Origin: Opitutaceae bacterium TAV5
GTDB lineage: Bacteria; Verrucomicrobiota; Verrucomicrobiia; Opitutales; Opitutaceae
Direction of reading: 5' to 3'
Assembly (NCBI GenBank): GCA_000242935.3
Contig: CP007053.1
Coordinates: forward strand, 558,001 to 622,000
DNA: 64,000 nucleotides
Part shown: piece after piece, positions 1 through 64,000 of the stretch
Numbering within the stretch: the first letter of the stretch is position 1
How the letters are laid out: each line of letters opens with the position of its first letter
The notes under the pieces: generated by a model
The model's input: the letters and a program-made list of their open reading frames with translations, nothing else
Databases searched by the model: none
Told to the model about the DNA's origin: nothing
Made by a program: the position numbers and the translations under genes

Positions 1-1
1 T

Positions 2-2155
2 TTCTCTCTCGTCGGTCCGGCCGGCGAACCTCACCCCTTCGTTTTCAGCCCCGTCCTCGGCGGCGACGGCTCCCGCATCGCCCGCGGCCAGGCTGTCCAC
101 GCAGCCTGGCACATTGTCACGGCGCCTCTCCCCTGGTCCGATGTCATGCGCGAGTCCGACACCGCGCTGTATCAACTCGAAGACTACCGCGAACCCGTCT
201 CCGCCTCGCTCTCCGTCCAGGCGCTCAACATCATCGACCTCATCGCCGATGACCGCGCCTCCGGCTGGGACCCGTTCCTCAAGGGTCCGGCCAATATCGA
301 AAGCCCCGATACCGTCACCCACGCTGCGCCGCTCATGTATTTCTCCGCGGCACGGCTGACGCGGGATGCCGCATTTTACAAAAAACGCGCCCTTCCCACT
401 CTGGAATACCTGCTCAGCCGCCCGGGCGCCCACTTCGCTCTCACCCACGAAGGCAATCTCTACGTCACCCGGGCCACCGCGAAGATTGATTTCAAAAACG
501 TCTTTTTCGGCTCGGCCGTCTGGCAAGGCGTCGATGCGCTCCTCGGCGAGCTCAATCCCTGGCTCCGTGACTACGCCGCCGATAACGGCCGCCCCCTCCG
601 CCCTCGCAACAACAGCGCCGAGCCCGAATGGTCCGGCCTGCTCGCCCTCTATCGGCAAACCCCCTCGCCTGAGCTCCTCGCCAAGGTCCGCTACGAAGCC
701 AATTCCTGGATTCAGCGTGTCCAGACGCTCAACGCCGCCACGACCCGCGGCATTCAACCTTTCTACAATGTCAGCTTCTATCCCTACTGGTGGGACCTCC
801 TCGATCTTTACGAGATCACCGACGACACCCGCTACCGCGACGCCGCCCGCCAGTTTGCCTGGCAAACCGTCGCCGGCATCTGGGTCACGCCCCCCGCCGC
901 CCCGCCGCCCGCGACCGCCACGCTCTACCCCGGCGGACACATCACCGGTTCCTACTACATCTGGTGGCTCGGCAACGACCGCTTCCGCCTTGGCTGGCCC
1001 CCGCGAGCGGGCGACCGGAAACACCACGAAGCCCTCGTCCCCGTCGATCTCCCCGTTCCCGAAAAAACCGTCCCCGCGTGGGTTGTCTCGCCGGTCGGCC
1101 TCGGCCTCGAACAGCCCATCTCCTGGCTCACCGCTGCCCACCAGATGAGCAACATCCAGCTCTCCTCCTGGGCCGCCAATCTCCTCCGCCTTTCCGTCGC
1201 CACCGGCGATGATTACTGGCGCACGTTCGCGCGCAACTCCATCATCGGCCGCGGAGCCAGCTACCCCGGCTACTACCTCTCCGACTTCGTGGATTTCATG
1301 CACGATCCCGATTATCCGAAGAAAGGCCCTGACCTCACCTCCTTCTACTGGCACCATGTCCCCGTACACCTCGCCATGGTCGTCGATTATCTCGTCACCG
1401 ACGCCGATACCCGCACCGGCGGCGCCATCCGTTTCCCCTACGCCAGGCAACAAGGCTACGTCTGGTTTTCCAACCGTATCTACGGCGGCCAACCCGGCCG
1501 CGTCCTCGACGACAACGCCTGCTGGCCCTGGCTCGATCGCCGCAGTTTCTCTGTCGATACACCCAAAGTCGACTACCTCGGCGCCCGCAGTCGCGACAAA
1601 TTCCACGTCGTCCTCCTCAACCAGGCCCGGGGCTCCGCCACCGCCCGCATCTTCATCGACCCTGCCCGCACCGGTATCACTCCCGGCTCCACTCCCCGGC
1701 TCCGCACCACCACCGACTCCGCCGACACCGGCACACCGCTCGCTGCCGACGCCGACGGACGTTTCACCCTCCCGCTCGAACGCGGCGGCTGGGCCGTCCT
1801 CTCCTTCGATGCCCGTCCCGATGACGTCTGGCCCGCGCTTCCTCCCCTCGAAGCCCGGCCCGTCAAAATCACGCCGACCGACACCGCGTGGGGCGAAGGC
1901 CGCGCCTTCCGCATCCGCTCTCCATACGGCACCGACTCCCTCTATGTCGCCCTCTCCGGGCGCCCCGACGGCGGCAAGGTCACTCTCCTCCCCGACGACG
2001 ACAGCACCGCCCCGGCGCAAGCCATCCGCTACCCCTACGAACTCAGCCAGGCCGACATTCCGCTCTCGCGCGACCTGCGTTTTCGCCTTCGCCTTGAACG
2101 CCCGGGCCAGCCCGCCACCGAAACGCCCCTGATCAGCCTCCCCGGCACAAAATAA
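2..2155 (+). CDS. hypothetical large protein, carbohydrate-related context (5' truncated)
   Basis: The frame is open from the first bases of the window, so the true start lies upstream; 717 residues are visible, ending in TAA. The product is rich in Trp and Tyr and has alternating helical segments (for example PYWWDLLDLYEITDD, and the WGLG-free stretch SWAANLLRLSVATGDDYW), which suggests an alpha/alpha toroid like those of heparinase or hydrolase families. The last ~200 residues look beta-rich. I do not recognise a catalytic motif and cannot name a family. The downstream gene is a solute symporter only 37 bases away on the same strand, so the two are probably co-transcribed and serve uptake or breakdown of a glycan. 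No signal peptide can be judged because the N-terminus is missing. Confidence 0.75.
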   Translation, partial: FSLVGPAGEPHPFVFSPVLGGDGSRIARGQAVHAAWHIVTAPLPWSDVMRESDTALYQLEDYREPVSASLSVQALNIIDLIADDRASGWDPFLKGPANIESPDTVTHAAPLMYFSAARLTRDAAFYKKRALPTLEYLLSRPGAHFALTHEGNLYVTRATAKIDFKNVFFGSAVWQGVDALLGELNPWLRDYAADNGRPLRPRNNSAEPEWSGLLALYRQTPSPELLAKVRYEANSWIQRVQTLNAATTRGIQPFYNVSFYPYWWDLLDLYEITDDTRYRDAARQFAWQTVAGIWVTPPAAPPPATATLYPGGHITGSYYIWWLGNDRFRLGWPPRAGDRKHHEALVPVDLPVPEKTVPAWVVSPVGLGLEQPISWLTAAHQMSNIQLSSWAANLLRLSVATGDDYWRTFARNSIIGRGASYPGYYLSDFVDFMHDPDYPKKGPDLTSFYWHHVPVHLAMVVDYLVTDADTRTGGAIRFPYARQQGYVWFSNRIYGGQPGRVLDDNACWPWLDRRSFSVDTPKVDYLGARSRDKFHVVLLNQARGSATARIFIDPARTGITPGSTPRLRTTTDSADTGTPLAADADGRFTLPLERGGWAVLSFDARPDDVWPALPPLEARPVKITPTDTAWGEGRAFRIRSPYGTDSLYVALSGRPDGGKVTLLPDDDSTAPAQAIRYPYELSQADIPLSRDLRFRLRLERPGQPATETPLISLPGTK

Positions 2156-2192
2156 CATCTGCACCGGCGCCCCCCGACGCCTCCGCTCCTCC

Positions 2193-4196
2193 ATGCATCT
2201 GACATCCCTCGACTGGTCCATCGTCGCCATCGCCGCGTTCGCGCTCGCCTTCATCGCGATCCGTATCCGCCGCTACACGCGCAGCGTCTCCGACTTTCTC
2301 GCCGCCAACCGGTGCGCGGGGCGTTACCTGCTCACGCTCTCCGAAGGCATCGCGGCCTTCGGCGTCACCAGTATCATCGCCAATTTCGAAAAATTCTACC
2401 AGGCCGGCTTCGCCGCCTACTGGTGGGGCATGATGCTCGCCCCCGTCGCCATGATCGTGGCGATGAGCGGCTGGGTCGCCTACCGGTTCCGGGAAACACG
2501 CGCGCTCACCATGGCGCAGTTTTTCGAGATGCGTTATTCGCGCCGCTTCCGCATTTTCGCCGGCGTCCTCACCTGGGTGTCAGGCATTCTCAACTACGGC
2601 GTGTTTCCCGGCATCGTCGCCAATTTTTTCATCCACTTCTGCGGACTGCCGCAAACCGTCACCATTGCCGGTGTCGAGGTGCGCACGCTGCTCATCGTCA
2701 TGGCCATCTTCCTCGGCATGGCGCTCACGCTTGTCTTCGGCGGCGGCATGGTCGCCGTCATGGTCACGGACTTTTTCCAGGCGCAGTTTCTGAACATCGT
2801 GTTCCTCGTCCTGATGGGTGTCGTGTTTTACAAAGTCGGATGGGGCCACACCGTCGAGGCGCTGTCGGCCACCGCGCCCGGCAAGTCGCTGCTCGATCCC
2901 TTCGACCAGTCCAAAATCAGCGACTTCAACTTCTGGTTTTTCGCGATCTTCGCGTTCAAGGCGTTCTACAACTGCCTTGGCTGGCAAGGCACCAGCGGCT
3001 ACAATGCCTCCGCGCGCACTCCCCACGAGGCCAAGATGGCCCGCGTCCTCGCCGAGTGGCGCAACGGCGTCTCCTACCTCATGCTCATGGTCCTGCCCAT
3101 CGCCGCCTATGTGGTGATGCACCACGCCGGTTACGACGCCGCGCAACAAGCCGCCAAAACCTCGCTCGCCGCCATCGGCGACCCGCAAACCGCCACGCAA
3201 ATGACCGTGCCTGTCACGCTCGTCGCGTTGCTTCCCGCCGGGGTGGTCGGCCTGCTTGCCGCCGCGATGGCCATGGCCGCCGTCGCCACCGATGATTCCT
3301 ATCTGCATTCGTGGGGCTCGATTTTCGTCCAGGATGTCGTGCTCCCCTTCCGCCACGGCAAGCCACCGCTTTCGCAACGCGCCCACATTTTCCTGCTCCG
3401 CGCCTCGATCGTGTGTGTCGCCCTCTTCGCCTTTCTCTGGAGCGCATTTTTCCCGCTGCGCGACTATCTTTTCATGTATTTCCTGCTCACCGGGACCATC
3501 TACCTCGGCGGCTCCGGCGCCGTCATCATCGGCGGTCTGTACTGGAAACGCGGGACAACCGCCGGCGCGTACACGGCCATGATCTCCGGCTGCTCGGTGG
3601 CGATTGTCGGCATCTCGCTGCAAGCCGCATGGCCGCACATCCCGGCCCTCGTTGCTCTCACGCCGAAATTTCCGATCAACGGCGCCTGGCTGGCGATGAT
3701 CGCCTACGCCACCAGCATCGTCAGCTACATCCTCGTCTCGCTCGCCACCTGCCGCGAGCCGGCGAACCTCGATCGCATCCTTCACCGCGGTCAATACGCG
3801 ATTGCCAGCGAATCCCCCTCTTCACCGGATTCCGATGACCTGCCCCGCTGGAAACGGGTGCTCGGTTTCACGAAAAACTTCACGCGCGGCGACAACGCCA
3901 TTTATTTTTTCAAACTCGGCTGGACCGCTTTCTGGACGCTGATTTTCGTCCTCGGCACCGTGCTCGGCCTCACCATCGGGTTCAGTAAAAACGCGTGGGC
4001 CGGTTTCTGGCTTTTCGTGATCATCGTCAGCGCCGTCGTCGGCGCAGGCACCGTGATCTGGTTTCTGTGGGGGGGCACCCGCGACCTCTTCGCTCTCGTC
4101 CGCCTCCTCCGCGAAAAGCAGCGCGATGCCACCGACGACGGCCAGGTGCATGAGACGGAAGAACCTCCCCCCCGGACGCACCCTCGCTCAAATTAA
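2193..4196 (+). CDS. sodium:solute symporter (SSS family)
   Basis: A 667-residue integral membrane protein with roughly 13 hydrophobic segments, beginning with one at residues 8-25. The early segment SDFLAANRCAGRYLLTLSEG and the following FGVTSIIANFEKFYQAG match the SSS layout, in which a small residue and Ser/Thr line the sodium site after an unwound TM1. The family couples sodium entry to import of sugars, nucleosides or organic acids; the substrate cannot be read from sequence. At 667 residues it has an extended C-terminal tail with two further membrane segments (about 575-640) and a charged end. It follows the truncated gene upstream by 37 bases, and its partner is probably a glycan breakdown product. 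Stop codon TAA. Confidence 0.88.
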   Translation: MHLTSLDWSIVAIAAFALAFIAIRIRRYTRSVSDFLAANRCAGRYLLTLSEGIAAFGVTSIIANFEKFYQAGFAAYWWGMMLAPVAMIVAMSGWVAYRFRETRALTMAQFFEMRYSRRFRIFAGVLTWVSGILNYGVFPGIVANFFIHFCGLPQTVTIAGVEVRTLLIVMAIFLGMALTLVFGGGMVAVMVTDFFQAQFLNIVFLVLMGVVFYKVGWGHTVEALSATAPGKSLLDPFDQSKISDFNFWFFAIFAFKAFYNCLGWQGTSGYNASARTPHEAKMARVLAEWRNGVSYLMLMVLPIAAYVVMHHAGYDAAQQAAKTSLAAIGDPQTATQMTVPVTLVALLPAGVVGLLAAAMAMAAVATDDSYLHSWGSIFVQDVVLPFRHGKPPLSQRAHIFLLRASIVCVALFAFLWSAFFPLRDYLFMYFLLTGTIYLGGSGAVIIGGLYWKRGTTAGAYTAMISGCSVAIVGISLQAAWPHIPALVALTPKFPINGAWLAMIAYATSIVSYILVSLATCREPANLDRILHRGQYAIASESPSSPDSDDLPRWKRVLGFTKNFTRGDNAIYFFKLGWTAFWTLIFVLGTVLGLTIGFSKNAWAGFWLFVIIVSAVVGAGTVIWFLWGGTRDLFALVRLLREKQRDATDDGQVHETEEPPPRTHPRSN

Positions 4197-4225
4197 AGCG
4201 TGACCCGGTACTGCCACCCGCTCCC

Positions 4226-5476
4226 CTACACGAAGGCCGGTCGCGATCCGCCGGCCGGCGGCCCGGGAAACGGGTTCTCCGTAGACGGACGCACCGGGAA
4301 GGGGGCGACCGTGCCGCTGCGCGGAGACACAAAACCCGAACGGGGAGTGACCGGAAACGGCGTGCCCGATCCGGATCCATTCCGGCTCACGACCGCAGGC
4401 GCCGGCTCCGGACCCGGCAGCACAAAATCGCTTTCACGGAAATGATAGCCGCGAACGTGCGCGGCGGGTGCGTTGTCCACGATGTGATTGACCACACAGA
4501 TGCCGCCGTCGGGAAACTGCACCCAGCCGGAATAACCCAGATCGGGCCGGGCACTCCGGTCGTAATCCAGCGGCATGATGCGCACCTGTGCATCCTCCGG
4601 CGCACCGAGACATGAATCGACATCGGTCAGCGCCACGAAAAGATTCTCCGGGTGCGGATTGGCTGTGCGGGTGGCCTGGCGGAACCGGTAGGCGATCATC
4701 ACGCGGCCGCTTCGCAGGACTTGCCCCCTCGGACGATAACAACCCGGCAACGGAAACGACACCACCTCGCCCCATGTGATGCCACCGTCGCGGCTCACCG
4801 TGCGAAACGTCTCCCCATCCTTGCCCGATTCGTTGCGCAGAAAACACACGAGCTCTCCGCCGGGCAGCGGCATCACACTGCCCTCGCACAATTTCAGACC
4901 CGGCTCGTCCGCGATGACAAATGGTCCTTCCCACGTATGACCGCGGTTCTCCGAAATCCAGGCCTGCTGCATCCAGTGGCGACTCCCGTTTCCCATCGTG
5001 GCATGGGTGGTCGTCAGCCAGCGTCCGGCATGCGGTCCGGATGACAGTTCGACAATGTGATCCGGCAGGCTGCCGGTGACCGGCGTCTTGCGTGGCAGAT
5101 CCCAGGTTTCACCGCTGTCGTTGCTGATGCAGATCCAGTTGCTCTGTTCACCGGGGATGGCCCCGTTCTGCCGGGGAGTGGACACGCGGTCCACGATCAC
5201 CGCCAGACGTCCGTCCGAAAGCGCGGTGATGCGGGGGCAGCGCCAGGAGGGATCCCAGGCCGAACGGCACTCCTGCGCCGGAGTAACCGGCTTCCGCTCG
5301 CTCCAGGTGCGCCCCCGGTCATCGGATGTCACACACATGACACGCGTCGTACTTCGATCACCCGTTCCGGATTGTTCGGTCAGCACGCACACCAGGCGTC
5401 CGCTTCGGGCAATCGCTATATCAGGCCAGGTGAGCCGACGGGAGTCATCACGACATACGACGTTTTTATAGATCAT
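4226..5476 (-). CDS. BNR-repeat / sialidase-like exo-glycosidase family protein
   Basis: A 416-residue six-bladed beta-propeller candidate with four Asp-box motifs of the form S-x-D/N-x-G-x-T-W (SDDRGRTW, SNDSGETW, SENRGHTW, SRDGGITW), each marking one propeller blade. This is characteristic of the sialidase superfamily. The F/Y-R-I-P arginine motif near the N-terminus is not present; the equivalent region reads RLTWPDIAIA, so sialic acid may not be the substrate. No signal peptide is seen. The frame extends to 5539 only through a TTG codon; I chose the ATG at 5476 because the protein then starts directly at the first blade. It is convergent with the symporter upstream. It probably acts on a sugar or polymer handled by the same locus. 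Confidence 0.8.
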   Translation of the reverse strand: MIYKNVVCRDDSRRLTWPDIAIARSGRLVCVLTEQSGTGDRSTTRVMCVTSDDRGRTWSERKPVTPAQECRSAWDPSWRCPRITALSDGRLAVIVDRVSTPRQNGAIPGEQSNWICISNDSGETWDLPRKTPVTGSLPDHIVELSSGPHAGRWLTTTHATMGNGSRHWMQQAWISENRGHTWEGPFVIADEPGLKLCEGSVMPLPGGELVCFLRNESGKDGETFRTVSRDGGITWGEVVSFPLPGCYRPRGQVLRSGRVMIAYRFRQATRTANPHPENLFVALTDVDSCLGAPEDAQVRIMPLDYDRSARPDLGYSGWVQFPDGGICVVNHIVDNAPAAHVRGYHFRESDFVLPGPEPAPAVVSRNGSGSGTPFPVTPRSGFVSPRSGTVAPFPVRPSTENPFPGPPAGGSRPAFV

Positions 5477-5863
5477 AGGCAGGGTTGTGGCTACGGGGAA
5501 AAAGCGGAGAGGGAGGCGGTAACGGACGTTACGGCACAAGGGATACGGGCAGAGGAAGTAGTGCCCCGGAAACGGAATGCAAGACGTTTAATATGCTATT
5601 CCCGCTTTCAATGAAAGAACGTGTCTTCCGTCGACCATTCGTACGATTTTCCGGCGCGGCCACTTGTATCCGTTATTACACTACATGAGTGATTCCCGTG
5701 CTTTTGATTTTACACAAAGATCGCGAAGACCGCGAAGTTTCAGGAGCCAAACCCTTTGTGGCCTTTACGATCTTCGTATAAAAATCCGGAGGCTTCGTGA
5801 CGCCGGTACTGCGCCGGGCGTCCGTCGCTCTCCTTCCCGGCAATGATTCCGGAAACGCTCGCG
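5477..5863. other. intergenic stretch with one imperfect inverted repeat
   Basis: No supported gene. The stretch from about 5540 is less GC-rich than its surroundings. It contains the imperfect inverted repeat described at 5714-5777 and otherwise nothing recognisable. The promoter of the sialidase-like gene should lie near 5480-5560, but I see no convincing -35/-10 pair. Confidence 0.6.
5714..5777. repeat. imperfect A/C-rich inverted repeat
   Basis: The 24-base arms at 5714-5737 and 5754-5777 are reverse complements at 18 of 24 positions. The left arm has the repeating texture AAGATCGCGAAG / ACCGCGAAG. It resembles in style the other inverted repeats at 12233, 46409, 56204 and 60181, though with a different sequence. 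Confidence 0.55.
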
Positions 5864-8452
5864 CTACGTTCGCAGGCGGCGGCGCAATCCGGCGGCAACG
5901 ATCGCCAGCGTGGCCAGCGAGCTCAGCGGCATGAGCACGGCGGCGAACAGCGGATTCATGTGGCCCGTTGCGGCCAGCCCGACGGTGACGAGATTGTAGA
6001 GAACCATGAAGACCAGCAGCGCGAGATGCGTGCGATGGCGGGCTCCGTTCATTTCAAGCAGCGCCCGGATGCCTCCGATGCCGCGTCCCAGATAATAAAA
6101 ATCCGCCTTCTGACCGAGCACGCCGCGGTGCACGACCGGCGTTCCCCGGCAAAGCGCGCGATCGAAAGCGAGGCTGTCGTTGGCTCCGTCACCGAGCATC
6201 AGCGTATCCGCAGGGGCATGATGCTCGACCCAGGCCGCCTTTTCCTCCGGAGAAAGCCCGCCGAGCACCGCGGTTTCTTTCGGGAGCCCGAGGTCGCGGG
6301 CGAGCGCGGCGACCTTTTCGGGACGATCGCCGCTCAGCACCGCGACGCCGAGGCCGCGCGCCCGGAGCGCCGCCAGTTCCTCGCGCGCATCGGCGCGGGC
6401 TTGATCGGCAAACCAGAACCGCGCCACCTCGCGCCCCGTCTTCGCCAGAATCACGTCAGCGCGGCCGGAAGCGGCAGCGGGCGCGCCGCCATGTGACGCC
6501 GCGTGCGCAGGCGGCAAACCGGGCGCCCGCCCGAGCGTCCATTCGCCCAGCACCATGCCTTGTCCGGTCACTTCGCGCACTTCGCCCGGCAGAGCATCCT
6601 GCCAGCCGCGCAGAAGCGCGGCTTCGTGAAGCGCCCGCCCGACGGGATGAAGATTGTCGCGCACCAGCGCGACGAGCGCGGCGCGGGCCTCGGCCGCCGT
6701 AATGCCGCCATCAGCGGCGGAGGCGGCGGTGGCGATCACGCCGTCTTTTTCCAGCGCATCGAGCGCCTCGGGGTTTTGCAGCACGGGCGTTTCGAGCGTC
6801 AGCGTGCCGGTTTTGTCGAAGGCGAGCATCCGCACACGCGAAAGCCGCGTCCATACATCGCGCTCCTTGATGAACACGCCGCGCCGCCGCAGCGCCACGG
6901 TGGCGATTTCTTCGGCCAGCGGGAACGCCAGCCCGAGCGCGCAGGGGCACGACACCACGAGAATCGCCACAACCACGGCTCCGGTCGCCGGGATGTCGCC
7001 GCCCGTGCGCCACCACCAGACCGCACCCGCCACGACCGCCGTGCCGATGATCGCGACGAGATAACCCTGGATGACGCGTTCGATCAGCCGGTCGCGCGCG
7101 GGAGCGCGTTCCGGTTGCTCCATCAGCCGGGCGAGCAGGGAGCCGGCCCAGTCCTGCACGGCAGCGAGCCGGATGCGCGCGCGACTCACACAGGTGGCGC
7201 CGGCCGGCACGCGTTGCCCCTGGCGAAACACCTGCGGCTCCGCCTCCCCCGTGATCCAGGCGAGGTTGAAGGTCGCCTCGTCCGCGAGCAGCCGCGCCTC
7301 CACCGGCACCACGTGTCCGGAGCCGATTTCAAGCGTGTCGCCAGCATGTAACGATTCCGGAGATACATCGGCAAGGGTGCCGTCGGCGCGCACCACGCTC
7401 ACGCGGGCGGCCAGCGGCTGCTCACGCAGCAGACGCCGCTGGTTGCGCTCCACCGCCACGACCTGCGCCCAGCGCCCGATCAGCATCAGCAGGATAAAAC
7501 CGCTCACGAAGTCGAAGTACTGGCACGCCGGATTGGCCGTCGCCCAGCCATACATCGAGCCCGCCCAGGAACCTGCGATGCCAAGGGCAATCGGCAGGTC
7601 GATATGCAGCATGCGCTCGCGCAGGGCATGCACCGCCCGTCGCAGGAAATACCCTCCGCCCGCCACCAGGCTCGCCGTGGCAAACAGCATCGAAAGTGTC
7701 TCGAACAGCCGCGTGTAGACCGCCCCCGCCTCCATCCCGAAGTACGCCGGCAAGGTGAAGAGCATGACGTTCATCGAGAACGCCGCGCACAGTCCCACGC
7801 GTTTGACCAGCCCCCGGCTCTCCGTCGCCGCCGGCCGGGTGAGATCGGCCGGACCAACGAGGTAGTTGAATTTTTGCAACACGCGGGCGAAGGCCGCAGC
7901 GTCAAACCCGCTCCGCGCACCCCGGCGACCGTCGCGCTCGCGCCCGGCGCCGCTCCCCCGCACCCAGCGCATCCGCCCCAAACCGGTTTGCGCGTTGATA
8001 TCGATGCGTCCCGCTCCCGGCTGTTTCGCAAAAAGCCGTTCGATCAGCCACACGCATCCTGCACAGGAAATTCCCTGAATCGCGACAACCAGTTCGCAGA
8101 CCTGCGCCGCCTCCGCGCGTTTGCCGCCGTCACCGGCCTGGCATTCCTCCGCCACCCGCTGCTCCTCGGCGAGCCAGGCAAAATCGCGCTCCGGCTGGAG
8201 AACCGCGTCGGCCGGCGTCGTGACAGCGTCCCTGATCTTGTAAAACGCATCGAGCCCCTCCTCGTGCACGAGCCGGTAAACGAACGCGCACCCCGCGCAG
8301 CAAAACCGCTCGCCCGGCGACACCGGCACGCCGCAATGCACGCAGACGGGCCGGGCAGCCCCTGACGATCGGGCCGCCCCGGCGCCTCCGGATGACAATC
8401 CGGAAGAGGGAGCCGATGAAGCGGAGGCGGTGGTAGTAGCAGCAGTTTTCAT
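5864..8452 (-). CDS. copper-translocating P1B-type ATPase (FixI/CcoI/CopA-like)
   Basis: An inner-membrane cation pump of about 862 residues. In order it shows: an N-terminal cysteine-rich module (CVHCGVP then FCCAGC) typical of FixI/CcoI-type ATPases; a heavy-metal-associated domain with GISCAGC; membrane helices; the actuator TGE motif (ITGEAEP); the ion-channel CPC motif ([10 protein letters not shown]); the phosphorylation motif DKTGTLT; and a hinge [14 protein letters not shown] with these N-terminal sites indicates Cu(I) export or delivery to cytochrome oxidase. No cco genes lie nearby, so an assembly role is unproven. The frame begins with TTG at 8503; ATG codons at 8476 and 8452 are better starts, and I use 8452 because the first ~35 residues are Ala/Ser-rich filler in any case. 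Confidence 0.92.
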
Positions 8453-8600
8453 ACGACAGGTCCGGGAGGCAGTCATCCAACCCGCTTCCGCCCTCCGCGC
8501 CAAGCTCCCTCGGCAAGTCGTGCCCCTTTTCGCTGCAACTTTGGGATTGCGCCGGGTGAGTCCGGTCCCGTTTAGTTTCCCCTTAACTCAATTCAACACC

Positions 8601-8765
8601 ATGCAAGAACTCGTCACCCTGGAGTGCACCGAAGCCCGCAAGGAAGGTAAGCCGACCTCCCGCTATCTCACTTTCCGCAACAAGAAGACTGTCACCGAGC
8701 GCATCGAGAAGAAGAAGTACAATCCCTTCCTCAAGCGCCACACCGTCCACAAGGAAATCAAATAA
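8601..8765 (+). CDS. rpmG: 50S ribosomal protein L33
   Basis: A 54-residue protein starting [16 protein letters not shown] and ending in the family signature [17 protein letters not shown]. It is a small basic component of the large ribosomal subunit near the E site. The CxxC pairs of zinc-binding L33 are missing (only one Cys), so this is the zinc-independent type. The frame is open further upstream, but L33 begins at this ATG. A strong terminator follows at 8799, so it is probably a single-gene transcript. It is divergent from the copper ATPase. Confidence 0.95.
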
Positions 8766-8798
8766 GCGCCCGCACCCCCGCTTCATTCGCTCAGGCAG

Positions 8799-8834
8799 GG
8801 CCGATCCCGATCCGGGATCGGCCTTTTTGTTTTT
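8799..8834 (+). terminator. rho-independent terminator of rpmG
   Basis: A perfect 11-bp stem (GGCCGATCCCG / CGGGATCGGCC) with a 3-base loop, followed by TTTTTGTTTTT. It begins 34 bases after the L33 stop codon. Confidence 0.9.
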
Positions 8835-8871
8835 GCCGGCCTGCCGCCGCCGTCGTGAGGATGCCTCCGAC

Positions 8872-9408
8872 ATGAATGTGCACGACCGCCTCGCCACCCA
8901 CCTCGAACGTACCCCCGAAACCGCCGGCGCCCTGTGGATCGCCGCCAACGCCACCGTCACCGGCAACGTGACGCTCGGCGTGGACACCAGCATTTTCTAC
9001 GGCGCCGTCCTCCGCGGCGATATCAACAGCATCGAGATCGGCGACGGCTCCAACATCCAGGACAACTGCATCGTCCACCTCTCCGACGACGCCGGGGTCA
9101 AGGTCGGCCGCTACTGCACGGTCGGCCACGCCGCCATCCTCCACGGCTGCACCATCGAGGACGAGGTGCTCGTCGGCATGGGCTCCATCATTCTCGACAA
9201 GGCCGTCATCGGCGCGCGCAGCCTTGTCGGCGCCGGCTCGCTCGTCACCCAGGGCTTCACCTGCCCGCCCGGCTCGCTCGTCCTCGGCCGCCCGGCAAAA
9301 GTCGTCCGCCCCCTCTCGCCCGACGAACAACTCTCCGGCCGCAAGCTCGCGGAAAAATACACCGAAGTCGCCCGCGCCCACGCCCGCAAGCAGGCCGCTT
9401 CCGGATGA
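8872..9408 (+). CDS. gamma-class carbonic anhydrase family protein (left-handed beta-helix)
   Basis: A 178-residue hexapeptide-repeat protein. It carries the metal-site pattern of the Cam/YrdA/PaaY family: QDNCIVH, then VGHAAILHGC, giving three histidines that would bind Zn or Fe between trimer subunits. The family interconverts CO2 and bicarbonate, although many members are acyl-carrier-like and inactive. The ATG at 8872 is used because upstream sequence overlaps the rpmG terminator and a GAGG lies 11 bases before it. There is no operon partner; the 52-bp end of a dispersed repeat begins 7 bases after its stop. Confidence 0.88.
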   Translation: MNVHDRLATHLERTPETAGALWIAANATVTGNVTLGVDTSIFYGAVLRGDINSIEIGDGSNIQDNCIVHLSDDAGVKVGRYCTVGHAAILHGCTIEDEVLVGMGSIILDKAVIGARSLVGAGSLVTQGFTCPPGSLVLGRPAKVVRPLSPDEQLSGRKLAEKYTEVARAHARKQAASG

Positions 9409-9960
9409 GAAACCGGAGCGGCGGCATGGCAAGCTGTCGGCCTTCGGCCTCGGTACCTGCCGCTGCGACGAGGCGTGACAGCGCCTCGCCCCTTTGCATG
9501 ACGGGAAAAACGGCATGCAATCGTGGTCTTTCCATGCCCGTGAGGCGTTTCCGATATCCGCTTGCTCCGTCCGGCAAAAGCAGCGGCAGGAATGCCGCCG
9601 CTCCCGCTCCGTTCCTAATACCCCACTCCATCCCGGTCTAATACCTCGCCACCACAATATCCAGGCCATTGACCGCAGGGAAACCACTACCCATAGCGTT
9701 ACCCCGTTGTTTTTCATTTCTTCAGGAAGCCACCACGACCACCTCACCCCTCCACGGCGGACGGACCAGCCGCCATCCAGTCCATTCCTGTCCCGAACGC
9801 CCCCTCCCGGAGCGTTCCTTCGCAAAATCCGGATACCTGCCAGCCAAACTGTCGGCCGCTGACGCCGCCGCTTTGTCCGGCGGGAATCTGCCTCTCAAAT
9901 TCGTCAATTCACTGCCAATTCCGGCGCCACTCACCCACCACAATCCATTCCCATCGCACC
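9409..9960. other. 552-bp intergenic region, mostly a composite palindromic element
   Basis: No gene supported. The 5' part is the element at 9415-9604. The remainder (9605-9960) is unremarkable and would hold the nrdD promoter. I searched it by eye for NrdR-type palindromes, FNR-type sites and a cobalamin riboswitch and saw none convincing. Confidence 0.6.
9415..9604. repeat. dispersed palindromic element, copy 1 (GGAG...CTCC)
   Basis: Begins GGAGCGGCGGCAT and ends with its reverse complement ATGCCGCCGCTCC. Its first 52 bases match the reverse complement of 26100-26151 with two mismatches, and its last 25 bases (9580-9604) match the reverse complement of 25998-26022 exactly. It is therefore the same element as that at 26.0 kb, in the opposite orientation, with a different middle. 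It lies 7 bases after the gamma-carbonic anhydrase stop. Confidence 0.85.
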
Positions 9961-12222
9961 ATGTCCCTTCACCTGCCCACGCCCGCCCAGGACCTCGCCG
10001 CCTTCCTCCGCAATGCCGCCCCCGGCCTCCCCGCCCAGGTCCGCAAGCGCGACGGCCGGCTCGTCGTCTTCGATGCCAAACGCATCACCCGCGCGCTCGC
10101 GCGCGCCGGCGCCGCCACCGGTGAATACGACGACGCCATGGCTCACCGCCTCACCCTCCGCGTCATCAATCTCCTCCTCGCGACCGTTGCCGAAACCACC
10201 CCGACCGTCGAACAGATCCAGGACGTCATCGAGGAGTTCCTGCTCGACTCTCCCTTCCGCAAGACCGCCCGCGCCCTCATCGTTTACCGCGACCAGCACA
10301 AACGCCTGCGCGAAGTCACCGCCCGCCAGGATGTCGCCCTCATCGACGGCTATCTCAAGCAGCTCGACTGGCAGGTGCGCGAGAACAGCAACATGAGCTA
10401 CTCGCTCCAGGGGCTGAACAACTACCTCTCCTCCGCCGTCTCCAAGACCTACTGGCTCAACGCCATCTACCCGCCCGAGATCCGCGCCGCCCACGAAAAC
10501 GGCGACGTCCACCTCCACGATCTCAACCAGCTCTCCGTCTACTGCGTCGGCTGGGATCTCCACGACCTCCTCCTCCAGGGTTTCTGCGGCGTCTCCGGCA
10601 AGCTCGAATCACGCCCGGCCAAACACCTCCGCACCGCGCTCGGCCAGATCATCAACTTCTTCTACACGCTCCAGGGCGAAGCCGCCGGCGCGCAGGCCTT
10701 TTCCAGTTTCGACACCCTGCTCGCCCCCTTCATCCGCTTCGACAAGCTCACCTACGACCAGGTCAAGCAGTCGCTCCAGGAATTTTTGTTCAACATCAAC
10801 GTCCCCACGCGCGTCGGCTTCCAGACTCCCTTCACCAACGTCACGCTCGATCTCGTGTGCCCCAAACACATGACCGACGAACCCGTTGTCCACGGCGGCA
10901 TCCACCGCGAGGAAACCTACGGCCAGTTCCAGGAAGAGATGAACCTCTTCAACCGCGCCTTCTTCGAAGTCATGAGCGAAGGCGACGCCAAGGGCCGCGT
11001 CATGACATTCCCGATACCGACCATCAACCTCACTCCCGACTTCGACTGGGACAGCCCGCACCTCGAAGGGCTCTGGGAGATGACCGGCCGCTACGGCATC
11101 CCGTATTTTTCCAACTTCATCAACTCCGACATGAAGCCCGAGGACGCGCGCTCCATGTGCTGCCGCCTCCGCATCGACAACACCCAGCTCGAGAAACGCG
11201 GCGGCGGCCTCTTCGGCGCGCATCCGCTCACCGGCTCCGTCGGCGTCGTCACGATCAACCTCCCCCGCCTCGGTTACCTCGCCAGCGAAGATCACCCGTC
11301 CACGCCCGGCGAGGATGCGCCGCTCGCCGCCCGCGAGGAGGCCTTCCGCGTCCGCCTCGCCGCGCTCATGGACCTCTCCCGCGAGAGTCTCGAAATCAAA
11401 CGGAAGCTCCTCGAACGCCTCACCTCCGCCGGTCTCTACCCGTACACCACGCACTACCTCCGTCACATGAAGGAGCGTTTCGATGCGTACTGGAAAAACC
11501 ACTTTTCCACCATTGGCCTCGTCGGCATGAACGAAGCCTGCACCAACCTCGGCTTCGGCGGCATCGACACCTCCGAAGGCCGCGCCTTCGCCCTGCGCAC
11601 GCTCGACTACATGCGCGACCGCCTCGTCGCCTACCAGCGCGAGACCGGCAACCACTACAACCTCGAAGCCACGCCCGCCGAAGGCACCAGCTACCGCCTC
11701 GCCAAAAAGGACAAGGAAGTCTTCCCGGCCATGCTCGCCGCCAACGAGGAAGATCTCATGCACGGCGCCAAACCGTACTACACCAACTCCACGCACCTCC
11801 CCGTGCAGGCCACGGACGACCTTTTCGAGGCGCTCGAACATCAGGACGACCTGCAAACCCGCTACACCGGCGGCACCGTCCTGCACCTCTTCCTCGGCGA
11901 GCGCATCGCCGATCCGAAGACCGTAAAAAACCTCGTCCGCCGCATCGCGGAAACGCATCGCCTGCCCTACTTCTCGCTCACGCCCACTTTCAGCGTGTGC
12001 CCGGATCACGGTTACATTTCGGGCGAGCACCACACCTGCCCGAAGTGCGGCAAAAAGACCGAAGTGTACTCGCGGGTCGTCGGCTACCTGCGCCCCATCC
12101 AGCAATGGAACGAAGGCAAGCAGGCCGAGTTCGGCCGCCGCCGCGTCTACAAGGTGCCGGTTGCCGCGGCGACCGCCGCGGCAAATCAGGAATTAATAAT
12201 GAAGAACCAAGAGAGATTCTAA
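9961..12222 (+). CDS. nrdD: anaerobic ribonucleoside-triphosphate reductase (class III)
   Basis: A 753-residue glycyl-radical enzyme that reduces ribonucleotides to deoxyribonucleotides without oxygen. An ATP-cone regulatory domain occupies about residues 20-115 (QVRKRDGRLVVFDAKRI). The active-site region RSMCCRLRID carries Cys400/Cys401. IGLVGMNEACTNLGF is the conserved barrel motif. A zinc-ribbon-like site CPDHGYISGEHHTCPKC lies at 680-696, and the radical glycine is at about G708 in VVGYLRP. It is followed after 204 bases by its activase gene, so the pair forms the class III system. No class I or II reductase is visible in this window. Stop TAA; an inverted repeat begins 11 bases later. 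Confidence 0.96.
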   Translation: MSLHLPTPAQDLAAFLRNAAPGLPAQVRKRDGRLVVFDAKRITRALARAGAATGEYDDAMAHRLTLRVINLLLATVAETTPTVEQIQDVIEEFLLDSPFRKTARALIVYRDQHKRLREVTARQDVALIDGYLKQLDWQVRENSNMSYSLQGLNNYLSSAVSKTYWLNAIYPPEIRAAHENGDVHLHDLNQLSVYCVGWDLHDLLLQGFCGVSGKLESRPAKHLRTALGQIINFFYTLQGEAAGAQAFSSFDTLLAPFIRFDKLTYDQVKQSLQEFLFNINVPTRVGFQTPFTNVTLDLVCPKHMTDEPVVHGGIHREETYGQFQEEMNLFNRAFFEVMSEGDAKGRVMTFPIPTINLTPDFDWDSPHLEGLWEMTGRYGIPYFSNFINSDMKPEDARSMCCRLRIDNTQLEKRGGGLFGAHPLTGSVGVVTINLPRLGYLASEDHPSTPGEDAPLAAREEAFRVRLAALMDLSRESLEIKRKLLERLTSAGLYPYTTHYLRHMKERFDAYWKNHFSTIGLVGMNEACTNLGFGGIDTSEGRAFALRTLDYMRDRLVAYQRETGNHYNLEATPAEGTSYRLAKKDKEVFPAMLAANEEDLMHGAKPYYTNSTHLPVQATDDLFEALEHQDDLQTRYTGGTVLHLFLGERIADPKTVKNLVRRIAETHRLPYFSLTPTFSVCPDHGYISGEHHTCPKCGKKTEVYSRVVGYLRPIQQWNEGKQAEFGRRRVYKVPVAAATAAANQELIMKNQERF

Positions 12223-12232
12223 AAATCAATTT

Positions 12233-12323
12233 TTGACCACGGATTACACGGATTATCACGGACAAGAAAGAGGCTGAACCGGGGTTGATTTTATCCGTGC
12301 CCATCCGTGTAATCCGTGGTCAA
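12233..12323. repeat. perfect 21-bp inverted repeat (ACCACGGATTACACGG type)
   Basis: Arms at 12233-12253 and 12303-12323 are exact reverse complements. The core is TTGACCACGGATTACACGG. A related half-unit (ACTCCGTGCTCTCCGTGG) follows at about 12352-12371. The repeat sits between nrdD and nrdG and could form a long hairpin in their mRNA. Confidence 0.9.
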
Positions 12324-12426
12324 GGTTTGGACGATCCGGTTTTGGCTGCGCCACTCCGTGCTCTCCGTGGTTAATTTTAGAAGTTCCCTTAAAAATTAAT
12401 TCCTGATTGCCAGTTCTGCATTTCCC

Positions 12427-13017
12427 ATGCGCATCGGCGGCTACGTTCCCTGTTCCCTGAGCGACTTCCCCGGCCGCATCGCTGCCGTCGTGTTCACGCA
12501 AGGCTGCAACTGGCGCTGCCCCTGGTGCCACAACACGGCGCTCGTGTACCCGGAACAGTTCACGCCTCCGATCCCCGAAGCCGACATTTTCGCGCGCCTC
12601 GCCACCCGCCGCGGCAAACTCGACGGCGTGGTCATCAGTGGCGGCGAGCCCACGCTTCACCCCGACCTGCCCGATTTCATCCGCCGCATCCGCGCGCTCG
12701 GGTTTCAGGTCAAGCTCGACACCAACGGCAGCCGCCCTGGCGTCATCCGTTCGCTCATCGCCGAAGGACTCCTCGACTTCGTGGCCACGGACATCAAGGC
12801 GCCCTGGCCACGCTACGCCGAGGCGGCCGGACTTCCCGCTCCCGCCTTCGACACCGATGCGCTTCGGGAAACCCTCGCCCTGCTGCGGGAAACCGGCATC
12901 GAACACCAGCTTCGCACCACCCGCTGGCCCGGCCTCGGCGAGGCGGACGAGCCGCTCATCGAAGCCATTGCCGCCGGTTCACCGCACGTGTGGCAAGAGT
13001 ACCGCGAGCCGACATAA
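12427..13017 (+). CDS. nrdG: anaerobic ribonucleotide reductase activating protein (radical SAM)
   Basis: A 196-residue radical-SAM activase. The [4Fe-4S] motif C-x3-C-x2-C appears as GCNWRCPWC (Cys27, Cys31, Cys34). It is followed by the SAM-binding GGEPT (ISGGEPTLHPDL) and KLDTNG strands. The family generates the glycyl radical on NrdD. Similar short activases serve other glycyl-radical enzymes, but the position directly behind nrdD fixes the partner. The beginning MRIGGYVPCSLSDFPG is typical of the NrdG-like 'pyruvate-formate-lyase-activating 1' form. Confidence 0.93.
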   Translation: MRIGGYVPCSLSDFPGRIAAVVFTQGCNWRCPWCHNTALVYPEQFTPPIPEADIFARLATRRGKLDGVVISGGEPTLHPDLPDFIRRIRALGFQVKLDTNGSRPGVIRSLIAEGLLDFVATDIKAPWPRYAEAAGLPAPAFDTDALRETLALLRETGIEHQLRTTRWPGLGEADEPLIEAIAAGSPHVWQEYREPT

Positions 13018-13034
13018 GCGACCGGGAGTGGCGC

Positions 13035-13140
13035 GGAGGGGCGACGTCCCCGTCGCCCGACGCGCGTCAGCGCGCCCTGCATTTGATTTCGATCTGGCGG
13101 GACTGTCTGTCCCGTCCGGCGACGAGGACGTCGCCGCTCC
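13035..13140. repeat. dispersed palindromic element (GGAG...CTCC)
   Basis: Begins GGAGGGGCGAC and ends GTCGCCGCTCC. Inside are the hairpins GGCGAC-GTCCC-CGTCGCC and GGCGAC-GAGGAC-GTCGCC. Between them lie GACGCGCGTCAGCGCGCC and GGCGGGACTGTC/TGTCCCGTCC blocks. The same blocks in the same order occur inside the helicase gene at 53518-53636. The element starts about 18 bases after the nrdG stop. Confidence 0.8.
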
Positions 13141-13391
13141 GTGCGGGCGGGACGCCCGCGCCACGCCGGAATCGTTCTCGTACTCTTTCTCGTTCTCTTT
13201 CTCCGGTCCGGGTTCGTTCTCCTTCTCTTTCTCCTGATCGTTCTCCTGCTCCGGCACTCGCACGACGCACGCACGGCGCGCCGCAGCACGAGTGCGAGAA
13301 AGAGAAGGAGTACGAGAAAGAGTACGATCCGGAGAAAGAGTGAGAGAACGAGAAAGAGTAAGAGTGGGAGCGGGCGGGACGCCCGCACCAC
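13141..13391. repeat. long inverted repeat of degenerate GAGAAAGAG hexamers
   Basis: The region is bounded at both ends by GCGGGCGGGACGCCCGC (about 13143 and 13370). On the plus strand, 13171-13245 is a CT-rich run of degenerate hexamers (TACTCTTTCTCGTTCTC) and 13303-13365 is the complementary GA-rich run. The two halves pair over most of their length with one 3-6 base indel. The centre holds GCACTCG / CGAGTGC. It behaves as one large hairpin rather than as coding sequence. Confidence 0.8.
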
Positions 13392-13452
13392 TTTCAGCAG
13401 GATGCCATCGTGGGTCGCGTTTCCCCTGCATTCTCCGCATTCCCTCCACCAC

Positions 13453-13485
13453 AAAAAAAGCGGACCGGAAAAACTCCGGTCCGCT
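13453..13485 (-). terminator. rho-independent terminator of pckG
   Basis: Read on the minus strand: AGCGGACCGG, loop AGTTTTT, CCGGTCCGCT, then seven T residues. It lies 31 bases beyond the pckG stop codon. Confidence 0.88.
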
Positions 13486-13516
13486 GCGCTATGAATCAAC
13501 TTGCAGGGGAAATCGG

Positions 13517-15370
13517 TCAGCCGAGACGGGCCTTGAGAGCCTCGCGCTCTGCCTTGAGTTCGGCCGGGAGCTTGGTTCCGACCTTGGCAAAGAAGCCGGC
13601 CTGGTCCTCGACCTCGGCCTTCCACTTGGCGACGTCAACGGCCTGGAGCTCGTCGAACTTCGCTTTCGGGAAGTCCGCGCCGTCCCAGTCGATGTCGTCG
13701 TAGGTGGGCTGGAAGCCGATGGCGCTCTCGGTGGCCTTCGCGCAGTCGCAGCCGTTGGCGCGACCGACGATCCACTTGAGGACGCGAGCGTTCTCGCCGA
13801 AGCCGGGCCACATGAACTTGCCGTTGGCGTCCTTGCGGAACCAGTTGACGTGGAACACGGCGGGCATCTTCGCTTTCTTCGCCATGTTGAGCCAGTGCTG
13901 GAAGTAGTCGCCGATGTGGTAGCCGCAGAAGGGCAGCATGGCCATCGGGTCGCGGCGCACCTGGCCGACGGTGCCGGCGGCGGCGGCGGTCATCTCGGAG
14001 CCCATCGTCGCGGCGATGTAGACGCCCTGCGGCCAGCTCTTGGCCTGATAGATGAGCGGCATCGTATCGGGACGGCGGCCGCCGAAGATGAAGGCGCTGA
14101 TCGGCACGCCGGCGGGATCTTCCCAGGCGGGGTCGATCGTCGGGCACTGCGAGGCGGGCGCGGTGAAGCGGGCGTTCGGGTGAGCGGCCTTGGCGCCGGT
14201 CTCCTTGGCGATCGCGGGCGTCCACTTGTTGCCCTTCCAGTCGATGAGCTCGGCCGGGGGCGTGTCGGTCATGCCTTCCCACCACACGCCGCCTTCGGGT
14301 GTGAGCGCGACGTTGGTGAAGATGGTGTTCTTCGCCAGCGAGGCCATCGCATTGGGGTTGGTCTTGACGGAGGTGCCGGGAGCCACGCCGAAGAAGCCGG
14401 CCTCGGGATTGATGGCGCGGAGCACGCCCTCCTTGTCGGGCTTGATCCAGGCGATGTCGTCGCCGACGGTCCACACCTTCCAGCCCTTCTTGAGCAGGGC
14501 ATCGGGCGGGATGAGCATGGCAAAGTTGGTCTTGCCGCAGGCCGACGGGAAGGCGGCGCTGACGTAGGTGCGGTCACCCTTCGGGCTTTCGACACCGAGG
14601 ATGAGCATGTGCTCGGCCATCCAGCCTTCGTCGCGGGCCATGTTGGAGGCGATGCGGAGCGCGAAACACTTCTTGCCGAGGAGGGCGTTGCCTCCGTATC
14701 CGGAACCGAAGGACCAGATCTCGCGGGTCTCGGGGAAGTGAACGATGTACTTCTCCTTGTTGCAGGGCCAGAGAACGTCTTTCTGGCCGGCCGCGAGCGG
14801 AGCGCCGACGGAATGCAGGCAGGGGACGAAGGGCTTTTCGTTCTTGTCGATCTCCTTGAACACGGCCTGGCCGATGCGGGCCATGATGCGCATGTTGGTG
14901 ACGACGTAGGCCGAGTCGGTCAGCTCGACGCCCACCTGGGCGATCGGGGAGCCGATCGGGCCCATGCTGTAGGGGAGCACGTACATGGTGCGGCCCTTCA
15001 TGGAACCCTTGAAGAGGCCCTCCAGCTTGGTGCGCATCTCGACGGGATCGGCCCAGTTGTTGGTCGGTCCGGCATCGTCCTTGGACTTCGAGCAGATGAA
15101 AGTCCGCTCCTCGACGCGGGCAACGTCACCGGCATCCGAACGGGCATAGTAGCAACCGGGCCAGAGTTTTTCGTTGAGCTTGATGAAGGTGCCGGCCTTG
15201 ACGAGGGCACCGCAAAGGGCGTCGTTTTCTTCCTGAGAACCGTCGACCCAGTGGATCGCGGCGGGCTGAGTCAGGTCAGCCATCTTTTTCACCCAGTCGA
15301 GCAGGGCAGGATTGGTGCTGAGGGGCACAGATGGGTCGCGTGTGGTCATGACTGTCGCAGTGTGTGACAT
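13517..15370 (-). CDS. pckG: phosphoenolpyruvate carboxykinase (GTP)
   Basis: A 617-residue cytosolic enzyme converting oxaloacetate plus GTP to phosphoenolpyruvate, CO2 and GDP. The nucleotide/active-site loop FPSACGKTN (about residues 273-281) with its hyper-reactive Cys is diagnostic for the GTP type and absent from ATP-type [20 protein letters not shown] and [22 protein letters not shown] are further family blocks, and the length is standard. In anaerobes it can also run towards oxaloacetate, feeding succinate or propionate formation, which fits NrdD/NrdG and PPi-PFK here. Monocistronic: own terminator, possible promoter at 15417-15446. A long open frame on the opposite strand is a composition artefact. 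Confidence 0.97.
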
Positions 15371-15416
15371 AGGAGTTATGAGTAAACCGGAAAGCAGGTC
15401 CCCCCGACTTCCTGTT

Positions 15417-15446
15417 ATTTAACCATCCCTGCGCAGAATTTGTGAA
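15417..15446 (-). promoter_or_regulatory. possible pckG promoter
   Basis: On the minus strand TTCACA (15441-15446), an 18-base spacer and TTAAAT (15417-15422) resemble a sigma70 -35/-10 pair about 50 bases before the start codon. This is one of the few AT-rich patches in the area. Assigned by eye only. Confidence 0.35.
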
Positions 15447-15581
15447 GTAGGCCTGGAGTATGAATGGAATGCCGCCGGAGCATTAGCCGGACTGTTTTGA
15501 CAGGTATTCCGTCCGGGCGGGGCGGGGCCGCTGTTTTTTGATTGGATGCCGGGTATTTGGTGGCATGAACGTCGGGCTTTC

Positions 15582-16328
15582 ATGGCGCCACCCATTCTGA
15601 TCATCGAAGACGAGCCCGCCATCGCCGACACCTTGCTCTACGCGCTTTCTGCGGAAGGTTTCCGGCCCCACTGGGCGGCCACGGGCCAGGACGCGCGCGC
15701 CCGCCTCGTCCGCGAGCCGTTCGCCCTCGTCATTCTCGATGTGGGCCTGCCGGACATCAGCGGCTTCGAGCTGTGCAAACAGATCCGCCAGACGTCCTCC
15801 GTGCCGATCCTCTTCCTCACCGCCCGCAACGGCGAAATCGACCGGGTGGTCGGCCTGGAAATCGGGGGCGACGACTACGTGACCAAGCCGTTCAGCCCGC
15901 GCGAGGTCGCGGCGCGGGTGAAGGCGATCCTCCGGCGAAGCGTCACCCTCCCCCCGCCCCCCCTGCCCTCTCCGCCGGCGGCTGCCGCCAGTGATGCCGG
16001 AACGCAGGCCGCGCCCGCAACCGGTTCAAACCATCCGGCCGGGTTCACGGTCGACGAAACGCGCTTCTGTATCCGCTTCCACAATACTCCGCTGGAGCTG
16101 ACCCGGATCGAATTCCGGCTGCTGAAGGTGCTGCTCTCGCAACCGGGGCGCGTTTTCTCGCGCGAGCAGCTTCTCGCCGCCGCCTGGGACGAACCCGAGG
16201 CCAGCCTCGACCGCACCGTGGACGCCCACGTAAAATCCCTGCGCTTCAAGCTCCGCGCCGTCCGTTCCGACGCCGACCCGATCCAGACCCATCGCGGTCT
16301 CGGTTATTCGTTGCGCGAGGGAGGTTAG
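15582..16328 (+). CDS. creB: CreB-like response regulator (OmpR family)
   Basis: A 248-residue cytoplasmic regulator with a receiver domain followed by a winged-helix DNA-binding domain. The phospho-acceptor is Asp53 in LVILDVGLPDISGFELC, and the receiver lysine is in VTKPFSPREV. The stretch LDVGLPDISGFELCKQIR, GLEIGGDDYVTKPFSPREV and the end RTVDAHVKSLRFKLRA...THRGLGYSLRE follow E. coli CreB closely as I remember it. A Pro/Ala-rich linker of about 35 residues between domains is longer than usual. The ATG at 15582 matches the CreB N-terminus; an ATG at 15546 would add 12 residues. The matching sensor creC lies 8.2 kb downstream. A DUF3108 gene starts 14 bases after the stop. Confidence 0.88.
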   Translation: MAPPILIIEDEPAIADTLLYALSAEGFRPHWAATGQDARARLVREPFALVILDVGLPDISGFELCKQIRQTSSVPILFLTARNGEIDRVVGLEIGGDDYVTKPFSPREVAARVKAILRRSVTLPPPPLPSPPAAAASDAGTQAAPATGSNHPAGFTVDETRFCIRFHNTPLELTRIEFRLLKVLLSQPGRVFSREQLLAAAWDEPEASLDRTVDAHVKSLRFKLRAVRSDADPIQTHRGLGYSLREGG

Positions 16329-16342
16329 GGCACAGGTGAGCC

Positions 16343-17389
16343 GTGCGCCTTGCCTGGAAGCGGCAAAGCGGTATGCTCTTATCGTTTCCGTTGTTGCCTT
16401 TCATGATCCTTTTCCTCCCACGCTGTGTTTCATTTGCCCTGGTTCTGGTCACACTCGGCCAGGTTGCTGCGCCGTCTGCCCGGGCCGCGGAACCGGAACC
16501 GTCCGGCGCCGGGAAAAGCGCGCAGCCTGAACCCGCGGGCACAGCCGCGGCAAGAACCGTGGTCGTCACGGAAAACAACACAGCCGGAAGCAGCGAGACA
16601 CCGGTGGAGCGCATCCGGAGCGGCGAGGAGTTTTATTTCAAGGTGAAATGGGGTCCGCTGGGCACAGCCGGCGATGTGGCCGTGTCCGCGCAGGACGAAG
16701 TGCTGGAAGGATTGCCGCAAACGCGGATCAAGGTCGTGACCGCATCGCGCGGGCTGGTGCGCACCCTGTACGCCTTTGACGGAGAAGCGGAATCGGTGAT
16801 CGACCCGCGCGACGGACGCCTGCTCATGGCGAAAGCCACGACCCGCTCCCGCAAGCAGAACACGAGCATGACCCTCTTTTTCGACTACGCGGCCAACGAA
16901 GCCGACTACACGGACAACGTGCGTCCGGAACGCAGCACGCATATCCCGCTGCCGGAAGGCCAGCCGATGGAGTTCATCACCGCGCTGATCCAGGCGCGCG
17001 GCTGGAATCCGCAACCGGGAGACACGCGGGTCATCAACGTGATTTTCGACAACCACATTTATCCGCTGACGCTGCATGCGATGGGTTACGAAAAAATCGC
17101 CACCGCGACAGCAGGCGAACAGGAAGCCCTGCTGGTGATCCCGAAAATGGAGACCAATCCGCGCGGGATTTTCAAACGCGGCGGGAGCATCCGCGTATGG
17201 CTGGCACGCGACGAGCAGCGGTTGCCGGTGCGCTTCGAAGTCAAGGTGGCCGTCGGCACGGCAGTCGGCCTGCTCACGCGCTACCGGCCGCCGGATGAGG
17301 CCGCCGGGACGGGGACGAAGGCCGACGAACCGGCGGAAACGTCCCGGGAGCCGGAAAAGGCCGCTGACAACCGTCAGGCCGACGGATGA
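16343..17389 (+). CDS. DUF3108 domain protein, secreted
   Basis: A 348-residue exported protein with a GTG start at 16343; an internal ATG at 16373 begins a cleaner signal sequence (MLLSFPLLPFMILFLP...) ending at ARAAE. The body runs from GEEFYFKVKWGPLGTAGDVAVSA to GTAVGLLTRYRPP and matches the beta-rich DUF3108 family, whose members are periplasmic or outer-membrane associated and of unknown function. A low-complexity linker rich in Pro, Ala and Glu follows the signal, and another closes the protein. It lies 14 bases after creB, so co-transcription is likely. Its last 16 bases overlap the 3' end of the convergent mannosidase gene. Confidence 0.82.
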   Translation: MRLAWKRQSGMLLSFPLLPFMILFLPRCVSFALVLVTLGQVAAPSARAAEPEPSGAGKSAQPEPAGTAAARTVVVTENNTAGSSETPVERIRSGEEFYFKVKWGPLGTAGDVAVSAQDEVLEGLPQTRIKVVTASRGLVRTLYAFDGEAESVIDPRDGRLLMAKATTRSRKQNTSMTLFFDYAANEADYTDNVRPERSTHIPLPEGQPMEFITALIQARGWNPQPGDTRVINVIFDNHIYPLTLHAMGYEKIATATAGEQEALLVIPKMETNPRGIFKRGGSIRVWLARDEQRLPVRFEVKVAVGTAVGLLTRYRPPDEAAGTGTKADEPAETSREPEKAADNRQADG

Positions 17390-19797
17390 GTGCTCCGGAA
17401 TAGCAATGTCAGAATCCGGTGTCCCGATACGCGTCCGGTCCATGCGCCGGCGACTTCCTTCCATTCCCCCGTGCGCCGGCCCAGGGCATCGGCAGTCGCC
17501 CATTGCCCGATCTTTCCGGGGAGACGGAGCCTCACCCCGGCATCCGTTCCTGCCATTTCCACCAGACGGACGGCAACAGATCCGGCCGGATCATCCGCCT
17601 GGCACAGGGACGTGACCTGCACGGAAGCACTGTCGGCCCCCTCCGGCACAAAACCGTCCCGGTTTTCCTGCACGCGGGCGAGCGGCAGAAGCGGCGAGTT
17701 GAAATCCGCGCCGGCCCGCACCAGCTCCGCCGTGGCGGGTCCGGCGTGCGCCTGCACGGCGTAGTGGAATTCGTGTGGCACGCCGTCCGCGTACGACAGT
17801 TCGCTCGGCGCCTTGTAGTCCATCGCCACCGAACGGAAAAGCGACATGAGGATCGCACCGTCGTCCACCGCATGGCCGGCCGTTCCCCGGTTGAGCACCG
17901 CCAGACCGGCCCCGTTGCCGCCGGGCATGCACAGGTCAACGAAACGCTGGGCCGCATGTTCTCCCGGACCGCGCCCCACCACGCCAAACGGCACCTCGAA
18001 ACGCGCCTCGCCCTCCGTAAACGGCGTGCCGAACACCGCCCGCAGCCGGAAATTTTTCCCGCGCGGGACGAGCCGCGTCCGATACTCGATCCGCGGCAAC
18101 GCCGCGCACAGCCGCACCGTCGTGACAAACTCCGCCGACTGACGCCAGAAAACGACCCGCCCGCGCTGCTCGAACACCAGCGCTTCCGGCCCGGCAAACA
18201 ACACCCGCACCTCCGTGATGGCAGGCCGGAACGGTCCGCAGGTAACGATGTCGTCGCGCGACCCGCGCTCCAGCGGATCGGGTTTGTTCTGCGTGAGCGA
18301 CGATTCGAACCCGCCGCCGTTCAACGGCCCCTCGTGGTTGAGCCACAGGTCGCCACTATCGGGCACCATGGCGATGCTGCCGAACGGCCCCGGCCGCGAA
18401 GACACGCACTCCACGCCCGACTGCGCCTCGATCAGGCTGGCGATGTATCCGTGCGGGTCGAAGCGCGCCCGGTAATGCGGCGTCACGAATTCCTCCGGCA
18501 ACCTTCCGCCAGGTCCGCCCGCCAGGGACGTTGCCGCGCCCGCCGCGGCTTCGCCATGCGCGGGCAACTCCAGCAACGCCGGCCGTGCCCCGCCGCCGGA
18601 GCGGTCCCCGATCCATGCCGTGCGCGCAAAGCTGCAACCGTTGAACCAGCCCGCGACAGCGGCACCTCCGCCTGCCGCCGCCTCCGCATCCACTCCGCCG
18701 ATACGCGACTCCATTCCGGCGAGGCCGCGTTCCAGTCCGGCAAACTCGTCGAGGGCATCCTGCAAGGCCCCGTCGGCGATCGTACCGCAAATCGTGTCAT
18801 GGAATTGCTGTTTGAGGAGCAGTTTCCACAGCGGATCAAAATCGGTCTTCCGGCCGCGCAGCGCCGCCAGTTTTTCCAGTGCCAGCAGGCGCTCCGTGCA
18901 GGCGCGGTTGGCGAGCTTCAGGCGGATGTTGCTCGTGAAGGCGCCGGTGAGGGCGCTGTTGAACTCGCCCTCCACGACGGGCAACGCCGCCTCGCCTGCC
19001 GTCGCCCGCGCCTCGAAAAACGCTTCGAGCGAACTGAATTTCACTGGCAGGCCGGCTTCACGCAGTTTTCCGGCCACGGCCGGACCGCTGGCCTGCGGAA
19101 ACGCCATGTCCCCGCCGTTGCAAACGAGCTGGTCACTTTCCGCCCCGCGCGCCGAGTAGCTGTCGAGCTGTGCCACCAGCTCGGCCAGACTGCCGGCGCT
19201 GGTATTGGAAAAACGGAGTTCCTCCGCATTGATCGCGGCCGCCCCGGTCGGAAACCGCAAGTTTGCATAGCCGCGCGCCAGCCACCGGGCGGGCACCTCG
19301 CTCCCGTCGAGGCCGCGCCAGACAAAATCCGCCTGCTGCACCTCCGGCCGCATGCAGCGCCAGAAAACGTATCTGGAATAGCCGGACTCCCGCGCCAGTT
19401 GCGGCATCTGCGGAGGATGTCCCCAGCAATCGGCGATCCAGCACACGCGCGGTTCGCCGCCCAGTTTTTCGGCGATCCATGCCTTGCCGATCCGCACCTG
19501 CCGGAGCAGTGACTCGCCGTCGGGCAGATTGAGATCGGGCACCGTCCACATCCCCGGCGCGACCGTCAGCCGGCCCGCGTCGTAAAACCGTTTCAGGGCG
19601 AACCGCCGGTCAGTGCGTTTTTCCCAGTACCAGTCGAGCAGGTAAACCTGCTCGATCATGAACGTGTAGTCCGGCTCCGCGGTCAGGATGCGCAAGGCCT
19701 CGTCGATGATCTTCTCGCAGTCGGCCAGGTACTCGTCGCACCGTCTCAGGTAGGCGATGTCGTGATGAAACGTGGGTAACAGGTGGAGCGTGCGCAT
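17374..19797 (-). CDS. glycoside hydrolase family 38 alpha-mannosidase-like protein
   Basis: An 807-residue retaining alpha-mannosidase candidate. The zinc-site pair His-x-Asp appears as HHDIAYL (residues 11-17), and the catalytic Asp with its HxxxxP tail as IADCWGHPPQMPQLARESGY (Asp123). EFVTPHYRARFDPHGYIASL in the C-terminal half is the GH38 beta-sandwich region (NxxxxxxxxxxG variant). No signal peptide, so it probably acts in the cytoplasm on imported mannosides. The longer frame starts at a TTG; ATG 19797 starts directly on the first strand. It is the last gene of the minus-strand glycan locus and overlaps DUF3108 by 16 bases. Confidence 0.88.
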   Translation of the reverse strand: MRTLHLLPTFHHDIAYLRRCDEYLADCEKIIDEALRILTAEPDYTFMIEQVYLLDWYWEKRTDRRFALKRFYDAGRLTVAPGMWTVPDLNLPDGESLLRQVRIGKAWIAEKLGGEPRVCWIADCWGHPPQMPQLARESGYSRYVFWRCMRPEVQQADFVWRGLDGSEVPARWLARGYANLRFPTGAAAINAEELRFSNTSAGSLAELVAQLDSYSARGAESDQLVCNGGDMAFPQASGPAVAGKLREAGLPVKFSSLEAFFEARATAGEAALPVVEGEFNSALTGAFTSNIRLKLANRACTERLLALEKLAALRGRKTDFDPLWKLLLKQQFHDTICGTIADGALQDALDEFAGLERGLAGMESRIGGVDAEAAAGGGAAVAGWFNGCSFARTAWIGDRSGGGARPALLELPAHGEAAAGAATSLAGGPGGRLPEEFVTPHYRARFDPHGYIASLIEAQSGVECVSSRPGPFGSIAMVPDSGDLWLNHEGPLNGGGFESSLTQNKPDPLERGSRDDIVTCGPFRPAITEVRVLFAGPEALVFEQRGRVVFWRQSAEFVTTVRLCAALPRIEYRTRLVPRGKNFRLRAVFGTPFTEGEARFEVPFGVVGRGPGEHAAQRFVDLCMPGGNGAGLAVLNRGTAGHAVDDGAILMSLFRSVAMDYKAPSELSYADGVPHEFHYAVQAHAGPATAELVRAGADFNSPLLPLARVQENRDGFVPEGADSASVQVTSLCQADDPAGSVAVRLVEMAGTDAGVRLRLPGKIGQWATADALGRRTGEWKEVAGAWTGRVSGHRILTLLFRSTHPSA

Positions 19798-20008
19798 GGC
19801 AGCAGTCTGTTCGTGCAAATTCCCCGGCAGTTGTCAGGACAATTCGCAGGTACGATCCGGAAGCCCGCACGATTCCAGGGCAGTCGGGACAGGGTGACCG
19901 TCAGCGGACATCGTCGAGATCCTCCCGGGCAAAACCGCCGGACAACCCGATGGAATGGCGGAGTTTTCAGGCTGTAGCGCGCCGACAGCGGCGCGCCAGC
20001 CCCCATCG

Positions 20009-20767
20009 TTATTCGACGAGGAGATTGCTGTACTTCAGTTCGCCGATTTTTTTCACGGCCACGTGACCGTCGACAAAGAGGAATTTGGCGGCGGTGTTGC
20101 CGCGCACGCGCCAGCGGATGTAGCCCGTTTTGTTGTTGTCTTTGGTCAATCCGGCAGAGGCGGGGACCGGGTCGTCGGGATTGCCGCTGTAATCGGCCAG
20201 CCGGGTCGTGCTGATTTTAACGCCGCCTACCGTGCCGATGCTGGCTCCCGCCCCGCCTCCGTCGGCCTGGGAACCGTCCATGATGATGGCCAGGCGCGCG
20301 GGGTCGGTGATGGAACCCAGCTTTACTTGCGGCGTTGCCGGAGGGTTTCCGCTCGTGGAAGGCATCAGCCCGCCATGCGCCGAGAAATGCAAACTGCCGC
20401 CGGGCACCGTGGCCGACGGGTCTTTGAAAACGTCGTTGTAATGATTCAGCGACGAGTCGCTGCCGTGGTAGGTTTGGCGGGTGTTGTCGAGGTAGCCGGA
20501 GAGGGTAAGCGCGAAGACGGTGTTTTGTCCGCCCGCGCCCGAGAGATAGGAATACGGCAACTGGTCCCGGTTGTTGGCGGCATAGAGGGTGAGGGCCGCG
20601 CCGATTTGCCGGAGGTTGGAGATGCCTTTGGCTATCTTTGCCGATTCCCGCACCTTCGAGACGACCGGCAGGATGATCGCCGCCAGGATACCGATAATGA
20701 CAATGACCGTGAGGAGTTCGACCAGGGTAAAGGCTCCGCGCCGTTTTTTCGTGTAGTTTATGCTCAT
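20009..20767 (-). CDS. type II/IV pseudopilin-like protein
   Basis: A 252-residue protein with a class III prepilin leader: basic MSINYTKKRRG followed by AFTLVELLTVIVIIGILAAI, where cleavage would occur after Gly11 and the Glu at +5 is conserved. The soluble part (SNLRQIGAALTLYAANNRDQLPYSY) matches the H-x9-DG-type pseudopilins that are abundant in Verrucomicrobia and Planctomycetes. It starts 6 bases after the stop of the hydrolase gene upstream, so the two are co-transcribed. The role is unknown. No pilus assembly genes are nearby, so it would need a secretion or pilus machine encoded elsewhere. Confidence 0.88.
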   Translation of the reverse strand: MSINYTKKRRGAFTLVELLTVIVIIGILAAIILPVVSKVRESAKIAKGISNLRQIGAALTLYAANNRDQLPYSYLSGAGGQNTVFALTLSGYLDNTRQTYHGSDSSLNHYNDVFKDPSATVPGGSLHFSAHGGLMPSTSGNPPATPQVKLGSITDPARLAIIMDGSQADGGGAGASIGTVGGVKISTTRLADYSGNPDDPVPASAGLTKDNNKTGYIRWRVRGNTAAKFLFVDGHVAVKKIGELKYSNLLVE

Positions 20768-20773
20768 GACATT

Positions 20774-22135
20774 TCAGGGTTTTGATTCCTCGACGAGGAA
20801 GGGAATATTCTGCGTCGCTCCGCCGCCGCGTCCGTCACGGACGAAGACGAACAGGCGGTAGGCTCCGGGTTTGTCGGGAGCGCGCACCTTCACGGAAGGC
20901 CCCGTCCTCCCGGCGGCGGCACCGCCGACGATGCAGCCGTCGATGGTGGGCGGCACTTTCTCGCGGTTGCCCTCGGCCCACTTCTCGCCGCTCTCGCGGA
21001 TGACCTTCCATTCGAAGGCAAGTGGATCGTTTTCGGGGTCGCCGGCCTTGACCCCGGCGGCAAATGTCGCTCCCGGAGGCACGGCTTTCATGGCGAGCTC
21101 CGATGTCATCGCTTCGATGCGGGGGCTGCGATTGGCCGGCCAGCGGTTTTGGTAAACATACGAAATGTGGTCCACCGCCGGGGTTTTCTCGCCGGTTTCC
21201 AGAAACATGCCATACCACGTTCCGGTGATTTCCTGTTTGTATCCCCAGACGAAACACACCGCGCCGAGAAAACGCCCTTTCGGATCGGCGCTCGCTCCAC
21301 GGTAGCCCCGCGCGTAGTTTGCGGCCTTGGCTTCGCTGCCCGGTTCGACCGGCGCGCCCCATTTTGTCTTCGGCACTTCCCAGTGTCCGCGAGGACCGAA
21401 CTCGGTAAGGATGAACGGACGAATCCAGCCAGCCGCGTCGAGTCTTCCGGGAAGAGCGGCCGCCCCGCCGTAGGTATTCACGCCAAGGATATCGAGCTCG
21501 GGATAATAGTCGTGGATGGCCTTGATTTTCCAGGCGCCCGAGCCGGCGATCACCGTCATCACGGGATGGTGCGGGTCTTCCTCTTTTATGATGCGGGCGA
21601 GCACGTCGAGTTCGCGCCAGAATTCGGGATGCACTTCCTTCGTGCGCGGCCCCTCGGCCTCGTTGCCCAGTCCCCAGATGAGGAGCGCCGGATGGTCGCG
21701 GAAGGCGCGCACCGTGGCACGGATGGTGTCGCGCTGGCGTTGCAGGTCGGCCGGGTTGGCGTAGCTGAAGCCGGCGCTTTCGCGGTGGAGGTTGAGCCCC
21801 CGGATGAAAACCAGTCCCCTGGCATAAGCTTCGTCCATCTGTTTGCGGATCTCGGCGACCGCCGCGGGATCGGAAGGATTGCCCGAACTGTAGGTGCGGA
21901 GAGTGTTGGCTCCGCAAGCCACGGCCAGTTCCTGGTCGGTCAGGCGACCCACGCCGAAGACCTGAAACGGTTGGCCGTTGCGCAGGAGCTGCCAGCGGCC
22001 ATCGCCAGCCTGCCGCAGTTCGACACGGGAAGGCTGCGTCGCCGGTGGCGAGGAAACCGGCTCACCGGCAAGGAGGTTGCCTGCAACCGCCAGAATGGCG
22101 GCGAGGAGCAGACGATAAAAGCGCATGGGATACAT
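20774..22135 (-). CDS. secreted clan GH-A glycoside hydrolase (GH2/GH5-like TIM barrel)
   Basis: A 453-residue exported enzyme. The signal peptide MYPMRFYRLLLAAILAVAGNLLAG starts at ATG 22135 (a second ATG at 22126 also works; the frame extends to 22195 but lacks a better start). The acid/base Glu is in LIWGLGNEAEG (Glu159) and the nucleophile Glu in FILTEFGPRG (Glu245), the pairing expected of a (beta/alpha)8 clan-A hydrolase. A C-terminal beta-sandwich (about 350-450, ending GAYRLFVFVRDGRGG) resembles an Ig/PKD-type module. Substrate not readable; neighbours suggest a mannose- or glucose-containing glycan. It is coupled to the pseudopilin 6 bases downstream. Confidence 0.85.
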   Translation of the reverse strand: MYPMRFYRLLLAAILAVAGNLLAGEPVSSPPATQPSRVELRQAGDGRWQLLRNGQPFQVFGVGRLTDQELAVACGANTLRTYSSGNPSDPAAVAEIRKQMDEAYARGLVFIRGLNLHRESAGFSYANPADLQRQRDTIRATVRAFRDHPALLIWGLGNEAEGPRTKEVHPEFWRELDVLARIIKEEDPHHPVMTVIAGSGAWKIKAIHDYYPELDILGVNTYGGAAALPGRLDAAGWIRPFILTEFGPRGHWEVPKTKWGAPVEPGSEAKAANYARGYRGASADPKGRFLGAVCFVWGYKQEITGTWYGMFLETGEKTPAVDHISYVYQNRWPANRSPRIEAMTSELAMKAVPPGATFAAGVKAGDPENDPLAFEWKVIRESGEKWAEGNREKVPPTIDGCIVGGAAAGRTGPSVKVRAPDKPGAYRLFVFVRDGRGGGATQNIPFLVEESKP

Positions 22136-22155
22136 GGAAAGTGATAGTCCGGTGC

Positions 22156-22971
22156 TCAGTTTTGGCGACGGAGGCGAATGGCCAGAGCGGCGCACCCGAG
22201 CGCGCCGATGCCGGCAAGCGTTGCGACGGCGGCCGGCTCGGGAACGGTCGATGTCACCACTACGTCGTCGATGGCAAAGCGGGCGTTGTTGTTTCCCGAA
22301 CCGATATAGAACATGCCAAAGGTGTCGAAATTGCCGCTGGCCCTGAGACCGGTGACAGACGCATCGCCGACAGTGGCGGTGACCTCCATGCCCGTGGAGA
22401 GCAGCGTCAGGGTAAGGGAGGCATCATACCAGACGTTGGCGGCGAAGGCGTCGGCAGCGGTCGTGCTGGAAGTGGCAGTGATGGCGTTAGCCGATCCGGA
22501 GCCCGGGTCGTTGGAGGTGTCACCATCACGGCTGATGCTCAGGCTGTTGCCCCCCGCCGCAACCGTGGAAAAATATCCGTTGTCGGATGTCCCGTCCTGA
22601 TTCCCTCCCGCGTACTGGAACAGGCCGAAGCGGACGTTGCTGGTTGTCGCCGTGAACATCAGCCTGAACGAGACGGTGATGGTCTCCCCGACCGGAAGCG
22701 TGACCGGCGAGGAAAGCAGATGATAGACGCCACGGAAGGCAACGTTGGATGAAACGTGGAGATATGAGTTGACCGTGTTGCCACCCCCGTCCTGTTCCGT
22801 CGCGACCGTAACCGTGGCCGGATTGGTGGCCAGATAACTGGTCCACCCCGAGGGGGTGCCGTTTTCGAAATCGGCATCGAGCAGCGTCACCGCCTGTGCG
22901 ACGGAAATGCAGGCAAAAACGGACAGTCCGGCAAGGAACGGGCGGAGGCGGATACAGAGGTTGGTTTTCAT
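22156..22971 (-). CDS. PEP-CTERM sorting domain protein, LamG/beta-sandwich type
   Basis: A 271-residue exported protein: signal peptide at residues 1-27 (ending SVAQA), a jelly-roll-like body rich in Gly, Ser and Thr, and a C-terminal sorting signal VPEPAAVATLAGIGALGCAALAIRLRRQN region with the PEP motif, a hydrophobic helix and a basic end (about 242-271). Proteins of this type are cleaved by an exosortase and placed on the cell surface or into exopolysaccharide. The gene lies 20 bases upstream of the clan-A hydrolase start on the same strand. The body may bind carbohydrate, but this is inference. Confidence 0.9.
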   Translation of the reverse strand: MKTNLCIRLRPFLAGLSVFACISVAQAVTLLDADFENGTPSGWTSYLATNPATVTVATEQDGGGNTVNSYLHVSSNVAFRGVYHLLSSPVTLPVGETITVSFRLMFTATTSNVRFGLFQYAGGNQDGTSDNGYFSTVAAGGNSLSISRDGDTSNDPGSGSANAITATSSTTAADAFAANVWYDASLTLTLLSTGMEVTATVGDASVTGLRASGNFDTFGMFYIGSGNNNARFAIDDVVVTSTVPEPAAVATLAGIGALGCAALAIRLRRQN

Positions 22972-23020
22972 AATGCGGGATTGATCGGGATTCGGTTGTC
23001 GGCGGGAGAAAAGAGGGGTG

Positions 23021-23275
23021 TCAGCGTGCCGGGGTGGCGCTTGTGCGGTTCACCCGTACATCGCGGATGGCAAACCTCGGGTTGTTGTTGCCCGAGCCGG
23101 CGTACACGGAGCCGAACCGGGAAATCATTTCGCCGATGATTTCTCCGGAATGCACTGTGCCGTCCGCGAAATCCGTTTTCAGGATTTCGTCCGCAGGCAG
23201 CCGCACGCCGGACGCCGCCAGCAGGCAGGCCAGGGAAACAAGGGAGAATATCCGAAAGGGCAATCCGGGGGTCAT
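23021..23275 (-). pseudogene. short decayed paralogue of the neighbouring PEP-CTERM protein
   Basis: An 84-residue frame with its own signal peptide (MTPGLPFRIFSLVSLACLLAASGVRLPAD). It then has only ~50 residues, of which FGSVYAGSGNNNPRFAIRDVRVNRT parallels FGMFYIGSGNNNARFAIDDVVVTST near the end of the next gene. The central beta-sandwich is absent, and the protein stops where the PEP-CTERM signal should follow (TSATPAR). It therefore looks like an internally deleted, end-truncated copy. It may still be translated; the ATG at 23275 is the natural start. Confidence 0.6.
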
Positions 23276-23318
23276 GGAAAACACGCTACCGGGCGCGGTA
23301 CGTCCAACAAGATTGACG

Positions 23319-23339
23319 TTACTCAAACTATCGAGTGAA
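23319..23339. promoter_or_regulatory. candidate LacI-type operator
   Basis: TTACTC-N8-GAGTGAA is an imperfect palindrome lying between the divergent LacI gene and the PEP-CTERM/hydrolase genes. It overlaps sequence just behind a TTGACG hexamer (23313-23318). The position suits autoregulation and control of the divergent locus; the palindrome alone is weak evidence. Confidence 0.3.
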
Positions 23340-23357
23340 TGGACGCCATCATTCATC

Positions 23358-24473
23358 ATGACCCCGCGGATCACCCTCAAGATGATCGCGAACCGGGCCG
23401 GCGTGCATTTCTCGACCGTCTCGCTCGCGCTCAACAACCATCCGAGCATCCCTGCCGCCACGCGCGAGCGATTGCAGGTGCTCGCACGCGAGATGGGCTA
23501 CCGGCCCGACCCCGTGCTCGCGTCGCTCGTCGCCTACCGCATGCAGCAACAAAAACCGTCCATGCACGGCGTGCTCGCCTGGGTGGACATGTGGCCGGAG
23601 GGCCTTGTCGGCGGGCGCCGCCTCTATCCCGCGCTCTGGGCCGGGGCCACGGAGCGGGCGGAAAGCCTCGGCTGGAAACTGGAAGAATTTCGCACCGCTC
23701 ATTCGGGGCTGTCTCCGGAACGGTTGTCAAGGATGCTGCGCTCGCGCGGCATCGACGGCCTGCTCGTCGCGCCGATGCCGGGCGAAGGCGCCGCCCTCGC
23801 TCTGGACTGGCCGGCGTTTTCCGTCATTACGGTGGGCATCACCCTCACCTCGCCGCGCCTGCACCGGGTGATGCCTCATCACGTCCATAACATGCAGATT
23901 CTCATGCGCGAACTGCGCGCGCTCGGCTACCGGCGCCCGGCCTTCGTGCTCGACCGGACGATCAACGAACGCACCCAGCACTACTGGCAGGCGGCCTTTC
24001 TGGATGCCCAGCGGACGTTGCCGCGAACCCACCGGCTGGAACCGCTCATGCAGTCGTTCGACGCCGCCGGGAAAGCCTCCGTGCTCGCCTGGTGCCGGCG
24101 CCATCGACCGGATGTAATCGTCTCCAGCCGCGCTGACGAAACGCTCCGCCTGCTCGAATCAGCGGGTCTGCATGTACCCGGCGACATCGGCGTCGCCAGC
24201 GTGGCCTTCCTGACCGAATCCTGGAAACCCGGCCAACGCCCGCCGTCCGCCACCGCCGGCATCGACGAGCGTTTCGACACCATCGGCGCCACCACGGTCG
24301 ACACCCTCGTCGGCCTCATCCATCGCCACGAACGCGGCGTACCCGCGGAAGCCATGCACATCCTGATCGAGGGACGCTGGTGTCCCGGCCGCACGCTGCG
24401 CACGCAAAATCCACCCGCCTCGCCTGCCCGTCTTTCCGGACCTGCCCATCGCACGACACACGCTCGACGCTGA
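23358..24473 (+). CDS. LacI-family transcriptional regulator
   Basis: A 371-residue repressor/activator. The N-terminal HTH is clear (TLKMIANRAGVHFSTVSLALNNHPSIPAATRERL, with the hinge helix LAREMGYRPDPVLASL), followed by a periplasmic-binding-protein-like sensor domain. The frame is open about 300 bases further upstream through the decayed gene region, but LacI proteins begin a few residues before the HTH, so ATG 23358 is used. It is transcribed away from the PEP-CTERM, hydrolase, pseudopilin and mannosidase genes, which it probably controls in response to a sugar. The sensor kinase gene follows after 44 bases and may share its transcript. Confidence 0.92.
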   Translation: MTPRITLKMIANRAGVHFSTVSLALNNHPSIPAATRERLQVLAREMGYRPDPVLASLVAYRMQQQKPSMHGVLAWVDMWPEGLVGGRRLYPALWAGATERAESLGWKLEEFRTAHSGLSPERLSRMLRSRGIDGLLVAPMPGEGAALALDWPAFSVITVGITLTSPRLHRVMPHHVHNMQILMRELRALGYRRPAFVLDRTINERTQHYWQAAFLDAQRTLPRTHRLEPLMQSFDAAGKASVLAWCRRHRPDVIVSSRADETLRLLESAGLHVPGDIGVASVAFLTESWKPGQRPPSATAGIDERFDTIGATTVDTLVGLIHRHERGVPAEAMHILIEGRWCPGRTLRTQNPPASPARLSGPAHRTTHARR

Positions 24474-24517
24474 AACCGGGTCCGCGTATTCCCGTTACTC
24501 CTGCTCTTCCTTCTCCC

Positions 24518-25996
24518 GTGACCATCCGCACCCGAATTTTTCTCGTTTACCTGCTCATCATCGGAGGCGGTTACCTGTATCTGGTCCTCTGGATACTCGG
24601 CGGCGTCCGGCCGCGCTACCTCGAATCGATGGAGGAATCACTCGTGGATACGGCCAACATCCTCGCTACCATCGTCGAAAACCAGCCCCGCGACGCCGCC
24701 GCCGATCCCCTCTCCGGACCCGCCCTCCACCGGCTGCTCGACACGGCCTGGCAACGCACGCCCAATGCCCAGGTCTACACCATTCTCAAAAACGACATCG
24801 ACCTGCGCATCTACGTCACCGGTGCCGACGGCATCGTCCGCTACGACTCCGACCACGGCCGCGACGAGGGTCAGGACTACTCACGCTGGCTCGACGTTTC
24901 CCGCACGCTGCGCGGCGAATACGGCGCCCGCGCCACCCGCGAACATCCCGAAGACGATTATTCGCTGGCCATCCATGTCGCCGCGCCGGTCCGCGATTCC
25001 GACGGCACGACCATCGGCGTCCTCTCCGTCAGCAAACCCACACGCAACATCAACGAACTCGTCACCGCCGCCTGCAACCGCGTGTTCCTCGCCGGGCTCG
25101 CCGGCGGCGGACTCGTGATTGCCGTCGGCATCGCGTTTTCCGTCTGGATCACCACGCCCGTTCGCCACCTGGCCGCCTACGCCCGTGCCGTCCGCGACGG
25201 GCGCCCCGCCAGCCTTCCGAAACGCCTCGCCGGCCGCGAAGTCAGCGACCTGCGCCGCGCGTTTGACGAGATGCGCACCGCGCTCGAAGGCAAACACTAC
25301 GTCGAACGCTACACGCAGATGCTCGCCCACGAAATCAAGGCGCCGCTCTCCGCCATCCGCGGCGCCGCCGAGCTCCTCGCGGATGACCGCGGCGCGATGC
25401 CCGCGGACCAGCGCGCGCGGTTTCTGGAAAACATCCGGCGCGAATCCGCCCGCATCCAGCAGATCGTCGAAAAGCTCCTCCAGCTCGCCGCTCTCGAAGC
25501 CCGCGCCAATCTCGCCGCTCCCGCCCCGGTGGACCTGCACGCGCTCGTGCGGGAAGTCGCGTCCGCCGCCGAACCTGCACGACTCTCCAGACGGATCGAT
25601 CTGGAAATCGTCGGGCCAACGCCAGGATCGTCCGGAGCGACGATCAGCGGTGAAAAATTCCTTCTTGCGCAGGCCATCACCAACCTGCTGCAAAATGCCG
25701 TCGAATTCACTCCCGACGGCGGCGCGATCCGTATCATGATTTCAGATACAAACGGGCACGTCGCGATCGTGATCGAGGATACCGGCCCCGGCATTCCGGA
25801 GTACGCGCTGCCGCAGGTGTTCGAACGTTTTTATTCCCTCCCCCGCCCTGCCAACGGCGCCAAGAGCACCGGACTCGGGCTCAGTTTCGTACGCGAAGTC
25901 GCGCATCTGCATGATGGCGATATCACCTTGGAAAACCTCGCCGGCCCGGACGGCGAGCGCCGCGGTTGCCGGGCGACGTTGCGCCTGGCGAAGTGA
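24518..25996 (+). CDS. creC: CreC-like sensor histidine kinase
   Basis: A 492-residue inner-membrane kinase with a GTG start. TM1 is at residues 7-27 (IFLVYLLIIGGGYLYLVLWIL). A periplasmic CreC-type sensor domain (ESMEESLVDTANILATIVE) follows, then TM2 near 188-210, HAMP, the H-box MLAHEIKAPLSAIRGAAELL (His271), the N-box ITNLLQNAVEFTP, G1 EDTGPGIPE and G2 STGLGLSF. The early stretch SLVDTANILA resembles E. coli CreC as recalled. The partner would be the CreB-like regulator 8.2 kb upstream. A dispersed palindromic element begins 2 bases after the stop. Confidence 0.87.
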   Translation: MTIRTRIFLVYLLIIGGGYLYLVLWILGGVRPRYLESMEESLVDTANILATIVENQPRDAAADPLSGPALHRLLDTAWQRTPNAQVYTILKNDIDLRIYVTGADGIVRYDSDHGRDEGQDYSRWLDVSRTLRGEYGARATREHPEDDYSLAIHVAAPVRDSDGTTIGVLSVSKPTRNINELVTAACNRVFLAGLAGGGLVIAVGIAFSVWITTPVRHLAAYARAVRDGRPASLPKRLAGREVSDLRRAFDEMRTALEGKHYVERYTQMLAHEIKAPLSAIRGAAELLADDRGAMPADQRARFLENIRRESARIQQIVEKLLQLAALEARANLAAPAPVDLHALVREVASAAEPARLSRRIDLEIVGPTPGSSGATISGEKFLLAQAITNLLQNAVEFTPDGGAIRIMISDTNGHVAIVIEDTGPGIPEYALPQVFERFYSLPRPANGAKSTGLGLSFVREVAHLHDGDITLENLAGPDGERRGCRATLRLAK

Positions 25997-25997
25997 C

Positions 25998-26151
25998 GGA
26001 GCGGCGGCATTCCTGCCGCTGCGACGAGGCGTGACGCGCCTCGCCCCTTGCCGGTGCAAGCCACAAAATATCCCAAACCGGCGACACTTCGCGTCGTCTG
26101 CAGCGGCAGGTACCGAGGCCGAAGGCCGACAGCCCGCCATGCCGCCGCTCC
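25998..26151. repeat. dispersed palindromic element, copy 2 (GGAG...CTCC)
   Basis: Starts GGAGCGGCGGCATTCC and ends GCCATGCCGCCGCTCC. It shares both ends with the inverted copy at 9415-9604. It includes the hairpin GCGGC-ATTCCT-GCCGC and the stem-loop GAGGCG-TGA-CGCGCCTC. It fills the gap between creC and the convergent phosphodiesterase gene, ending 8 bases from the latter's stop. Confidence 0.85.
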
Positions 26152-26159
26152 ACTCCTTT

Positions 26160-26930
26160 TCACGCGAACACAAAATCCCCGACGAGCATGTGGTGATCGC
26201 TCGCCAGAGTCGGCAGCACCTGGTGAGCCACGCAGCGCAGCGAGTTGTTGTAGAAAATGTGATCGAGAACGTAAGGCTCCCGCCTCCAGGTGATCTCCTT
26301 GCTCTGCACGGTGGCAAAACCTTCCCGGCCAAATTCCGTCAGCAACGATTCGTGGCGGCGCACATTAAAATCCCCGCTCAGGAGCATCGGCCCGCGGGCG
26401 GCGCGCAGATGCATGGCGATCTGCCGGCGCTGTTCCGGGTGTTCGATGCTGGAGGTGTTGAGCATGAAAAACGCGAGCAGGTGCGTGTTGAGCAGCGACA
26501 GCGTGTGGCCGTGGATTTTTGTCGTCGCGCCGATCAGCAGCCGGTCGGTCGGCGTGGTCGGCGTGTGGTTGAACACAAACTCGACCGGCGGCGACGGGAT
26601 GTCTTCGCGAAAACAATCCTTGAGCTGCGTACGGGAAAAAATCGCCAGACCGATGCCGAACGGCAATTCGCGCTTGTCGGCGCGCGGGTAGGAGAAGCAA
26701 CTGTCGTAACCGGCCAGGGCGGCGCGCAGCCGGGTGTAGTTGGGCGGTGGCTCGGACTGAACCCCTCCCGGAAGAGCTTGCTCAACCTCCTGCAAATGAA
26801 TAATATCGGGCTCCAGTCGACGGATCTCACGGATCGTCTGGTCCAGGTCGAACGGCGCATTGTCCGGGTCGGTGTCCCGCCACATCTGCCCGTATTGGAT
26901 ATTGAATTGCAAAAGTCGAAACGATTTCAT
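26160..26930 (-). CDS. endonuclease/exonuclease/phosphatase (EEP) family protein
   Basis: A 256-residue metal-dependent phosphodiesterase of the DNase I-like fold. The motifs in order are: FNIQYG near the N-terminus, LQEVEQ (catalytic Glu), the central NTHLLAFF, LLSGDFNVRRHES (Asp and Asn), and DHIFYN followed by SDHHMLVGDF at the end (Asp-His). Substrate may be DNA, a lipid phosphate or a small molecule. No signal peptide. The frame runs to 27020 without a better start; ATG 26930 begins on the first strand. Confidence 0.88.
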   Translation of the reverse strand: MKSFRLLQFNIQYGQMWRDTDPDNAPFDLDQTIREIRRLEPDIIHLQEVEQALPGGVQSEPPPNYTRLRAALAGYDSCFSYPRADKRELPFGIGLAIFSRTQLKDCFREDIPSPPVEFVFNHTPTTPTDRLLIGATTKIHGHTLSLLNTHLLAFFMLNTSSIEHPEQRRQIAMHLRAARGPMLLSGDFNVRRHESLLTEFGREGFATVQSKEITWRREPYVLDHIFYNNSLRCVAHQVLPTLASDHHMLVGDFVFA

Positions 26931-26964
26931 GAATACAGCAATGCAACTGCAAAAATAAGGGCTT

Positions 26965-27582
26965 TCAGCGAGTAACGGTGGAGGCCGGAGTTGCTCCGGA
27001 CACGCCGGGGGGGCGGCCAACGGGCACCACGTTGATGCCCTCGCTGTCTGAATCCGAGCCGTTGCGGAGGAACGCGAAGCGGTTGATCGTCCGGTTCGAG
27101 GCCCGTTTCTCGATGATCGGCTCCTGATGTTTCATGAGAGGAGCGGCATTCTTGATACTATCCTGGAAACGGTTGGGCCGATCGGTTGCAAAAAGCTGGT
27201 TGGTCTGGATCCGGGCGCGCTGGCCATCGAGGCGGCTGGTCTGCTCGACTGCACGCTCGACGGGTTTCGTATCGAGGGGTGACGTTTTGCGCGGGATAAT
27301 CTTTTTTTCCCGTGTTTCCGTCACATCGATCGGGGCGCGTTTGTCGCCGACGGCGGCTTCGGTTTTCTCCTTGAGCTGGTCGGGCGTGCGAAAACGGCGG
27401 GACTGGAGGTTGTCGGCCTGCTTTTTGTCCTTCACCTCGGGGGTGACTGTCGTGTCAGCGGAACCGGGAGCAAGGCGTTCGTTGGTCTTGGTCGGATCGA
27501 ACGTGTTCGTCCCCTGGGCATGCGCCGCCACGCTTCCCCCGACGAGGACGGCGACGATGAAAAGGGGCAACACGACTTTCAT
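26965..27582 (-). CDS. hypothetical exported protein, charged low-complexity
   Basis: A 205-residue protein with a clear signal peptide (MKVVLPLFIVAVLVGGSVAAHAQG) and a mature part rich in Lys, Arg, Asp, Thr and Asn with no recognisable domain (for example TEAAVGDKRAPIDVTETREKKI). It is probably disordered in the periplasm. Other in-frame ATGs at 27591 and 27597 give slightly longer starts. It lies 34 bases from the start of the EEP gene on the same strand and is 64 bases from the ThyX-like gene, so it may be co-transcribed. No function can be assigned. Confidence 0.7.
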   Translation of the reverse strand: MKVVLPLFIVAVLVGGSVAAHAQGTNTFDPTKTNERLAPGSADTTVTPEVKDKKQADNLQSRRFRTPDQLKEKTEAAVGDKRAPIDVTETREKKIIPRKTSPLDTKPVERAVEQTSRLDGQRARIQTNQLFATDRPNRFQDSIKNAAPLMKHQEPIIEKRASNRTINRFAFLRNGSDSDSEGINVVPVGRPPGVSGATPASTVTR

Positions 27583-27646
27583 GCCTCCCATGCCATGGCC
27601 GCCGCGGACCGGAGCAAGTCTAATCTCCGGGTAACGCTGCGTATCA

Positions 27647-28993
27647 TTACTCCGGCTCCGCAGTGCCTTCCACGACCTGGCCCCGCGCCTCCGGCACTTC
27701 CCGGAAGAAACCGGCGAGGGCGGCCGAGAGGTGTTCGGCGTAGCGGAAATGGGCCCCCATGCCAGTGCGCAATTCGGCTTCGTAGATGAACTTGTCGGCA
27801 TGCGTGCTGTGTTCGAACGGCGTCTGGGCCCCGAGCAGCAACGAATAGACATACGCCGGCGAACCGCGTTGCAAGAGCTCCCGGGTAAGCGCGGCCTGGT
27901 CCTCGAGCAGTGCGCGATGCGGGGCGGGATCGACTTCCGGCGGCAGGTAAAATCCGGCCTGGATCAGCGGCGTGTAGCGGCAGCCGGTGCGATGGCGGTT
28001 GAGATCACGCAGCTCGGCGATGGCGAGATTGTTCCAGGCAAAGGTCACGCGCATGCGGCGTGTGGCCGTGCCCTGCGCGCCATAGCGATTGGCGCGGTAG
28101 CGGAGTGCCTCGACCACCGGCTGCGCCTCGGCGAGGAACGGCGGCGTGGCGCGGTCGACATGCACCCAGGTCTCGTCTGCCAGCGGCGCGGTCGAGAGGC
28201 GGTCGAGGCCGAGGCGCAGCGAGGTCGCCAGTTCCTGCGCAGCCTGGGCCTCGTACGAGGCATCCGCCTGGCTGTGCCGCGTGAGACGGGGGGACTGTTT
28301 TTGCAGCTCGGCGCGGAGGAGGTCGGCCGCCGTGCGGGCCTCGGGATGCGGAAGCGAAGCGAGCTGTTTGACGGTCTGGGCCCACATGCGCGAGGTCTGC
28401 ACCAGGGCAAGATTGGTGCGTGTGGCGAAGGGGATAAAATAGCGGGAACGATCGAGGGCGTAGTTTTTGCGGATGCGTGTGACCACCGCCGGCTTCGCCC
28501 CGTCGGGGACGCGCACGCGGTGCGGTTCGGTTTCGCCGAGAGCGTCGAGCCGGGCATACTCGGCCTGATACGCGGCAAAGGCCCGCCCCATGACCTCGCT
28601 CCAGCGAGAAACCAGATCGGCCGGAATCCCGATTACCGCGGGATCGGGCAGGCTGGAGGGAGCCAGCGTGATATACCGGGTGGACGACTCCTGCCCATCC
28701 GCCATCTGGGCGATCTCGAACAGTTTCCAGGCAAGCCACATCGATACATCGTCAAGCGCGATGGCGATGCCGCCGGTCAGCCCTCCGATCGAGGCATGCC
28801 CGTAATCCACAAATTTCAGAATGCGATCGATCGAGGCATCCGGATTGGCCAGATCGACCCTGGAAAGGATGGTATCCAGCCCCTCGTTCGAACGGGAATA
28901 GCGGGCCAGCACCGAGGCAAGCAGCTCGGGAGTGACCTTGGGCAGGTCGGCGGCAGAAGGCGGCGGAACGAGAGCGAGGCCAGTGATGCGCAT
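27647..28993 (-). CDS. ThyX-like (FAD-dependent thymidylate synthase) tandem-domain protein
   Basis: A 448-residue protein with two ThyX-related halves. The N-terminal half has FVDYGHASIGGLTGGIAIALDDVSMWLAWKLFE and QESSTRYI, echoing the GHxSxxE...FxxxxxS and ExSxRY elements. The C-terminal half has ELRDLNRHRTGCRYTP, resembling the ThyX motif RHR-x7-S, and HADKFIYEAELRTGMGAHFRYAEH. The standard RHRxxSxNExSxRY motif is altered to RHRTGCRY. ThyX makes dTMP with FAD and folate. Whether this double form is catalytic, or a related flavoprotein, is not clear. Both the length (twice a single ThyX of ~220) and the split motifs point to a duplicated family. Confidence 0.72.
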   Translation of the reverse strand: MRITGLALVPPPSAADLPKVTPELLASVLARYSRSNEGLDTILSRVDLANPDASIDRILKFVDYGHASIGGLTGGIAIALDDVSMWLAWKLFEIAQMADGQESSTRYITLAPSSLPDPAVIGIPADLVSRWSEVMGRAFAAYQAEYARLDALGETEPHRVRVPDGAKPAVVTRIRKNYALDRSRYFIPFATRTNLALVQTSRMWAQTVKQLASLPHPEARTAADLLRAELQKQSPRLTRHSQADASYEAQAAQELATSLRLGLDRLSTAPLADETWVHVDRATPPFLAEAQPVVEALRYRANRYGAQGTATRRMRVTFAWNNLAIAELRDLNRHRTGCRYTPLIQAGFYLPPEVDPAPHRALLEDQAALTRELLQRGSPAYVYSLLLGAQTPFEHSTHADKFIYEAELRTGMGAHFRYAEHLSAALAGFFREVPEARGQVVEGTAEPE

Positions 28994-29141
28994 GGATTGG
29001 CTCCGATGCCCGCAAAAAGCCGGACCGGGCGCAAGCGCACAAGACCGGCAATGCGCGTCTTCCGGGCCGGCACAGGAATCAACCGGCAGCCTGCTCTCCG
29101 TTTTGATCCGGATGCGTTGTGCAGAGGGCTGCGTTGTGCGG

Positions 29142-29170
29142 TTGACAATGGCCGGGAAATGCGTGTTTGG
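29142..29170 (+). promoter_or_regulatory. possible rpsR promoter
   Basis: A consensus TTGACA (29142-29147) lies 39 bases before the rpsR start. A -10 hexamer 17 bases later is weak (GTTTGG). Confidence 0.35.
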
Positions 29171-29186
29171 TTCTCCTCTTTTTCAA

Positions 29187-29384
29187 ATGAGCACCACTGA
29201 AGAACAGACCCAACGCAGCCTCACTCCGCCGGAGTTTCCTTTCACCGCTCCGCAGATGATGAGCCGTTATGTGACCGACACGGGCAAGATCCTGCCCCGT
29301 AAATACACCGGTCTCTCGGCCAAGCACCAGCGCGCCGTCACCCGGACCCTGAAGCGTTCGCGCAATCTGCTGCTCGCCCAGTAA
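29187..29384 (+). CDS. rpsR: 30S ribosomal protein S18
   Basis: A 65-residue primary RNA-binding protein of the small subunit. The signature TDTGKILPRKYTGLSAKHQRAVTRTLKRSRNLLL is diagnostic. The N-terminal ~25 residues (MSTTEEQTQRSLTPPEF) are atypical. The frame is open about 250 bases upstream, but ATG 29187 gives a normal-length S18. The gene stands alone, unlike the usual rpsF-ssb-rpsR-rplI cluster, and is followed by its own terminator. Confidence 0.95.
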   Translation: MSTTEEQTQRSLTPPEFPFTAPQMMSRYVTDTGKILPRKYTGLSAKHQRAVTRTLKRSRNLLLAQ

Positions 29385-29421
29385 AAGCCGCCGGAGGCGC
29401 CAAGAGATCAGGTTTTCAGAG

Positions 29422-29448
29422 GCCGGAGGTTTTCCCTCCGGCTTTTTT
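29422..29448 (+). terminator. rho-independent terminator of rpsR
   Basis: Stem GCCGGAGG / CCTCCGGC, loop TTTTC, followed by TTTTTT. Confidence 0.88.
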
Positions 29449-29469
29449 CTTGCCCTCTGTTTTCCTGCC

Positions 29470-30630
29470 ATGGGGAAAAAAAATCCATCAACGTTCATCC
29501 GGCCGATTCGCAACCGCAGCACGGGAGCCCGGAATAAATCCGCCGGGATTGCCCCCCCCCCTCCTGCACACACCCGCATTTACCGGCCGACGGAAACGAA
29601 TCTGAAAAACCTGGCGGGTGTCCTCGCCCGTGGCGGCCTCGTGGCGGTTCCTTCCGAAACGGTTTACGGCCTGGCCGCCGATGCGCTCGACAGCCAGGCC
29701 TGCGAAGCCATTTTCAAAGCCAAGGGCCGTCCCCACAACGATCCCCTGATCGTGCATATCGCCAGCCTGCGTCAGCTCCACCAGGTCGCCGAGCCATCGA
29801 GCGCAGCCCTGGCGTTGGCCAAGGCATTCTGGCCGGGCCCCCTGACGCTGGTGCTGCCGAAGCGCCCGGCCGTACCGGATATTGTTACCGCGGGCTTGCC
29901 CAGCGTCGCTGTCCGCATGCCTGCCCACCCCGTCTTTCGGAAGCTGATCCGGCTGAGCGGTCGCCCGCTGGCCGCTCCCAGTGCCAATCCTTTCGGCTAC
30001 ATCAGCCCCACGACCGCGCAACACGTCAAACAGGGGCTGAACGGACGCATCGCGCATATCATCGACGGCGGCACCTGCGAGGTCGGTGTCGAATCCACGA
30101 TCATCGATTTGCGGAATCCGGATCGCCCGACTCTTCTCCGGGCCGGTGGCCTGCCGGCCGAGCATATCAGCCGTATATTGAATCGAAAAATCCGGAGCGC
30201 AGCAATCCGGTCGCCTCAGCCTGAACCCGGTACAGACACACGGAACCACGCAGCAAAAATTCCCCTGACAGAGGCCACTGCCGCCCAATCTGCGCCCGGC
30301 ATGCTCGCCCGTCACTATAGCCCTCGCACCCCCATCCGCCTCTATCGCCGGATCACGTCGGCTATTCTGGACACGCTGCCGGAAAACGAAGCCGTGCTTT
30401 TCCTGCGTCGGCCGTCGGTTGCAACACGCACGCCCGACTCCGGCAGCAAAAATGTTTTCTGGTGCAGTGAAAGCGGTGATCTGGAAGAAATCGCCCGGCA
30501 ACTTTTCAACCGGCTTCGCTCACTCGACAACGGTCGCTGGCGATGCATTCATGTCGACTTGCCCCGACAAAAAAAAGGGCTCGCGCCGGCAATCATTGAT
30601 CGCCTGACGCGAGCCGCGGCAAAACACTGA
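29470..30630 (+). CDS. L-threonylcarbamoyladenylate synthase (Sua5/YwlC type)
   Basis: A 386-residue enzyme of tRNA modification that makes threonylcarbamoyl-AMP from Thr, bicarbonate and ATP for t6A at position 37 of ANN-decoding tRNAs. The YrdC-like catalytic domain (about 35-240) has GGLVAVPSETVYGLAADAL, KGRPHNDPLIVH, FWPGPLTLVL, SVAVRMPAHPV and PSANPFGYISPT. A linker leads to a C-terminal Sua5 domain (PGMLARHYSPRTPIRLY onward), so it is the long Sua5 form and not the short TsaC. The N-terminal ~35 residues are basic with a short Pro run and may be over-extended. Convergent with the exopolysaccharide operon. Confidence 0.9.
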   Translation: MGKKNPSTFIRPIRNRSTGARNKSAGIAPPPPAHTRIYRPTETNLKNLAGVLARGGLVAVPSETVYGLAADALDSQACEAIFKAKGRPHNDPLIVHIASLRQLHQVAEPSSAALALAKAFWPGPLTLVLPKRPAVPDIVTAGLPSVAVRMPAHPVFRKLIRLSGRPLAAPSANPFGYISPTTAQHVKQGLNGRIAHIIDGGTCEVGVESTIIDLRNPDRPTLLRAGGLPAEHISRILNRKIRSAAIRSPQPEPGTDTRNHAAKIPLTEATAAQSAPGMLARHYSPRTPIRLYRRITSAILDTLPENEAVLFLRRPSVATRTPDSGSKNVFWCSESGDLEEIARQLFNRLRSLDNGRWRCIHVDLPRQKKGLAPAIIDRLTRAAAKH

Positions 30631-30631
30631 T

Positions 30632-32884
30632 TCAGGAGCGGGAGGTCGGCATTTCCGGGACCTTGTCGTCCGCCTCTGCGGTATCCTCGCCCTCTTCGGA
30701 CTCGGTCATGACATAATAATCCTTGTAGGATTTGTCGTAGTATTGGGCATAATAATAACCCGCTACAGCCAGATTCAGTCCGTTAAGGACGGCACCATAA
30801 ACCGGTACATTGGATTCGAGGAGCTTGCGGGCTGCATGCTGCGCGGCTTTGCGTCGCACCTTGTTGAAGAAGATGGTAAAGATCGATCCGCTGACGAGAG
30901 GCAGGATAATCAGGGCATCGCTTACCGCAGCCAGCGGAGGCGTATCGATAAAGATACGGTCATAGCGCTTGCGCAGCTCCGCAATCATGATCTCGAAATT
31001 TTTGCTATTGAGGATTTGCGTCGGATTTTTGGCGCGCCCTCCCGTAGCAATGACATCCAGATTGGGATGCACATCCCGCATCACCACATCATCGATCGTC
31101 GCCGAACCTGCACAAACATCGATTACGCCCTTCAGATTCTCGCGGCGGAATGACTTGTGGATATTCGGCTTGCGCAAGTCGCAGTCCACCACCACCACCC
31201 GGTCTCCGTGCGCGGCAAAGGTGAGGGCCAGATTCGTGGTTGTGAACGACTTGCCTTCGCCGGGCACGGTGCTCGTCGTGAGGAAAGTCTGGGCATTTTT
31301 ACTGTCATTACGCAGACGCAAACTGGAATGCAAAGTGAGAAATGCCTCCGCCACCTGGCGGTCCGCATTGTTCAGGGCAACCTGGGCCTTGTCAGCCTGG
31401 TCCATCTTTTTGATCTGGGGAATCACACCCAGCAGTGGCAGACCAACGACGGACTCGATATCGAACGAACTTTTGACACGATCATCGATAAACGCGACGA
31501 CGAAGGCAAACGCCAGGCCGAAGCCGATACCGAGAATAAAGCCACCGGCCAGATTCAACACGATGCGCGGCTCGACATATTCGTCTTCTCGCGCTGGCAC
31601 AGCACGGGAAATAGGCCGGATCTGGACATTTTGCCCTTCGATGGTGGAGGTGAGATCGATTTCACGGATACGTCCGATTGTCCGGTCGAGGATCTCGCGG
31701 TTGATCAGGAAGTCTTGCTCCAGCATCTGATAATCGACCCCGATCTTGTCCATATTGAGGGAATCCCGCTCGATCTGGGCCAAAGCTCCACGCGCTTCCT
31801 TGTCTGCATTAAAAGCCGTCTGATACTCCGATTTGGTCAACTCTGCAGCAATCTTGAGCGCTTTCTGAAGCTCAAGCTGAGCCTGAGTGAGGGCGTTATT
31901 GGCCTCGATCATCCTGGGATGTTTTTCCTTATAGCGTTCCCGCAACTGTTTGACCGTGATTGTTTGCATCGCGACCTGCGACGCAAGCTGAGCGACCAGC
32001 TGATTGTTGGCAATAAAAGGCAGTTCAAGCAGATCACCGTTGGCCTTGATGCGATCCTCCACTTGTTGCCAACGTACGGTCGCCTCGCTGAGACGAGCTC
32101 CGGACTGCGTCACCAGGGAACCTTGCTCCATCAGCTTGCGCGTCTGGATGTCTTTGGTCTTGTCCAAAGATCCCATATTATACTTTTCCCGATAGGCCTG
32201 CATCTGTCGGTTGAGATCCTCGACCTTCTTCTTTTGTGATTCGGCCCGAAGTTTGAGATCTTCCAGAATGCCGAATGTCTCATCGACACGTTGACGGGTA
32301 TTGAACTGGACAAATTCCTCAAGGAACAGGTTGGCAACCTTTGCTGCAATCAGACGGTCCGGATGCCTGTATTCAATCGCAACCAGCAAGCTCATCCGGA
32401 ACGGGATGATACTGCGGTTCTGACCCAAGACCTCCAAGGGGGTAAGCGGATCGCCGAAGCGGCCTTTTTCATAAGGCTGCATAAAACGCCTGAGTTCATC
32501 GCCAGTGATACGCTCCGAGACCTTCTGGATGATGGTCGGACTTTCGAAAATCTTGACCATCGTATTCATGTCCTCGGTTGAGAGAACATTATTATCGATC
32601 GGATTCTGCGTTGGCAGCGTAACCGCAGTGCGTCGCATGATCTGAACAGTGGCCGAAGCGCTGAAAATCTTCGTCTGGCTGAAAGTGTACACAAGAGCCG
32701 ACGAGAAGATAACGAGAAATACGACGACGATATACCAGATACGCTCTCTCAGAATCAGCAGATAATCCGAAAGCGTGCGCTGACCGGAGGCTTCATTGCC
32801 GTAACCCGGATATTCGTTATAGCCACCATAACCGTATTCAGCCCGACCATCGGACGGGTTGGGTTGTTTCGCTTGAGAGTCCAT
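30632..32884 (-). CDS. exopolysaccharide Wzc-like tyrosine autokinase / chain-length protein
   Basis: A 750-residue inner-membrane protein. It combines an N-terminal Wzz domain with TM1 (about 48-68), long coiled-coil segments (about 200-400), a G-rich loop ahead of TM2 (about 440-465) and a C-terminal BY-kinase domain. The kinase has Walker A' TSTVPGEGKSFTTTN (about 535-550), Walker A VVVVDCDLRKPNIH and Walker B IFIDTPPLAA. The tail carries a Tyr cluster (YYYAQYYDKSYKDYYV) for autophosphorylation. It controls polymerisation and export of a polysaccharide with the Wza-like protein, whose gene ends 7 bases upstream. The genes here are clearly AT-richer than the flanks. Confidence 0.93.
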   Translation of the reverse strand: MDSQAKQPNPSDGRAEYGYGGYNEYPGYGNEASGQRTLSDYLLILRERIWYIVVVFLVIFSSALVYTFSQTKIFSASATVQIMRRTAVTLPTQNPIDNNVLSTEDMNTMVKIFESPTIIQKVSERITGDELRRFMQPYEKGRFGDPLTPLEVLGQNRSIIPFRMSLLVAIEYRHPDRLIAAKVANLFLEEFVQFNTRQRVDETFGILEDLKLRAESQKKKVEDLNRQMQAYREKYNMGSLDKTKDIQTRKLMEQGSLVTQSGARLSEATVRWQQVEDRIKANGDLLELPFIANNQLVAQLASQVAMQTITVKQLRERYKEKHPRMIEANNALTQAQLELQKALKIAAELTKSEYQTAFNADKEARGALAQIERDSLNMDKIGVDYQMLEQDFLINREILDRTIGRIREIDLTSTIEGQNVQIRPISRAVPAREDEYVEPRIVLNLAGGFILGIGFGLAFAFVVAFIDDRVKSSFDIESVVGLPLLGVIPQIKKMDQADKAQVALNNADRQVAEAFLTLHSSLRLRNDSKNAQTFLTTSTVPGEGKSFTTTNLALTFAAHGDRVVVVDCDLRKPNIHKSFRRENLKGVIDVCAGSATIDDVVMRDVHPNLDVIATGGRAKNPTQILNSKNFEIMIAELRKRYDRIFIDTPPLAAVSDALIILPLVSGSIFTIFFNKVRRKAAQHAARKLLESNVPVYGAVLNGLNLAVAGYYYAQYYDKSYKDYYVMTESEEGEDTAEADDKVPEMPTSRS

Positions 32885-32891
32885 GCGCAGA

Positions 32892-33500
32892 TTAAAGAAT
32901 TTTTTCTCTTACAAAAATAACATCGTTGGGTCGCAATACCCAAGCATTGCTGGAACTGTTGGTTGTTATAAGCTTGCTGACATCAATGACGTAATTGCGG
33001 CTCTGGCCATTATCATCGGTCCGCGTCAAGGTGACGTTTTTGGGATTGCCCAAGCGACTGAATCCTCCCGCTCTGGCAATGGCCTCGACCAAGGTAAGTG
33101 ATTTTTCCTGGGGAAACGGAACCGGGCCTGGCTGATTGACCGATCCGATGACATTCACCACTCGCTCGGCATAACGGAGGATGATGATCGTTATCTGCGG
33201 ATTTTGCAGGTAGTCTTTCTCGTAAAGAACGCGAATTTCCTTTTCGATTTCGCGTACTGTCTTGTCCCGAACATTGACATCGCCGATCAGAGGCAACGAG
33301 ACCGTGTAATTCCGGCTGACGCTCACCTCGCGGGTCAAATCATCTTCCTGAAAGACCTTGACCTGGATGAGGTCGGAAGGAATCAGCACATAATCCTTGA
33401 TACTTTCCGGAGGCGGAGGAGTCGATTCCTCCTGGGCTTTTCCGGAAACCGCTGCCATCACCAGAGCGATGAGTGTTACTATTTTAAGAATATTGCACAT
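32892..33500 (-). CDS. polysaccharide export protein (Wza/BexD-like)
   Basis: A 202-residue exported protein: a signal peptide (MCNILKIVTLIALVMAAVSGKAQ), a Poly_export domain (DYVLIPSDLIQVKVFQEDDLTREV), then SLBB-like beta-grasp segments (YAERVVNVIGSVNQPGPVPFPQEKSLTLVEAIARAGGF). Shorter than full Wza (~380), as is common in verrucomicrobial clusters, and without a lipobox Cys after the signal. It would form a periplasmic/outer-membrane channel with the Wzc-like kinase. ATG 33500 is chosen because the longer frame adds only basic residues and crosses the terminator-like hairpin at 33514-33550. Confidence 0.9.
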   Translation of the reverse strand: MCNILKIVTLIALVMAAVSGKAQEESTPPPPESIKDYVLIPSDLIQVKVFQEDDLTREVSVSRNYTVSLPLIGDVNVRDKTVREIEKEIRVLYEKDYLQNPQITIIILRYAERVVNVIGSVNQPGPVPFPQEKSLTLVEAIARAGGFSRLGNPKNVTLTRTDDNGQSRNYVIDVSKLITTNSSSNAWVLRPNDVIFVREKIL

Positions 33501-33513
33501 GGCTTTCAGAGAG

Positions 33514-33550
33514 AAAAAAAACGGAAGAAGATAAAAAATCCTCCTCCGTT
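33514..33550 (-). terminator. hairpin plus T-run between barrel gene and wza-like gene
   Basis: On the minus strand AACGGAGGAGGAT and ATCTTCTTCCGTT pair with two G-U wobbles around a T-rich loop and are followed by eight T residues. It lies 45 bases after the barrel gene's stop and 14 bases before the next start. It may act as a partial terminator that lowers expression of the two export genes. Confidence 0.7.
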
Positions 33551-33595
33551 TCGAAGACAAATCAGTGGATATTAACCCGCTTTAAGGAAGCGATA

Positions 33596-34729
33596 TCAGT
33601 AACGGAAGGACAAGGTGAGAGAAACGACATTCGCCTTGAAATCGTAGACATTGATATTGGAATCATTCCACTGATAATTGTAAGCGGCAGTCAGGTTGAA
33701 ATATTGATTGATTACATAATTACCATAGATGGCAAAGATATAAAAATCATCCGAACGAGAGGTCCTCGAATAATCGATTGAATCATAGGAAACCGAGGCA
33801 CCTGTCATCAACTCGGTAGTGAGCTGGGTCTGGCCACCCAATGCGACGTGAAACACTTCAGTGCCAGCACCATTGGAAGCTGTGCCGAAATCATTATCGA
33901 GATCCAGTGTAAAGCTGGTCTTGGGTGAATAAGCATAAGTCAGGCCAACCGCAGCACCGAGGGCCGAAGTGTCATCAAGATTGCTGGCATCGTAGGTACG
34001 AAGATTATAACCGACCGAAGCACGACCCGAAAGCTTGGGAGTGAAATCACCACGGGCACCAACGTTGAAGTAGTAATTATCCGTATTGGACCCTGAATCT
34101 ACATCGCTGTGGCGGTAACGGACACCAACACTCAAGTCGACCTTTTCGGTAACTCCATAATAATAATTAACCGGGACCGAATAATCAGTTGAATCACTGT
34201 AACCGTTTGTCTTGTAGTGAGTATCCGAATACCCTGCTCCGAGTGAGAATTTGCTTTTCTCTGTCAGGAGGTATTCGGCATTGCCAGCCGCCGTCGTTAC
34301 ATTGCGGCGGACGAGGCGGTTGGGATTGAGCGGGTCCAGTGTATCACGGGAATTCTGGTAAATTTCCCGATAACCGGCAGAGACGTTAATTTTCCAGCGA
34401 ATCCCGTCATAGCTGGTGATAAAACTGGCCGTGGTCAGGTCGGAGTCGACATCATCGGTATCGAAATACTCCGTCCACGTATGAGCAGCATTGAGAGTAC
34501 CCTTCCAGAGAGAATTTTTGCCAAAAACCAACTCCAGCCCTGGAGCAACGATGAATGAGAAATCATCCTCTTTGTTACTATCAGTCAGGAAGATGTTATC
34601 TTCGTAGCGAAAACCCGCCTTGGCAGTGACAAAAAGCTCGGCGTTATCTCCAATGGAGAGAAACGGGGCAGCTGCAAGTGAGGTGGTAAGAACGACGGGG
34701 ATGGCTGCTAATTTGTAAAGTTGATTCAT
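33596..34729 (-). CDS. outer-membrane beta-barrel protein of the exopolysaccharide locus
   Basis: A 377-residue outer-membrane protein with a signal peptide (MNQLYKLAAIPVVLTTSLAAA) and a body of alternating beta strands such as ASVGYNLRTYDASN, KVDLSVGVRYRHSD and YFNVGARGDF. It closes with the aromatic terminus SLTLSFRY expected of a Bam-inserted barrel. Similar barrels occur in Wzx/Wzy and PEP-CTERM-associated polysaccharide loci as export or anchoring components. The gene is clearly AT-rich compared with its surroundings. It lies in line with the Ala-rich gene upstream (47 bases) and the wza-like gene downstream. Confidence 0.85.
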   Translation of the reverse strand: MNQLYKLAAIPVVLTTSLAAAPFLSIGDNAELFVTAKAGFRYEDNIFLTDSNKEDDFSFIVAPGLELVFGKNSLWKGTLNAAHTWTEYFDTDDVDSDLTTASFITSYDGIRWKINVSAGYREIYQNSRDTLDPLNPNRLVRRNVTTAAGNAEYLLTEKSKFSLGAGYSDTHYKTNGYSDSTDYSVPVNYYYGVTEKVDLSVGVRYRHSDVDSGSNTDNYYFNVGARGDFTPKLSGRASVGYNLRTYDASNLDDTSALGAAVGLTYAYSPKTSFTLDLDNDFGTASNGAGTEVFHVALGGQTQLTTELMTGASVSYDSIDYSRTSRSDDFYIFAIYGNYVINQYFNLTAAYNYQWNDSNINVYDFKANVVSLTLSFRY

Positions 34730-34776
34730 AGCTGGGAGAACGTGTAGGTCGCAGATGATCGGCAGTCAAGTCCTCT

Positions 34777-35445
34777 TCACAGAGCAGGACTTACCGGTAC
34801 GGTCGCACTCGGATTGGGTTGAGGAATAAGACCGTCCAGACTCCCAAAAACGCGTCCCGGTGAACCCGGACTGGTTCCTTGGCTCTCTCCCTGCAAATTA
34901 GCAGCAATATCGGCGATTTCCGGAGAATTTGCCGCTTGCGTGACCTGGGCAACGGTCAACGAACCATCGGAGGCGGTGCTGATAGCCTGGGCAACTGCGC
35001 TGATGCTGAGGCCCTTTCCACCGGCGATAAGAGCAACGGCACCGGCGACATCTGCGCGAACGCTCGGCTGGGCATTACCCACTTGAGTGGCAATGTTGAC
35101 GAAAGCCGAAATGTCGGCAGTGGGAGGAAGAGTTGAAGCAACCGCGGCTGCGATCGACGCGGCCTGAGAGGGAGGCACTGCGGCGGCGGCGGCGGCGGCA
35201 ATGGCAGCGGCACTGGCCGGATTGGCCCTGGCAACAGCGGCGGCGATGGCGGCAGCGTTGTCGGGATTGCTGGCGAAGACAGCCTGCAAGGCAGCGGTAT
35301 CACCGGCTGCGAGAGCCGCCGAGGCAGCAGCGACTGCGTCGGCAATCGTGGCATCCGCAGTCACAGAAGTGGTATCGGCCTGGGAAAAACCCGCAACCGG
35401 CGTGAACGCCAGCGCGGCAACAAACATTATCGTCCGTGCTTTCAT
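34777..35445 (-). CDS. Ala-rich secreted protein of the exopolysaccharide locus
   Basis: A 222-residue exported protein: a signal peptide (MKARTIMFVAALAFTPVAGFSQA) and a mature part with extreme Ala content. It is built from recurring helical units such as AAIAAAVARANP, AAIAAAAAAAVP and SIAAAVASTLPP, each ending in Pro, then an acidic-to-neutral end. It resembles other small Ala-rich secreted proteins in verrucomicrobial secretion loci, but no family is recognised. The first gene of the exopolysaccharide operon by position; ATG 35445 has the signal at the usual distance. The antisense frames are composition artefacts. Confidence 0.7.
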   Translation of the reverse strand: MKARTIMFVAALAFTPVAGFSQADTTSVTADATIADAVAAASAALAAGDTAALQAVFASNPDNAAAIAAAVARANPASAAAIAAAAAAAVPPSQAASIAAAVASTLPPTADISAFVNIATQVGNAQPSVRADVAGAVALIAGGKGLSISAVAQAISTASDGSLTVAQVTQAANSPEIADIAANLQGESQGTSPGSPGRVFGSLDGLIPQPNPSATVPVSPAL

Positions 35446-35645
35446 GTGGTAGTTTTCTTTGTTACTTACTTTAATCCTGAATGGTGGTTCTGACCTGCAA
35501 GTTCGAGACAAATGCAATCAATCTGCTGGCGCAAGGCATATTTTGCCTTTTCCATCACTCTTCTTTTAACTGACACCGTCCGTATCCGGCAGATAAGGAC
35601 CACTTGCAACCATAACCCAGCCTTCGCTTTCCATCGATAACCGGC

Positions 35646-37292
35646 ATGAAGACCCGCTCCTCCTCCTCGTCAGGCTCACGGCCGCGCTCCTGGGCGCCCT
35701 TCCGGCTCACTCTCACCGGCGGGACCCGGCATCTGCGCATTATCTGGAAAAACCTGCTGGTGCTGCTCGCCGTCCTCCTTGTCGGCGGCTGGTTCGCTCT
35801 CGCAGGCGGCCTCTATTTTTTCGTCAAGTACCGGCAAGGTTTCCCCGAGGTCCGTTACCGCCAGATGCTTTTCATCTTCATGCCGTCCCAGCGCAAGGCC
35901 TACGAGGTCGGCCGGGGGAACTACATGGTGGAAAAAGCCAAAGAGTATATCCGCGAAGGCGAATGGGGGAAGGCCCTGCCGAGCCTCCGCATCGGCGTCG
36001 CCAAGGCTCCCGGCAACCGTGAAGGCCGGTTGCTCCTCGCCCAGTTCTATCTCGCCGCCCGCCGCCCCGAGCTGGCTCGCGACCTCCTGGTCGAAGGCCT
36101 CCCGGAAAAGGTGACCGACGCCGACACCGATTACCTCAAGACGCTCTTCACCTTCCTTTTCCAGCAACAGCAGGACGATGCCGTTGTCGCGCTCACCGGG
36201 CGCCTGCTGCGCGGCCAGACGGAGCCGACCCCGCTCAATCGCCTCATCGCCCTGGCCCACGCCACCGCCGCGTATTATCGTGGTAACTACGACGAGGCCG
36301 AGGACATCCTCACTACCTTCGAACTCTCCCGCATGCGCGACGGCATTCTCCTCAATGCCCGCATCGCCTGGGAACGCGGCCAGCGCGACCAGGCCCTCGC
36401 CATTCTCCGCGAACTCTCCCGCCAGATCCCCACGGATGAAGAGGTTTACGGCCAGCTTGTCACTTACCTGCGCGACGCCAGCCAGGAATCCGAACTGCGT
36501 CAGACCAGCCTGCTGCGGCAACTCGCCTATCCCGACCGCCCCCGGCCCCGCATCGATCTGCTCTACGTCTACGACAAGGAAAAGGACAAGACGCGCGTCC
36601 AGACGACCATCGACGACATTTTCCGCGACTTTCCCGAAAACACCGAAACCCTGCTCGCCCTCGCCGATTTTGCCGCCAACACCGGCCGTCCCGAACTCGC
36701 CAGGCGCGTCCTCGATCACTGCAGGGCCCGCAATCTCAACTGGGAGGGCGCCGCCCTCATGACGGTCGAGGCCTACGTCGTTGCGAAAGAATACCGGCAA
36801 GCTCTCGCCACCGTCCAGAAGCTCCTTGCCGACAATCCGGAGTGGAGCACCCGCTACGCCTCCGTTTTCAACGGTCTTCAGGCCATCGCCAATTATGGCA
36901 TCGGGGAAACCGGCCCGGCCTACGCCTTCCTCAAGAACTTTCTCAACCAGTCCAGTGTCCGCGCCGAAAATCTCGTCGCCGTCTCCAACCGGCTGGTGAC
37001 CGTCGGCGCGAAATCCGAAGCCCGCGAAGTCCTCGTCCACGCCGTGCAGAGCGATCCGCTCAACCAGGCCGCGCTCTCCGGCCTCGTCAAGCTCGACATC
37101 GAGCTCGGCCAGACCGGCGAACTCGCTGGCAGCATCCGGAAACTCCTCAAGATGCGCAAACCGCCTGTGGCCGTCCTCCAGTCCGCCTACGACACCCTGG
37201 GCGGCGACCGTTTCCTCTTCGCCCCCGATCAGGCCGCCATCCTCGACGAAATCGCGACCTACCTCAAAAACGCCGACCGCCAGAAAAGCTGA
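35646..37292 (+). CDS. membrane-anchored TPR-repeat protein
   Basis: A 548-residue protein with one N-terminal membrane segment at about 38-62 (LLVLLAVLLVGGWFALAGGLYFFV) after a Ser/Arg-rich cytoplasmic stretch. Helical TPR-like pairs follow from about 95 onward (EGEWGKALPSLRIGVAKAPGNREGRLLLAQFYLAARRPELARDLL, and again at 280-500). The periplasmic TPR body resembles EpsT/PelE-like scaffolds of exopolysaccharide secretion. It is divergent from the exopolysaccharide operon, with a 200-base gap, so a shared regulatory region is plausible. Its composition is GC-rich, unlike the operon. Confidence 0.78.
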   Translation: MKTRSSSSSGSRPRSWAPFRLTLTGGTRHLRIIWKNLLVLLAVLLVGGWFALAGGLYFFVKYRQGFPEVRYRQMLFIFMPSQRKAYEVGRGNYMVEKAKEYIREGEWGKALPSLRIGVAKAPGNREGRLLLAQFYLAARRPELARDLLVEGLPEKVTDADTDYLKTLFTFLFQQQQDDAVVALTGRLLRGQTEPTPLNRLIALAHATAAYYRGNYDEAEDILTTFELSRMRDGILLNARIAWERGQRDQALAILRELSRQIPTDEEVYGQLVTYLRDASQESELRQTSLLRQLAYPDRPRPRIDLLYVYDKEKDKTRVQTTIDDIFRDFPENTETLLALADFAANTGRPELARRVLDHCRARNLNWEGAALMTVEAYVVAKEYRQALATVQKLLADNPEWSTRYASVFNGLQAIANYGIGETGPAYAFLKNFLNQSSVRAENLVAVSNRLVTVGAKSEAREVLVHAVQSDPLNQAALSGLVKLDIELGQTGELAGSIRKLLKMRKPPVAVLQSAYDTLGGDRFLFAPDQAAILDEIATYLKNADRQKS

Positions 37293-37319
37293 CTCTCTGG
37301 TATTACGCAGGCCCGGAAA

Positions 37320-37489
37320 GTGGCGCGGGCGTCCCGCCCGCTTCCGGCGTGGCACGGGCATCCTGCCCGTGGACGGCGCGCAGCGCCGCCGGTTTGTTTC
37401 CGTACGTGGCGGAGAGGCAACGCACACGGGCAAGATGCCCGTGCCACGTTGCGGAGCGGCGACGATTGCGGGCGAGACGCCCGCACCAC
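37320..37489. repeat. composite palindromic element (GTGGC...CCAC)
   Basis: Begins GTGGCGCGGGC and ends GCCCGCACCAC. It contains the hairpins CGGGC-ATCCT-GCCCG (about 37358) and the inverse CGGGC-AAGAT-GCCCG (about 37428). It lies 28 bases after the TPR gene stop. Related elements are at 54618-54723 and 61187-61282. Confidence 0.8.
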
Positions 37490-37507
37490 ACGGTCGCACC
37501 GCGTATT

Positions 37508-38410
37508 TCAGCGTCCGCCTGCGCCCAGCCTGCCCAGCAACAACCGCACGCCTTCGATCGGTGGCCCGGCCACGGCGCGCAGCGTGAACGGAGACTGCAC
37601 GCGCAACGCTTCCATCGCCACCGGGTGCGTGAGCACCGGGCCGCTCACGCCACAGACCAGCGCTCCCCGCTCCTCGCCCGGAAACACCCGGTCCGCCACC
37701 GTCACCGCCAGCGTCAGCAGCTCACCGCACGATTCCGTCACCAGCCAGCGCGCCGTGTCATCCCCTTCGGTGGCGAGGCGCAGCAGCACCGGCGCCAGCG
37801 TCGCGATCTGCCGGTTCGGCTCCGCATGTTGATAAAAATAACGCTTGATCGCCGGTTCCTCCATCAGGTGGGTGAAATCCCGCACGCATTGCGACAATCG
37901 CGTCGGCACCATCCAGCCCTGCAACTCCAGCAACGCCCGCGACAGCATCCGCCGGCCCAGATCGTAGCCGCTCCCCGCATCGCCGAGCCGCCAGCCCAGC
38001 CCGCCGCCGTAGTGCACCTCGCCATCCCGCCCCCGCGCGGCCACGAACGAGCCCGTGCCGCCATGCAATACCAGGCCGGGCCCGCCCTGCGTCGCCAGTT
38101 CCAGCACCGGACGCGAGTCGTCGCACGTTTCCACGCGCCCCAGTCCGTCCAGCCCGGTGGCCACTTCGCGCCAGAATGCAGGCGCGCCCGCCATGCAGAG
38201 CAAGGTGTGCTGCACCGGCTGGTCGGCGCCCGGACCATCTGCCTGCGCGAGCAAGGCGTCGATCGCCTCGTCGAGAATCGCGCGCGCCTGGTCCGGGCCC
38301 ACCACGTTCGGATTGCAACCTGCCGCCACATGACGCGCCACGATCTCGCCCGCATCATCCACCAGGATGAGTTCCGTCTTGGTGCCACCGCCATCGATAC
38401 CGATTTTCAT
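37508..38410 (-). CDS. BadF/BadG/BcrA-type ATPase family sugar kinase (GlcNAc-kinase-like)
   Basis: A 300-residue ASKHA-fold kinase. The phosphate-1 motif DGGGTKTELILVDDAG begins the protein (residues 5-20). The phosphate-2 motif is HGGTGSFVAARG, the family GWRLGDAGSGYDLGRR follows, and the adenosine motif is near CGVSGPVL. Members phosphorylate N-acetylglucosamine or other amino sugars; the other possibility, a CoA-dehydratase activator, would have Cys ligands that are missing here. Its start overlaps the stop of the gluconokinase fusion by 4 bases (ATGA), so the two are translationally coupled. Confidence 0.85.
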   Translation of the reverse strand: MKIGIDGGGTKTELILVDDAGEIVARHVAAGCNPNVVGPDQARAILDEAIDALLAQADGPGADQPVQHTLLCMAGAPAFWREVATGLDGLGRVETCDDSRPVLELATQGGPGLVLHGGTGSFVAARGRDGEVHYGGGLGWRLGDAGSGYDLGRRMLSRALLELQGWMVPTRLSQCVRDFTHLMEEPAIKRYFYQHAEPNRQIATLAPVLLRLATEGDDTARWLVTESCGELLTLAVTVADRVFPGEERGALVCGVSGPVLTHPVAMEALRVQSPFTLRAVAGPPIEGVRLLLGRLGAGGR

Positions 38411-39513
38411 GCGTTGCCGCCTGGTTTGAGGATTGATGCCTGTGCTGTTGCCGCCGGGTCCGCGTAACCTTCGAGACCCAGCCCATGCCGGATTGACGTC
38501 ACGATTTCCGGTACGGTTGCCGCCTCCGTTTCCACCGCCAGCGCTTCACCCCGCGCCGGCGATTCGAGCGTCGCGAGCTGGCTTTCCAGCATCACGGCCC
38601 TCATGAAATGCCGTCCCCCGGCCGCCCGTGTCTCCAGACGCGTGTGCAAGGTCGCCGGTGTCGCCTTCAGCCAGACAAACGCCACCGCGCCTCGCGGCCC
38701 CGCCGCCGCCAGCGTGTCCCGGTAGCTCCGCCGCAAGGCCGAACAGGCCAGCACCGCGTGCTTCCCGGAATCAACGATTCCGGCGCCGGCGCGGTCCGCC
38801 GGCGTCGCCGGCCCAGCCATCTCCGTCAGCCTCGTCCGCAGTGCCGCCAGCCAGGGCTCCCGGTCCGCATCCGTGAGCGGTTGCCCGGATGCCATTTTTT
38901 TCACGTTGGCCTCGGGATGGAAATCATCGGCGTCCAGAAAACTCCAGCCACCCGCCGCGCCCGTCGCCGCCGACAGGGCCGACGCCAGGGCGCGACCGAC
39001 CGTCGTCTTGCCGCTGCCCGCCACGCCCATCACGACGATCACCCGGATCGCGCCCGGCCGGTCCAGCGCCCGCGAGACCGCAGGGTCGCGCCCCTCGTCA
39101 AAATCCAGATAATCGAACATCGTCTCGATCGGCCGGTCCTCCAGTCCCGACTCGCGCGCGCGCTGCCGGACCATATCCGCAGCCTCGTCGCGCCAGCCGC
39201 GTTTCGACAGGAAGGCGTTCCAGATTTCGCATTCCTCGTCGCTGCGCTTCGCGCCGCGCTCGTGGCACCACGCCAGCAGCGCCTCGTCGTCGCGTTCCTC
39301 CAGAGCCCGGGCGCGCAGATCCGCATAAGCCACGCCGAGAAAGCGGCAGCAGCGCGCGTCGAACAGGCCCGGCCGCGCATCGCCGAGATTATCCAGATAA
39401 TCCGCCGGCAGGCGACCGGCGACGTGCAGACGGATCTTGTCGATCATGCGGGCGAAATAAACCAGCCGGCCGACTTTGTGAAAGGGGCTGCGAAGTCCGG
39501 GGACGATAGGCAT
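38407..39513 (-). CDS. DUF5069 domain - gluconokinase (GntK) fusion protein
   Basis: A 368-residue two-domain protein. Residues 1-~145 are a DUF5069 domain (LRSPFHKVGRLVYFARMIDKIRLHVAGRLP...DYLDNLGD), a family normally found alone at about this length with no known function. Residues ~155-350 are a complete GntK-type carbohydrate kinase with Walker A VMGVAGSGKTTVGRAL, the FLDADDFHPEANVKKMASGQPLTDADREPWL block and CSALRRSYRDTL, which phosphorylates gluconate to 6-phosphogluconate. Together with the overlapping sugar kinase gene it suggests a small sugar-acid salvage operon. Sequencing error is unlikely because the domain junction is in a continuous, normal-composition frame. Confidence 0.88.
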   Translation of the reverse strand: MPIVPGLRSPFHKVGRLVYFARMIDKIRLHVAGRLPADYLDNLGDARPGLFDARCCRFLGVAYADLRARALEERDDEALLAWCHERGAKRSDEECEIWNAFLSKRGWRDEAADMVRQRARESGLEDRPIETMFDYLDFDEGRDPAVSRALDRPGAIRVIVVMGVAGSGKTTVGRALASALSAATGAAGGWSFLDADDFHPEANVKKMASGQPLTDADREPWLAALRTRLTEMAGPATPADRAGAGIVDSGKHAVLACSALRRSYRDTLAAAGPRGAVAFVWLKATPATLHTRLETRAAGGRHFMRAVMLESQLATLESPARGEALAVETEAATVPEIVTSIRHGLGLEGYADPAATAQASILKPGGNA

Positions 39514-39587
39514 ACGCCGGAAACCGGTAACCGATCCGGCTCTCCACAGCTATCCGAATTCGCAGAAAAATCGACCTCCCCCTCCCC

Positions 39588-39629
39588 TGAAAAACAAACA
39601 AGCCCGCAACTCGTGAAAATTGCGGGCTT
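39588..39629 (-). terminator. rho-independent terminator behind tRNA-Glu
   Basis: On the minus strand AAGCCCGCAA and TTGCGGGCTT (perfect 10-bp stem, 10-base loop), followed by GTTTGTTTTTC. Confidence 0.85.
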
Positions 39630-39636
39630 TGCAAAG

Positions 39637-39713
39637 TGGCGTCCCCACGGGGATTCGAACCCCGGTTCTCACCGTGAAAGGGTGGTGTCCTGACCGGGCT
39701 AGACGATAGGGAC
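39637..39713 (-). tRNA. tRNA-Glu (TTC anticodon)
   Basis: A 77-nt cloverleaf: acceptor GTCCCTA / TGGGGAC, anticodon loop CTTTCAC giving TTC, T-loop GGTTCGAATCC, discriminator G and an encoded CCA. A terminator follows. Confidence 0.97.
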
Positions 39714-39938
39714 GCGGAAAATCAATGACTGGCCAAAAGAACGAAAAGAGCCGGGCAACCTAGGTCCCGTCACCCTTCGTGCAAGACAAACTTTTCCAAA
39801 AAACAAATATTATCCCCTCCCCCCTCGGGGCCCTGCCCGCCCGCCCTTCGGCCGAAAACATTCACCGACTCGTGCTGAGCAAGGACTGCGCAGTCTCCGC
39901 GCTCGACGCATCGGCCCCGTTTTGCGATTTCCTCACGT

Positions 39939-41177
39939 ATGGCAACCTCCACCCGTCCCAAGAAAGTCGCGCTCCTCACCGCCGGCGGCCTCGCGCCCTG
40001 CCTCAGCTCCGCCGTCGGCGGACTTGTCGAGCGCTACACCGAAATCGCGCCCGATATCGAGATCATCGCCTACCGCGGCGGCTACAAAGGCCTCCTCCTC
40101 GGCGACAGCTACAAGATCGGTCCCGCCGAACGCGCCAACGCCGCCATCCTCCACCGCCACGGCGGCAGCCCCATCGGCAACAGCCGCGTCAAACTCACCA
40201 ACGTCAAGGACTGTGTGAAACGCGGCCTCGTCAAGGAAGGCCAGGATCCGCAAAAGGTCGCCGCCGACCAGCTCATCAAGGACGGCGTCGATATCCTTCA
40301 CACCATTGGCGGCGATGACACCAACACCGCGGCCGCCGACCTCGCCGCCTTCCTCGCCCGAAACAACTACGGCCTCATCGTCATCGGCCTGCCCAAAACC
40401 ATCGACAACGACGTCTATCCCATCCGCCAGTCCCTCGGCGCCTGGACCGCCGCCGAACAGGGCGCGCGCTACTTCCGCAATGTCGTCGCCGAGCACAACG
40501 CCAACCCGCGCATGCTCATCATCCACGAGGTCATGGGCCGCAACTGCGGCTGGCTCACCGCCGCCACCGCCGCCGGATACCGCAAGCTGCTCGACCGCGA
40601 GGAATTCGTTCCCGGCCTCGGCCTCTCGCGCGCCAACCTCGAGGTCCACGCCGTGTTTATTCCGGAAATGGCCGTCGATATCGCCTCCGAGGCCGCCCGC
40701 CTCCGGAAGGTCATGGATGAAACGGACAACGTAAATATCTTCATCTCCGAAGGCGCCGGCGTGGAGTCGATCATCGCCGAAATGCAGGCCAAGGGCCAGG
40801 AGGTGCCGCGCGATGCGTTCGGCCACGTGAAGCTCGACGCCATCAATCCGGGCAAATGGTTCGGCGACCAGTTCGCCAAAATGCTCGGCGCCGAAAAAAC
40901 CCTCGTGCAGAAGAGCGGTTATTTCGCGCGCGCCGCCGCCGCCAACATCGACGACCTGCGCCTCATCAAGAGCTGCACCGACCTCGCCGTCGAATGCGCC
41001 CTGCGCCGCGAGAGCGGCGTCATCGGTCACGACGAGGACCAGGGCGGCGTGCTCCGCGCGATCGAGTTCCCCCGCATCAAGGGCGGCAAGCCATTCGACA
41101 CCGGCGCCCCCTGGTTCGGCGCGCTCCTCCAGGAGATCGGCCAGCCGCAAGGCGCGAAGATCGAAGTGAAACACTGA
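39939..41177 (+). CDS. pyrophosphate-dependent 6-phosphofructokinase
   Basis: A 412-residue glycolytic enzyme phosphorylating fructose-6-phosphate with PPi (reversible). The PPi signature GGDDTNT (ATP-PFK has GGDGS) and PKTIDNDVYP are both present, with MGRNCGWLTAATA, and the lysine of the PPi site in PKTIDND. Length fits the ~400-residue PPi-PFK clade. Being reversible, it can serve both glycolysis and gluconeogenesis with PckG, and it saves ATP in a fermenter. A 28-bp perfect inverted repeat begins 18 bases after its stop. Confidence 0.93.
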   Translation: MATSTRPKKVALLTAGGLAPCLSSAVGGLVERYTEIAPDIEIIAYRGGYKGLLLGDSYKIGPAERANAAILHRHGGSPIGNSRVKLTNVKDCVKRGLVKEGQDPQKVAADQLIKDGVDILHTIGGDDTNTAAADLAAFLARNNYGLIVIGLPKTIDNDVYPIRQSLGAWTAAEQGARYFRNVVAEHNANPRMLIIHEVMGRNCGWLTAATAAGYRKLLDREEFVPGLGLSRANLEVHAVFIPEMAVDIASEAARLRKVMDETDNVNIFISEGAGVESIIAEMQAKGQEVPRDAFGHVKLDAINPGKWFGDQFAKMLGAEKTLVQKSGYFARAAAANIDDLRLIKSCTDLAVECALRRESGVIGHDEDQGGVLRAIEFPRIKGGKPFDTGAPWFGALLQEIGQPQGAKIEVKH

Positions 41178-41194
41178 CGTTACACGGATCGACC

Positions 41195-41284
41195 GCAGGG
41201 GCGTCGCTTGCCGACGCCCGCGAATACCTTGGTCATTCGCGAGTTCGTCCGGCTGGCGCGGGCGTCGGCAAGCGACGCCCCTGC
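41195..41284. repeat. perfect 28-bp inverted repeat
   Basis: Arms at 41195-41222 and 41257-41284 are exact reverse complements, with a 34-base spacer. Each arm contains its own hairpin GGGCGTCG-CTTGC-CGACGCCC. It lies between the convergent PPi-PFK and peptidase genes. Confidence 0.9.
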
Positions 41285-41344
41285 CTCCGGAATGCGTGAC
41301 GGCAGTGAAACACCGGGTCGTACGATCCGCCCGCCCCCCCCGGC

Positions 41345-42799
41345 TCACCGCGAGATCATCCAGTATTCGTCCTGCGAGATTTTTTGCGCGACCTCGGCCG
41401 GCACCCAGCGCTCCGCATAATCCGGTCCCCACGAATCGGTGAAGGCGATTTCGTCTGTCGCCCGGTTGTAGCCGATGAGCAGGCACGCATGCGCGTTGGC
41501 CCGGGTGCCGGTGAATCCCTTCGCCGTCGCAGCGACCGTCTTTTTCCATGCCGCCCAGTCCGTCGCTCCGGCGCGGGCGCGTGTGTGTTCGTTGGATACG
41601 CGGTTGAAGTCCTCCGTCGAAAACAGCCCCCAGATCACCGGATAACCGTCGTCGATGTAGCTCGAAAGCGCGACGGGCGTGAGCCGCTTCAGCGGCGCTT
41701 TTTCCAAGCTGCGCCCCTGACGCTGACGACGCATATAGCGGCTGATACCCCAAGCCATGCCGGAAAACGTGGTCCCGCCGCCGAAACTCGTATCGGCGAC
41801 CATCGCCAGTTCGTACATGTCGGCCGGAATGCCCAGGTAACGCAAATACCGCTCGAACGTCGCCGGCACGCAATACCCCTTCGGGTCTTGGGAGACCATC
41901 GGCACCTGGTCCAGAATCACGTCGCCATTAGCGCGCCGGGTGATGCCGGCTTCCAGCCGCTTGCGCAGTTGCTCGCTGGCCAGACGCGGTTCCGCGCTGC
42001 GGAGGGCCGGAACAATCTTCAGCGACACCATTTGTTCCTCGTTGTAGTCGAGAAGGAAACATGTGTCCCCGTAAAGCCAGGACAGTCTGTTGCCCCCGCG
42101 ATCGGAAGCACTCCCTGAAAATTCGCGCGACGATTCGCCGAGCCGGGCGGAAAGCGCGGCGGAGATTTTTTCGAAATCAGCCTTCAGTGCCCGGTCAAAT
42201 TCACGCCGCGAACTCTTGCCAACGACCACAAGCCCGGCCCGCTCCCCGACAAAAGCCGGATAATCGCCGCGGTTGGCAAACACGATCGTGACGTCCGCGA
42301 TGCGGCCCTCGCCGGCATGAAGGCTCAGCGTGTAAGCCTGCGCTCCCAACATCGTCAGCGGACGCGACGGATACACCCGGTAACTCTCGAACAGCCTGGT
42401 CCTCCCTTCTTCCGGCAACCGCAGGCGCGCAGCGACAGCGCCGGGTTCGTCGTCCCACAGGTTGTCATCGGCAAACAGTTCGAGGCCCAGCAGCGGATTG
42501 ATCTCCCTGACCGGGTCGATTGTTCTTCCCGGCATACCTTCTCCCGGATCCTTGGCCCAGGCCGGTTTCGGCGCCGCCTGCGCGGCCACCCAGTCGCGGT
42601 CCGGCCAGGAAAGTCGCTCGAGTTCGAGGCGGAACAACTGTCCGTCATCGCGACGGATGGTGACGGTCGTCTCTGTCGCCGACACAAACCCGGCCTCGAC
42701 GGTACGCCCCTGCGTATCCGTCCAGGTGCGGGCGGTGAGCGCCAAGGCGGCCAGCCCCGGAAAAAGCATGACCGCAAAAACGCGGAAGGATCCGTTCAC
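41345..42799 (-). CDS. SHD1 domain - C39-like cysteine peptidase protein
   Basis: A 484-residue exported protein. A GTG start at 42799 overlaps the previous stop (GTGA) and has a strong GGAGG 7 bases before it, so the longer frame to 43015 is rejected. The signal peptide (residues 1-~21) is followed by an SHD1/SLA1-homology-like segment (ARTWTDTQGRTVEAGFVSATETTVTIRRDDGQ...LERLSWPD). A middle region of unknown fold leads to a peptidase C39-like domain with nucleophile Cys at about 309 (DPKGYCVPAT), His at about 436 (NAHACLLIGYN) and Asp at about 454 (FTDSWGPDY). It is the third gene of the ATPase-TOPRIM unit. The peptidase is predicted to act in the periplasm, which makes its link to cytoplasmic partners uncertain. 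Confidence 0.82.
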   Translation of the reverse strand: MNGSFRVFAVMLFPGLAALALTARTWTDTQGRTVEAGFVSATETTVTIRRDDGQLFRLELERLSWPDRDWVAAQAAPKPAWAKDPGEGMPGRTIDPVREINPLLGLELFADDNLWDDEPGAVAARLRLPEEGRTRLFESYRVYPSRPLTMLGAQAYTLSLHAGEGRIADVTIVFANRGDYPAFVGERAGLVVVGKSSRREFDRALKADFEKISAALSARLGESSREFSGSASDRGGNRLSWLYGDTCFLLDYNEEQMVSLKIVPALRSAEPRLASEQLRKRLEAGITRRANGDVILDQVPMVSQDPKGYCVPATFERYLRYLGIPADMYELAMVADTSFGGGTTFSGMAWGISRYMRRQRQGRSLEKAPLKRLTPVALSSYIDDGYPVIWGLFSTEDFNRVSNEHTRARAGATDWAAWKKTVAATAKGFTGTRANAHACLLIGYNRATDEIAFTDSWGPDYAERWVPAEVAQKISQDEYWMISR

Positions 42800-43446
42800 G
42801 CTTCGCCTCCTTTCCACTCCCGCAAGTCCCGCGAGAGCGCGTGGAAGCCGGGGAAATCGTGCTCGATGCGGCGCAGGTCTTTCGCATGGCGGCGGACTTC
42901 GCGCAGCGCGCATTCCGTCATCCATGGCAACGACGGACGTTCGGTACCGTAGACGCGGGCCTTCAGTTCGCGCCGCGTCCAGGGCGCCGCTCCGGTTTCC
43001 TGCCCGAGCACCCAAGCGGCTTCGGTGACGGCCGCGTCACGGCCGCACAGATACCAGGCCTCGATCGCGGGCACCGCCAGGCCGACGCCGCGCAGGAGGC
43101 CGGCGCGGCGCCCGCGCAGCGGGAGTTTTTTGGTCGTCTGGCGAAACACGGCGCGAAGCTGGCACATCCGGCAGCCGGGATGATGATGGCCGGGCTCGTC
43201 GTGCGCAGGGGTATGGACGACGGTGTCGTCGCTGTCCACGACCACGACAAGGCCATCCGCATCGGTGTTGAAATGCAGGTGCCGGATGATCGAGGGCAAC
43301 ACCTGGCCAACCGACGGCCAGCCGCGTGCGCGCAGCGGCGGGTAAACGCGCGTGAACGGTTGCCCGAGCGCGGCTTCGACGAGCACGGCCAGCGCCGCCT
43401 CGTCGGCGGGTGACTCGCTGAGGAGGGCGAGTTTCGGGGGGCGCAT
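42796..43446 (-). CDS. TOPRIM-like (DUF4276-type) protein partnered with an AAA_21 ATPase
   Basis: A 216-residue protein. A first strand ends in an acidic residue (LALLSESPADEAAL, Glu11), and a second strand is followed by VVVVDSDDT (Asp71, Asp73), matching the E...DxD pattern of TOPRIM nucleases. A later PAIEAWYL supplies a third conserved acidic residue, as in DUF4276 proteins. Between them is a His/Cys-rich segment (HDEPGHHHPGCRMC, 82-95) that could bind zinc. It starts 1 base before the ATPase's stop codon ends (TGATG overlap) and its own stop overlaps the peptidase start. Such ATPase/TOPRIM pairs are known in OLD-type and PARIS-like phage defence; this one is not identified by me. Confidence 0.78.
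   Translation of the reverse strand: MRPPKLALLSESPADEAALAVLVEAALGQPFTRVYPPLRARGWPSVGQVLPSIIRHLHFNTDADGLVVVVDSDDTVVHTPAHDEPGHHHPGCRMCQLRAVFRQTTKKLPLRGRRAGLLRGVGLAVPAIEAWYLCGRDAAVTEAAWVLGQETGAAPWTRRELKARVYGTERPSLPWMTECALREVRRHAKDLRRIEHDFPGFHALSRDLREWKGGEA
42805..42812 (-). promoter_or_regulatory. strong ribosome-binding site (AAGGAGG) of the SHD1-peptidase gene
   Basis: AAAGGAGG followed by CGAAGC and GTG. It decides the start at 42799 and indicates efficient re-initiation from the overlapping upstream gene. Confidence 0.8.
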
Positions 43447-44486
43447 CACGATTCGCGTTCTTCGGGTACGCCTCCCAGAATGCCGGAATACCACAGGTCG
43501 CCGAGCGAGGCTCCGGTGAGGAGCTCCGCCAGATCGGTGCGGTCGGACAACCGGAAAAAATGGGCCGCGCGCCCGTGTTTTTCGGCAATGACCACCTCCT
43601 CGGGATGCTCGCGAAACAGGTCGAGGAGGTACGGCGAGTGCGTGGTGGCGATGACCTGCGTCGGCGACCGGCCGGCGACGGAGCCCGCATCGCCCGCGAC
43701 GGGCGGCGGCGGATAGCTGAGCTGGTAAAGCGCGTCGCGCAGTTCACGCAGGAGCCGCGGGTGGATGCCGCGATCGAGCTCCTCCACACACACGAGCGAC
43801 GGCGGTTCCGGATTCCAGGCAAGCGTGAGGATGCCGAGCGCGTAGAGCGTGCCTTGCGAGACGTCCTCGGCGGTGATCCACCCCGGTTCGTCGCGGACGC
43901 GAAAGCGCAGGAGCACCGTGTGGCCGTCGTCGTTGTCCGCGGTTTCGATATCCTCGTACTCGGTAAAAATTCTCAGAAATTCCCCGCGCAACGCCGTCCA
44001 GGCGGCGGGATGTTCGGCCGCGCGGCGGGCGAGGACCGCGGCGAGGTTGTGCCCGTCGCCCGCCAGTTCGCCATGATCGGTCGCCGCCGCGGGCGCTGAC
44101 ATCGCGGCGTGATCGAACAGGTACGAACGCATGCCCAGCAGCCGTTCGCGCAGGCCCGCCCAGTCGTCAGCGCCTTCGCCGGTGAGGAGCGGACGCACCT
44201 CGAGCAGGTCGCAGACATTGTCGGTGGAGCAGGTGAGAATGGCTTCGAGACCGGAATGCGGCGGATCGAAGCGGAAAATGATTTCGGGCGCGTCGTCGCG
44301 CAGATCGGCCGGAGCGGACGCGGGCTCGCGGAGCGGCAGGCGGGCGAGCGTGCGCAGACGCATGCCGGCCTGGATGAGGCTCGTTTTCCCGGAGCCGTTG
44401 GGGCCAATGATGAGGGTGAAGGGCGAGAGGGCGATCTGCGTGGACCGCAGGGCCTTGAAGTTACGGAAAGCAACGGAGGCGATCAC
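43446..44486 (-). CDS. AAA_21/OLD-like ABC-type ATPase
   Basis: A 346-residue ATPase of the SMC/OLD-like class. Walker A is GPNGSGKT (28-35), the signature region is EDVSQGTLYALGILTLAW, Walker B is SLVCVEELDRGIHPRLL (about 230-246) and the H-loop is QVIATTHSPYLLDLF. The start MIASVAFRNFKALRS is typical (xxxxFRNFKxL). The end SLGDLWYSGILGGVPEE is shared by AAA_21 proteins paired with DUF4276 partners. It is the first gene of the three-gene unit, so its promoter should lie at 44487-44560. Function inferred: an ATP-driven sensor that controls the TOPRIM protein. Confidence 0.88.
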   Translation of the reverse strand: MIASVAFRNFKALRSTQIALSPFTLIIGPNGSGKTSLIQAGMRLRTLARLPLREPASAPADLRDDAPEIIFRFDPPHSGLEAILTCSTDNVCDLLEVRPLLTGEGADDWAGLRERLLGMRSYLFDHAAMSAPAAATDHGELAGDGHNLAAVLARRAAEHPAAWTALRGEFLRIFTEYEDIETADNDDGHTVLLRFRVRDEPGWITAEDVSQGTLYALGILTLAWNPEPPSLVCVEELDRGIHPRLLRELRDALYQLSYPPPPVAGDAGSVAGRSPTQVIATTHSPYLLDLFREHPEEVVIAEKHGRAAHFFRLSDRTDLAELLTGASLGDLWYSGILGGVPEERES

Positions 44487-44611
44487 AGTGGCAACGACGT
44501 TGGCGAAGCGGAGCGGGCGAGGCCAGCCTTTAGGTGACCTTGCCCGTCATCGACCCACCCCCGGGGGGGGTCGCCTGCCGGCACGCGGGCGGGAGAATCG
44601 GTGGAAACGCC

Positions 44612-45688
44612 CTACCCGGTCACGGTTTCGAGCGAACAGCCGTCGGCGGCTCCCGGATCGGGGGTTTCACAGTTGGGGCGGGCGATGACGCCGGGGTACG
44701 GCTCGTCGGCGAAGAGGCGCGCGGGGTCGGCGAGGAGATGGCGGTCGCAGATGGCAAAAAGCTCCGTCTCGCTCTGGGCGCGGCGCATATCGGACAAAAA
44801 GGCGCCGGCCGGGTCCACGCTCTGGCCGACGAAATTGAGGTACTTTTTCATCTTGTTGACGCGTGCGCGTTCGGGGATGCCGGGCGCGTCGGTCGCCGCA
44901 TACAGGTCGGTGACGTAGCGGCGCACGTCCCCGAGCGTGACCGGCGTGACAGCGCGGCCGGCGAAGGCCTCGCGGCATTGGCGGAAAATCCACGGGTTGC
45001 GGATGGCGTGGCGGCCGATCATCACCCCGGCGGCGCCGGTCTCGCGCACCACGCGCACGGCGGCGCCGGCGGACGTGATGTTGCCGTTGGCGAGGACCGG
45101 GCAGCGCACGCGGCGGACGGCATGCGCGATGAAGTCGTAATGCACCTCGCCGCGGTACATCTCCTTCACCGTGCGGCCATGGACGGCGAGCAGGTCCACG
45201 CGGTGGGCGTTGACGAGATCGAGCACGCGGTCGAAGTTTTTTGTATCTTCGAACCCGATACGCATCTTCACGGTGAACAGGCCGGGGACCGTGGCGCGCA
45301 GGAGGCCGAGGATTTCGTCGATGCGGCCGGGGTCGCGCAACAGGCCGCCGCCGACGTTTTTTTTGTAAACCTTGGGCGCGGGACAACCGAGGTTGAGGTC
45401 GATGCCGGCCACGGGATGGCGAAGGAGTTCGGCGGCGGTGCGGGCAAGATGGTGCAGGTCCTCGCCGATGAGTTGGGCGAACACCGGGCGGCCGGTGTCG
45501 TTTTCGTCGATCGAGCGCAGGATGTGTTTTTCCGGGCGCGATTGCGAGTGGACGCGGAAAAACTCGGTGTAGAAATAATCGGGCGCACCGGTCCCCGCGA
45601 TGACGTGCATGAACGGGTGATCGGTCACGTCCTGCATCGGGGCCAGCGCCGTCAGCGGCTGGCCGGGAATGACGGGGGCGGGTAGCAT
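44612..45688 (-). CDS. tRNA-dihydrouridine synthase (Dus)
   Basis: A 358-residue FMN-dependent enzyme reducing uridine to dihydrouridine in the tRNA D-loop. Motifs: APMQDVTDHPF at the N-terminus, LNLGCPAPKVYKKNVGGGLLRDP with the catalytic Cys, VKMRIGF, AVHGRTVKEMYRG, PVLANGNI and GVMIGRHAIRNPWIF, all in order of the (beta/alpha)8 domain. ATG 45688 is used because the frame further upstream is low-complexity Thr/Arg repeat and overlaps the bifunctional nuclease gene. It sits in a minus-strand run with that gene. Confidence 0.92.
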   Translation of the reverse strand: MLPAPVIPGQPLTALAPMQDVTDHPFMHVIAGTGAPDYFYTEFFRVHSQSRPEKHILRSIDENDTGRPVFAQLIGEDLHHLARTAAELLRHPVAGIDLNLGCPAPKVYKKNVGGGLLRDPGRIDEILGLLRATVPGLFTVKMRIGFEDTKNFDRVLDLVNAHRVDLLAVHGRTVKEMYRGEVHYDFIAHAVRRVRCPVLANGNITSAGAAVRVVRETGAAGVMIGRHAIRNPWIFRQCREAFAGRAVTPVTLGDVRRYVTDLYAATDAPGIPERARVNKMKKYLNFVGQSVDPAGAFLSDMRRAQSETELFAICDRHLLADPARLFADEPYPGVIARPNCETPDPGAADGCSLETVTG

Positions 45689-45785
45689 GCAGGAATGCAG
45701 GATGCGGGAATGGGACGAATGGGAGAGATGAGAGGGATGGGACGAACGGGAATGGAGAGGGCGGATGCGGAGGAGAGGGCGGGTG

Positions 45786-46361
45786 TTATTTGGTTTTGTC
45801 GTCGTCGTCCTCGTCCTCGCCTTCGTTGCCGAAGATGCTGTCGTCGTCGTCCTCGTCCTCATCGTCGTCGTCGCTCTCGTCATCATCTTCGTCTCCGCCT
45901 TCGGAAGCGGCGGCTGCGGCGGCCTGCTGCTCGCGGACGCGTTCGAGGACTTCGGTCATGTCGTCGACGGCATCGAGGACCTTGCGCGACACGAGGACGG
46001 GGCGTTGCTGCTGGAGGGCGAGGACGGTGGCGTCGCTGGGGCGGGCGTCGATCTCGACGATTTTCTTGCCGAGCTCGTTTTCCATCACGAGGAGAATGCG
46101 GGCGAAAAAGGTGCCTTCCTGCACGTCGTTGATGATCACGCGATCGAGCCGCGCGCCGAGGCCGGTGAGGATGTGGCCGATGAGGTCGTGGGTGAGCGGA
46201 CGTTCCTTTTTGGCGCCTTCGAGCGTCATCTGGATGGCGTTGCCCGCGAAGTGGTCGATGTAGATGACAAAGGTTTTTTCTTCGGGACCGAGAAAGAGTG
46301 CGCAGCCGTTGGCCGTGGGCATGACGCCTTTGATTGCTACGGGAAGGATGTCCTTTTGCAT
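45786..46361 (-). CDS. bifunctional nuclease (BFN, DUF151) family protein with acidic tail
   Basis: A 191-residue protein. Residues 1-~140 are the BFN domain (LPVAIKGVMPTANGCALFLGPEEKTFVIYIDHFAGNAIQ, KKIVEIDARPSDATVLALQQQRPV), implicated in nuclease activity and, in other phyla, stress responses. The last ~45 residues are an acidic tail of Asp/Glu interrupted by a few other residues, encoded by a GTC/CTC-repetitive stretch. The start at 46361 is the natural N-terminus; the longer frame runs into an inverted repeat. Neighbours: Dus downstream (97-base gap) and LpxI upstream. Confidence 0.85.
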   Translation of the reverse strand: MQKDILPVAIKGVMPTANGCALFLGPEEKTFVIYIDHFAGNAIQMTLEGAKKERPLTHDLIGHILTGLGARLDRVIINDVQEGTFFARILLVMENELGKKIVEIDARPSDATVLALQQQRPVLVSRKVLDAVDDMTEVLERVREQQAAAAAASEGGDEDDDESDDDDEDEDDDDSIFGNEGEDEDDDDKTK

Positions 46362-46408
46362 GGGGGCGTAACGTGCGAAGGTGTGGCGCGGGGCGCAAGC
46401 TTCAGGAT

Positions 46409-46493
46409 AAATGACGAATGACGGATTACAAATTTCCCCGAACTCCCGCGTGCGCCGCTTCATTCGTCATTCGTAATCCGTCATTCGTCATTT
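46409..46493. repeat. perfect 21-bp inverted repeat (TGACGAATGACGG type)
   Basis: Arms at 46409-46429 and 46473-46493 are exact reverse complements, with cores ATGACGAATGACGG / CCGTCATTCGTCAT. The right arm ends 6 bases from the lpxI stop codon. Confidence 0.9.
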
Positions 46494-46499
46494 CCACAG

Positions 46500-47342
46500 T
46501 CACCCGACGCCGAGCAGGCTGATGCCGAGTTCGTTGGCGCGGGCAAGGACGGCGGGCTTGTCGAGGAGGATGACGCGGCCGGCCTCCATGGCGGCGGCCT
46601 TGATGCCGGAAGCGTGCATGTTTTCCAGGGTTTGCAGGCCGAAACAGGGCACGTCGAAACGGTAGTCCTGCCCGGCTTTCACGACCTTGACGAACACGGC
46701 CTCGTCGGTCTTGAACTCGCCGGCCCGGCGCAACATCGGATCGGTGCCCTCGAAGGCCTCGACGGCGAGGACGGTGCCTTTCCGCACGACGCACCCCTGG
46801 CCGATGTCGAGCCGGGCGCACTCGCGGGCGATATGCAGGCCGTGATCGACGCTCTCGCGGGCCACGGGAAATTTTCCTTTGGTCATGACGCCGGGCGTGG
46901 CGAGGTGGGCGTCGATAAAGGAGCGGGCGTCGAGCATGCGGACGCCGATGGCCTCGATTTCGGCGGCGATGGCGCCGAAAATCGTCTCGGCGTTGCGGCG
47001 CTTGAGGCGCGAGAGGATGGCGAGCGCCTTCAGGTCGGGATGCAGCCCGCGGAAGAGGCGGCGCGGCGTGATCTGGCCGGCCATGAGGGCGTAGCCGGCG
47101 CCGAGTTCACGCAGGGATTTTAACATCTTGCCGAGCTGGCCGACGAGAATCGTGCGGCGCTCGGCCTCGGGAAAGGTGGCGAGGAGTTCGGGCGGCGTCT
47201 CTTCGTCAAACGCCACCAGGCGCAACGGCACGCCGGCCTCGCGCACGGCCCGGGCCACGAGTTGCGGATAAAGGCCCTTGCCCGAAATCAGGGCAACGGG
47301 CCGGCGGGCATCGAAATCGGGCGGGAGGAAGGTGGAGAGCAC
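46500..47342 (-). CDS. lpxI: UDP-2,3-diacylglucosamine diphosphatase LpxI
   Basis: A 280-residue enzyme of lipid A synthesis, removing UMP from UDP-2,3-diacylglucosamine (the LpxH-independent route). Family blocks: ALISGKGLYPQLVARAVREAG at the N-terminus, YALMAGQITPRRLFRG, and the C-terminal GQGCVVRKGTVLAVEAFEGTDPMLRRAG. Its presence shows a lipid A-containing outer membrane. Confidence 0.93.
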   Translation of the reverse strand: MLSTFLPPDFDARRPVALISGKGLYPQLVARAVREAGVPLRLVAFDEETPPELLATFPEAERRTILVGQLGKMLKSLRELGAGYALMAGQITPRRLFRGLHPDLKALAILSRLKRRNAETIFGAIAAEIEAIGVRMLDARSFIDAHLATPGVMTKGKFPVARESVDHGLHIARECARLDIGQGCVVRKGTVLAVEAFEGTDPMLRRAGEFKTDEAVFVKVVKAGQDYRFDVPCFGLQTLENMHASGIKAAAMEAGRVILLDKPAVLARANELGISLLGVG

Positions 47343-47370
47343 GGGTGGAATATTCAGAATTTCCGGCCTT

Positions 47371-48705
47371 CTATTCGGCCGCGTCGAGCAGGTCGGCGGT
47401 TTCGTCCTCGAGATCGCGGGCGATATTCATGTCTTCGACAAAGGCGGCGCAGGCAGCGTGAAAATCCTTTTCCTTGCCGTCGCGCACCGCCGTCCAGATG
47501 CGACCGAGCGAGAGAGCGGCGTTGCGATAAAAGGGATGGATGGCGGGGATTTGCGGTTCGAGCAACGAGAGGCGCAGGGCCACCGACTCGCTCACCCAGG
47601 GCTGTTGCCGGACGGCGTACAGGTCATCAGGAGCCAGTTGCACGTCGCGTCCGGCATCCCTATTGCGGGCGGCCAGCCAGTAATAGTCGCGCAGCCACAG
47701 GCGGGATTCGGCGGGCGTGTGCAGGGGGAGCTGCTTGCGGCCCCGCTCGATCTCGAAGCCGGTCTGCCAGGCGAGTTCGCGCTCGCGGTTGTCCGCCCAG
47801 CGTTCGCCGCAAAAGTCGGCGAGCGTTTTTGCCGGATCGTCACCGGCCGTGAGCCGGCGCAGGAAATCGAACCAGCGGTCGCGCCGGCCGACGCTGCTTT
47901 CCAGCCATGCCATCAACGGCTTCGCGGCGGCCGCAAACGGCGGCAGGCTGGCGGCATCGGCGGGCTGGCCGGGCGCGCCACGGCGCAGGAGCACTTCGAG
48001 CCGCGGCGCCAGGTCGAGTTCGCCCGCCTCCTGCCGCCAGGCGTCGTACATGGCAGGACGGGCGCTTTCGAGGATGAGCTGCGCGCAGGCGTATTCGAGC
48101 CAGAGCGGAATCGTCAGCGGGCGGGCCGCCCCGTGCCAGGAGACGGCCTGGCGGACAAGCAGCGCTCTCGCCAGACCGCGGCGCACGTCGAGGTCGAGAT
48201 GGTTTCCCTCCGGAGCCCGGCGAATGCGGGCCCGGACGAGGCCGTTGATCTCGGTCGTGACGAGGATCGGCTCGGGCGCAGTCCACTGCTCCGCCGGCAC
48301 CAGCCACACGCGGACGGGTTCCCGCCAGGCGGGCGGCAACCCGAGCGGACGGGCGAGCGCAGCCCAGGCGGCATTCCCCCACGCAAGGCCGGCATGACCG
48401 GCGGCGGCGTCGTACGAAACGATTTCAAACCGCCCGGGGGCCGTCGTGTAAACCGCGGGCATCGGCGGGAGCGCGGGCAATTCCGGCCGGGATTCGACCG
48501 CCTCTGCGGGTTTTTCGGCGGATTCTGCGGCGGCCGGTTTCTTTTTTTTGCGCGAGGAGCGTTTCCACCAGTCCCATCCGCTGGCCTGGGCCGCGGAAAC
48601 GGCCGACAGCAGCACCGCGCCGGCCAGCAGACAGCGAAAGGTGCCGCCGGAAATCCCGGAGACGCCGGCGCCCTGCCGGCCCGCGTTGCCGCGCTCCGTC
48701 CGCAT
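47371..48705 (-). CDS. hypothetical exported protein, possible inactive MA-clan peptidase-like
   Basis: A 444-residue exported protein with a signal peptide (about 22-42, ending ASA/AQA) and a basic-acidic linker (KRSSRKKKKPAAAESAEKPAE). The segment RGLARALLVRQAVSWHGAARPLTIPLWLEYACAQLILE has the spacing of a peptidase-MA region (HELxH...WLxEGxA) but lacks HExxH. No other domain recognised. It lies 28 bases upstream of lpxI on the same strand and is followed upstream by another small membrane-anchored protein, so all may form an operon. Function unknown. Confidence 0.7.
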   Translation of the reverse strand: MRTERGNAGRQGAGVSGISGGTFRCLLAGAVLLSAVSAAQASGWDWWKRSSRKKKKPAAAESAEKPAEAVESRPELPALPPMPAVYTTAPGRFEIVSYDAAAGHAGLAWGNAAWAALARPLGLPPAWREPVRVWLVPAEQWTAPEPILVTTEINGLVRARIRRAPEGNHLDLDVRRGLARALLVRQAVSWHGAARPLTIPLWLEYACAQLILESARPAMYDAWRQEAGELDLAPRLEVLLRRGAPGQPADAASLPPFAAAAKPLMAWLESSVGRRDRWFDFLRRLTAGDDPAKTLADFCGERWADNRERELAWQTGFEIERGRKQLPLHTPAESRLWLRDYYWLAARNRDAGRDVQLAPDDLYAVRQQPWVSESVALRLSLLEPQIPAIHPFYRNAALSLGRIWTAVRDGKEKDFHAACAAFVEDMNIARDLEDETADLLDAAE

Positions 48706-48718
48706 CCGGATCGCTCTC

Positions 48719-49522
48719 CTACTTTTTCTCCTCCGGTTCGGGCTTCGGAATGGTGAGCACGAGCGCCTTTCCGTCGAGTTTCACCTCGGTCAGCTTTGCC
48801 CAGCCTTCGGCGAGTTTGCCGAGGCTATCCTTGTCCGGCGTGGGAAACGCCGCCTCGAGCCGGGTGCGCAGGCGTTCCACCAGCCCCGGCAGAAGGCCGG
48901 CGCGCAAGGCGCCGACGTAGATCTCGTCGGCCACGTAGGTAAACTTGTCTCCTCCTCCCTTGACGATCGTGCCCTCCGTCTGGATGACCAGCGGACGGGC
49001 GCTGCCAAGGACGTAGAACTGGCCATCGAAACTGACGTGCATCCTGCCGCCCTCGATGCGGAAATCGGGCAGGCCGGGTTCGTACGCCAGCCACTGGCTT
49101 TCGGCGGGAGTTTTTTCAAATGCGGATTTTACCCAGGCATTGATCTCGGCCTCGTTCACCCGGATCGTCCCGGCGGGCCGGCCTGCGGTCACCTGCATCT
49201 GTTTCCGCTCCCAGAACTTCGCGCTTTTCGCATCGCGCGAACCCTGGACAAAGTAGGCCTTGCCTGGCTCGGGCTTTTCGGGGAACTGGCTGACCTTTTC
49301 CACCGGCGCCGCGGCGAGATGGAGGACGGCGAGCAGGCCGCCGAGGACGGCCCCGACCACCGTGCCGAAAATACAGCCGGCAAACGTCGGCGCTTTGGGC
49401 GGGAGCGGCGCCTGCTTTTTGGGCGGCTTGCGTTTCCTGTTTTTGGCGGGAGCGGCTTTGGCCGCGGCGACGGGTCGGGAGGGTGGTGTAGGCGTATCAG
49501 GTGTGTCAGGTGTGTCGGCCAT
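48719..49522 (-). CDS. hypothetical membrane-anchored protein
   Basis: A 267-residue protein with a Pro/Ala/Lys-rich N-terminus (~45 residues), one membrane segment at about 48-70 (AGCIFGTVVGAVLGGLLAVLHLAAA), then a mixed alpha/beta periplasmic domain ending LTEVKLDGKALVLTIPKPE. No family recognised. It lies 13 bases upstream of the preceding hypothetical gene on the same strand and is 70 bases from the DUF4013 gene. Likely part of one transcript with them. Confidence 0.7.
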   Translation of the reverse strand: MADTPDTPDTPTPPSRPVAAAKAAPAKNRKRKPPKKQAPLPPKAPTFAGCIFGTVVGAVLGGLLAVLHLAAAPVEKVSQFPEKPEPGKAYFVQGSRDAKSAKFWERKQMQVTAGRPAGTIRVNEAEINAWVKSAFEKTPAESQWLAYEPGLPDFRIEGGRMHVSFDGQFYVLGSARPLVIQTEGTIVKGGGDKFTYVADEIYVGALRAGLLPGLVERLRTRLEAAFPTPDKDSLGKLAEGWAKLTEVKLDGKALVLTIPKPEPEEKK

Positions 49523-49592
49523 AGGGGGAAAGTGTTTTCAGGGTTCCGGTTTCGGGCAAGGATCGGGTTCGGGTATTGGGTCGGTTTCCGTT

Positions 49593-50249
49593 TCAGTTTT
49601 CGGCTTTTGATTTGTCCGCGCGCCGGGCGTGCTCCACTTCGCGGAAGAAGATGGCATAAAACGCCCAGCCGGCAAGGAGCGCGATAAAGGCGGTGAACGT
49701 CATCAGCGGGCTGCCCAGCACCAGAAACCCGGCGAAGGCAAAGGTCGGCACATAGAAGTGCGCGCGGGTGGAGCGGAGCATCGCCATGAGCACCCACGGG
49801 CGGAAGGCATCGGCGTACTCCTCGCGGCGCTGGTACTGGTAAAGCCCGGCCACCGTCAGCGGCAGCGCGAGCACGATCGCCACCGCCACCGGCAGATAGA
49901 TCAGCGAACCCACGAGCATCCGCGGCAACTGCAACGTGAACAGGCCCACCCACGTAAGCAGCAGTTTGACCAGGGAAACGAGCCCTGCCGCCACCGCCAC
50001 CGGCAGCAGGCCGAGGATACAGAAAATCACGAAGGCGGAAACGCCGTTCAGGAACAGCCGCTTCCAGTCGTCCCACTCCGGCAGGACGTCCAGATCATCG
50101 CGCCGGGCGCGGTCGACGATCTCGTAAAGATAACCGAATGCGAAAAAATGAGCTCCCGGCACCGCCAGAAGCAGAGCCCCGATCAGACATTTGATAAACC
50201 ACGTCGAATCGGAAAAGAGGCGTTTGCAGACTTGCTCCAAGGTAGGCAT
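49593..50249 (-). CDS. DUF4013-type multi-pass membrane protein
   Basis: A 218-residue inner-membrane protein with about five hydrophobic segments and the family pattern ...DDLDVLPEWDDWKRLFLNG... (the cytoplasmic loop conserved in DUF4013). Function unknown. A TTG codon at 50279 starts the longest frame; ATG 50249 is used. Divergent from the prenyl synthase gene, with 45 bases between starts. Confidence 0.8.
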   Translation of the reverse strand: MPTLEQVCKRLFSDSTWFIKCLIGALLLAVPGAHFFAFGYLYEIVDRARRDDLDVLPEWDDWKRLFLNGVSAFVIFCILGLLPVAVAAGLVSLVKLLLTWVGLFTLQLPRMLVGSLIYLPVAVAIVLALPLTVAGLYQYQRREEYADAFRPWVLMAMLRSTRAHFYVPTFAFAGFLVLGSPLMTFTAFIALLAGWAFYAIFFREVEHARRADKSKAEN

Positions 50250-50294
50250 TGCGGGAAGGACAGTAAACAGGGTCGCCAACGTATTTACGCGCCG

Positions 50295-51284
50295 ATGGAC
50301 ATCTCAACCAAATTAAACCGCCTTGCCGCCGTCTTTGAAACCGCGCTCGACTCGCTGGTCCCTCCCTGGAGCGGCCCGCAGCCCGGCCCCGCCCGCCTCC
50401 ACGAGGCCATGCGCTACACACTCCAGGCCGGCGGCAAGCGCCTCCGCCCCGTCCTCGTCATCGCCGCCGCCGAGCTTTTTCAGACGATCCAGACGACCCG
50501 GACGATCCGGCCGGCCGCGCCGACGCCGCCAGCGGTGAATCCCGAATCGGCGATGGCCTCGCCCCCCCTCCCCCCCTCCCCCCCTCCGCTCTCGCCCCTC
50601 CCCGCCGCCGCGGCCATCGAATGCGTCCATACCTACTCGCTGATCCACGACGACCTGCCCTGCATGGACAACGACGACCTGCGCCGCGGCCGCCCCACCG
50701 CCCACCGCGCCTTTGACGAGGCCACCGCTCTCCTTGCCGGCGATGCGCTCCTTACCCACGCCTTCGCCCTCCTCGCCAACGCCTACGGGTCCGACCCGCG
50801 CCTCGCCACCGCGCTCGTCCGCACCCTTGCCGCCGCCGCCGGTCCGGACCAGCTCATCGCCGGGCAGATGGCCGATCTGCTCGCCGAAAAAAACGCCGGC
50901 GCCACCGCCGCTGACCTCGAATTCATCCACCTCAACAAGACCGCCGCCATGATCCGCGCCTCGCTCGTCATGGGCGGGCTGGTCGGCGGCGCGGGCGACT
51001 CCGACCTCGCCACGCTCGACCGCGCCGGCCGCCAACTCGGCCTCGCCTTCCAGATCGTCGACGATGTCCTCGATGCCACCGCCGACCTCGCCACGCTCGG
51101 CAAGACCCCCGGCAAGGATGCCGCCGCCGGCAAGATGACCTACGTGAAACTCCACGGCATCGATACCGCCCGCCGCCTCGCCCGCGACCTGACGGGCGAA
51201 GCCGTCGCCGCCTTCCGCTCCCTGCCGGGCGACCCCGCGTTTCTCGCCGGACTGGCCGAAACAATGGCCTCCCGCGCAAGATAG
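50295..51284 (+). CDS. polyprenyl (farnesyl/geranylgeranyl) diphosphate synthase with Pro-rich insertion
   Basis: A 329-residue isoprenoid chain-elongation enzyme. FARM motif DDLPCMDNDD (119-128), the second Asp-rich motif DDVLD, the basic LQAGGKRLRPVL (42-54) and KTPGKDAAAGKMTYVKLHG are all present. Residues ~64-104 are a Pro/Thr/Ser insertion placed between helices ahead of the FARM motif, encoded by a C-rich tract (50560-50600). Without it the protein is ~290 residues, the normal size of IspA. The product is C15-C20 diphosphate, used for quinones, hopanoids or undecaprenyl carriers. Confidence 0.9.
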   Translation: MDISTKLNRLAAVFETALDSLVPPWSGPQPGPARLHEAMRYTLQAGGKRLRPVLVIAAAELFQTIQTTRTIRPAAPTPPAVNPESAMASPPLPPSPPPLSPLPAAAAIECVHTYSLIHDDLPCMDNDDLRRGRPTAHRAFDEATALLAGDALLTHAFALLANAYGSDPRLATALVRTLAAAAGPDQLIAGQMADLLAEKNAGATAADLEFIHLNKTAAMIRASLVMGGLVGGAGDSDLATLDRAGRQLGLAFQIVDDVLDATADLATLGKTPGKDAAAGKMTYVKLHGIDTARRLARDLTGEAVAAFRSLPGDPAFLAGLAETMASRAR

Positions 51285-51436
51285 TCGGCCAGCCGGCCTT
51301 GCCCCTCGCGCCGCCCATCCCGGCGCGAGCCCGAAAGGGACGGTTGGACGGCTGTCCACACAAACGCCATTTTATGGCAAAAAACTGTCGCCAATGACCG
51401 GAAACGAGCATAGGGCTTCCTGTGCTTTTTTCCCTC

Positions 51437-51916
51437 ATGAGCACCAATACCCTCCCGCAACGGCGTACCTTCGCCGAATTGTACTGCGAGGACCACCATC
51501 TCGGTCCCGACGACTTTGAAGAATCCGTGGTCAGGGAGACCCTGCACCCGGTCGGACGCCTGCTGCATCCGCTCTTGCGACGGATCGGCAGCGATTTTTT
51601 CGCTCCCGACTACGACCTGGTCCGTGCCGCCGGCCGCCTGCGCCGGATGCGCGATTTTCCCATGGAAGCGTGGGAATACGGGCACCATCCGAAAAACAGC
51701 GGCTTTCTCCGGCGTGTGCTCGGTGCCCGCATTTCTGTCGGCCGTTTTCGCCAGGTGATGCGGCACACGCTCCACTCCCGGCTGGCGAAGGTCGCCGACC
51801 GCGTGACCGCGCCCGAACCGGCCCACGATAGCACCATCGCGCCATTCGTCATGGACCCGGTGCTCATCCGCCTTCCGCAGCGCGACCGTCTTCACCGGCA
51901 GCCCCGGCACGCCTGA
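51437..51916 (+). CDS. hypothetical protein
   Basis: A 159-residue soluble protein, charged and rich in His and Arg (for example RTFAELYCEDHHLGPDDFEESVVRETLHPVGRLLHPLLRRIGSDFF). No family recognised. GTG 51422 is upstream; the ATG at 51437 (MSTNTLPQRR) is preferred. Its last 53 bases overlap the convergent helicase gene, so the stop end could be questioned. The composition and codon use match the neighbours. Confidence 0.6.
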   Translation: MSTNTLPQRRTFAELYCEDHHLGPDDFEESVVRETLHPVGRLLHPLLRRIGSDFFAPDYDLVRAAGRLRRMRDFPMEAWEYGHHPKNSGFLRRVLGARISVGRFRQVMRHTLHSRLAKVADRVTAPEPAHDSTIAPFVMDPVLIRLPQRDRLHRQPRHA

Positions 51917-54518
51917 AGCCGGCTTCTTCCGCCTGCAGCCATGCGGACAACTCCGCCTCGCCGGTGATCGTCTCGCCAAACTGGTAATCGCGGTCCAGCA
52001 GCCTCGCGTAGCTCAACTCGGCAAACCGCCGGCAATGCAGCAGCACCCGCGCCCGCTGCCCCGGGGCGCGCACCAGCCGGCCCAGCGCCTGGTTCACCTT
52101 CTGCATACCCGGCACCTGGTACACGCGGCGAAACGCTTCCTCCCGCGGCAACCCGCGCAACGCCGCCAGGCGCGCCTTCTGCACCGCGTTCACCTCGGGC
52201 AGCGCCGGCCCCACCACCATCGCATGGCTGACCCGCCCGCCAAGCGCGTCGATGCCTTCCGCAAAGCTGCTGCCCAGCACCAGAAACACCGCGTCGGTCA
52301 ACGCCAGCGACTCCTCCACCCAGGCCGTCTGCGCCGCCAGATCGTTGAGGCGCGGCTGGAGCGCCACGCGCATCGCCGGAAACGCCGCGTCCAGCTCGCG
52401 GGTGATCGCTTCCGCGTAGGCATAACTCGGGAAAAACACCACGACGCATCCGGCCGCCGCCTCGTGCAACGCGGCCACCGTCGCGGCCGTCATCCCTGCA
52501 TGGCGCCCCCGCTCCCGGTACGTCGTGTCCACGCGCACATCGTACGCGATGTCGTACGCGCCGTCGCGCCACGGTGTGCGCGCCACGATCTCGTGCGGAG
52601 TCTCGTCCACGGTCTGCATCGCCGCCGCGCCGCTCCCCGCGCTCGCGTCTGCCATCGTCGGCGCGAGCCCGCACGCCTCGGCGAACAGGCTCGCCGGACC
52701 CGGCGTCGCCGTGGCAAACACCACGCCGCCAAACGGCGCCAGCGCATCGCCGATCGCCTGCGCCGCATCAATGCAGGTGAAATGGAGTTTCCCCTCGGCC
52801 GGGCACCACAGCAGCTTCCGCAGATTGTCCAACCCCATCCAGTCGGCCAGCGCCGGGATCTGCCACACCGCCTCGCTGACGAAGGGCCCGAGGTCGGCCG
52901 CGTCGAGCGGCGTCTGCGTGATCCGCGCCGCCAGCGCGCGCAACGCATCGGCCACGTCATCCTCCTGGTCGAGTCCGAGTTCCTCGCACGGGCGCAGCCG
53001 GGCGAGCAATAAACCCCATGCCTCCCATGCGCGCACCAGCGGCGCCGGCGCGCGCTGGTGGTCGAGCTCGGCCAGCACCGCGCGCGCCGTGCCGGCATCG
53101 GCCACATGCGACCATGCGTCGGCCACGCGCGAAGGCAGGTTGTGCGCCTCGTCGATCACCAGCAGCGTTTCCGCCGGATCGAAGCCGGGTTGCTCGAAAA
53201 ACAGTCCCCGGTTGGCCGGCGCGAACACGTAGTTGTAATCGCCCACCCATACATCCTGAAACGCCAGCGCCGTGCGCGTGATCTCGTACGGGCACACCCG
53301 CGCATGCCGCCCCGCCGCGCGCAACGCCGCGATGTCGCGCGCCTCGTTCCCGAACCGGTAAAACCGCGCCAGCCCCGCGCTCTCCCAGCGCCGCTCCAGC
53401 CCGTCGAGATAACCGCACACGCTGCGCACGCAGTGGAACGTGGTGTTGACGCAATGCTCGCGCTTCGGCCGCACCTGCCACGCCTGGACAAAGGCGGATT
53501 CGTCCGGGCGGCTTGGCGGAGCGGCGGCGTCCCCGCCGCCGGACGCGCGACAGCGCGCCTCTGCATCATCCGGTGTTCGCACGGGCGGGACTGTCGTCCC
53601 GTCCGGCGGCGGTTCGGCAGAAAAAGCCGCCGCTCCGGGTTCCTGGACATCCCCGCTGCGCATTCGTCCGAGCGTTTCCATCACCTGCAACTGCCCCGTC
53701 GCCTTGCTTGTCAGGTAAATCAGCCGCGAGAACCGCCCGGCGCGCATCTGCCCGAGCGCGCATTCGAGGAGCACACCCGTCTTGCCGAAGCCTGTCGGCG
53801 CAGTGAACAGCACGTTCCGGTGCAGCACCATCGCGGCCTCGAGCTCCGCCGCTGTCGTTTCCTGGCCGATACGCGGCGTCGCGAACGGCGGGGAAAACGC
53901 CAGCGCGCGCAGCCGCGCGCGTGAACGCGCCCGCAAGTCGAGGAACACTCGCACCGCCTCCAGTTGCGAACGAAACAGCGCCTCGTCCCTGTCGGTGCAG
54001 GCGATGGTCTGGCTCAGGCCGCTGCCTGCCTCGACGAATAACAATTCGCCCCGCACGCGCTGCGCCGGGTCGGCGATCCGTCGCAGTGCCACGTAGGTGG
54101 CCAGTTGTGCAAAATACTCCGGATACTCCGCGCGCAATTCCTCTTCGACCGCCGGGATGGCGCGCATCGTCGTCTTGATCTCGCGCAGCACGAGCGGCTC
54201 CTCGCGGGGCCGCGCCGCCGCCCTCCCCGCCCCGGCCGCCGGCAACGGTGCGGCCGGCGGGATGATCTGGTCGATCCGGCCGGTCAGCGTGATCATCCAG
54301 CCCGCATGCGCCACGCGGCCGCTCACCGGCACCTCGAAGGTCGCGTCCGCCCGCTCCGCCGCTATCTGCGCGCGCAGCTCCTGATGCCAGCGGGTGCCGA
54401 GCTGCGCGCGCCACACGCCGCCCTGTTGCCCGCTGCCCGCCGGACGCGGCCCGACCGTAAACGCGGAAAACTCGCCGATACCCAGCGAGGCGGTGCGTTG
54501 GTCGAGATCGAATTCCAT
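51864..54518 (-). CDS. PD-(D/E)XK nuclease - XPD/DinG-like Fe-S helicase fusion, with repeat-derived insert
   Basis: An 884-residue DNA-processing enzyme. A PD-(D/E)XK-like domain sits at residues ~40-150: His45, Asp83 (TGRIDQI), Glu113-x-Lys115 (LREIKTT), and the QLATYVAL helix as in Cas4/AddB nucleases. A superfamily 2 helicase follows with Walker A APTGFGKT (240-247), Fe-S cysteines Cys356, Cys363, Cys368 and Cys409 (XPD type) and DEAH VIDEAHN (455-460). A C-terminal VLGSSFAEGIDALGG motif VI-type helicase region is followed by QALGRLVR. Residues 295-334 are encoded by a dispersed palindromic element and are Gly/Ala/Pro-rich. A repair or recombination role is likely; the RecO-like gene is upstream. 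Confidence 0.9.
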   Translation of the reverse strand: MEFDLDQRTASLGIGEFSAFTVGPRPAGSGQQGGVWRAQLGTRWHQELRAQIAAERADATFEVPVSGRVAHAGWMITLTGRIDQIIPPAAPLPAAGAGRAAARPREEPLVLREIKTTMRAIPAVEEELRAEYPEYFAQLATYVALRRIADPAQRVRGELLFVEAGSGLSQTIACTDRDEALFRSQLEAVRVFLDLRARSRARLRALAFSPPFATPRIGQETTAAELEAAMVLHRNVLFTAPTGFGKTGVLLECALGQMRAGRFSRLIYLTSKATGQLQVMETLGRMRSGDVQEPGAAAFSAEPPPDGTTVPPVRTPDDAEARCRASGGGDAAAPPSRPDESAFVQAWQVRPKREHCVNTTFHCVRSVCGYLDGLERRWESAGLARFYRFGNEARDIAALRAAGRHARVCPYEITRTALAFQDVWVGDYNYVFAPANRGLFFEQPGFDPAETLLVIDEAHNLPSRVADAWSHVADAGTARAVLAELDHQRAPAPLVRAWEAWGLLLARLRPCEELGLDQEDDVADALRALAARITQTPLDAADLGPFVSEAVWQIPALADWMGLDNLRKLLWCPAEGKLHFTCIDAAQAIGDALAPFGGVVFATATPGPASLFAEACGLAPTMADASAGSGAAAMQTVDETPHEIVARTPWRDGAYDIAYDVRVDTTYRERGRHAGMTAATVAALHEAAAGCVVVFFPSYAYAEAITRELDAAFPAMRVALQPRLNDLAAQTAWVEESLALTDAVFLVLGSSFAEGIDALGGRVSHAMVVGPALPEVNAVQKARLAALRGLPREEAFRRVYQVPGMQKVNQALGRLVRAPGQRARVLLHCRRFAELSYARLLDRDYQFGETITGEAELSAWLQAEEAGFRRAGAAGEDGRAAEGG
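53518..53636. repeat. dispersed palindromic element inside the helicase gene
   Basis: Begins GGAGCGGCGGC and ends GCCGCCGCTCC. Inside are GGCGGC-GTCCCC-GCCGCC, GACGCGCGACAGCGCGCC, GGCGGGACTGTC-GTCCCGTCC and GGCGGC-GGTTCGGCAGAAAAA-GCCGCC. The first three blocks occur in the same order at 13035-13140. It is fully in frame with the helicase. Confidence 0.85.
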
Positions 54519-54617
54519 AAGCGGTCAAACAGGTCCGTACCGGGGGCGAAATGCAAGTCGGAGAGGGGGGAGGGATTTTCGATTCCCGATTTTCGATCTG
54601 ATGTGACGCGGAGCGTC

Positions 54618-54723
54618 GTGGCGCGGGCTTTTTCTGTCAAACGCCCGCCTCCGGCGTGGCACGGCCATCCTGGCCGTGGACGGCGCGGAGAGGCAACGCT
54701 CACGGGCAAGATGCCCGTGCCAC
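54618..54723. repeat. composite palindromic element (GTGGC...CCAC)
   Basis: Begins GTGGCGCGGGC and ends GCCCGTGCCAC. Contains the hairpin GCGGGC-TTTTTCTGTCAAAC-GCCCGC (54623-54648), GCACGGCC-ATCCT-GGCCGTG and CACGGGC-AAGAT-GCCCGTG. It lies 27 bases beyond the stop of the RecO-like gene. Confidence 0.82.
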
Positions 54724-54749
54724 ATTATGAATCGAAAATCAGGAATTCC

Positions 54750-55400
54750 CTACTCCACCTCCAGTTCGGTGTGCCCGCGCAGGTACTCCGCCAGCCGGCG
54801 CACGAGCACGTCGCCGTCGCGCAACTGCGGCCCGCAACGGCCGATCTCCGCCAGCGGCGTCTGCAACAGCAACCCGGCCGAGGCCCGCAACTCGGGCGAA
54901 AGCGTGCCCATCCATTGCTGGCGCACCGGGTAACCCTCGTCGCGCGCGAAGCTGTAAAGCCCTTTCAGATAGACCACGGCCGGCGGCGCGCCGCTCGCAA
55001 ACGCCGAAAAAACAGTCCGCAGCAACGCGAACACATCCGCCCGGCTTTCCTCCGGCACCGGATTGCGCGCCACCAGCGAGGCGAAGGCCGACGCCCGTTG
55101 CAGGACCTCGTAGTCGCGCCCGATCCGCTCATGCCGCGCCACCACGCGCAACTCCTTCACGAACCCGAGGCCGCCCGCGCCGCCGGAGCCGCCCGCCGTA
55201 GCGCTGCCGCCCTCGACCACGCCGGCCACCTCGTCAAAAAGGTCGGCGTTGATCTGGTCGGGGTTCGGCTTGCGCGGCATCCGGTGCAACACCGTGAGCG
55301 TCCCGTGCGCCGCATCGAACAGCACGAGCCGCTGAAAAGCATCCGATGGCGGCAGCCGCCTCAGGATTAACGCCTCGATCTGGATCAGCGGCCCGGCCAC
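54750..55400 (-). CDS. RecO-like DNA repair protein
   Basis: A 216-residue protein with an N-terminal OB-like region (ALILRRLPPSDAFQRLVLFDAAHGTLTVLHRMPRKP) and a C-terminal helical part (VVYLKGLYSFARDEGYPVRQQWMGTLSPELRASAGLLLQTPL) that follow the RecO layout. The zinc-binding Cys cluster of RecO is absent. RecO helps load RecA with RecF/RecR. The GTG at 55400 (GGGAG 10 bases before it) starts 20 bases after the DUF502 stop; the longer frame to 55484 overlaps that gene. Located upstream of the nuclease-helicase, consistent with a recombination theme. Confidence 0.6.
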   Translation of the reverse strand: MAGPLIQIEALILRRLPPSDAFQRLVLFDAAHGTLTVLHRMPRKPNPDQINADLFDEVAGVVEGGSATAGGSGGAGGLGFVKELRVVARHERIGRDYEVLQRASAFASLVARNPVPEESRADVFALLRTVFSAFASGAPPAVVYLKGLYSFARDEGYPVRQQWMGTLSPELRASAGLLLQTPLAEIGRCGPQLRDGDVLVRRLAEYLRGHTELEVE

Positions 55401-55419
55401 GGCAAAACGGTCTCCCGGT

Positions 55420-56193
55420 TCAACCCGCGTTTGTGTGCGTTGCCGCGCCGTCGGGATTATTCGATGCAATCGCCGCCGGCACAATCGCCGCGGGCGGCGG
55501 CCAGGGCGGCACGAACGAGCCGCCCGAGATCACGAACTTCATGCCGTCGCCGACGCTCATGTCGAGTTCGGTGACCTCGTCCTTCGGCAGCAGCAGCAGG
55601 AAACCGCTGGTCGGGTTGGGCGAAGTCGGCACGAACACCGTCCAGCGTTCGAGCGGCTGGCCGGCCTCGCCGTCGTGCTCCCCGCCGGCGCGGATCTGCG
55701 GTTCGCCTTGGGTCCGGTTGGTGACAAAACCGATCGTCCATGAACCGCGGCGCGGGTATTCCACGACCACGACCTTGCTGAAGAGATTCCGGTTTTGCGC
55801 GGAGAAGGTCGTGATGATCTGCCGGGCCGCGTTATAAACGGCGCTCACGCCCGGGATGCCGAGGATGGCGCGCTCGGCGAGCTGCACGAAAACGCGGCCG
55901 AGGAGGTTGCGCGAAAAATAGCCGAGCAGCGTGATGAGCACGGCCACGATGAGCGTGGCGAGCACGTTCCAGAGCAGGTCGAGCCGCGGGTTGTAAAGAA
56001 GCTCCTCCGGGACGTAGAAAAAAAACGTGTCGCGAAAGCGTCCGCCGACCTGGGTGACCGACCAGGAAAACACCACCCAGGTGATGGCCAGCGGGGCGAG
56101 CATGAACAGCCCCGCAAGGAACGCGGTGCGCAGGGAAGCGAGGCGAGCGGGGGGCGGAGGTTCGACGGACGGTGGCAGCGGAGGCGAAGGCAT
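55420..56193 (-). CDS. DUF502 family membrane protein
   Basis: A 257-residue inner-membrane protein with two membrane segments near the N-terminus (LRTAFLAGLFMLAPLAITWVVFSWSV and LLWNVLATLIVAVLITLLGYF) and the family GVSAVYNAARQIITTFSAQNRNLFSKVVVVEYPRRGSWTIGFVT. Plant and bacterial DUF502 members have no firmly known function. The C-terminal ~25 residues are Pro/Ala-rich. ATG 56193 is used. The GT2 gene is divergent, with an inverted repeat between them. Confidence 0.87.
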   Translation of the reverse strand: MPSPPLPPSVEPPPPARLASLRTAFLAGLFMLAPLAITWVVFSWSVTQVGGRFRDTFFFYVPEELLYNPRLDLLWNVLATLIVAVLITLLGYFSRNLLGRVFVQLAERAILGIPGVSAVYNAARQIITTFSAQNRNLFSKVVVVEYPRRGSWTIGFVTNRTQGEPQIRAGGEHDGEAGQPLERWTVFVPTSPNPTSGFLLLLPKDEVTELDMSVGDGMKFVISGGSFVPPWPPPAAIVPAAIASNNPDGAATHTNAG

Positions 56194-56203
56194 GATGGAT
56201 TTT

Positions 56204-56288
56204 GCCCACGAAACACACGAAAACACACGAAAAGAAAGACAGAAATCCGATGGTTTGGTTTTCGTATCCTTTCGTGTGTTTCGTGGGC
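56204..56288. repeat. perfect 19-bp inverted repeat (GCCCACGAAACACACGAAA type)
   Basis: Arms at 56204-56222 and 56270-56288 are exact reverse complements. It lies in the leader region between the divergent DUF502 and GT2 genes. Confidence 0.9.
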
Positions 56289-56409
56289 CCCCGGTTTTGG
56301 CAAGGCAGGGCGCGGCGCGGGTTTTTTCTGCCAGGCACCGCCAGGCAGCGGCCGGGATTGTCGTTGCCCGGCCCTGCCTTTCCCCGAAAATTCACGGTTC
56401 CAATCCGCA

Positions 56410-57639
56410 ATGAGTTGCCCGCCCGACACACCGCCTCCGCATCCTCGCGATCCCCAGCCGGAGGTTTCCGTCGTCCTGCCCTGCCTGAACGAGGCCCGCA
56501 CGCTCGGCGCCTGCATCGACGCCGCTGCGGAGGCGCTGGCTAGGGCCGGCTTGCGGGGCGAGATCATCGTCGCCGACAACGGCAGCACCGACGGCTCCCG
56601 GGAAATCGCGCGCGCGCGCGGTGCCCGGCTCGTGCCCGTCGCGCAACGGGGCTACGGCCATGCCCTGCGCGCCGGCATCGACGCCGCCCGCAGCCCGCTG
56701 GTCGTCATGGGCGATGCCGACGGCAGCTACGATTTTTCCGGCCCGTCGCTGCAACCGTTTCTCGACGCGCTGCGCGCCGGCAACGACCTCGTCGTGGGCA
56801 ACCGCTTTGCCGGCGGCATCCGGGCCGGAGCCATGCCCTGGAAAAATCGTTACATCGGCAACCCGCTGCTCTCGGCCTGCGGCCGGCTGTTTTTCCGGAG
56901 TCCGTGCCGGGATTTTCACTGCGGGCTGCGCGCCCTGCGCAAGAGCGCGTGGCTGCGTCTGGACCTGCGCACGAGCGGCATGGAGTTCGCCTCCGAAATG
57001 ATCGTCCGGGCCTCGCTGCTGGGGCTGCGCATCGCCGAAGTCCCCGCCACGCTGGCTCCCGACGGACGCGACCGGCCGCCGCACCTGCGGCCCTGGCGCG
57101 ATGGCTGGCGGCACCTGCGCTTCATGCTGCTGTTCAGCCCGCGCTGGCTGTTCCTGTATCCCGGGTGTTTGCTGTTTGCCTGCGGCGCGCTCCTCGGCGG
57201 GCGGTTGCTCGCCGGCCCGCTGCACCTCGGCCGCCTGACGCTCGACGTGCACACGCTGCTGTTTTGCGCGATCGCCGTGCTCACCGGGTTCCAGTCGATC
57301 CAGTTTTCGGTCTTCACCAAGGCGTTTGCCATCCGGTGCGGGCTGCGTCCGCGCGACCGGGGGTTCGAAACCGTCATGCGCCGGCTCTCGCTCGAGGCGG
57401 GGCTGGTAACCGGCGCGTGTTTCATTCTCGCCGGCCTCGCGCTGGGCGTGACGGCGGTGTTGCAGTGGGGCAGCCGGCACTTCGGCGACCTGTCCCCGCA
57501 GGAAACGCTGCGCTGGGTGATCCCGTCCGGCACGCTGCTCACGCTCGGCTGCCAGATCGTGCTCGGCAGCTTTTTCCTCGGCATCCTCGGCCTCAACGTC
57601 CTGCCGGCAGCGGAGCCGGACAACGGGCGGAATGCGTAA
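56410..57639 (+). CDS. GT2 family glycosyltransferase, dolichol/undecaprenyl-phosphate hexose synthase-like, membrane-tailed
   Basis: A 409-residue protein. The GT-A domain (about 18-250) has VSVVLPCLNEARTLGACI, ADNGSTDGS, and the DxD-type VVMGDADGSYDF with the DPM1-like GNRFAGGIRAGAMPWKNRYIGNPLLS and FHCGLRALRKSAW. The C-terminal part has four membrane segments (about 258-405), as in GtrB/DPM-type enzymes, which transfer glucose or mannose from a nucleotide sugar to a polyprenyl phosphate. The GT-C gene starts 77 bases downstream, so the pair probably forms a donor-and-transfer system. ATG 56410 is chosen because the frame upstream crosses the DUF502 region. Confidence 0.87.
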   Translation: MSCPPDTPPPHPRDPQPEVSVVLPCLNEARTLGACIDAAAEALARAGLRGEIIVADNGSTDGSREIARARGARLVPVAQRGYGHALRAGIDAARSPLVVMGDADGSYDFSGPSLQPFLDALRAGNDLVVGNRFAGGIRAGAMPWKNRYIGNPLLSACGRLFFRSPCRDFHCGLRALRKSAWLRLDLRTSGMEFASEMIVRASLLGLRIAEVPATLAPDGRDRPPHLRPWRDGWRHLRFMLLFSPRWLFLYPGCLLFACGALLGGRLLAGPLHLGRLTLDVHTLLFCAIAVLTGFQSIQFSVFTKAFAIRCGLRPRDRGFETVMRRLSLEAGLVTGACFILAGLALGVTAVLQWGSRHFGDLSPQETLRWVIPSGTLLTLGCQIVLGSFFLGILGLNVLPAAEPDNGRNA

Positions 57640-57715
57640 CGGAGAGTCTCCGCGCCTGCCGCTACGGCTTGCCCCGGACGGTCAGCCGCCCTTACGAACA
57701 CCGGTTCACCGCGCC

Positions 57716-60169
57716 ATGCCCGACTCTTCGCCCGCATCCCCCGACCGCCCTTCCGCCGCCCGCCGCTTTTTTCGCCAGGGGTGGCCATGGCTCGCCGGGC
57801 TGCTGCTGGCGACGATGCTCGTCACCACGCACTGGCTGCTGGTCCGCCATTATCTCGACCGCATCACCGGGCTGCAGTTGTCGCCCGAGCCGACCGAACG
57901 CCTCCGGCTGCCCGGCATCGTGCCGTCCCATGCGGCCGACGGCATGACGTGGACCGACGAGATCATCGAGATGGCCGACCACGGCGACTTTCGCCTGCGG
58001 ACCACGCGGCTCGACAACGCCCCGGAAGGCCGCCCCGTTTACTGGAACTCCGGCTGGGCGTGGCTGCACATTGCCTGGGCGCGGGTTTACCGAAGCGTGG
58101 CGGACGTGTCGTGGCCCGTCGCCGTGGAAAAGGCGGCGGCGTGGATCAACCTGCCCGCGCTCCTGCTCACGCTCGCCGGTTATTCGTTCTGGCTCGCGCG
58201 ACGGCAGGGCGCCGTGGCCGGCGGACTGCTCGCTCTGTCCCTGGCCGGGGCGCACTCGTTTTACGAAGCGTTCTATCCGTCGTACAACGACCACCACGGC
58301 ATCACCAACATCGGCCTGCTCGCGCTGATCCTCGGCGCGCTGCTCGGCGGCGGCGGCTGGGTGCGCGGCCAGGGTGAGGCCGGGGCCGGCAGCAACAGCA
58401 AAACACCGCCCGCACCGTCCTCCGGCGGCTTCCTCCGGTTGCCCGACGATCGCGCCGCCCGCCGCGCCTTTCTCGTCTCGGCCCTCGGCGGCGGGGTGGC
58501 GCTCTGGATCAATGCCGTGGCCACCGTGCTCGCGATCGGCATGACGGGATTTGCCGGCGTGCTCGCCGCCTGGGCCGCCGGGCGCGACCTGCGCGCGCGC
58601 GGCGCGATCTGCCGGCCGGACCTCTGGCGGCTATGGGGGCGGGTCGGCGCGGCGACGGGTTTTTTGTTTTTCCTGCTGGAGCAGTTTCCCGACCGGCTGT
58701 TCGGCTGGCGGCTCGAGGTCAACCATCCGGTCTACGCACTCGCCTGGCTCGGCGGCGGCGAACTGGTCGCGCTGTTGCTCGAATGGCTGGAAAATCCGCA
58801 GGGTTCGGGTCCGGGTCCGACAACAAAACCCTGGCGCCGGAAACGGGCGTTCCTCGCCGGCGCAGCGGTGGCGGTGGTGCCCCTCCTCTTCATCGTGGGC
58901 CGCGAGCGGGTGTTCATGATGTTCGACCCGTTCATGGCCACGGTGCATCACCACATCCTCGAATTGCGCTCGCTGCCCGACCAGTTCGGGAAGACGGGCT
59001 TTTTCAAGTTTGTGGACCAGGGCCTCCTGCGCCCCGCGCAACTGCTGCTCGCAGTCGTCACGCTCCGGCTGGCGTGGCGGCGACCGGCGGCGCGGCTGGC
59101 GCTGGTGTTCTGCCTCGCCATCGCGCTGCCGATGACCCTGCAAGGCTGGTGGCAGACGCGCTGGCTGCAATCCGCCAGCGTGCCGCAGTCCATCGCCGCC
59201 GTCGTCATGCTGTGCGTATGGATCGACGCAGCCGCGCTCACGCCGCGCCGGCGCCGCGCGATCCTGACCGCGGTCGCCATCGTTGCCGCCGCGCTTTTCC
59301 TGACCATGCCGGCGCGGATCATTTCGGGGGCGATCCGCACGGAGGCGGAGGGGACGGTCCTGAAAGGCGAAGCCCCCTTCCTCCTCTACCGCGACATCGC
59401 CGCGGTGCTGCGCAACGACCGGCCGGATGTGCCGCCGGAAAAAATCATCGTGCTCACCGACCCCAACGCCTCGGTCGCCATCGGTTATTTCGGCGGCTTT
59501 GCGACCCTCGGCACCTTTCACTGGGAAAACGGCGACGGCCTTCGCGCCGCCGCGCAACTGATGACCGATCTCTGTGTCGGCGATCCCGAAGCCCTCGCCC
59601 GCGCCGAACGCCTCGTCCGCAAACGGGGTGTTACCCACGTGGCCTGGATCACCACCAGCGGCTACACCGCGGGCTACTGGCAGGCGCTTTACCCCGGCAA
59701 ACCGTTGCCGAAGCGCGATGAACTCGGCGCCGGCAACACGCCGGTCTGGCTGCGCCCCATTCCCTACGCCACGCCGCCGGTCTACTACCAGGCCGACAAG
59801 GAGCTCGTGCGGCTCTACGCCGTGGACTTCAGCCAGACCGAAGCCGAGGCGCGTTACCGCGCCGGACTGGCCGCCGCCGTTGCCGGACGCCCCGGCGAGG
59901 CCGAGCGACGCTTTGCCCAGGCCCGCGACGCCGCGCCCGATTCGCCGCAACCCTGGCTGCGCCTCGCCGAGCTGCGCCTCGCGGCCAACGACCCCGCGAC
60001 GGCTTTCATGGCCATGACCGAGGGTATCAAACGTTCCCCGCCCTCCAGCCGCGAACAGCTCTACATCGACGCCTCGCGCCTCTTCCAGTCCCGCGGCGCG
60101 TCCCTTCAGGCCGACCTCCTGCTCGACCTCGCCATGCAGGCCGCCGCCGACCCCGAAAAAAGCCGGTGA
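57716..60169 (+). CDS. multi-pass GT-C / STT3-like glycosyltransferase with TPR-like tail
   Basis: An 817-residue integral membrane protein with about 11-13 hydrophobic segments, from WPWLAGLLLATMLVTTHWLL onward. The loop motifs MTWTDEIIEMADHGDFRLRTTR and YPSYNDHHGITNIGLL carry Asp/His residues of the kind used as metal or acceptor sites in GT-C enzymes such as STT3/AglB oligosaccharyltransferases, though the standard STT3 sequence is not exact. The C-terminal ~100 residues (RAGLAAAVAGRPGEAERRFAQARDAAPDSPQPWLRLAELRL) look like a TPR pair. It would use the polyprenyl-linked sugar made by the GT2 upstream. Substrate unknown. Confidence 0.75.
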   Translation: MPDSSPASPDRPSAARRFFRQGWPWLAGLLLATMLVTTHWLLVRHYLDRITGLQLSPEPTERLRLPGIVPSHAADGMTWTDEIIEMADHGDFRLRTTRLDNAPEGRPVYWNSGWAWLHIAWARVYRSVADVSWPVAVEKAAAWINLPALLLTLAGYSFWLARRQGAVAGGLLALSLAGAHSFYEAFYPSYNDHHGITNIGLLALILGALLGGGGWVRGQGEAGAGSNSKTPPAPSSGGFLRLPDDRAARRAFLVSALGGGVALWINAVATVLAIGMTGFAGVLAAWAAGRDLRARGAICRPDLWRLWGRVGAATGFLFFLLEQFPDRLFGWRLEVNHPVYALAWLGGGELVALLLEWLENPQGSGPGPTTKPWRRKRAFLAGAAVAVVPLLFIVGRERVFMMFDPFMATVHHHILELRSLPDQFGKTGFFKFVDQGLLRPAQLLLAVVTLRLAWRRPAARLALVFCLAIALPMTLQGWWQTRWLQSASVPQSIAAVVMLCVWIDAAALTPRRRRAILTAVAIVAAALFLTMPARIISGAIRTEAEGTVLKGEAPFLLYRDIAAVLRNDRPDVPPEKIIVLTDPNASVAIGYFGGFATLGTFHWENGDGLRAAAQLMTDLCVGDPEALARAERLVRKRGVTHVAWITTSGYTAGYWQALYPGKPLPKRDELGAGNTPVWLRPIPYATPPVYYQADKELVRLYAVDFSQTEAEARYRAGLAAAVAGRPGEAERRFAQARDAAPDSPQPWLRLAELRLAANDPATAFMAMTEGIKRSPPSSREQLYIDASRLFQSRGASLQADLLLDLAMQAAADPEKSR

Positions 60170-60180
60170 CTGAATTGATT

Positions 60181-60289
60181 GGCCGCAAAAAACACAAAAA
60201 AACACGCCGCGCATGAAACGCTCCACCGCGCTTATAAGCGCGCGGAAGATTCCCGCCGGACAAAAAGACATTTTGTGTTTTTTGTGGCC
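60181..60289. repeat. A-rich inverted repeat (GGCCGCAAAAAACACAAAA type)
   Basis: Arms at 60181-60199 and 60271-60289 are reverse complements with one mismatch. It begins 12 bases after the GT-C stop and could act as the transcript end. Confidence 0.85.
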
Positions 60290-60436
60290 ATTCCCTCCGG
60301 TTCCGGCACAGCCCTCGCGGTTTTTGCAGCCAGAGCTCCGAAAATCGCCCCTCGCGCACTTGCCCCTTGCTGGCGGCCCCCTTCGGGGTCATGGTTTCCG
60401 GTCTTCCTTCCCCCGTTCACCCGCAACCCGATCCCG

Positions 60437-61171
60437 ATGAAAAAAACGCTCCGTCTCCTCGCTCTCCTTGCCACCCTCGCCGCTGCCTCGTTCGCTTCCG
60501 CCGCCGACGCTCCCCCGCCAGCCCTGCGCGGCGTCCTCATGACCGGAGGCGAACCGCTCTTCTCCCTTTCCGATACCGACGGCGAAAGCAAATGGGTGGC
60601 CGTCGGCAAGACCTTCAACGGCTGGAAGCTCGACTCCTGGGACGCCACCTCCGGCACGCTCACGCTGACCAAAGACGGCGCCACTAAAAAAGTCTCGCTC
60701 GAATCCGCCACGGTCGCCGCCAGCTCCGGTGAAAAGGCCACCCTCGCCGAAGCCACCGCGCTCATGGACCAGATGCGCTTCGAGGAAATGATCGCCAAAT
60801 CGCTCGAACAGCAACGCGCCGTCCTCGGGAAAATGTTCCTCCAGATGCTGCAACAGCAGGGCATGAAAGACGCCGAGGCGCAGAAGATGGCCGACATGCA
60901 GATGAAGCTCGTCAATATCCTCTTCGACGAGATGGACATCAAGGGCATGAAAGGCGACATCGCCACCGCCTACTCGGATCTCTTCACGAAAGACCAGTTG
61001 CAGGGCCTTTCCGTGTTTTATTCCACGCCCACCGGCCAGGCGTTTATCGACAAGCAGCCCGAACTCGGCGCCCGCATGCAGGAAGTCATGATGCCCCGCA
61101 TGATGAAGGCCATGCCCAAGGTCCAGGCCGCCGCTGCCGAAATGATCCGCGACGCCGGCAACAAGGAATAA
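60437..61171 (+). CDS. DUF2059 domain secreted protein
   Basis: A 244-residue exported protein with a signal peptide (MKKTLRLLALLATLAAASFASAAD), a small beta-rich segment (DGESKWVAVGKTFNGWKLDSWDATSGTLTLTKDG) and a C-terminal DUF2059-type helical domain (TAYSDLFTKDQLQGLSVFYSTPTGQAFIDKQPELGARMQEVM). Function unknown; periplasmic. ATG 60437 starts the signal sequence; the frame upstream is unlike a protein. Confidence 0.85.
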   Translation: MKKTLRLLALLATLAAASFASAADAPPPALRGVLMTGGEPLFSLSDTDGESKWVAVGKTFNGWKLDSWDATSGTLTLTKDGATKKVSLESATVAASSGEKATLAEATALMDQMRFEEMIAKSLEQQRAVLGKMFLQMLQQQGMKDAEAQKMADMQMKLVNILFDEMDIKGMKGDIATAYSDLFTKDQLQGLSVFYSTPTGQAFIDKQPELGARMQEVMMPRMMKAMPKVQAAAAEMIRDAGNKE

Positions 61172-61186
61172 CCGGGAGCCTCCGGG

Positions 61187-61282
61187 TGGCACGGCCATCC
61201 TGGCCGTGGACGGCGCTCCGCGCCGCAAGCGTCTCCCCCCTCCCCGGAATCACGGGCGTTTGGCAGAAAAAGCCCGTGCCAC
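61187..61282. repeat. composite palindromic element (GTGGCAC...GTGCCAC)
   Basis: Begins GTGGCACGGCC-ATCCT-GGCCGTGG and ends with CACGGGC-GTTTGGCAGAAAAA-GCCCGTG. The 14-base loop of the second hairpin equals, in reverse complement, that of the hairpin at 54623 with one difference, while the stems differ. It begins 16 bases after the DUF2059 stop. Confidence 0.85.
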
Positions 61283-61378
61283 GTCATGGCATCCGTTTGA
61301 GTTACACCCTCCCGCCCCCAAACCTCACGCCCCCGGTTGACAGACCGGGCATTGTCCGGCCTGCTCATTCCTTGCTCT

Positions 61379-62491
61379 ATGTCCAGGCGTGCTGTTCTTC
61401 TCGTCAACCTTGGTTCGCCCGACTCCACCCGGGTCGGCGATGTACGCCGTTACCTGCGTGAATTTCTCGGTGACGAACGCGTCATCGACAAACCCTCAAA
61501 ACCCTTCCGCTGGCTGCTCGTCAACGGCATCATCACGCCCTTCCGCGCGCCCAAGTCCGCCCACGCCTACCGCCAGGTCTGGACCAAGGCCGGCTCGCCG
61601 CTCGTCGTCACCTCCGAAAGCGTGCAGCGCAAACTCGTCAAGGAGCTCCAGGCCGACTTCGGCGACGAACAGCTCGTGTTCCTCGCCATGCGCTACGGCA
61701 AACCGTCCATCGCCTCGGTCATCGAGACCATCGCGCTGGCCGGCATCGATGAACTGCTCCTCTTCCCCCAATACCCGCACTACGCCATGTCTTCGTGGGA
61801 GACCGTGGTCGTAAAAGTTTACGAGGAAGCCGCCCGGCTCGCCCCCGGCCTGCGCATCGAATGCGTGCGCCCCTTTTACCAGGATCACGACTACATCGAG
61901 GCGCTCAACGCAGTCTCGCAGCCGTATTTGCAGGACCCGTACGACCATGTGCTGTTTTCCTATCACGGCATCCCCGAGCGCCACCTGCGCAAGGCCGATT
62001 CCTCAAAAGCCCATTGCCTGACGGTCAACGACTGCTGCAACACGTGCAGCGCACTCCACGAAACCTGTTACCGCGCCCAGATCACCAAAACCACCCAAGC
62101 CTTCGTGCGCCGCGCCGGCATCCCGGACGGCAAGTGGTCGATCTCGTTCCAGTCACGCCTCGCCGGCGAACCCTGGCTCACGCCGTACACCGACAAGGAG
62201 CTCGAACGCCTGCCGGCCGAAGGCAAAAAACGCCTCGTCATCTTCACCCCCGCCTTCGTGGCCGACTGCCTCGAGACGCTCGAGGAAATCGCCATGACCG
62301 GCGAGAAAACCTTTCTCGAGGCCGGCGGCGAAGCGTTCCTCCACGTGCCCTGCCTCAACGATTCCCCCGCTTACATCCGGTTCCTCGCCGGTCGCGTGCG
62401 CGCCTGGCTCGCGCACGAATCCCCCACCGCAACCCATGTCAAGGAAGCCGCCCGCCAGCTCGTGTCCGCCCAGGAAGATGTCTCTGCCTGA
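61379..62491 (+). CDS. hemH: ferrochelatase
   Basis: A 370-residue enzyme inserting Fe(II) into protoporphyrin IX, the last step of heme synthesis. Motifs: VLLVNLGSPDS at the N-terminus, LFSYHGIPERHLRKAD with the metal-site His, SFQSRLAGEPWLTPYTD, LVIFTPAFVADCLETLEEI, and the Glu of GGEAFLHVPCLND. Two Cys-rich segments (DCCNTCSALHETC) are present, as in some Fe-S ferrochelatases. ATG 61379 matches the family start; a TTGACA at 61337 may be its -35. The DUF1275 gene follows after 5 bases. Confidence 0.95.
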   Translation: MSRRAVLLVNLGSPDSTRVGDVRRYLREFLGDERVIDKPSKPFRWLLVNGIITPFRAPKSAHAYRQVWTKAGSPLVVTSESVQRKLVKELQADFGDEQLVFLAMRYGKPSIASVIETIALAGIDELLLFPQYPHYAMSSWETVVVKVYEEAARLAPGLRIECVRPFYQDHDYIEALNAVSQPYLQDPYDHVLFSYHGIPERHLRKADSSKAHCLTVNDCCNTCSALHETCYRAQITKTTQAFVRRAGIPDGKWSISFQSRLAGEPWLTPYTDKELERLPAEGKKRLVIFTPAFVADCLETLEEIAMTGEKTFLEAGGEAFLHVPCLNDSPAYIRFLAGRVRAWLAHESPTATHVKEAARQLVSAQEDVSA

Positions 62492-62496
62492 CAGCC

Positions 62497-63309
62497 ATGT
62501 CTGCCGAGGCCCTTTCCTCTCCATCCGCCGCCACCCCGCCCCCGCCGCCTCCCTCCGCTGAGCCTCGCCCGGCCGCGACCACGAAGCATCTGCCGCCCTG
62601 GGTCGCGCTCGGGGGTTTCCTGCTCACGCTGGTCGCGGGTTGCATCAACGCCGTCGGCCTTCTCGGGCTCGGGCACCAGGCGATCACCCACCTCACCGGC
62701 ACGATCACGATTCTCGGCACGAACTTCGCCTACGACAACATGCCCGGCGCGCTCAACGCGCTGTGCGTGATCTTTTTCTTTTTCGTCGGCTGCACGATCA
62801 GCGGTTTCACCATCCGCGGCCGCACCGTGAAGCTCGGCCGCCGCTATGGCTTCATCCTCGCCGGCGAATCATGCCTGCTCTTTGTCGCCGTCTGGTTTCT
62901 CAACCGCGGCAGCATCGTCGGCGACTACCTCGCCTCCACCGCCTGCGGCATGCAGAACGGCATGGCCACCACCTACAGCGGCGCGATCGTACGCACCTCG
63001 CACATGACGGGCATCGTCACCGATCTCGGCGTCGCCCTCGGCCAGTTCCTGCGCGGGCTGCCGGTCGAGTGGATCCGCGTGCGCCTGCTGGCCTCGCTCC
63101 TCGCCGGCTTCACCTTCGGCGGCATCGCCGGAGCGCTGTTGTACCGGCTGGTCCACTACAACGCGCTGCTCGTCCCCGCCGCCATCTGCGGCGCCTGCGG
63201 CGGACTCTACATGCTCAAAAAACACCTCGACCGCGAAAAGAAGAAACGCTGGGCGGCGCGACGCAAACTCATCGCCGAACGCCGGCAGTCGAAACGCGGC
63301 AAGGCGTAG
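62497..63309 (+). CDS. DUF1275 (YoaK-like) membrane protein
   Basis: A 270-residue inner-membrane protein with about six membrane segments and the family features GCINAVGLLGLGHQAITHLTGT and CGMQNGMATTYSGAIVRTSHMTGIVTDLG. A Pro/Ala-rich N-terminal ~30 residues and a basic C-terminus (KKKRWAARRKLIAERRQSKRGK) flank it. Function of the family is unknown, possibly transport. It starts 5 bases after hemH, so translation is coupled. Confidence 0.9.
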   Translation: MSAEALSSPSAATPPPPPPSAEPRPAATTKHLPPWVALGGFLLTLVAGCINAVGLLGLGHQAITHLTGTITILGTNFAYDNMPGALNALCVIFFFFVGCTISGFTIRGRTVKLGRRYGFILAGESCLLFVAVWFLNRGSIVGDYLASTACGMQNGMATTYSGAIVRTSHMTGIVTDLGVALGQFLRGLPVEWIRVRLLASLLAGFTFGGIAGALLYRLVHYNALLVPAAICGACGGLYMLKKHLDREKKKRWAARRKLIAERRQSKRGKA

Positions 63310-63358
63310 AAATGAAAGGGGCGCGGGCGGGACGCTCGCGTCACATCCCGTCCGCCTT

Positions 63359-64000
63359 CTATTTCCCCATCGGCAGCGCCTCGACCGCGTCGCCGGCTCG
63401 CAGCATGGCATTGGGATTGACGATCACCGGCGTGTCCGCCGCCAGCGAGCCGGAGGTCACCTCGACGCTCGGGCCGAAATTGCGTCCCGGCCGGACTTCC
63501 TGAAAGGCCACCTTGCCCTCGCTCACGACCGCAACCGTGGTCTTGCCGCTCTCGACCAGCAACGTGTTGGTCGGCACGACAAACGTGCCCGGCGACGGCG
63601 GCAGCTCGAAAGCCGCCGTGCCCGTCAGGCCGGCGGGCAGGATGAAATCCGGATTATCCAGCAGCAACTCGGCGCGCATCGTGCCGGAGGCCGTGTCGAA
63701 AACACGGCTGAAGCGCGCCACCTGCGCGGGGAAGGTGCGTCCGGGCAATTCGTTGAAACGCACCGTGGCCTCCGTGCCGATCGAGAGCCGCAGGGCGATA
63801 TCGGGCGTGGCGTTGATCGCGAAGCGCAGCTTGTCGATCCGCGCGATCCGGTAGAGCCAGCCGTCGGTCGCCGCGGAATCGCCGCGCACGTGGTCGCCGC
63901 GGTCGAAATTGCGCGCGGAGATCACGGCGTCGAACGGAGCGCGGACGATCGCGAACCGTTGCAACTCCTCCAGCCGGGCGAGCGCGGCCTTCGAGGCCCG
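63359..64000 (-). CDS. RND efflux periplasmic adaptor (HlyD/MFP family), 5' part outside window
   Basis: The frame is open to the right end of the window, so the N-terminus is missing; 213 residues are visible. The sequence reads LARLEELQRFAIVRAPFDAVISARNFDRGDHV (lipoyl and barrel-sandwich region), then the beta-barrel (LRLSIGTEATVRFNELPGRTFPAQVARFSRVFDTASGTMRAELLLDN) and the membrane-proximal end (TFVVPTNTLLVESGKTTVAVVSEGKVAFQEVRPG). It links an inner-membrane RND pump to an outer-membrane channel; the pump gene lies outside the window. Convergent with the DUF1275 gene. Confidence 0.9.
   Translation of the reverse strand, partial: RASKAALARLEELQRFAIVRAPFDAVISARNFDRGDHVRGDSAATDGWLYRIARIDKLRFAINATPDIALRLSIGTEATVRFNELPGRTFPAQVARFSRVFDTASGTMRAELLLDNPDFILPAGLTGTAAFELPPSPGTFVVPTNTLLVESGKTTVAVVSEGKVAFQEVRPGRNFGPSVEVTSGSLAADTPVIVNPNAMLRAGDAVEALPMGK

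What the first reader, a model, noticed from the sequence alone, without database searches (positions are those of the whole stretch)
41345..44486. Candidate undescribed defence-like operon: AAA_21 ATPase + TOPRIM-like protein + SHD1/C39 peptidase
Seen: three minus-strand genes joined by 1-base (TGATG) and 4-base (GTGA) overlaps, with a strong RBS for the third. Gene 1 is an OLD-like ABC ATPase; gene 2 carries E...DxD plus a His/Cys cluster; gene 3 has a signal peptide, an SHD1-like domain and a cysteine-peptidase triad. Known: ATPase/TOPRIM pairs act in OLD-, Gabija- and PARIS-type defence. The third gene does not fit any of these that I know. Inference: a nuclease-type sensor pair with a protease-type third component.
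Basis: partly seen in the sequence, partly recalled or inferred. Interest (0 to 1): 0.72.

Follow-up and report, generated by a model that had tools for sequence, protein, structure and literature searches.

The report
Opitutaceae near-core ATPase–TOPRIM gene pair
Two overlapping genes for an ATP-driven switch and a predicted nucleic-acid-cutting enzyme, related to bacterial anti-virus machines, are inherited much like ordinary chromosomal genes within one bacterial family; the third gene beside them appears to be an unrelated neighbour.

Summary
The three overlapping minus-strand genes are real and where stated, but not one unit. Genes 1+2 recur together in 78 of 80 fetched loci; gene 3 is in none of them, and its homologues lie elsewhere, also in pair-less genomes. 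Gene 1 is an ABC-ATPase head. Gene 2 has OLD-type acidic residues (E11/D15, D71/D73, E129) invariant in 44 of 44 and a His/Cys insert in 78 of 80; its TOPRIM fold match is weak. It is a distant homologue of PADLOC HEC-01B, so the pair is a divergent branch of split OLD/HEC-01-type pairs. Unlike typical defence genes it was found in one family only (28 of 387 phylum genomes), single-copy, commonly in an AsmA–pair–Aas locus, and its tree agrees with RpoB (8 of 9 supported splits shared, no supported conflict). Pair-less relatives mostly keep the flanking order (9 of 10). Best reading: an ATP-gated nuclease pair of defence ancestry that became a stable lineage gene. Activity and target untested. 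New variant of a known kind.

The parts
43446..44486 (-). gene 1: ABC ATPase (AAA_21; HEC-01A / MAD3 / PtuA / OLD-like head), 346 aa
   Evidence: Pfam AAA_21 1.6e-26; PADLOC HEC-01A 1.6e-36, best of 103 families, 25 shown; NCBIfam MAD3 76.9 bits against a cut-off of 420; AF2 pLDDT 93.3; VIA Z 18.6 to a chain of the retron Ec78 PtuA:PtuB:RT complex, 16.6 to a chain of the AriA-AriB complex, 15.8 to TsOLD
44382..44405 (-). Walker A of gene 1 (GPNGSGKT, residues 28-35)
   Evidence: G28, S32, G33 and K34 invariant, P29 and G31 in 90% or more, of 42 sequences; position computed
42796..43446 (-). gene 2: TOPRIM-like predicted metal-dependent nuclease, 216 aa, with an inserted His/Cys cluster
   Evidence: alignment of 44; AF2 pLDDT 89.4; VIA rows 2, 3 and 6 are OLD Toprim domains at Z 7.2, 7.0, 6.5, under the trust level of 8; hhalign to 13 HEC-01B proteins probability 93, E 3.6e-7
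43228..43236 (-). D71-x-D73 of gene 2 (predicted metal-binding aspartates)
   Evidence: D71, D73 invariant in 44 of 44; equivalent to TsOLD D431/D433 by order and spacing; aligned with the DxD of HEC-01B
43162..43215 (-). H78-x3-H82-x6-H89-P-x-C92-R-x-C95 cluster of gene 2 (predicted metal-binding insert)
   Evidence: exact motif in 78 of 80 gene-2 proteins (L095 and L104 deviate), in 0 of 13 HEC-01B proteins
41345..42799 (-). gene 3: SHD1-like + Peptidase_C39_2-like protein; neighbour by position, not part of the conserved pair
   Evidence: absent from all 80 pair loci as far as they reach; homologues elsewhere in relatives

Best explanation
Genes 1 and 2 form a two-component ATPase–nuclease unit built like a split OLD protein. 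The ABC ATPase (gene 1) binds and holds the TOPRIM-like protein (gene 2), senses a nucleic-acid or protein trigger and, through ATP binding or hydrolysis, licenses gene 2 to cut DNA or RNA with metal ions. It is related to the HEC-01 / MAD3-MAD4 type of defence-associated ATPase–TOPRIM pair, but was probably acquired once near the base of one Opitutaceae clade and then inherited vertically as a single-copy chromosomal cassette, lost in several lineages. I read it as an anti-invader surveillance nuclease that became a lineage-stable gene. Gene 3 is an independent, probably secreted cysteine-peptidase-like protein that lies beside it by chance in this strain. Supported by results: anatomy, conservation, distribution, agreement with the RpoB tree, non-conservation of gene 3. 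Inferred: single gain and later losses, complex formation, nuclease activity, gating, target, anti-invader role.
For: Pair adjacency in 78 of 80 loci, 41 with a 4-base overlap, largest gap 266 bases. Gene 2: E11, D15, D71, D73, E129 invariant in 44 of 44, the order of TsOLD E377/D381, D431/D433, E480, whose triple mutants lose 10- to 20-fold of nuclease activity (PMC7049728, passages). hhalign to 13 HEC-01B proteins aligns E11, D71xD73 and E129 with conserved acidic residues (probability 93, E 3.6e-7). One HEC-01B model hits 22 of 44 members (best E 0.0013), another 13 (0.0024), mad4 6 (0.0027). 14 of 15 HEC-01B loci have a gene-1-like ATPase upstream on the same strand, the same order. Inheritance: the pair tree shares 8 of its 9 supported splits with RpoB, 0 supported conflicts. 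Locus: Aas-like gene downstream on the same strand in 54 of 63 loci with at least 4 kb downstream; AsmA upstream in 33 of 56 with at least 5 kb; 9 of 10 pair-less genomes of the clade keep AcrB–OEP–AsmA–Aas without the pair. No match in plasmids, phages or viral contigs.
Against: No experiment exists. The fold match of gene 2 is weak: Foldseek best E 0.025, none at E<=0.001; the OLD rows (VIA Z 7.2-6.5) are tied with unrelated ones such as the AGO2 MID domain (6.9) and lumazine synthase (6.4). OLD's metal-B Ser/Thr two residues before the Glu is an invariant Ala (A127) here, and D15 has no conserved acidic partner in the HEC-01B proteins. Outside the supported splits 13 of 23 pair splits differ from RpoB, and with GyrB as marker the correlation was weak. 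Gain and loss cannot be told apart by counting changes. The defence role rests on relatives; the distribution would also fit a housekeeping role.
Confidence: 0.5

Rival explanations
1. A housekeeping pair: a lineage-specific DNA-repair or RNA-turnover machine (RecF–RecR-like logic: SMC-type ATPase plus TOPRIM protein) without an immune role.
For: Single copy, RpoB-like tree, common locus with envelope/transport genes, found in one family only, no mobile vehicles found; SMC and Rad50 heads are nearly as close to gene 1 as PtuA (Z 17.9 and about 16 against 18.6).
Against: Absent from 10 of the 36 sampled genomes of the clade, 8 changes of state on the RpoB tree, at least 7 forced by starred branches (genomes chosen by presence), so probably dispensable; TAV5 has its own RecF (305.6 bits, cut-off 172); sequence relatives of both genes are defence families.
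Confidence: 0.3
2. An ordinary, still mobile HEC-01-type defence pair that happens to look vertical in this sample.
For: HEC-01A match 1.6e-36; HEC-01B homology; same gene order; weak distance correlation with GyrB.
Against: One HEC-01B model is patchy over the phylum (14 of 387 genomes, 13 genera), while gene 2 was found in one family and its tree tracks RpoB, in a recurrent locus whose flanks persist without it.
Confidence: 0.12
3. The first reader's three-gene system with a protease as third component.
For: Overlapping reading frames and a strong ribosome-binding site in TAV5 make co-translation likely in this strain.
Against: Gene 3 in 0 of 80 other loci, not in the genus mate, where its 63% homologue is on another contig; homologues in genomes without gene 2 (G024, G050) and in other families.
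Confidence: 0.03

Closest known systems
HEC-01 (HEC-01A + HEC-01B), PADLOC Hma-embedded candidate
   Same: ATPase gene upstream of a TOPRIM-like gene; both proteins homologous; the E...DxD...E-A-W pattern is shared
   Different: Gene 2 not called by HEC-01B models (window protein E 0.066); carries a His/Cys insert that none of 13 HEC-01B proteins has; family-restricted, where HEC-01B is patchy
MADS MAD3/MAD4
   Same: Gene 1 hits MAD3 (76.9 bits); 6 of 44 gene-2 proteins weakly hit mad4
   Different: Far below the MAD3 cut-off of 420 bits; no methylase among the eight neighbours scanned
PARIS (AriA/AriB), proposed OLD class 4
   Same: ATPase and Toprim nuclease on separate genes (review PMC10568477, passages); gene 1 superposes on a chain of the AriA-AriB complex, Z 16.6, rmsd 4.0, 244 aligned
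   Different: No AriB model among the hits of 44 gene-2 proteins listed up to E 5
OLD class 1 (TsOLD) and Gabija GajA (class 2)
   Same: SMC-like ATPase head and TOPRIM acidic residues in the same order
   Different: Split in two genes; no helicase among the neighbours scanned

Membership tests
HEC-01 | HEC-01A ATPase model matched | tested here: met
   1.6e-36 for gene 1; PADLOC's own cut-off is not given
HEC-01 | HEC-01B model matched | tested here: not met
   window protein 0.066; best of 44 members 0.0013. Distant homology by profile comparison only
HEC-01 | anti-phage activity | not testable with these tools
   no experiment; a passage says several HECs including HEC-06 are active and does not name HEC-01 (PMC12988326)
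OLD class 1 | ATPase and Toprim on one polypeptide | tested here: not met
   separate genes in 78 of 78 loci that hold both
OLD-type TOPRIM | metal-binding acidic residues E, D/E, DxD, E | tested here: met
   E11, D15, D71, D73, E129 invariant in 44 of 44; correspondence by order and spacing, not by superposed coordinates; the Ser/Thr before the last Glu is Ala
OLD-type TOPRIM | Toprim fold | tested here: inconclusive
   VIA Z 7.2 (rmsd 4.0, 133 aligned) to 6p74, 7.0 to 6nk8, 6.5 to 6njx; all under 8 and tied with unrelated folds
PARIS | AriB effector | tested here: not met
   no AriB model among the eight families hit by 44 members up to E 5
Gabija | GajB-type helicase next to the OLD gene | tested here: not met
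   eight window neighbours scanned: Dus, PFK, LpxI and others; recurrent neighbours in relatives are AsmA, an Aas-like protein and transporters
MADS | MAD3 above the curated cut-off | tested here: not met
   76.9 bits against 420

The most novel reading that the evidence does not exclude
One bacterial clade has domesticated a split OLD/HEC-01-type ATPase–TOPRIM nuclease, with a new metal-binding insert, into a vertically inherited near-core gene pair that acts as a built-in (innate) nuclease for genome surveillance or repair rather than as a mobile defence module.
Probability: 0.35. Interest if true: 0.6.

Novelty: new variant of a known kind. Interest (0 to 1): 0.42.

Why it matters
ATPase–TOPRIM pairs are mostly studied as fast-moving defence modules. 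A branch that is single-copy, tied to a recurrent locus and inherited with the species tree offers a test of how a potentially harmful nuclease becomes safe enough to keep, or of whether such machines also serve genome maintenance. It also warns that AAA_21 + TOPRIM adjacency alone does not mark a defence island, and that an overlapping third gene in one strain need not belong to the system.

Tried and rejected
Three-gene system: rejected. RecF replacement: rejected for TAV5, which has its own RecF above the cut-off. GyrB as the species marker: set aside; two deep GyrB types split genera, so TAV5 and TAV2 fall in different halves. It gave only a weak correlation with the pair (gene 1+2 Mantel r 0.217, 2 of 2000 shuffles as high; gene 2 alone r 0.125, 80 of 2000), told here as a result against me; RpoB was then used. 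My first GyrB attempt had taken an antisense frame as GyrB and is void. Solved-structure sequence search with the gene-2 profile: nothing at E<=5. Foldseek of gene 2: no hit at E<=0.001. Pfam on the 44 gene-2 members: only scattered weak hits, best E 0.019. Viral, phage and plasmid searches: nothing for gene 2; nothing for gene 3 in plasmids or viral contigs. The gaps of about 2 kb between AsmA and Aas in the pair-less genomes G461 and G060 hold ORFs that by my reading are unrelated to the pair. Sigma-70 promoter scan of 41000-45000: none found. Paper searches (open-licence PMC only): no listing names this pair; apart from the passages, outlines and abstracts cited, the listed papers were not read. 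HEC-01 was seen only as an item in a list in the one on-topic paper found (PMC12724379, passage).

Limits. The 80 loci are the best 80 of 119 and close relatives by design; 17 of the 80 have under 4 kb downstream. The phylum search scored at most 7 candidates a genome and lists only part of the genomes without a match, so very distant gene-2 relatives outside the family could be missed. For the RpoB tree I chose genomes by presence or absence of the pair, so its ratio is not a prevalence; 4 of 30 pair genomes (G072, G083, G014, G055) and 2 of 26 pair-less ones (G015, G024) were dropped for no or too short RpoB.
Full report
What is there. Three minus-strand ORFs lie at the stated coordinates with the stated overlaps and a strong ribosome-binding site before the third. 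The genome totals 7,417,673 bases in two contigs, exactly the chromosome plus plasmid of Opitutaceae bacterium TAV5 (7,317,842 + 99,831; PMC4358385, abstract as shown in the listing), and contig 1 has 7,317,842 bases, so the window is very probably TAV5. The same-genus genome G001 has the same gene-2 match as Geminisphaera colitermitum TAV2; I call it TAV2.

Gene 1. AAA_21 (1.6e-26), best PADLOC family HEC-01A (1.6e-36), NCBIfam MAD3 well below its cut-off. The sequence profile finds TsOLD (1.7e-9 over profile positions 1-82) and retron/Septu PtuA. The AF2 model (pLDDT 93.3) matches the retron Ec78 PtuA:PtuB:RT complex (VIA Z 18.6, rmsd 4.4, 289 aligned), SMC heads (up to 17.9), the AriA-AriB complex (16.6), Rad50 (about 16) and TsOLD (15.8). 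Walker A residues, E235 and D238 of Walker B and S284-P285 are invariant in 42 sequences (motif names recalled).

Gene 2. No Pfam or NCBIfam family. 44 homologues give invariant E11, D15, D71, D73, D74, E129 and a cluster H78, H82, H89, P90, C92, R93, C95. TsOLD uses E377, D431, D433 for metal A and D381, S478, E480 for metal B; the triple mutants lose 10- to 20-fold of activity (PMC7049728, passages). Order and spacing agree, except that the Ser is an Ala here. PADLOC on the 44 members: one HEC-01B model hits 22 (best 0.0013), another 13 (0.0024), mad4 6 (0.0027). I then fetched proteins of one HEC-01B model from the phylum (14 of 387 genomes at E<=1e-10). Aligned as a profile, 13 of the 15 loci's proteins match gene 2 with probability 93 and E 3.6e-7 (one comparison, not calibrated against a database; two incomplete ones were left out), pairing E11, DxD and the E-A-W motif, but not D15. 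14 of the 15 HEC-01B loci carry a gene-1-like ATPase upstream on the same strand. The His/Cys cluster is in 78 of 80 gene-2 proteins by an exact pattern and in 0 of 13 HEC-01B proteins. The AF2 model of gene 2 is confident (pLDDT 89.4), but its fold matches are weak: OLD Toprim domains are ranks 2, 3 and 6 by VIA with Z 7.2-6.5, tied with unrelated folds, and Foldseek has nothing at E<=0.001. The TOPRIM assignment therefore rests mainly on the residues and the profile match.

Recurrence. Of the best 80 of 119 genome-contig loci with gene 2, 78 have gene 1 beside it, a few of them cut by a contig end; in L048 and L093 no gene 1 is found although 4-5 kb upstream is held. Gene 3 is at none of the 80, though 17 of them hold under 4 kb downstream. 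Of 141 relatives 60 have gene 2, one copy each. In an even draw of 387 genomes of the phylum it is in 28, all of the same family; the listing shows 9 same-family genomes without it before the next kinship class begins, which makes 28 of 37 in the family and 0 of 350 outside, if the unlisted genomes follow that order. It was not found in 72,556 plasmids, 50,697 phages or the viral contigs.

Setting. In TAV5 the pair lies among housekeeping genes (PFK, Dus, bifunctional nuclease domain, LpxI); of eight neighbours scanned, one has a marginal PADLOC hit (VakA, E 0.00079). Of the ORFs between 30 and 58 kb of the window, only the pair recurs at the 80 loci, save a polyprenyl-synthase-like match some 8 kb from the pair in L105. 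In TAV2 a stretch close to the pair matches window 17677-19794, 23 kb away here, so the region is partly shared but rearranged. Elsewhere the pair is commonly in one locus: AcrA–AcrB–OEP–AsmA, sometimes an ABC transporter, then gene 1–gene 2, then an Aas-like acyltransferase/AMP-binding protein. Of 63 loci with at least 4 kb downstream, 54 have Aas on the same strand, 3 on the opposite strand and 6 not; of 56 with at least 5 kb upstream, 33 have AsmA. In 9 of 10 pair-less genomes of the same clade the AcrB–OEP–AsmA–Aas order is kept without the pair (with an ABC transporter between in G084, and about 2 kb of other sequence in G461 and G060); G050 is the exception. In TAV5 and TAV2 the Aas locus was found without AsmA or pair within about 10 kb upstream, so in this genus the pair or the locus has moved.

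Inheritance. On an RpoB tree of 50 genomes the pair is confined to one clade of 36 (26 with, 10 without), absent from 9 sister-clade genomes of the family and from 5 of other families; 8 changes against 17.0 for shuffled labels (genomes chosen by presence). The pair tree shares with RpoB 8 of its 9 splits with bootstrap of at least 95 and has no conflict at that level; at any support 10 of 23 are shared (shuffled mean 0.22, maximum 4) and 13 differ. Distances correlate (gene 1+2 r 0.46, 0 of 5000 shuffles as high; gene 2 0.558, 0; gene 1 0.322, 5). The mean distance of the pair is about four times that of RpoB (0.52 against 0.122), yet it is under purifying selection. With GyrB the correlation was weak, for the reason given under Tried and rejected. 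I infer one gain and several losses; the count itself cannot tell.

Gene 3. A C39-like peptidase domain with an SHD1-like N-terminus. Of 141 relatives (own genome included) 27 match at E<=1e-5, many only over the SHD1 part; longer homologues are at 63% in TAV2, 56% in G041, 48% in G024, 51% in G050, with more distant ones in other families. None is beside the pair where I looked: TAV2 and G041 by fetched flanks, while G024 and G050 lack gene 2. Its overlap with gene 2 in TAV5 is real but so far seen in this strain only.

Mechanism. By analogy with OLD and PARIS (passages, abstract; Septu recalled) the ATPase should scaffold and gate the TOPRIM nuclease. PARIS AriB cuts tRNAs (PMC12409363, abstract), OLD cuts DNA; which applies here is open. 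The His/Cys insert just after DxD may bind zinc and shape substrate access; this is inference.

Verdict. Ordinary in kind (split ATPase–TOPRIM pair), unusual in evolution (locus-bound, RpoB-like, family-restricted) and in the insert. The three-gene claim fails.

Noticed in passing
L142-L167 (loci), tree: Two deeply different GyrB types occur in Opitutaceae and split genera (TAV5 and TAV2 carry different types), while RpoB unites them; looks like GyrB replacement or ancient paralogues.
   Followed up: partly
window 41172-41222 / 41257-41307: An imperfect 51-base inverted repeat (80%) lies between gene 3 and the PFK gene; its 21-base core has 6 copies in the genome with up to 1 mismatch, two of the places as inverted pairs.
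   Followed up: partly
L048, L093: Gene 2 without a detectable gene 1 (2 of 80 loci): possible solo TOPRIM-like proteins.
   Followed up: partly
G397: One same-family genome carries both gene 2 and a separate HEC-01B locus, so the two can coexist.
   Followed up: no
window 38410-39513: DUF5069 fused to an AAA_33 kinase-like domain, about 120 bases from a tRNA-Glu gene.
   Followed up: no
window 30632-35517: Low-GC stretch (0.49-0.56) whose ORFs read like an exopolysaccharide export locus (Wzc/Wza-like by my reading, no family search).
   Followed up: no
L036:10643-14206 and L237-L249: The Aas-like protein downstream of the pair has an N-terminal MFS domain in L036, and G461 matches over that part too, while most other genomes searched match only its acyltransferase/AMP-binding part.
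   Followed up: no
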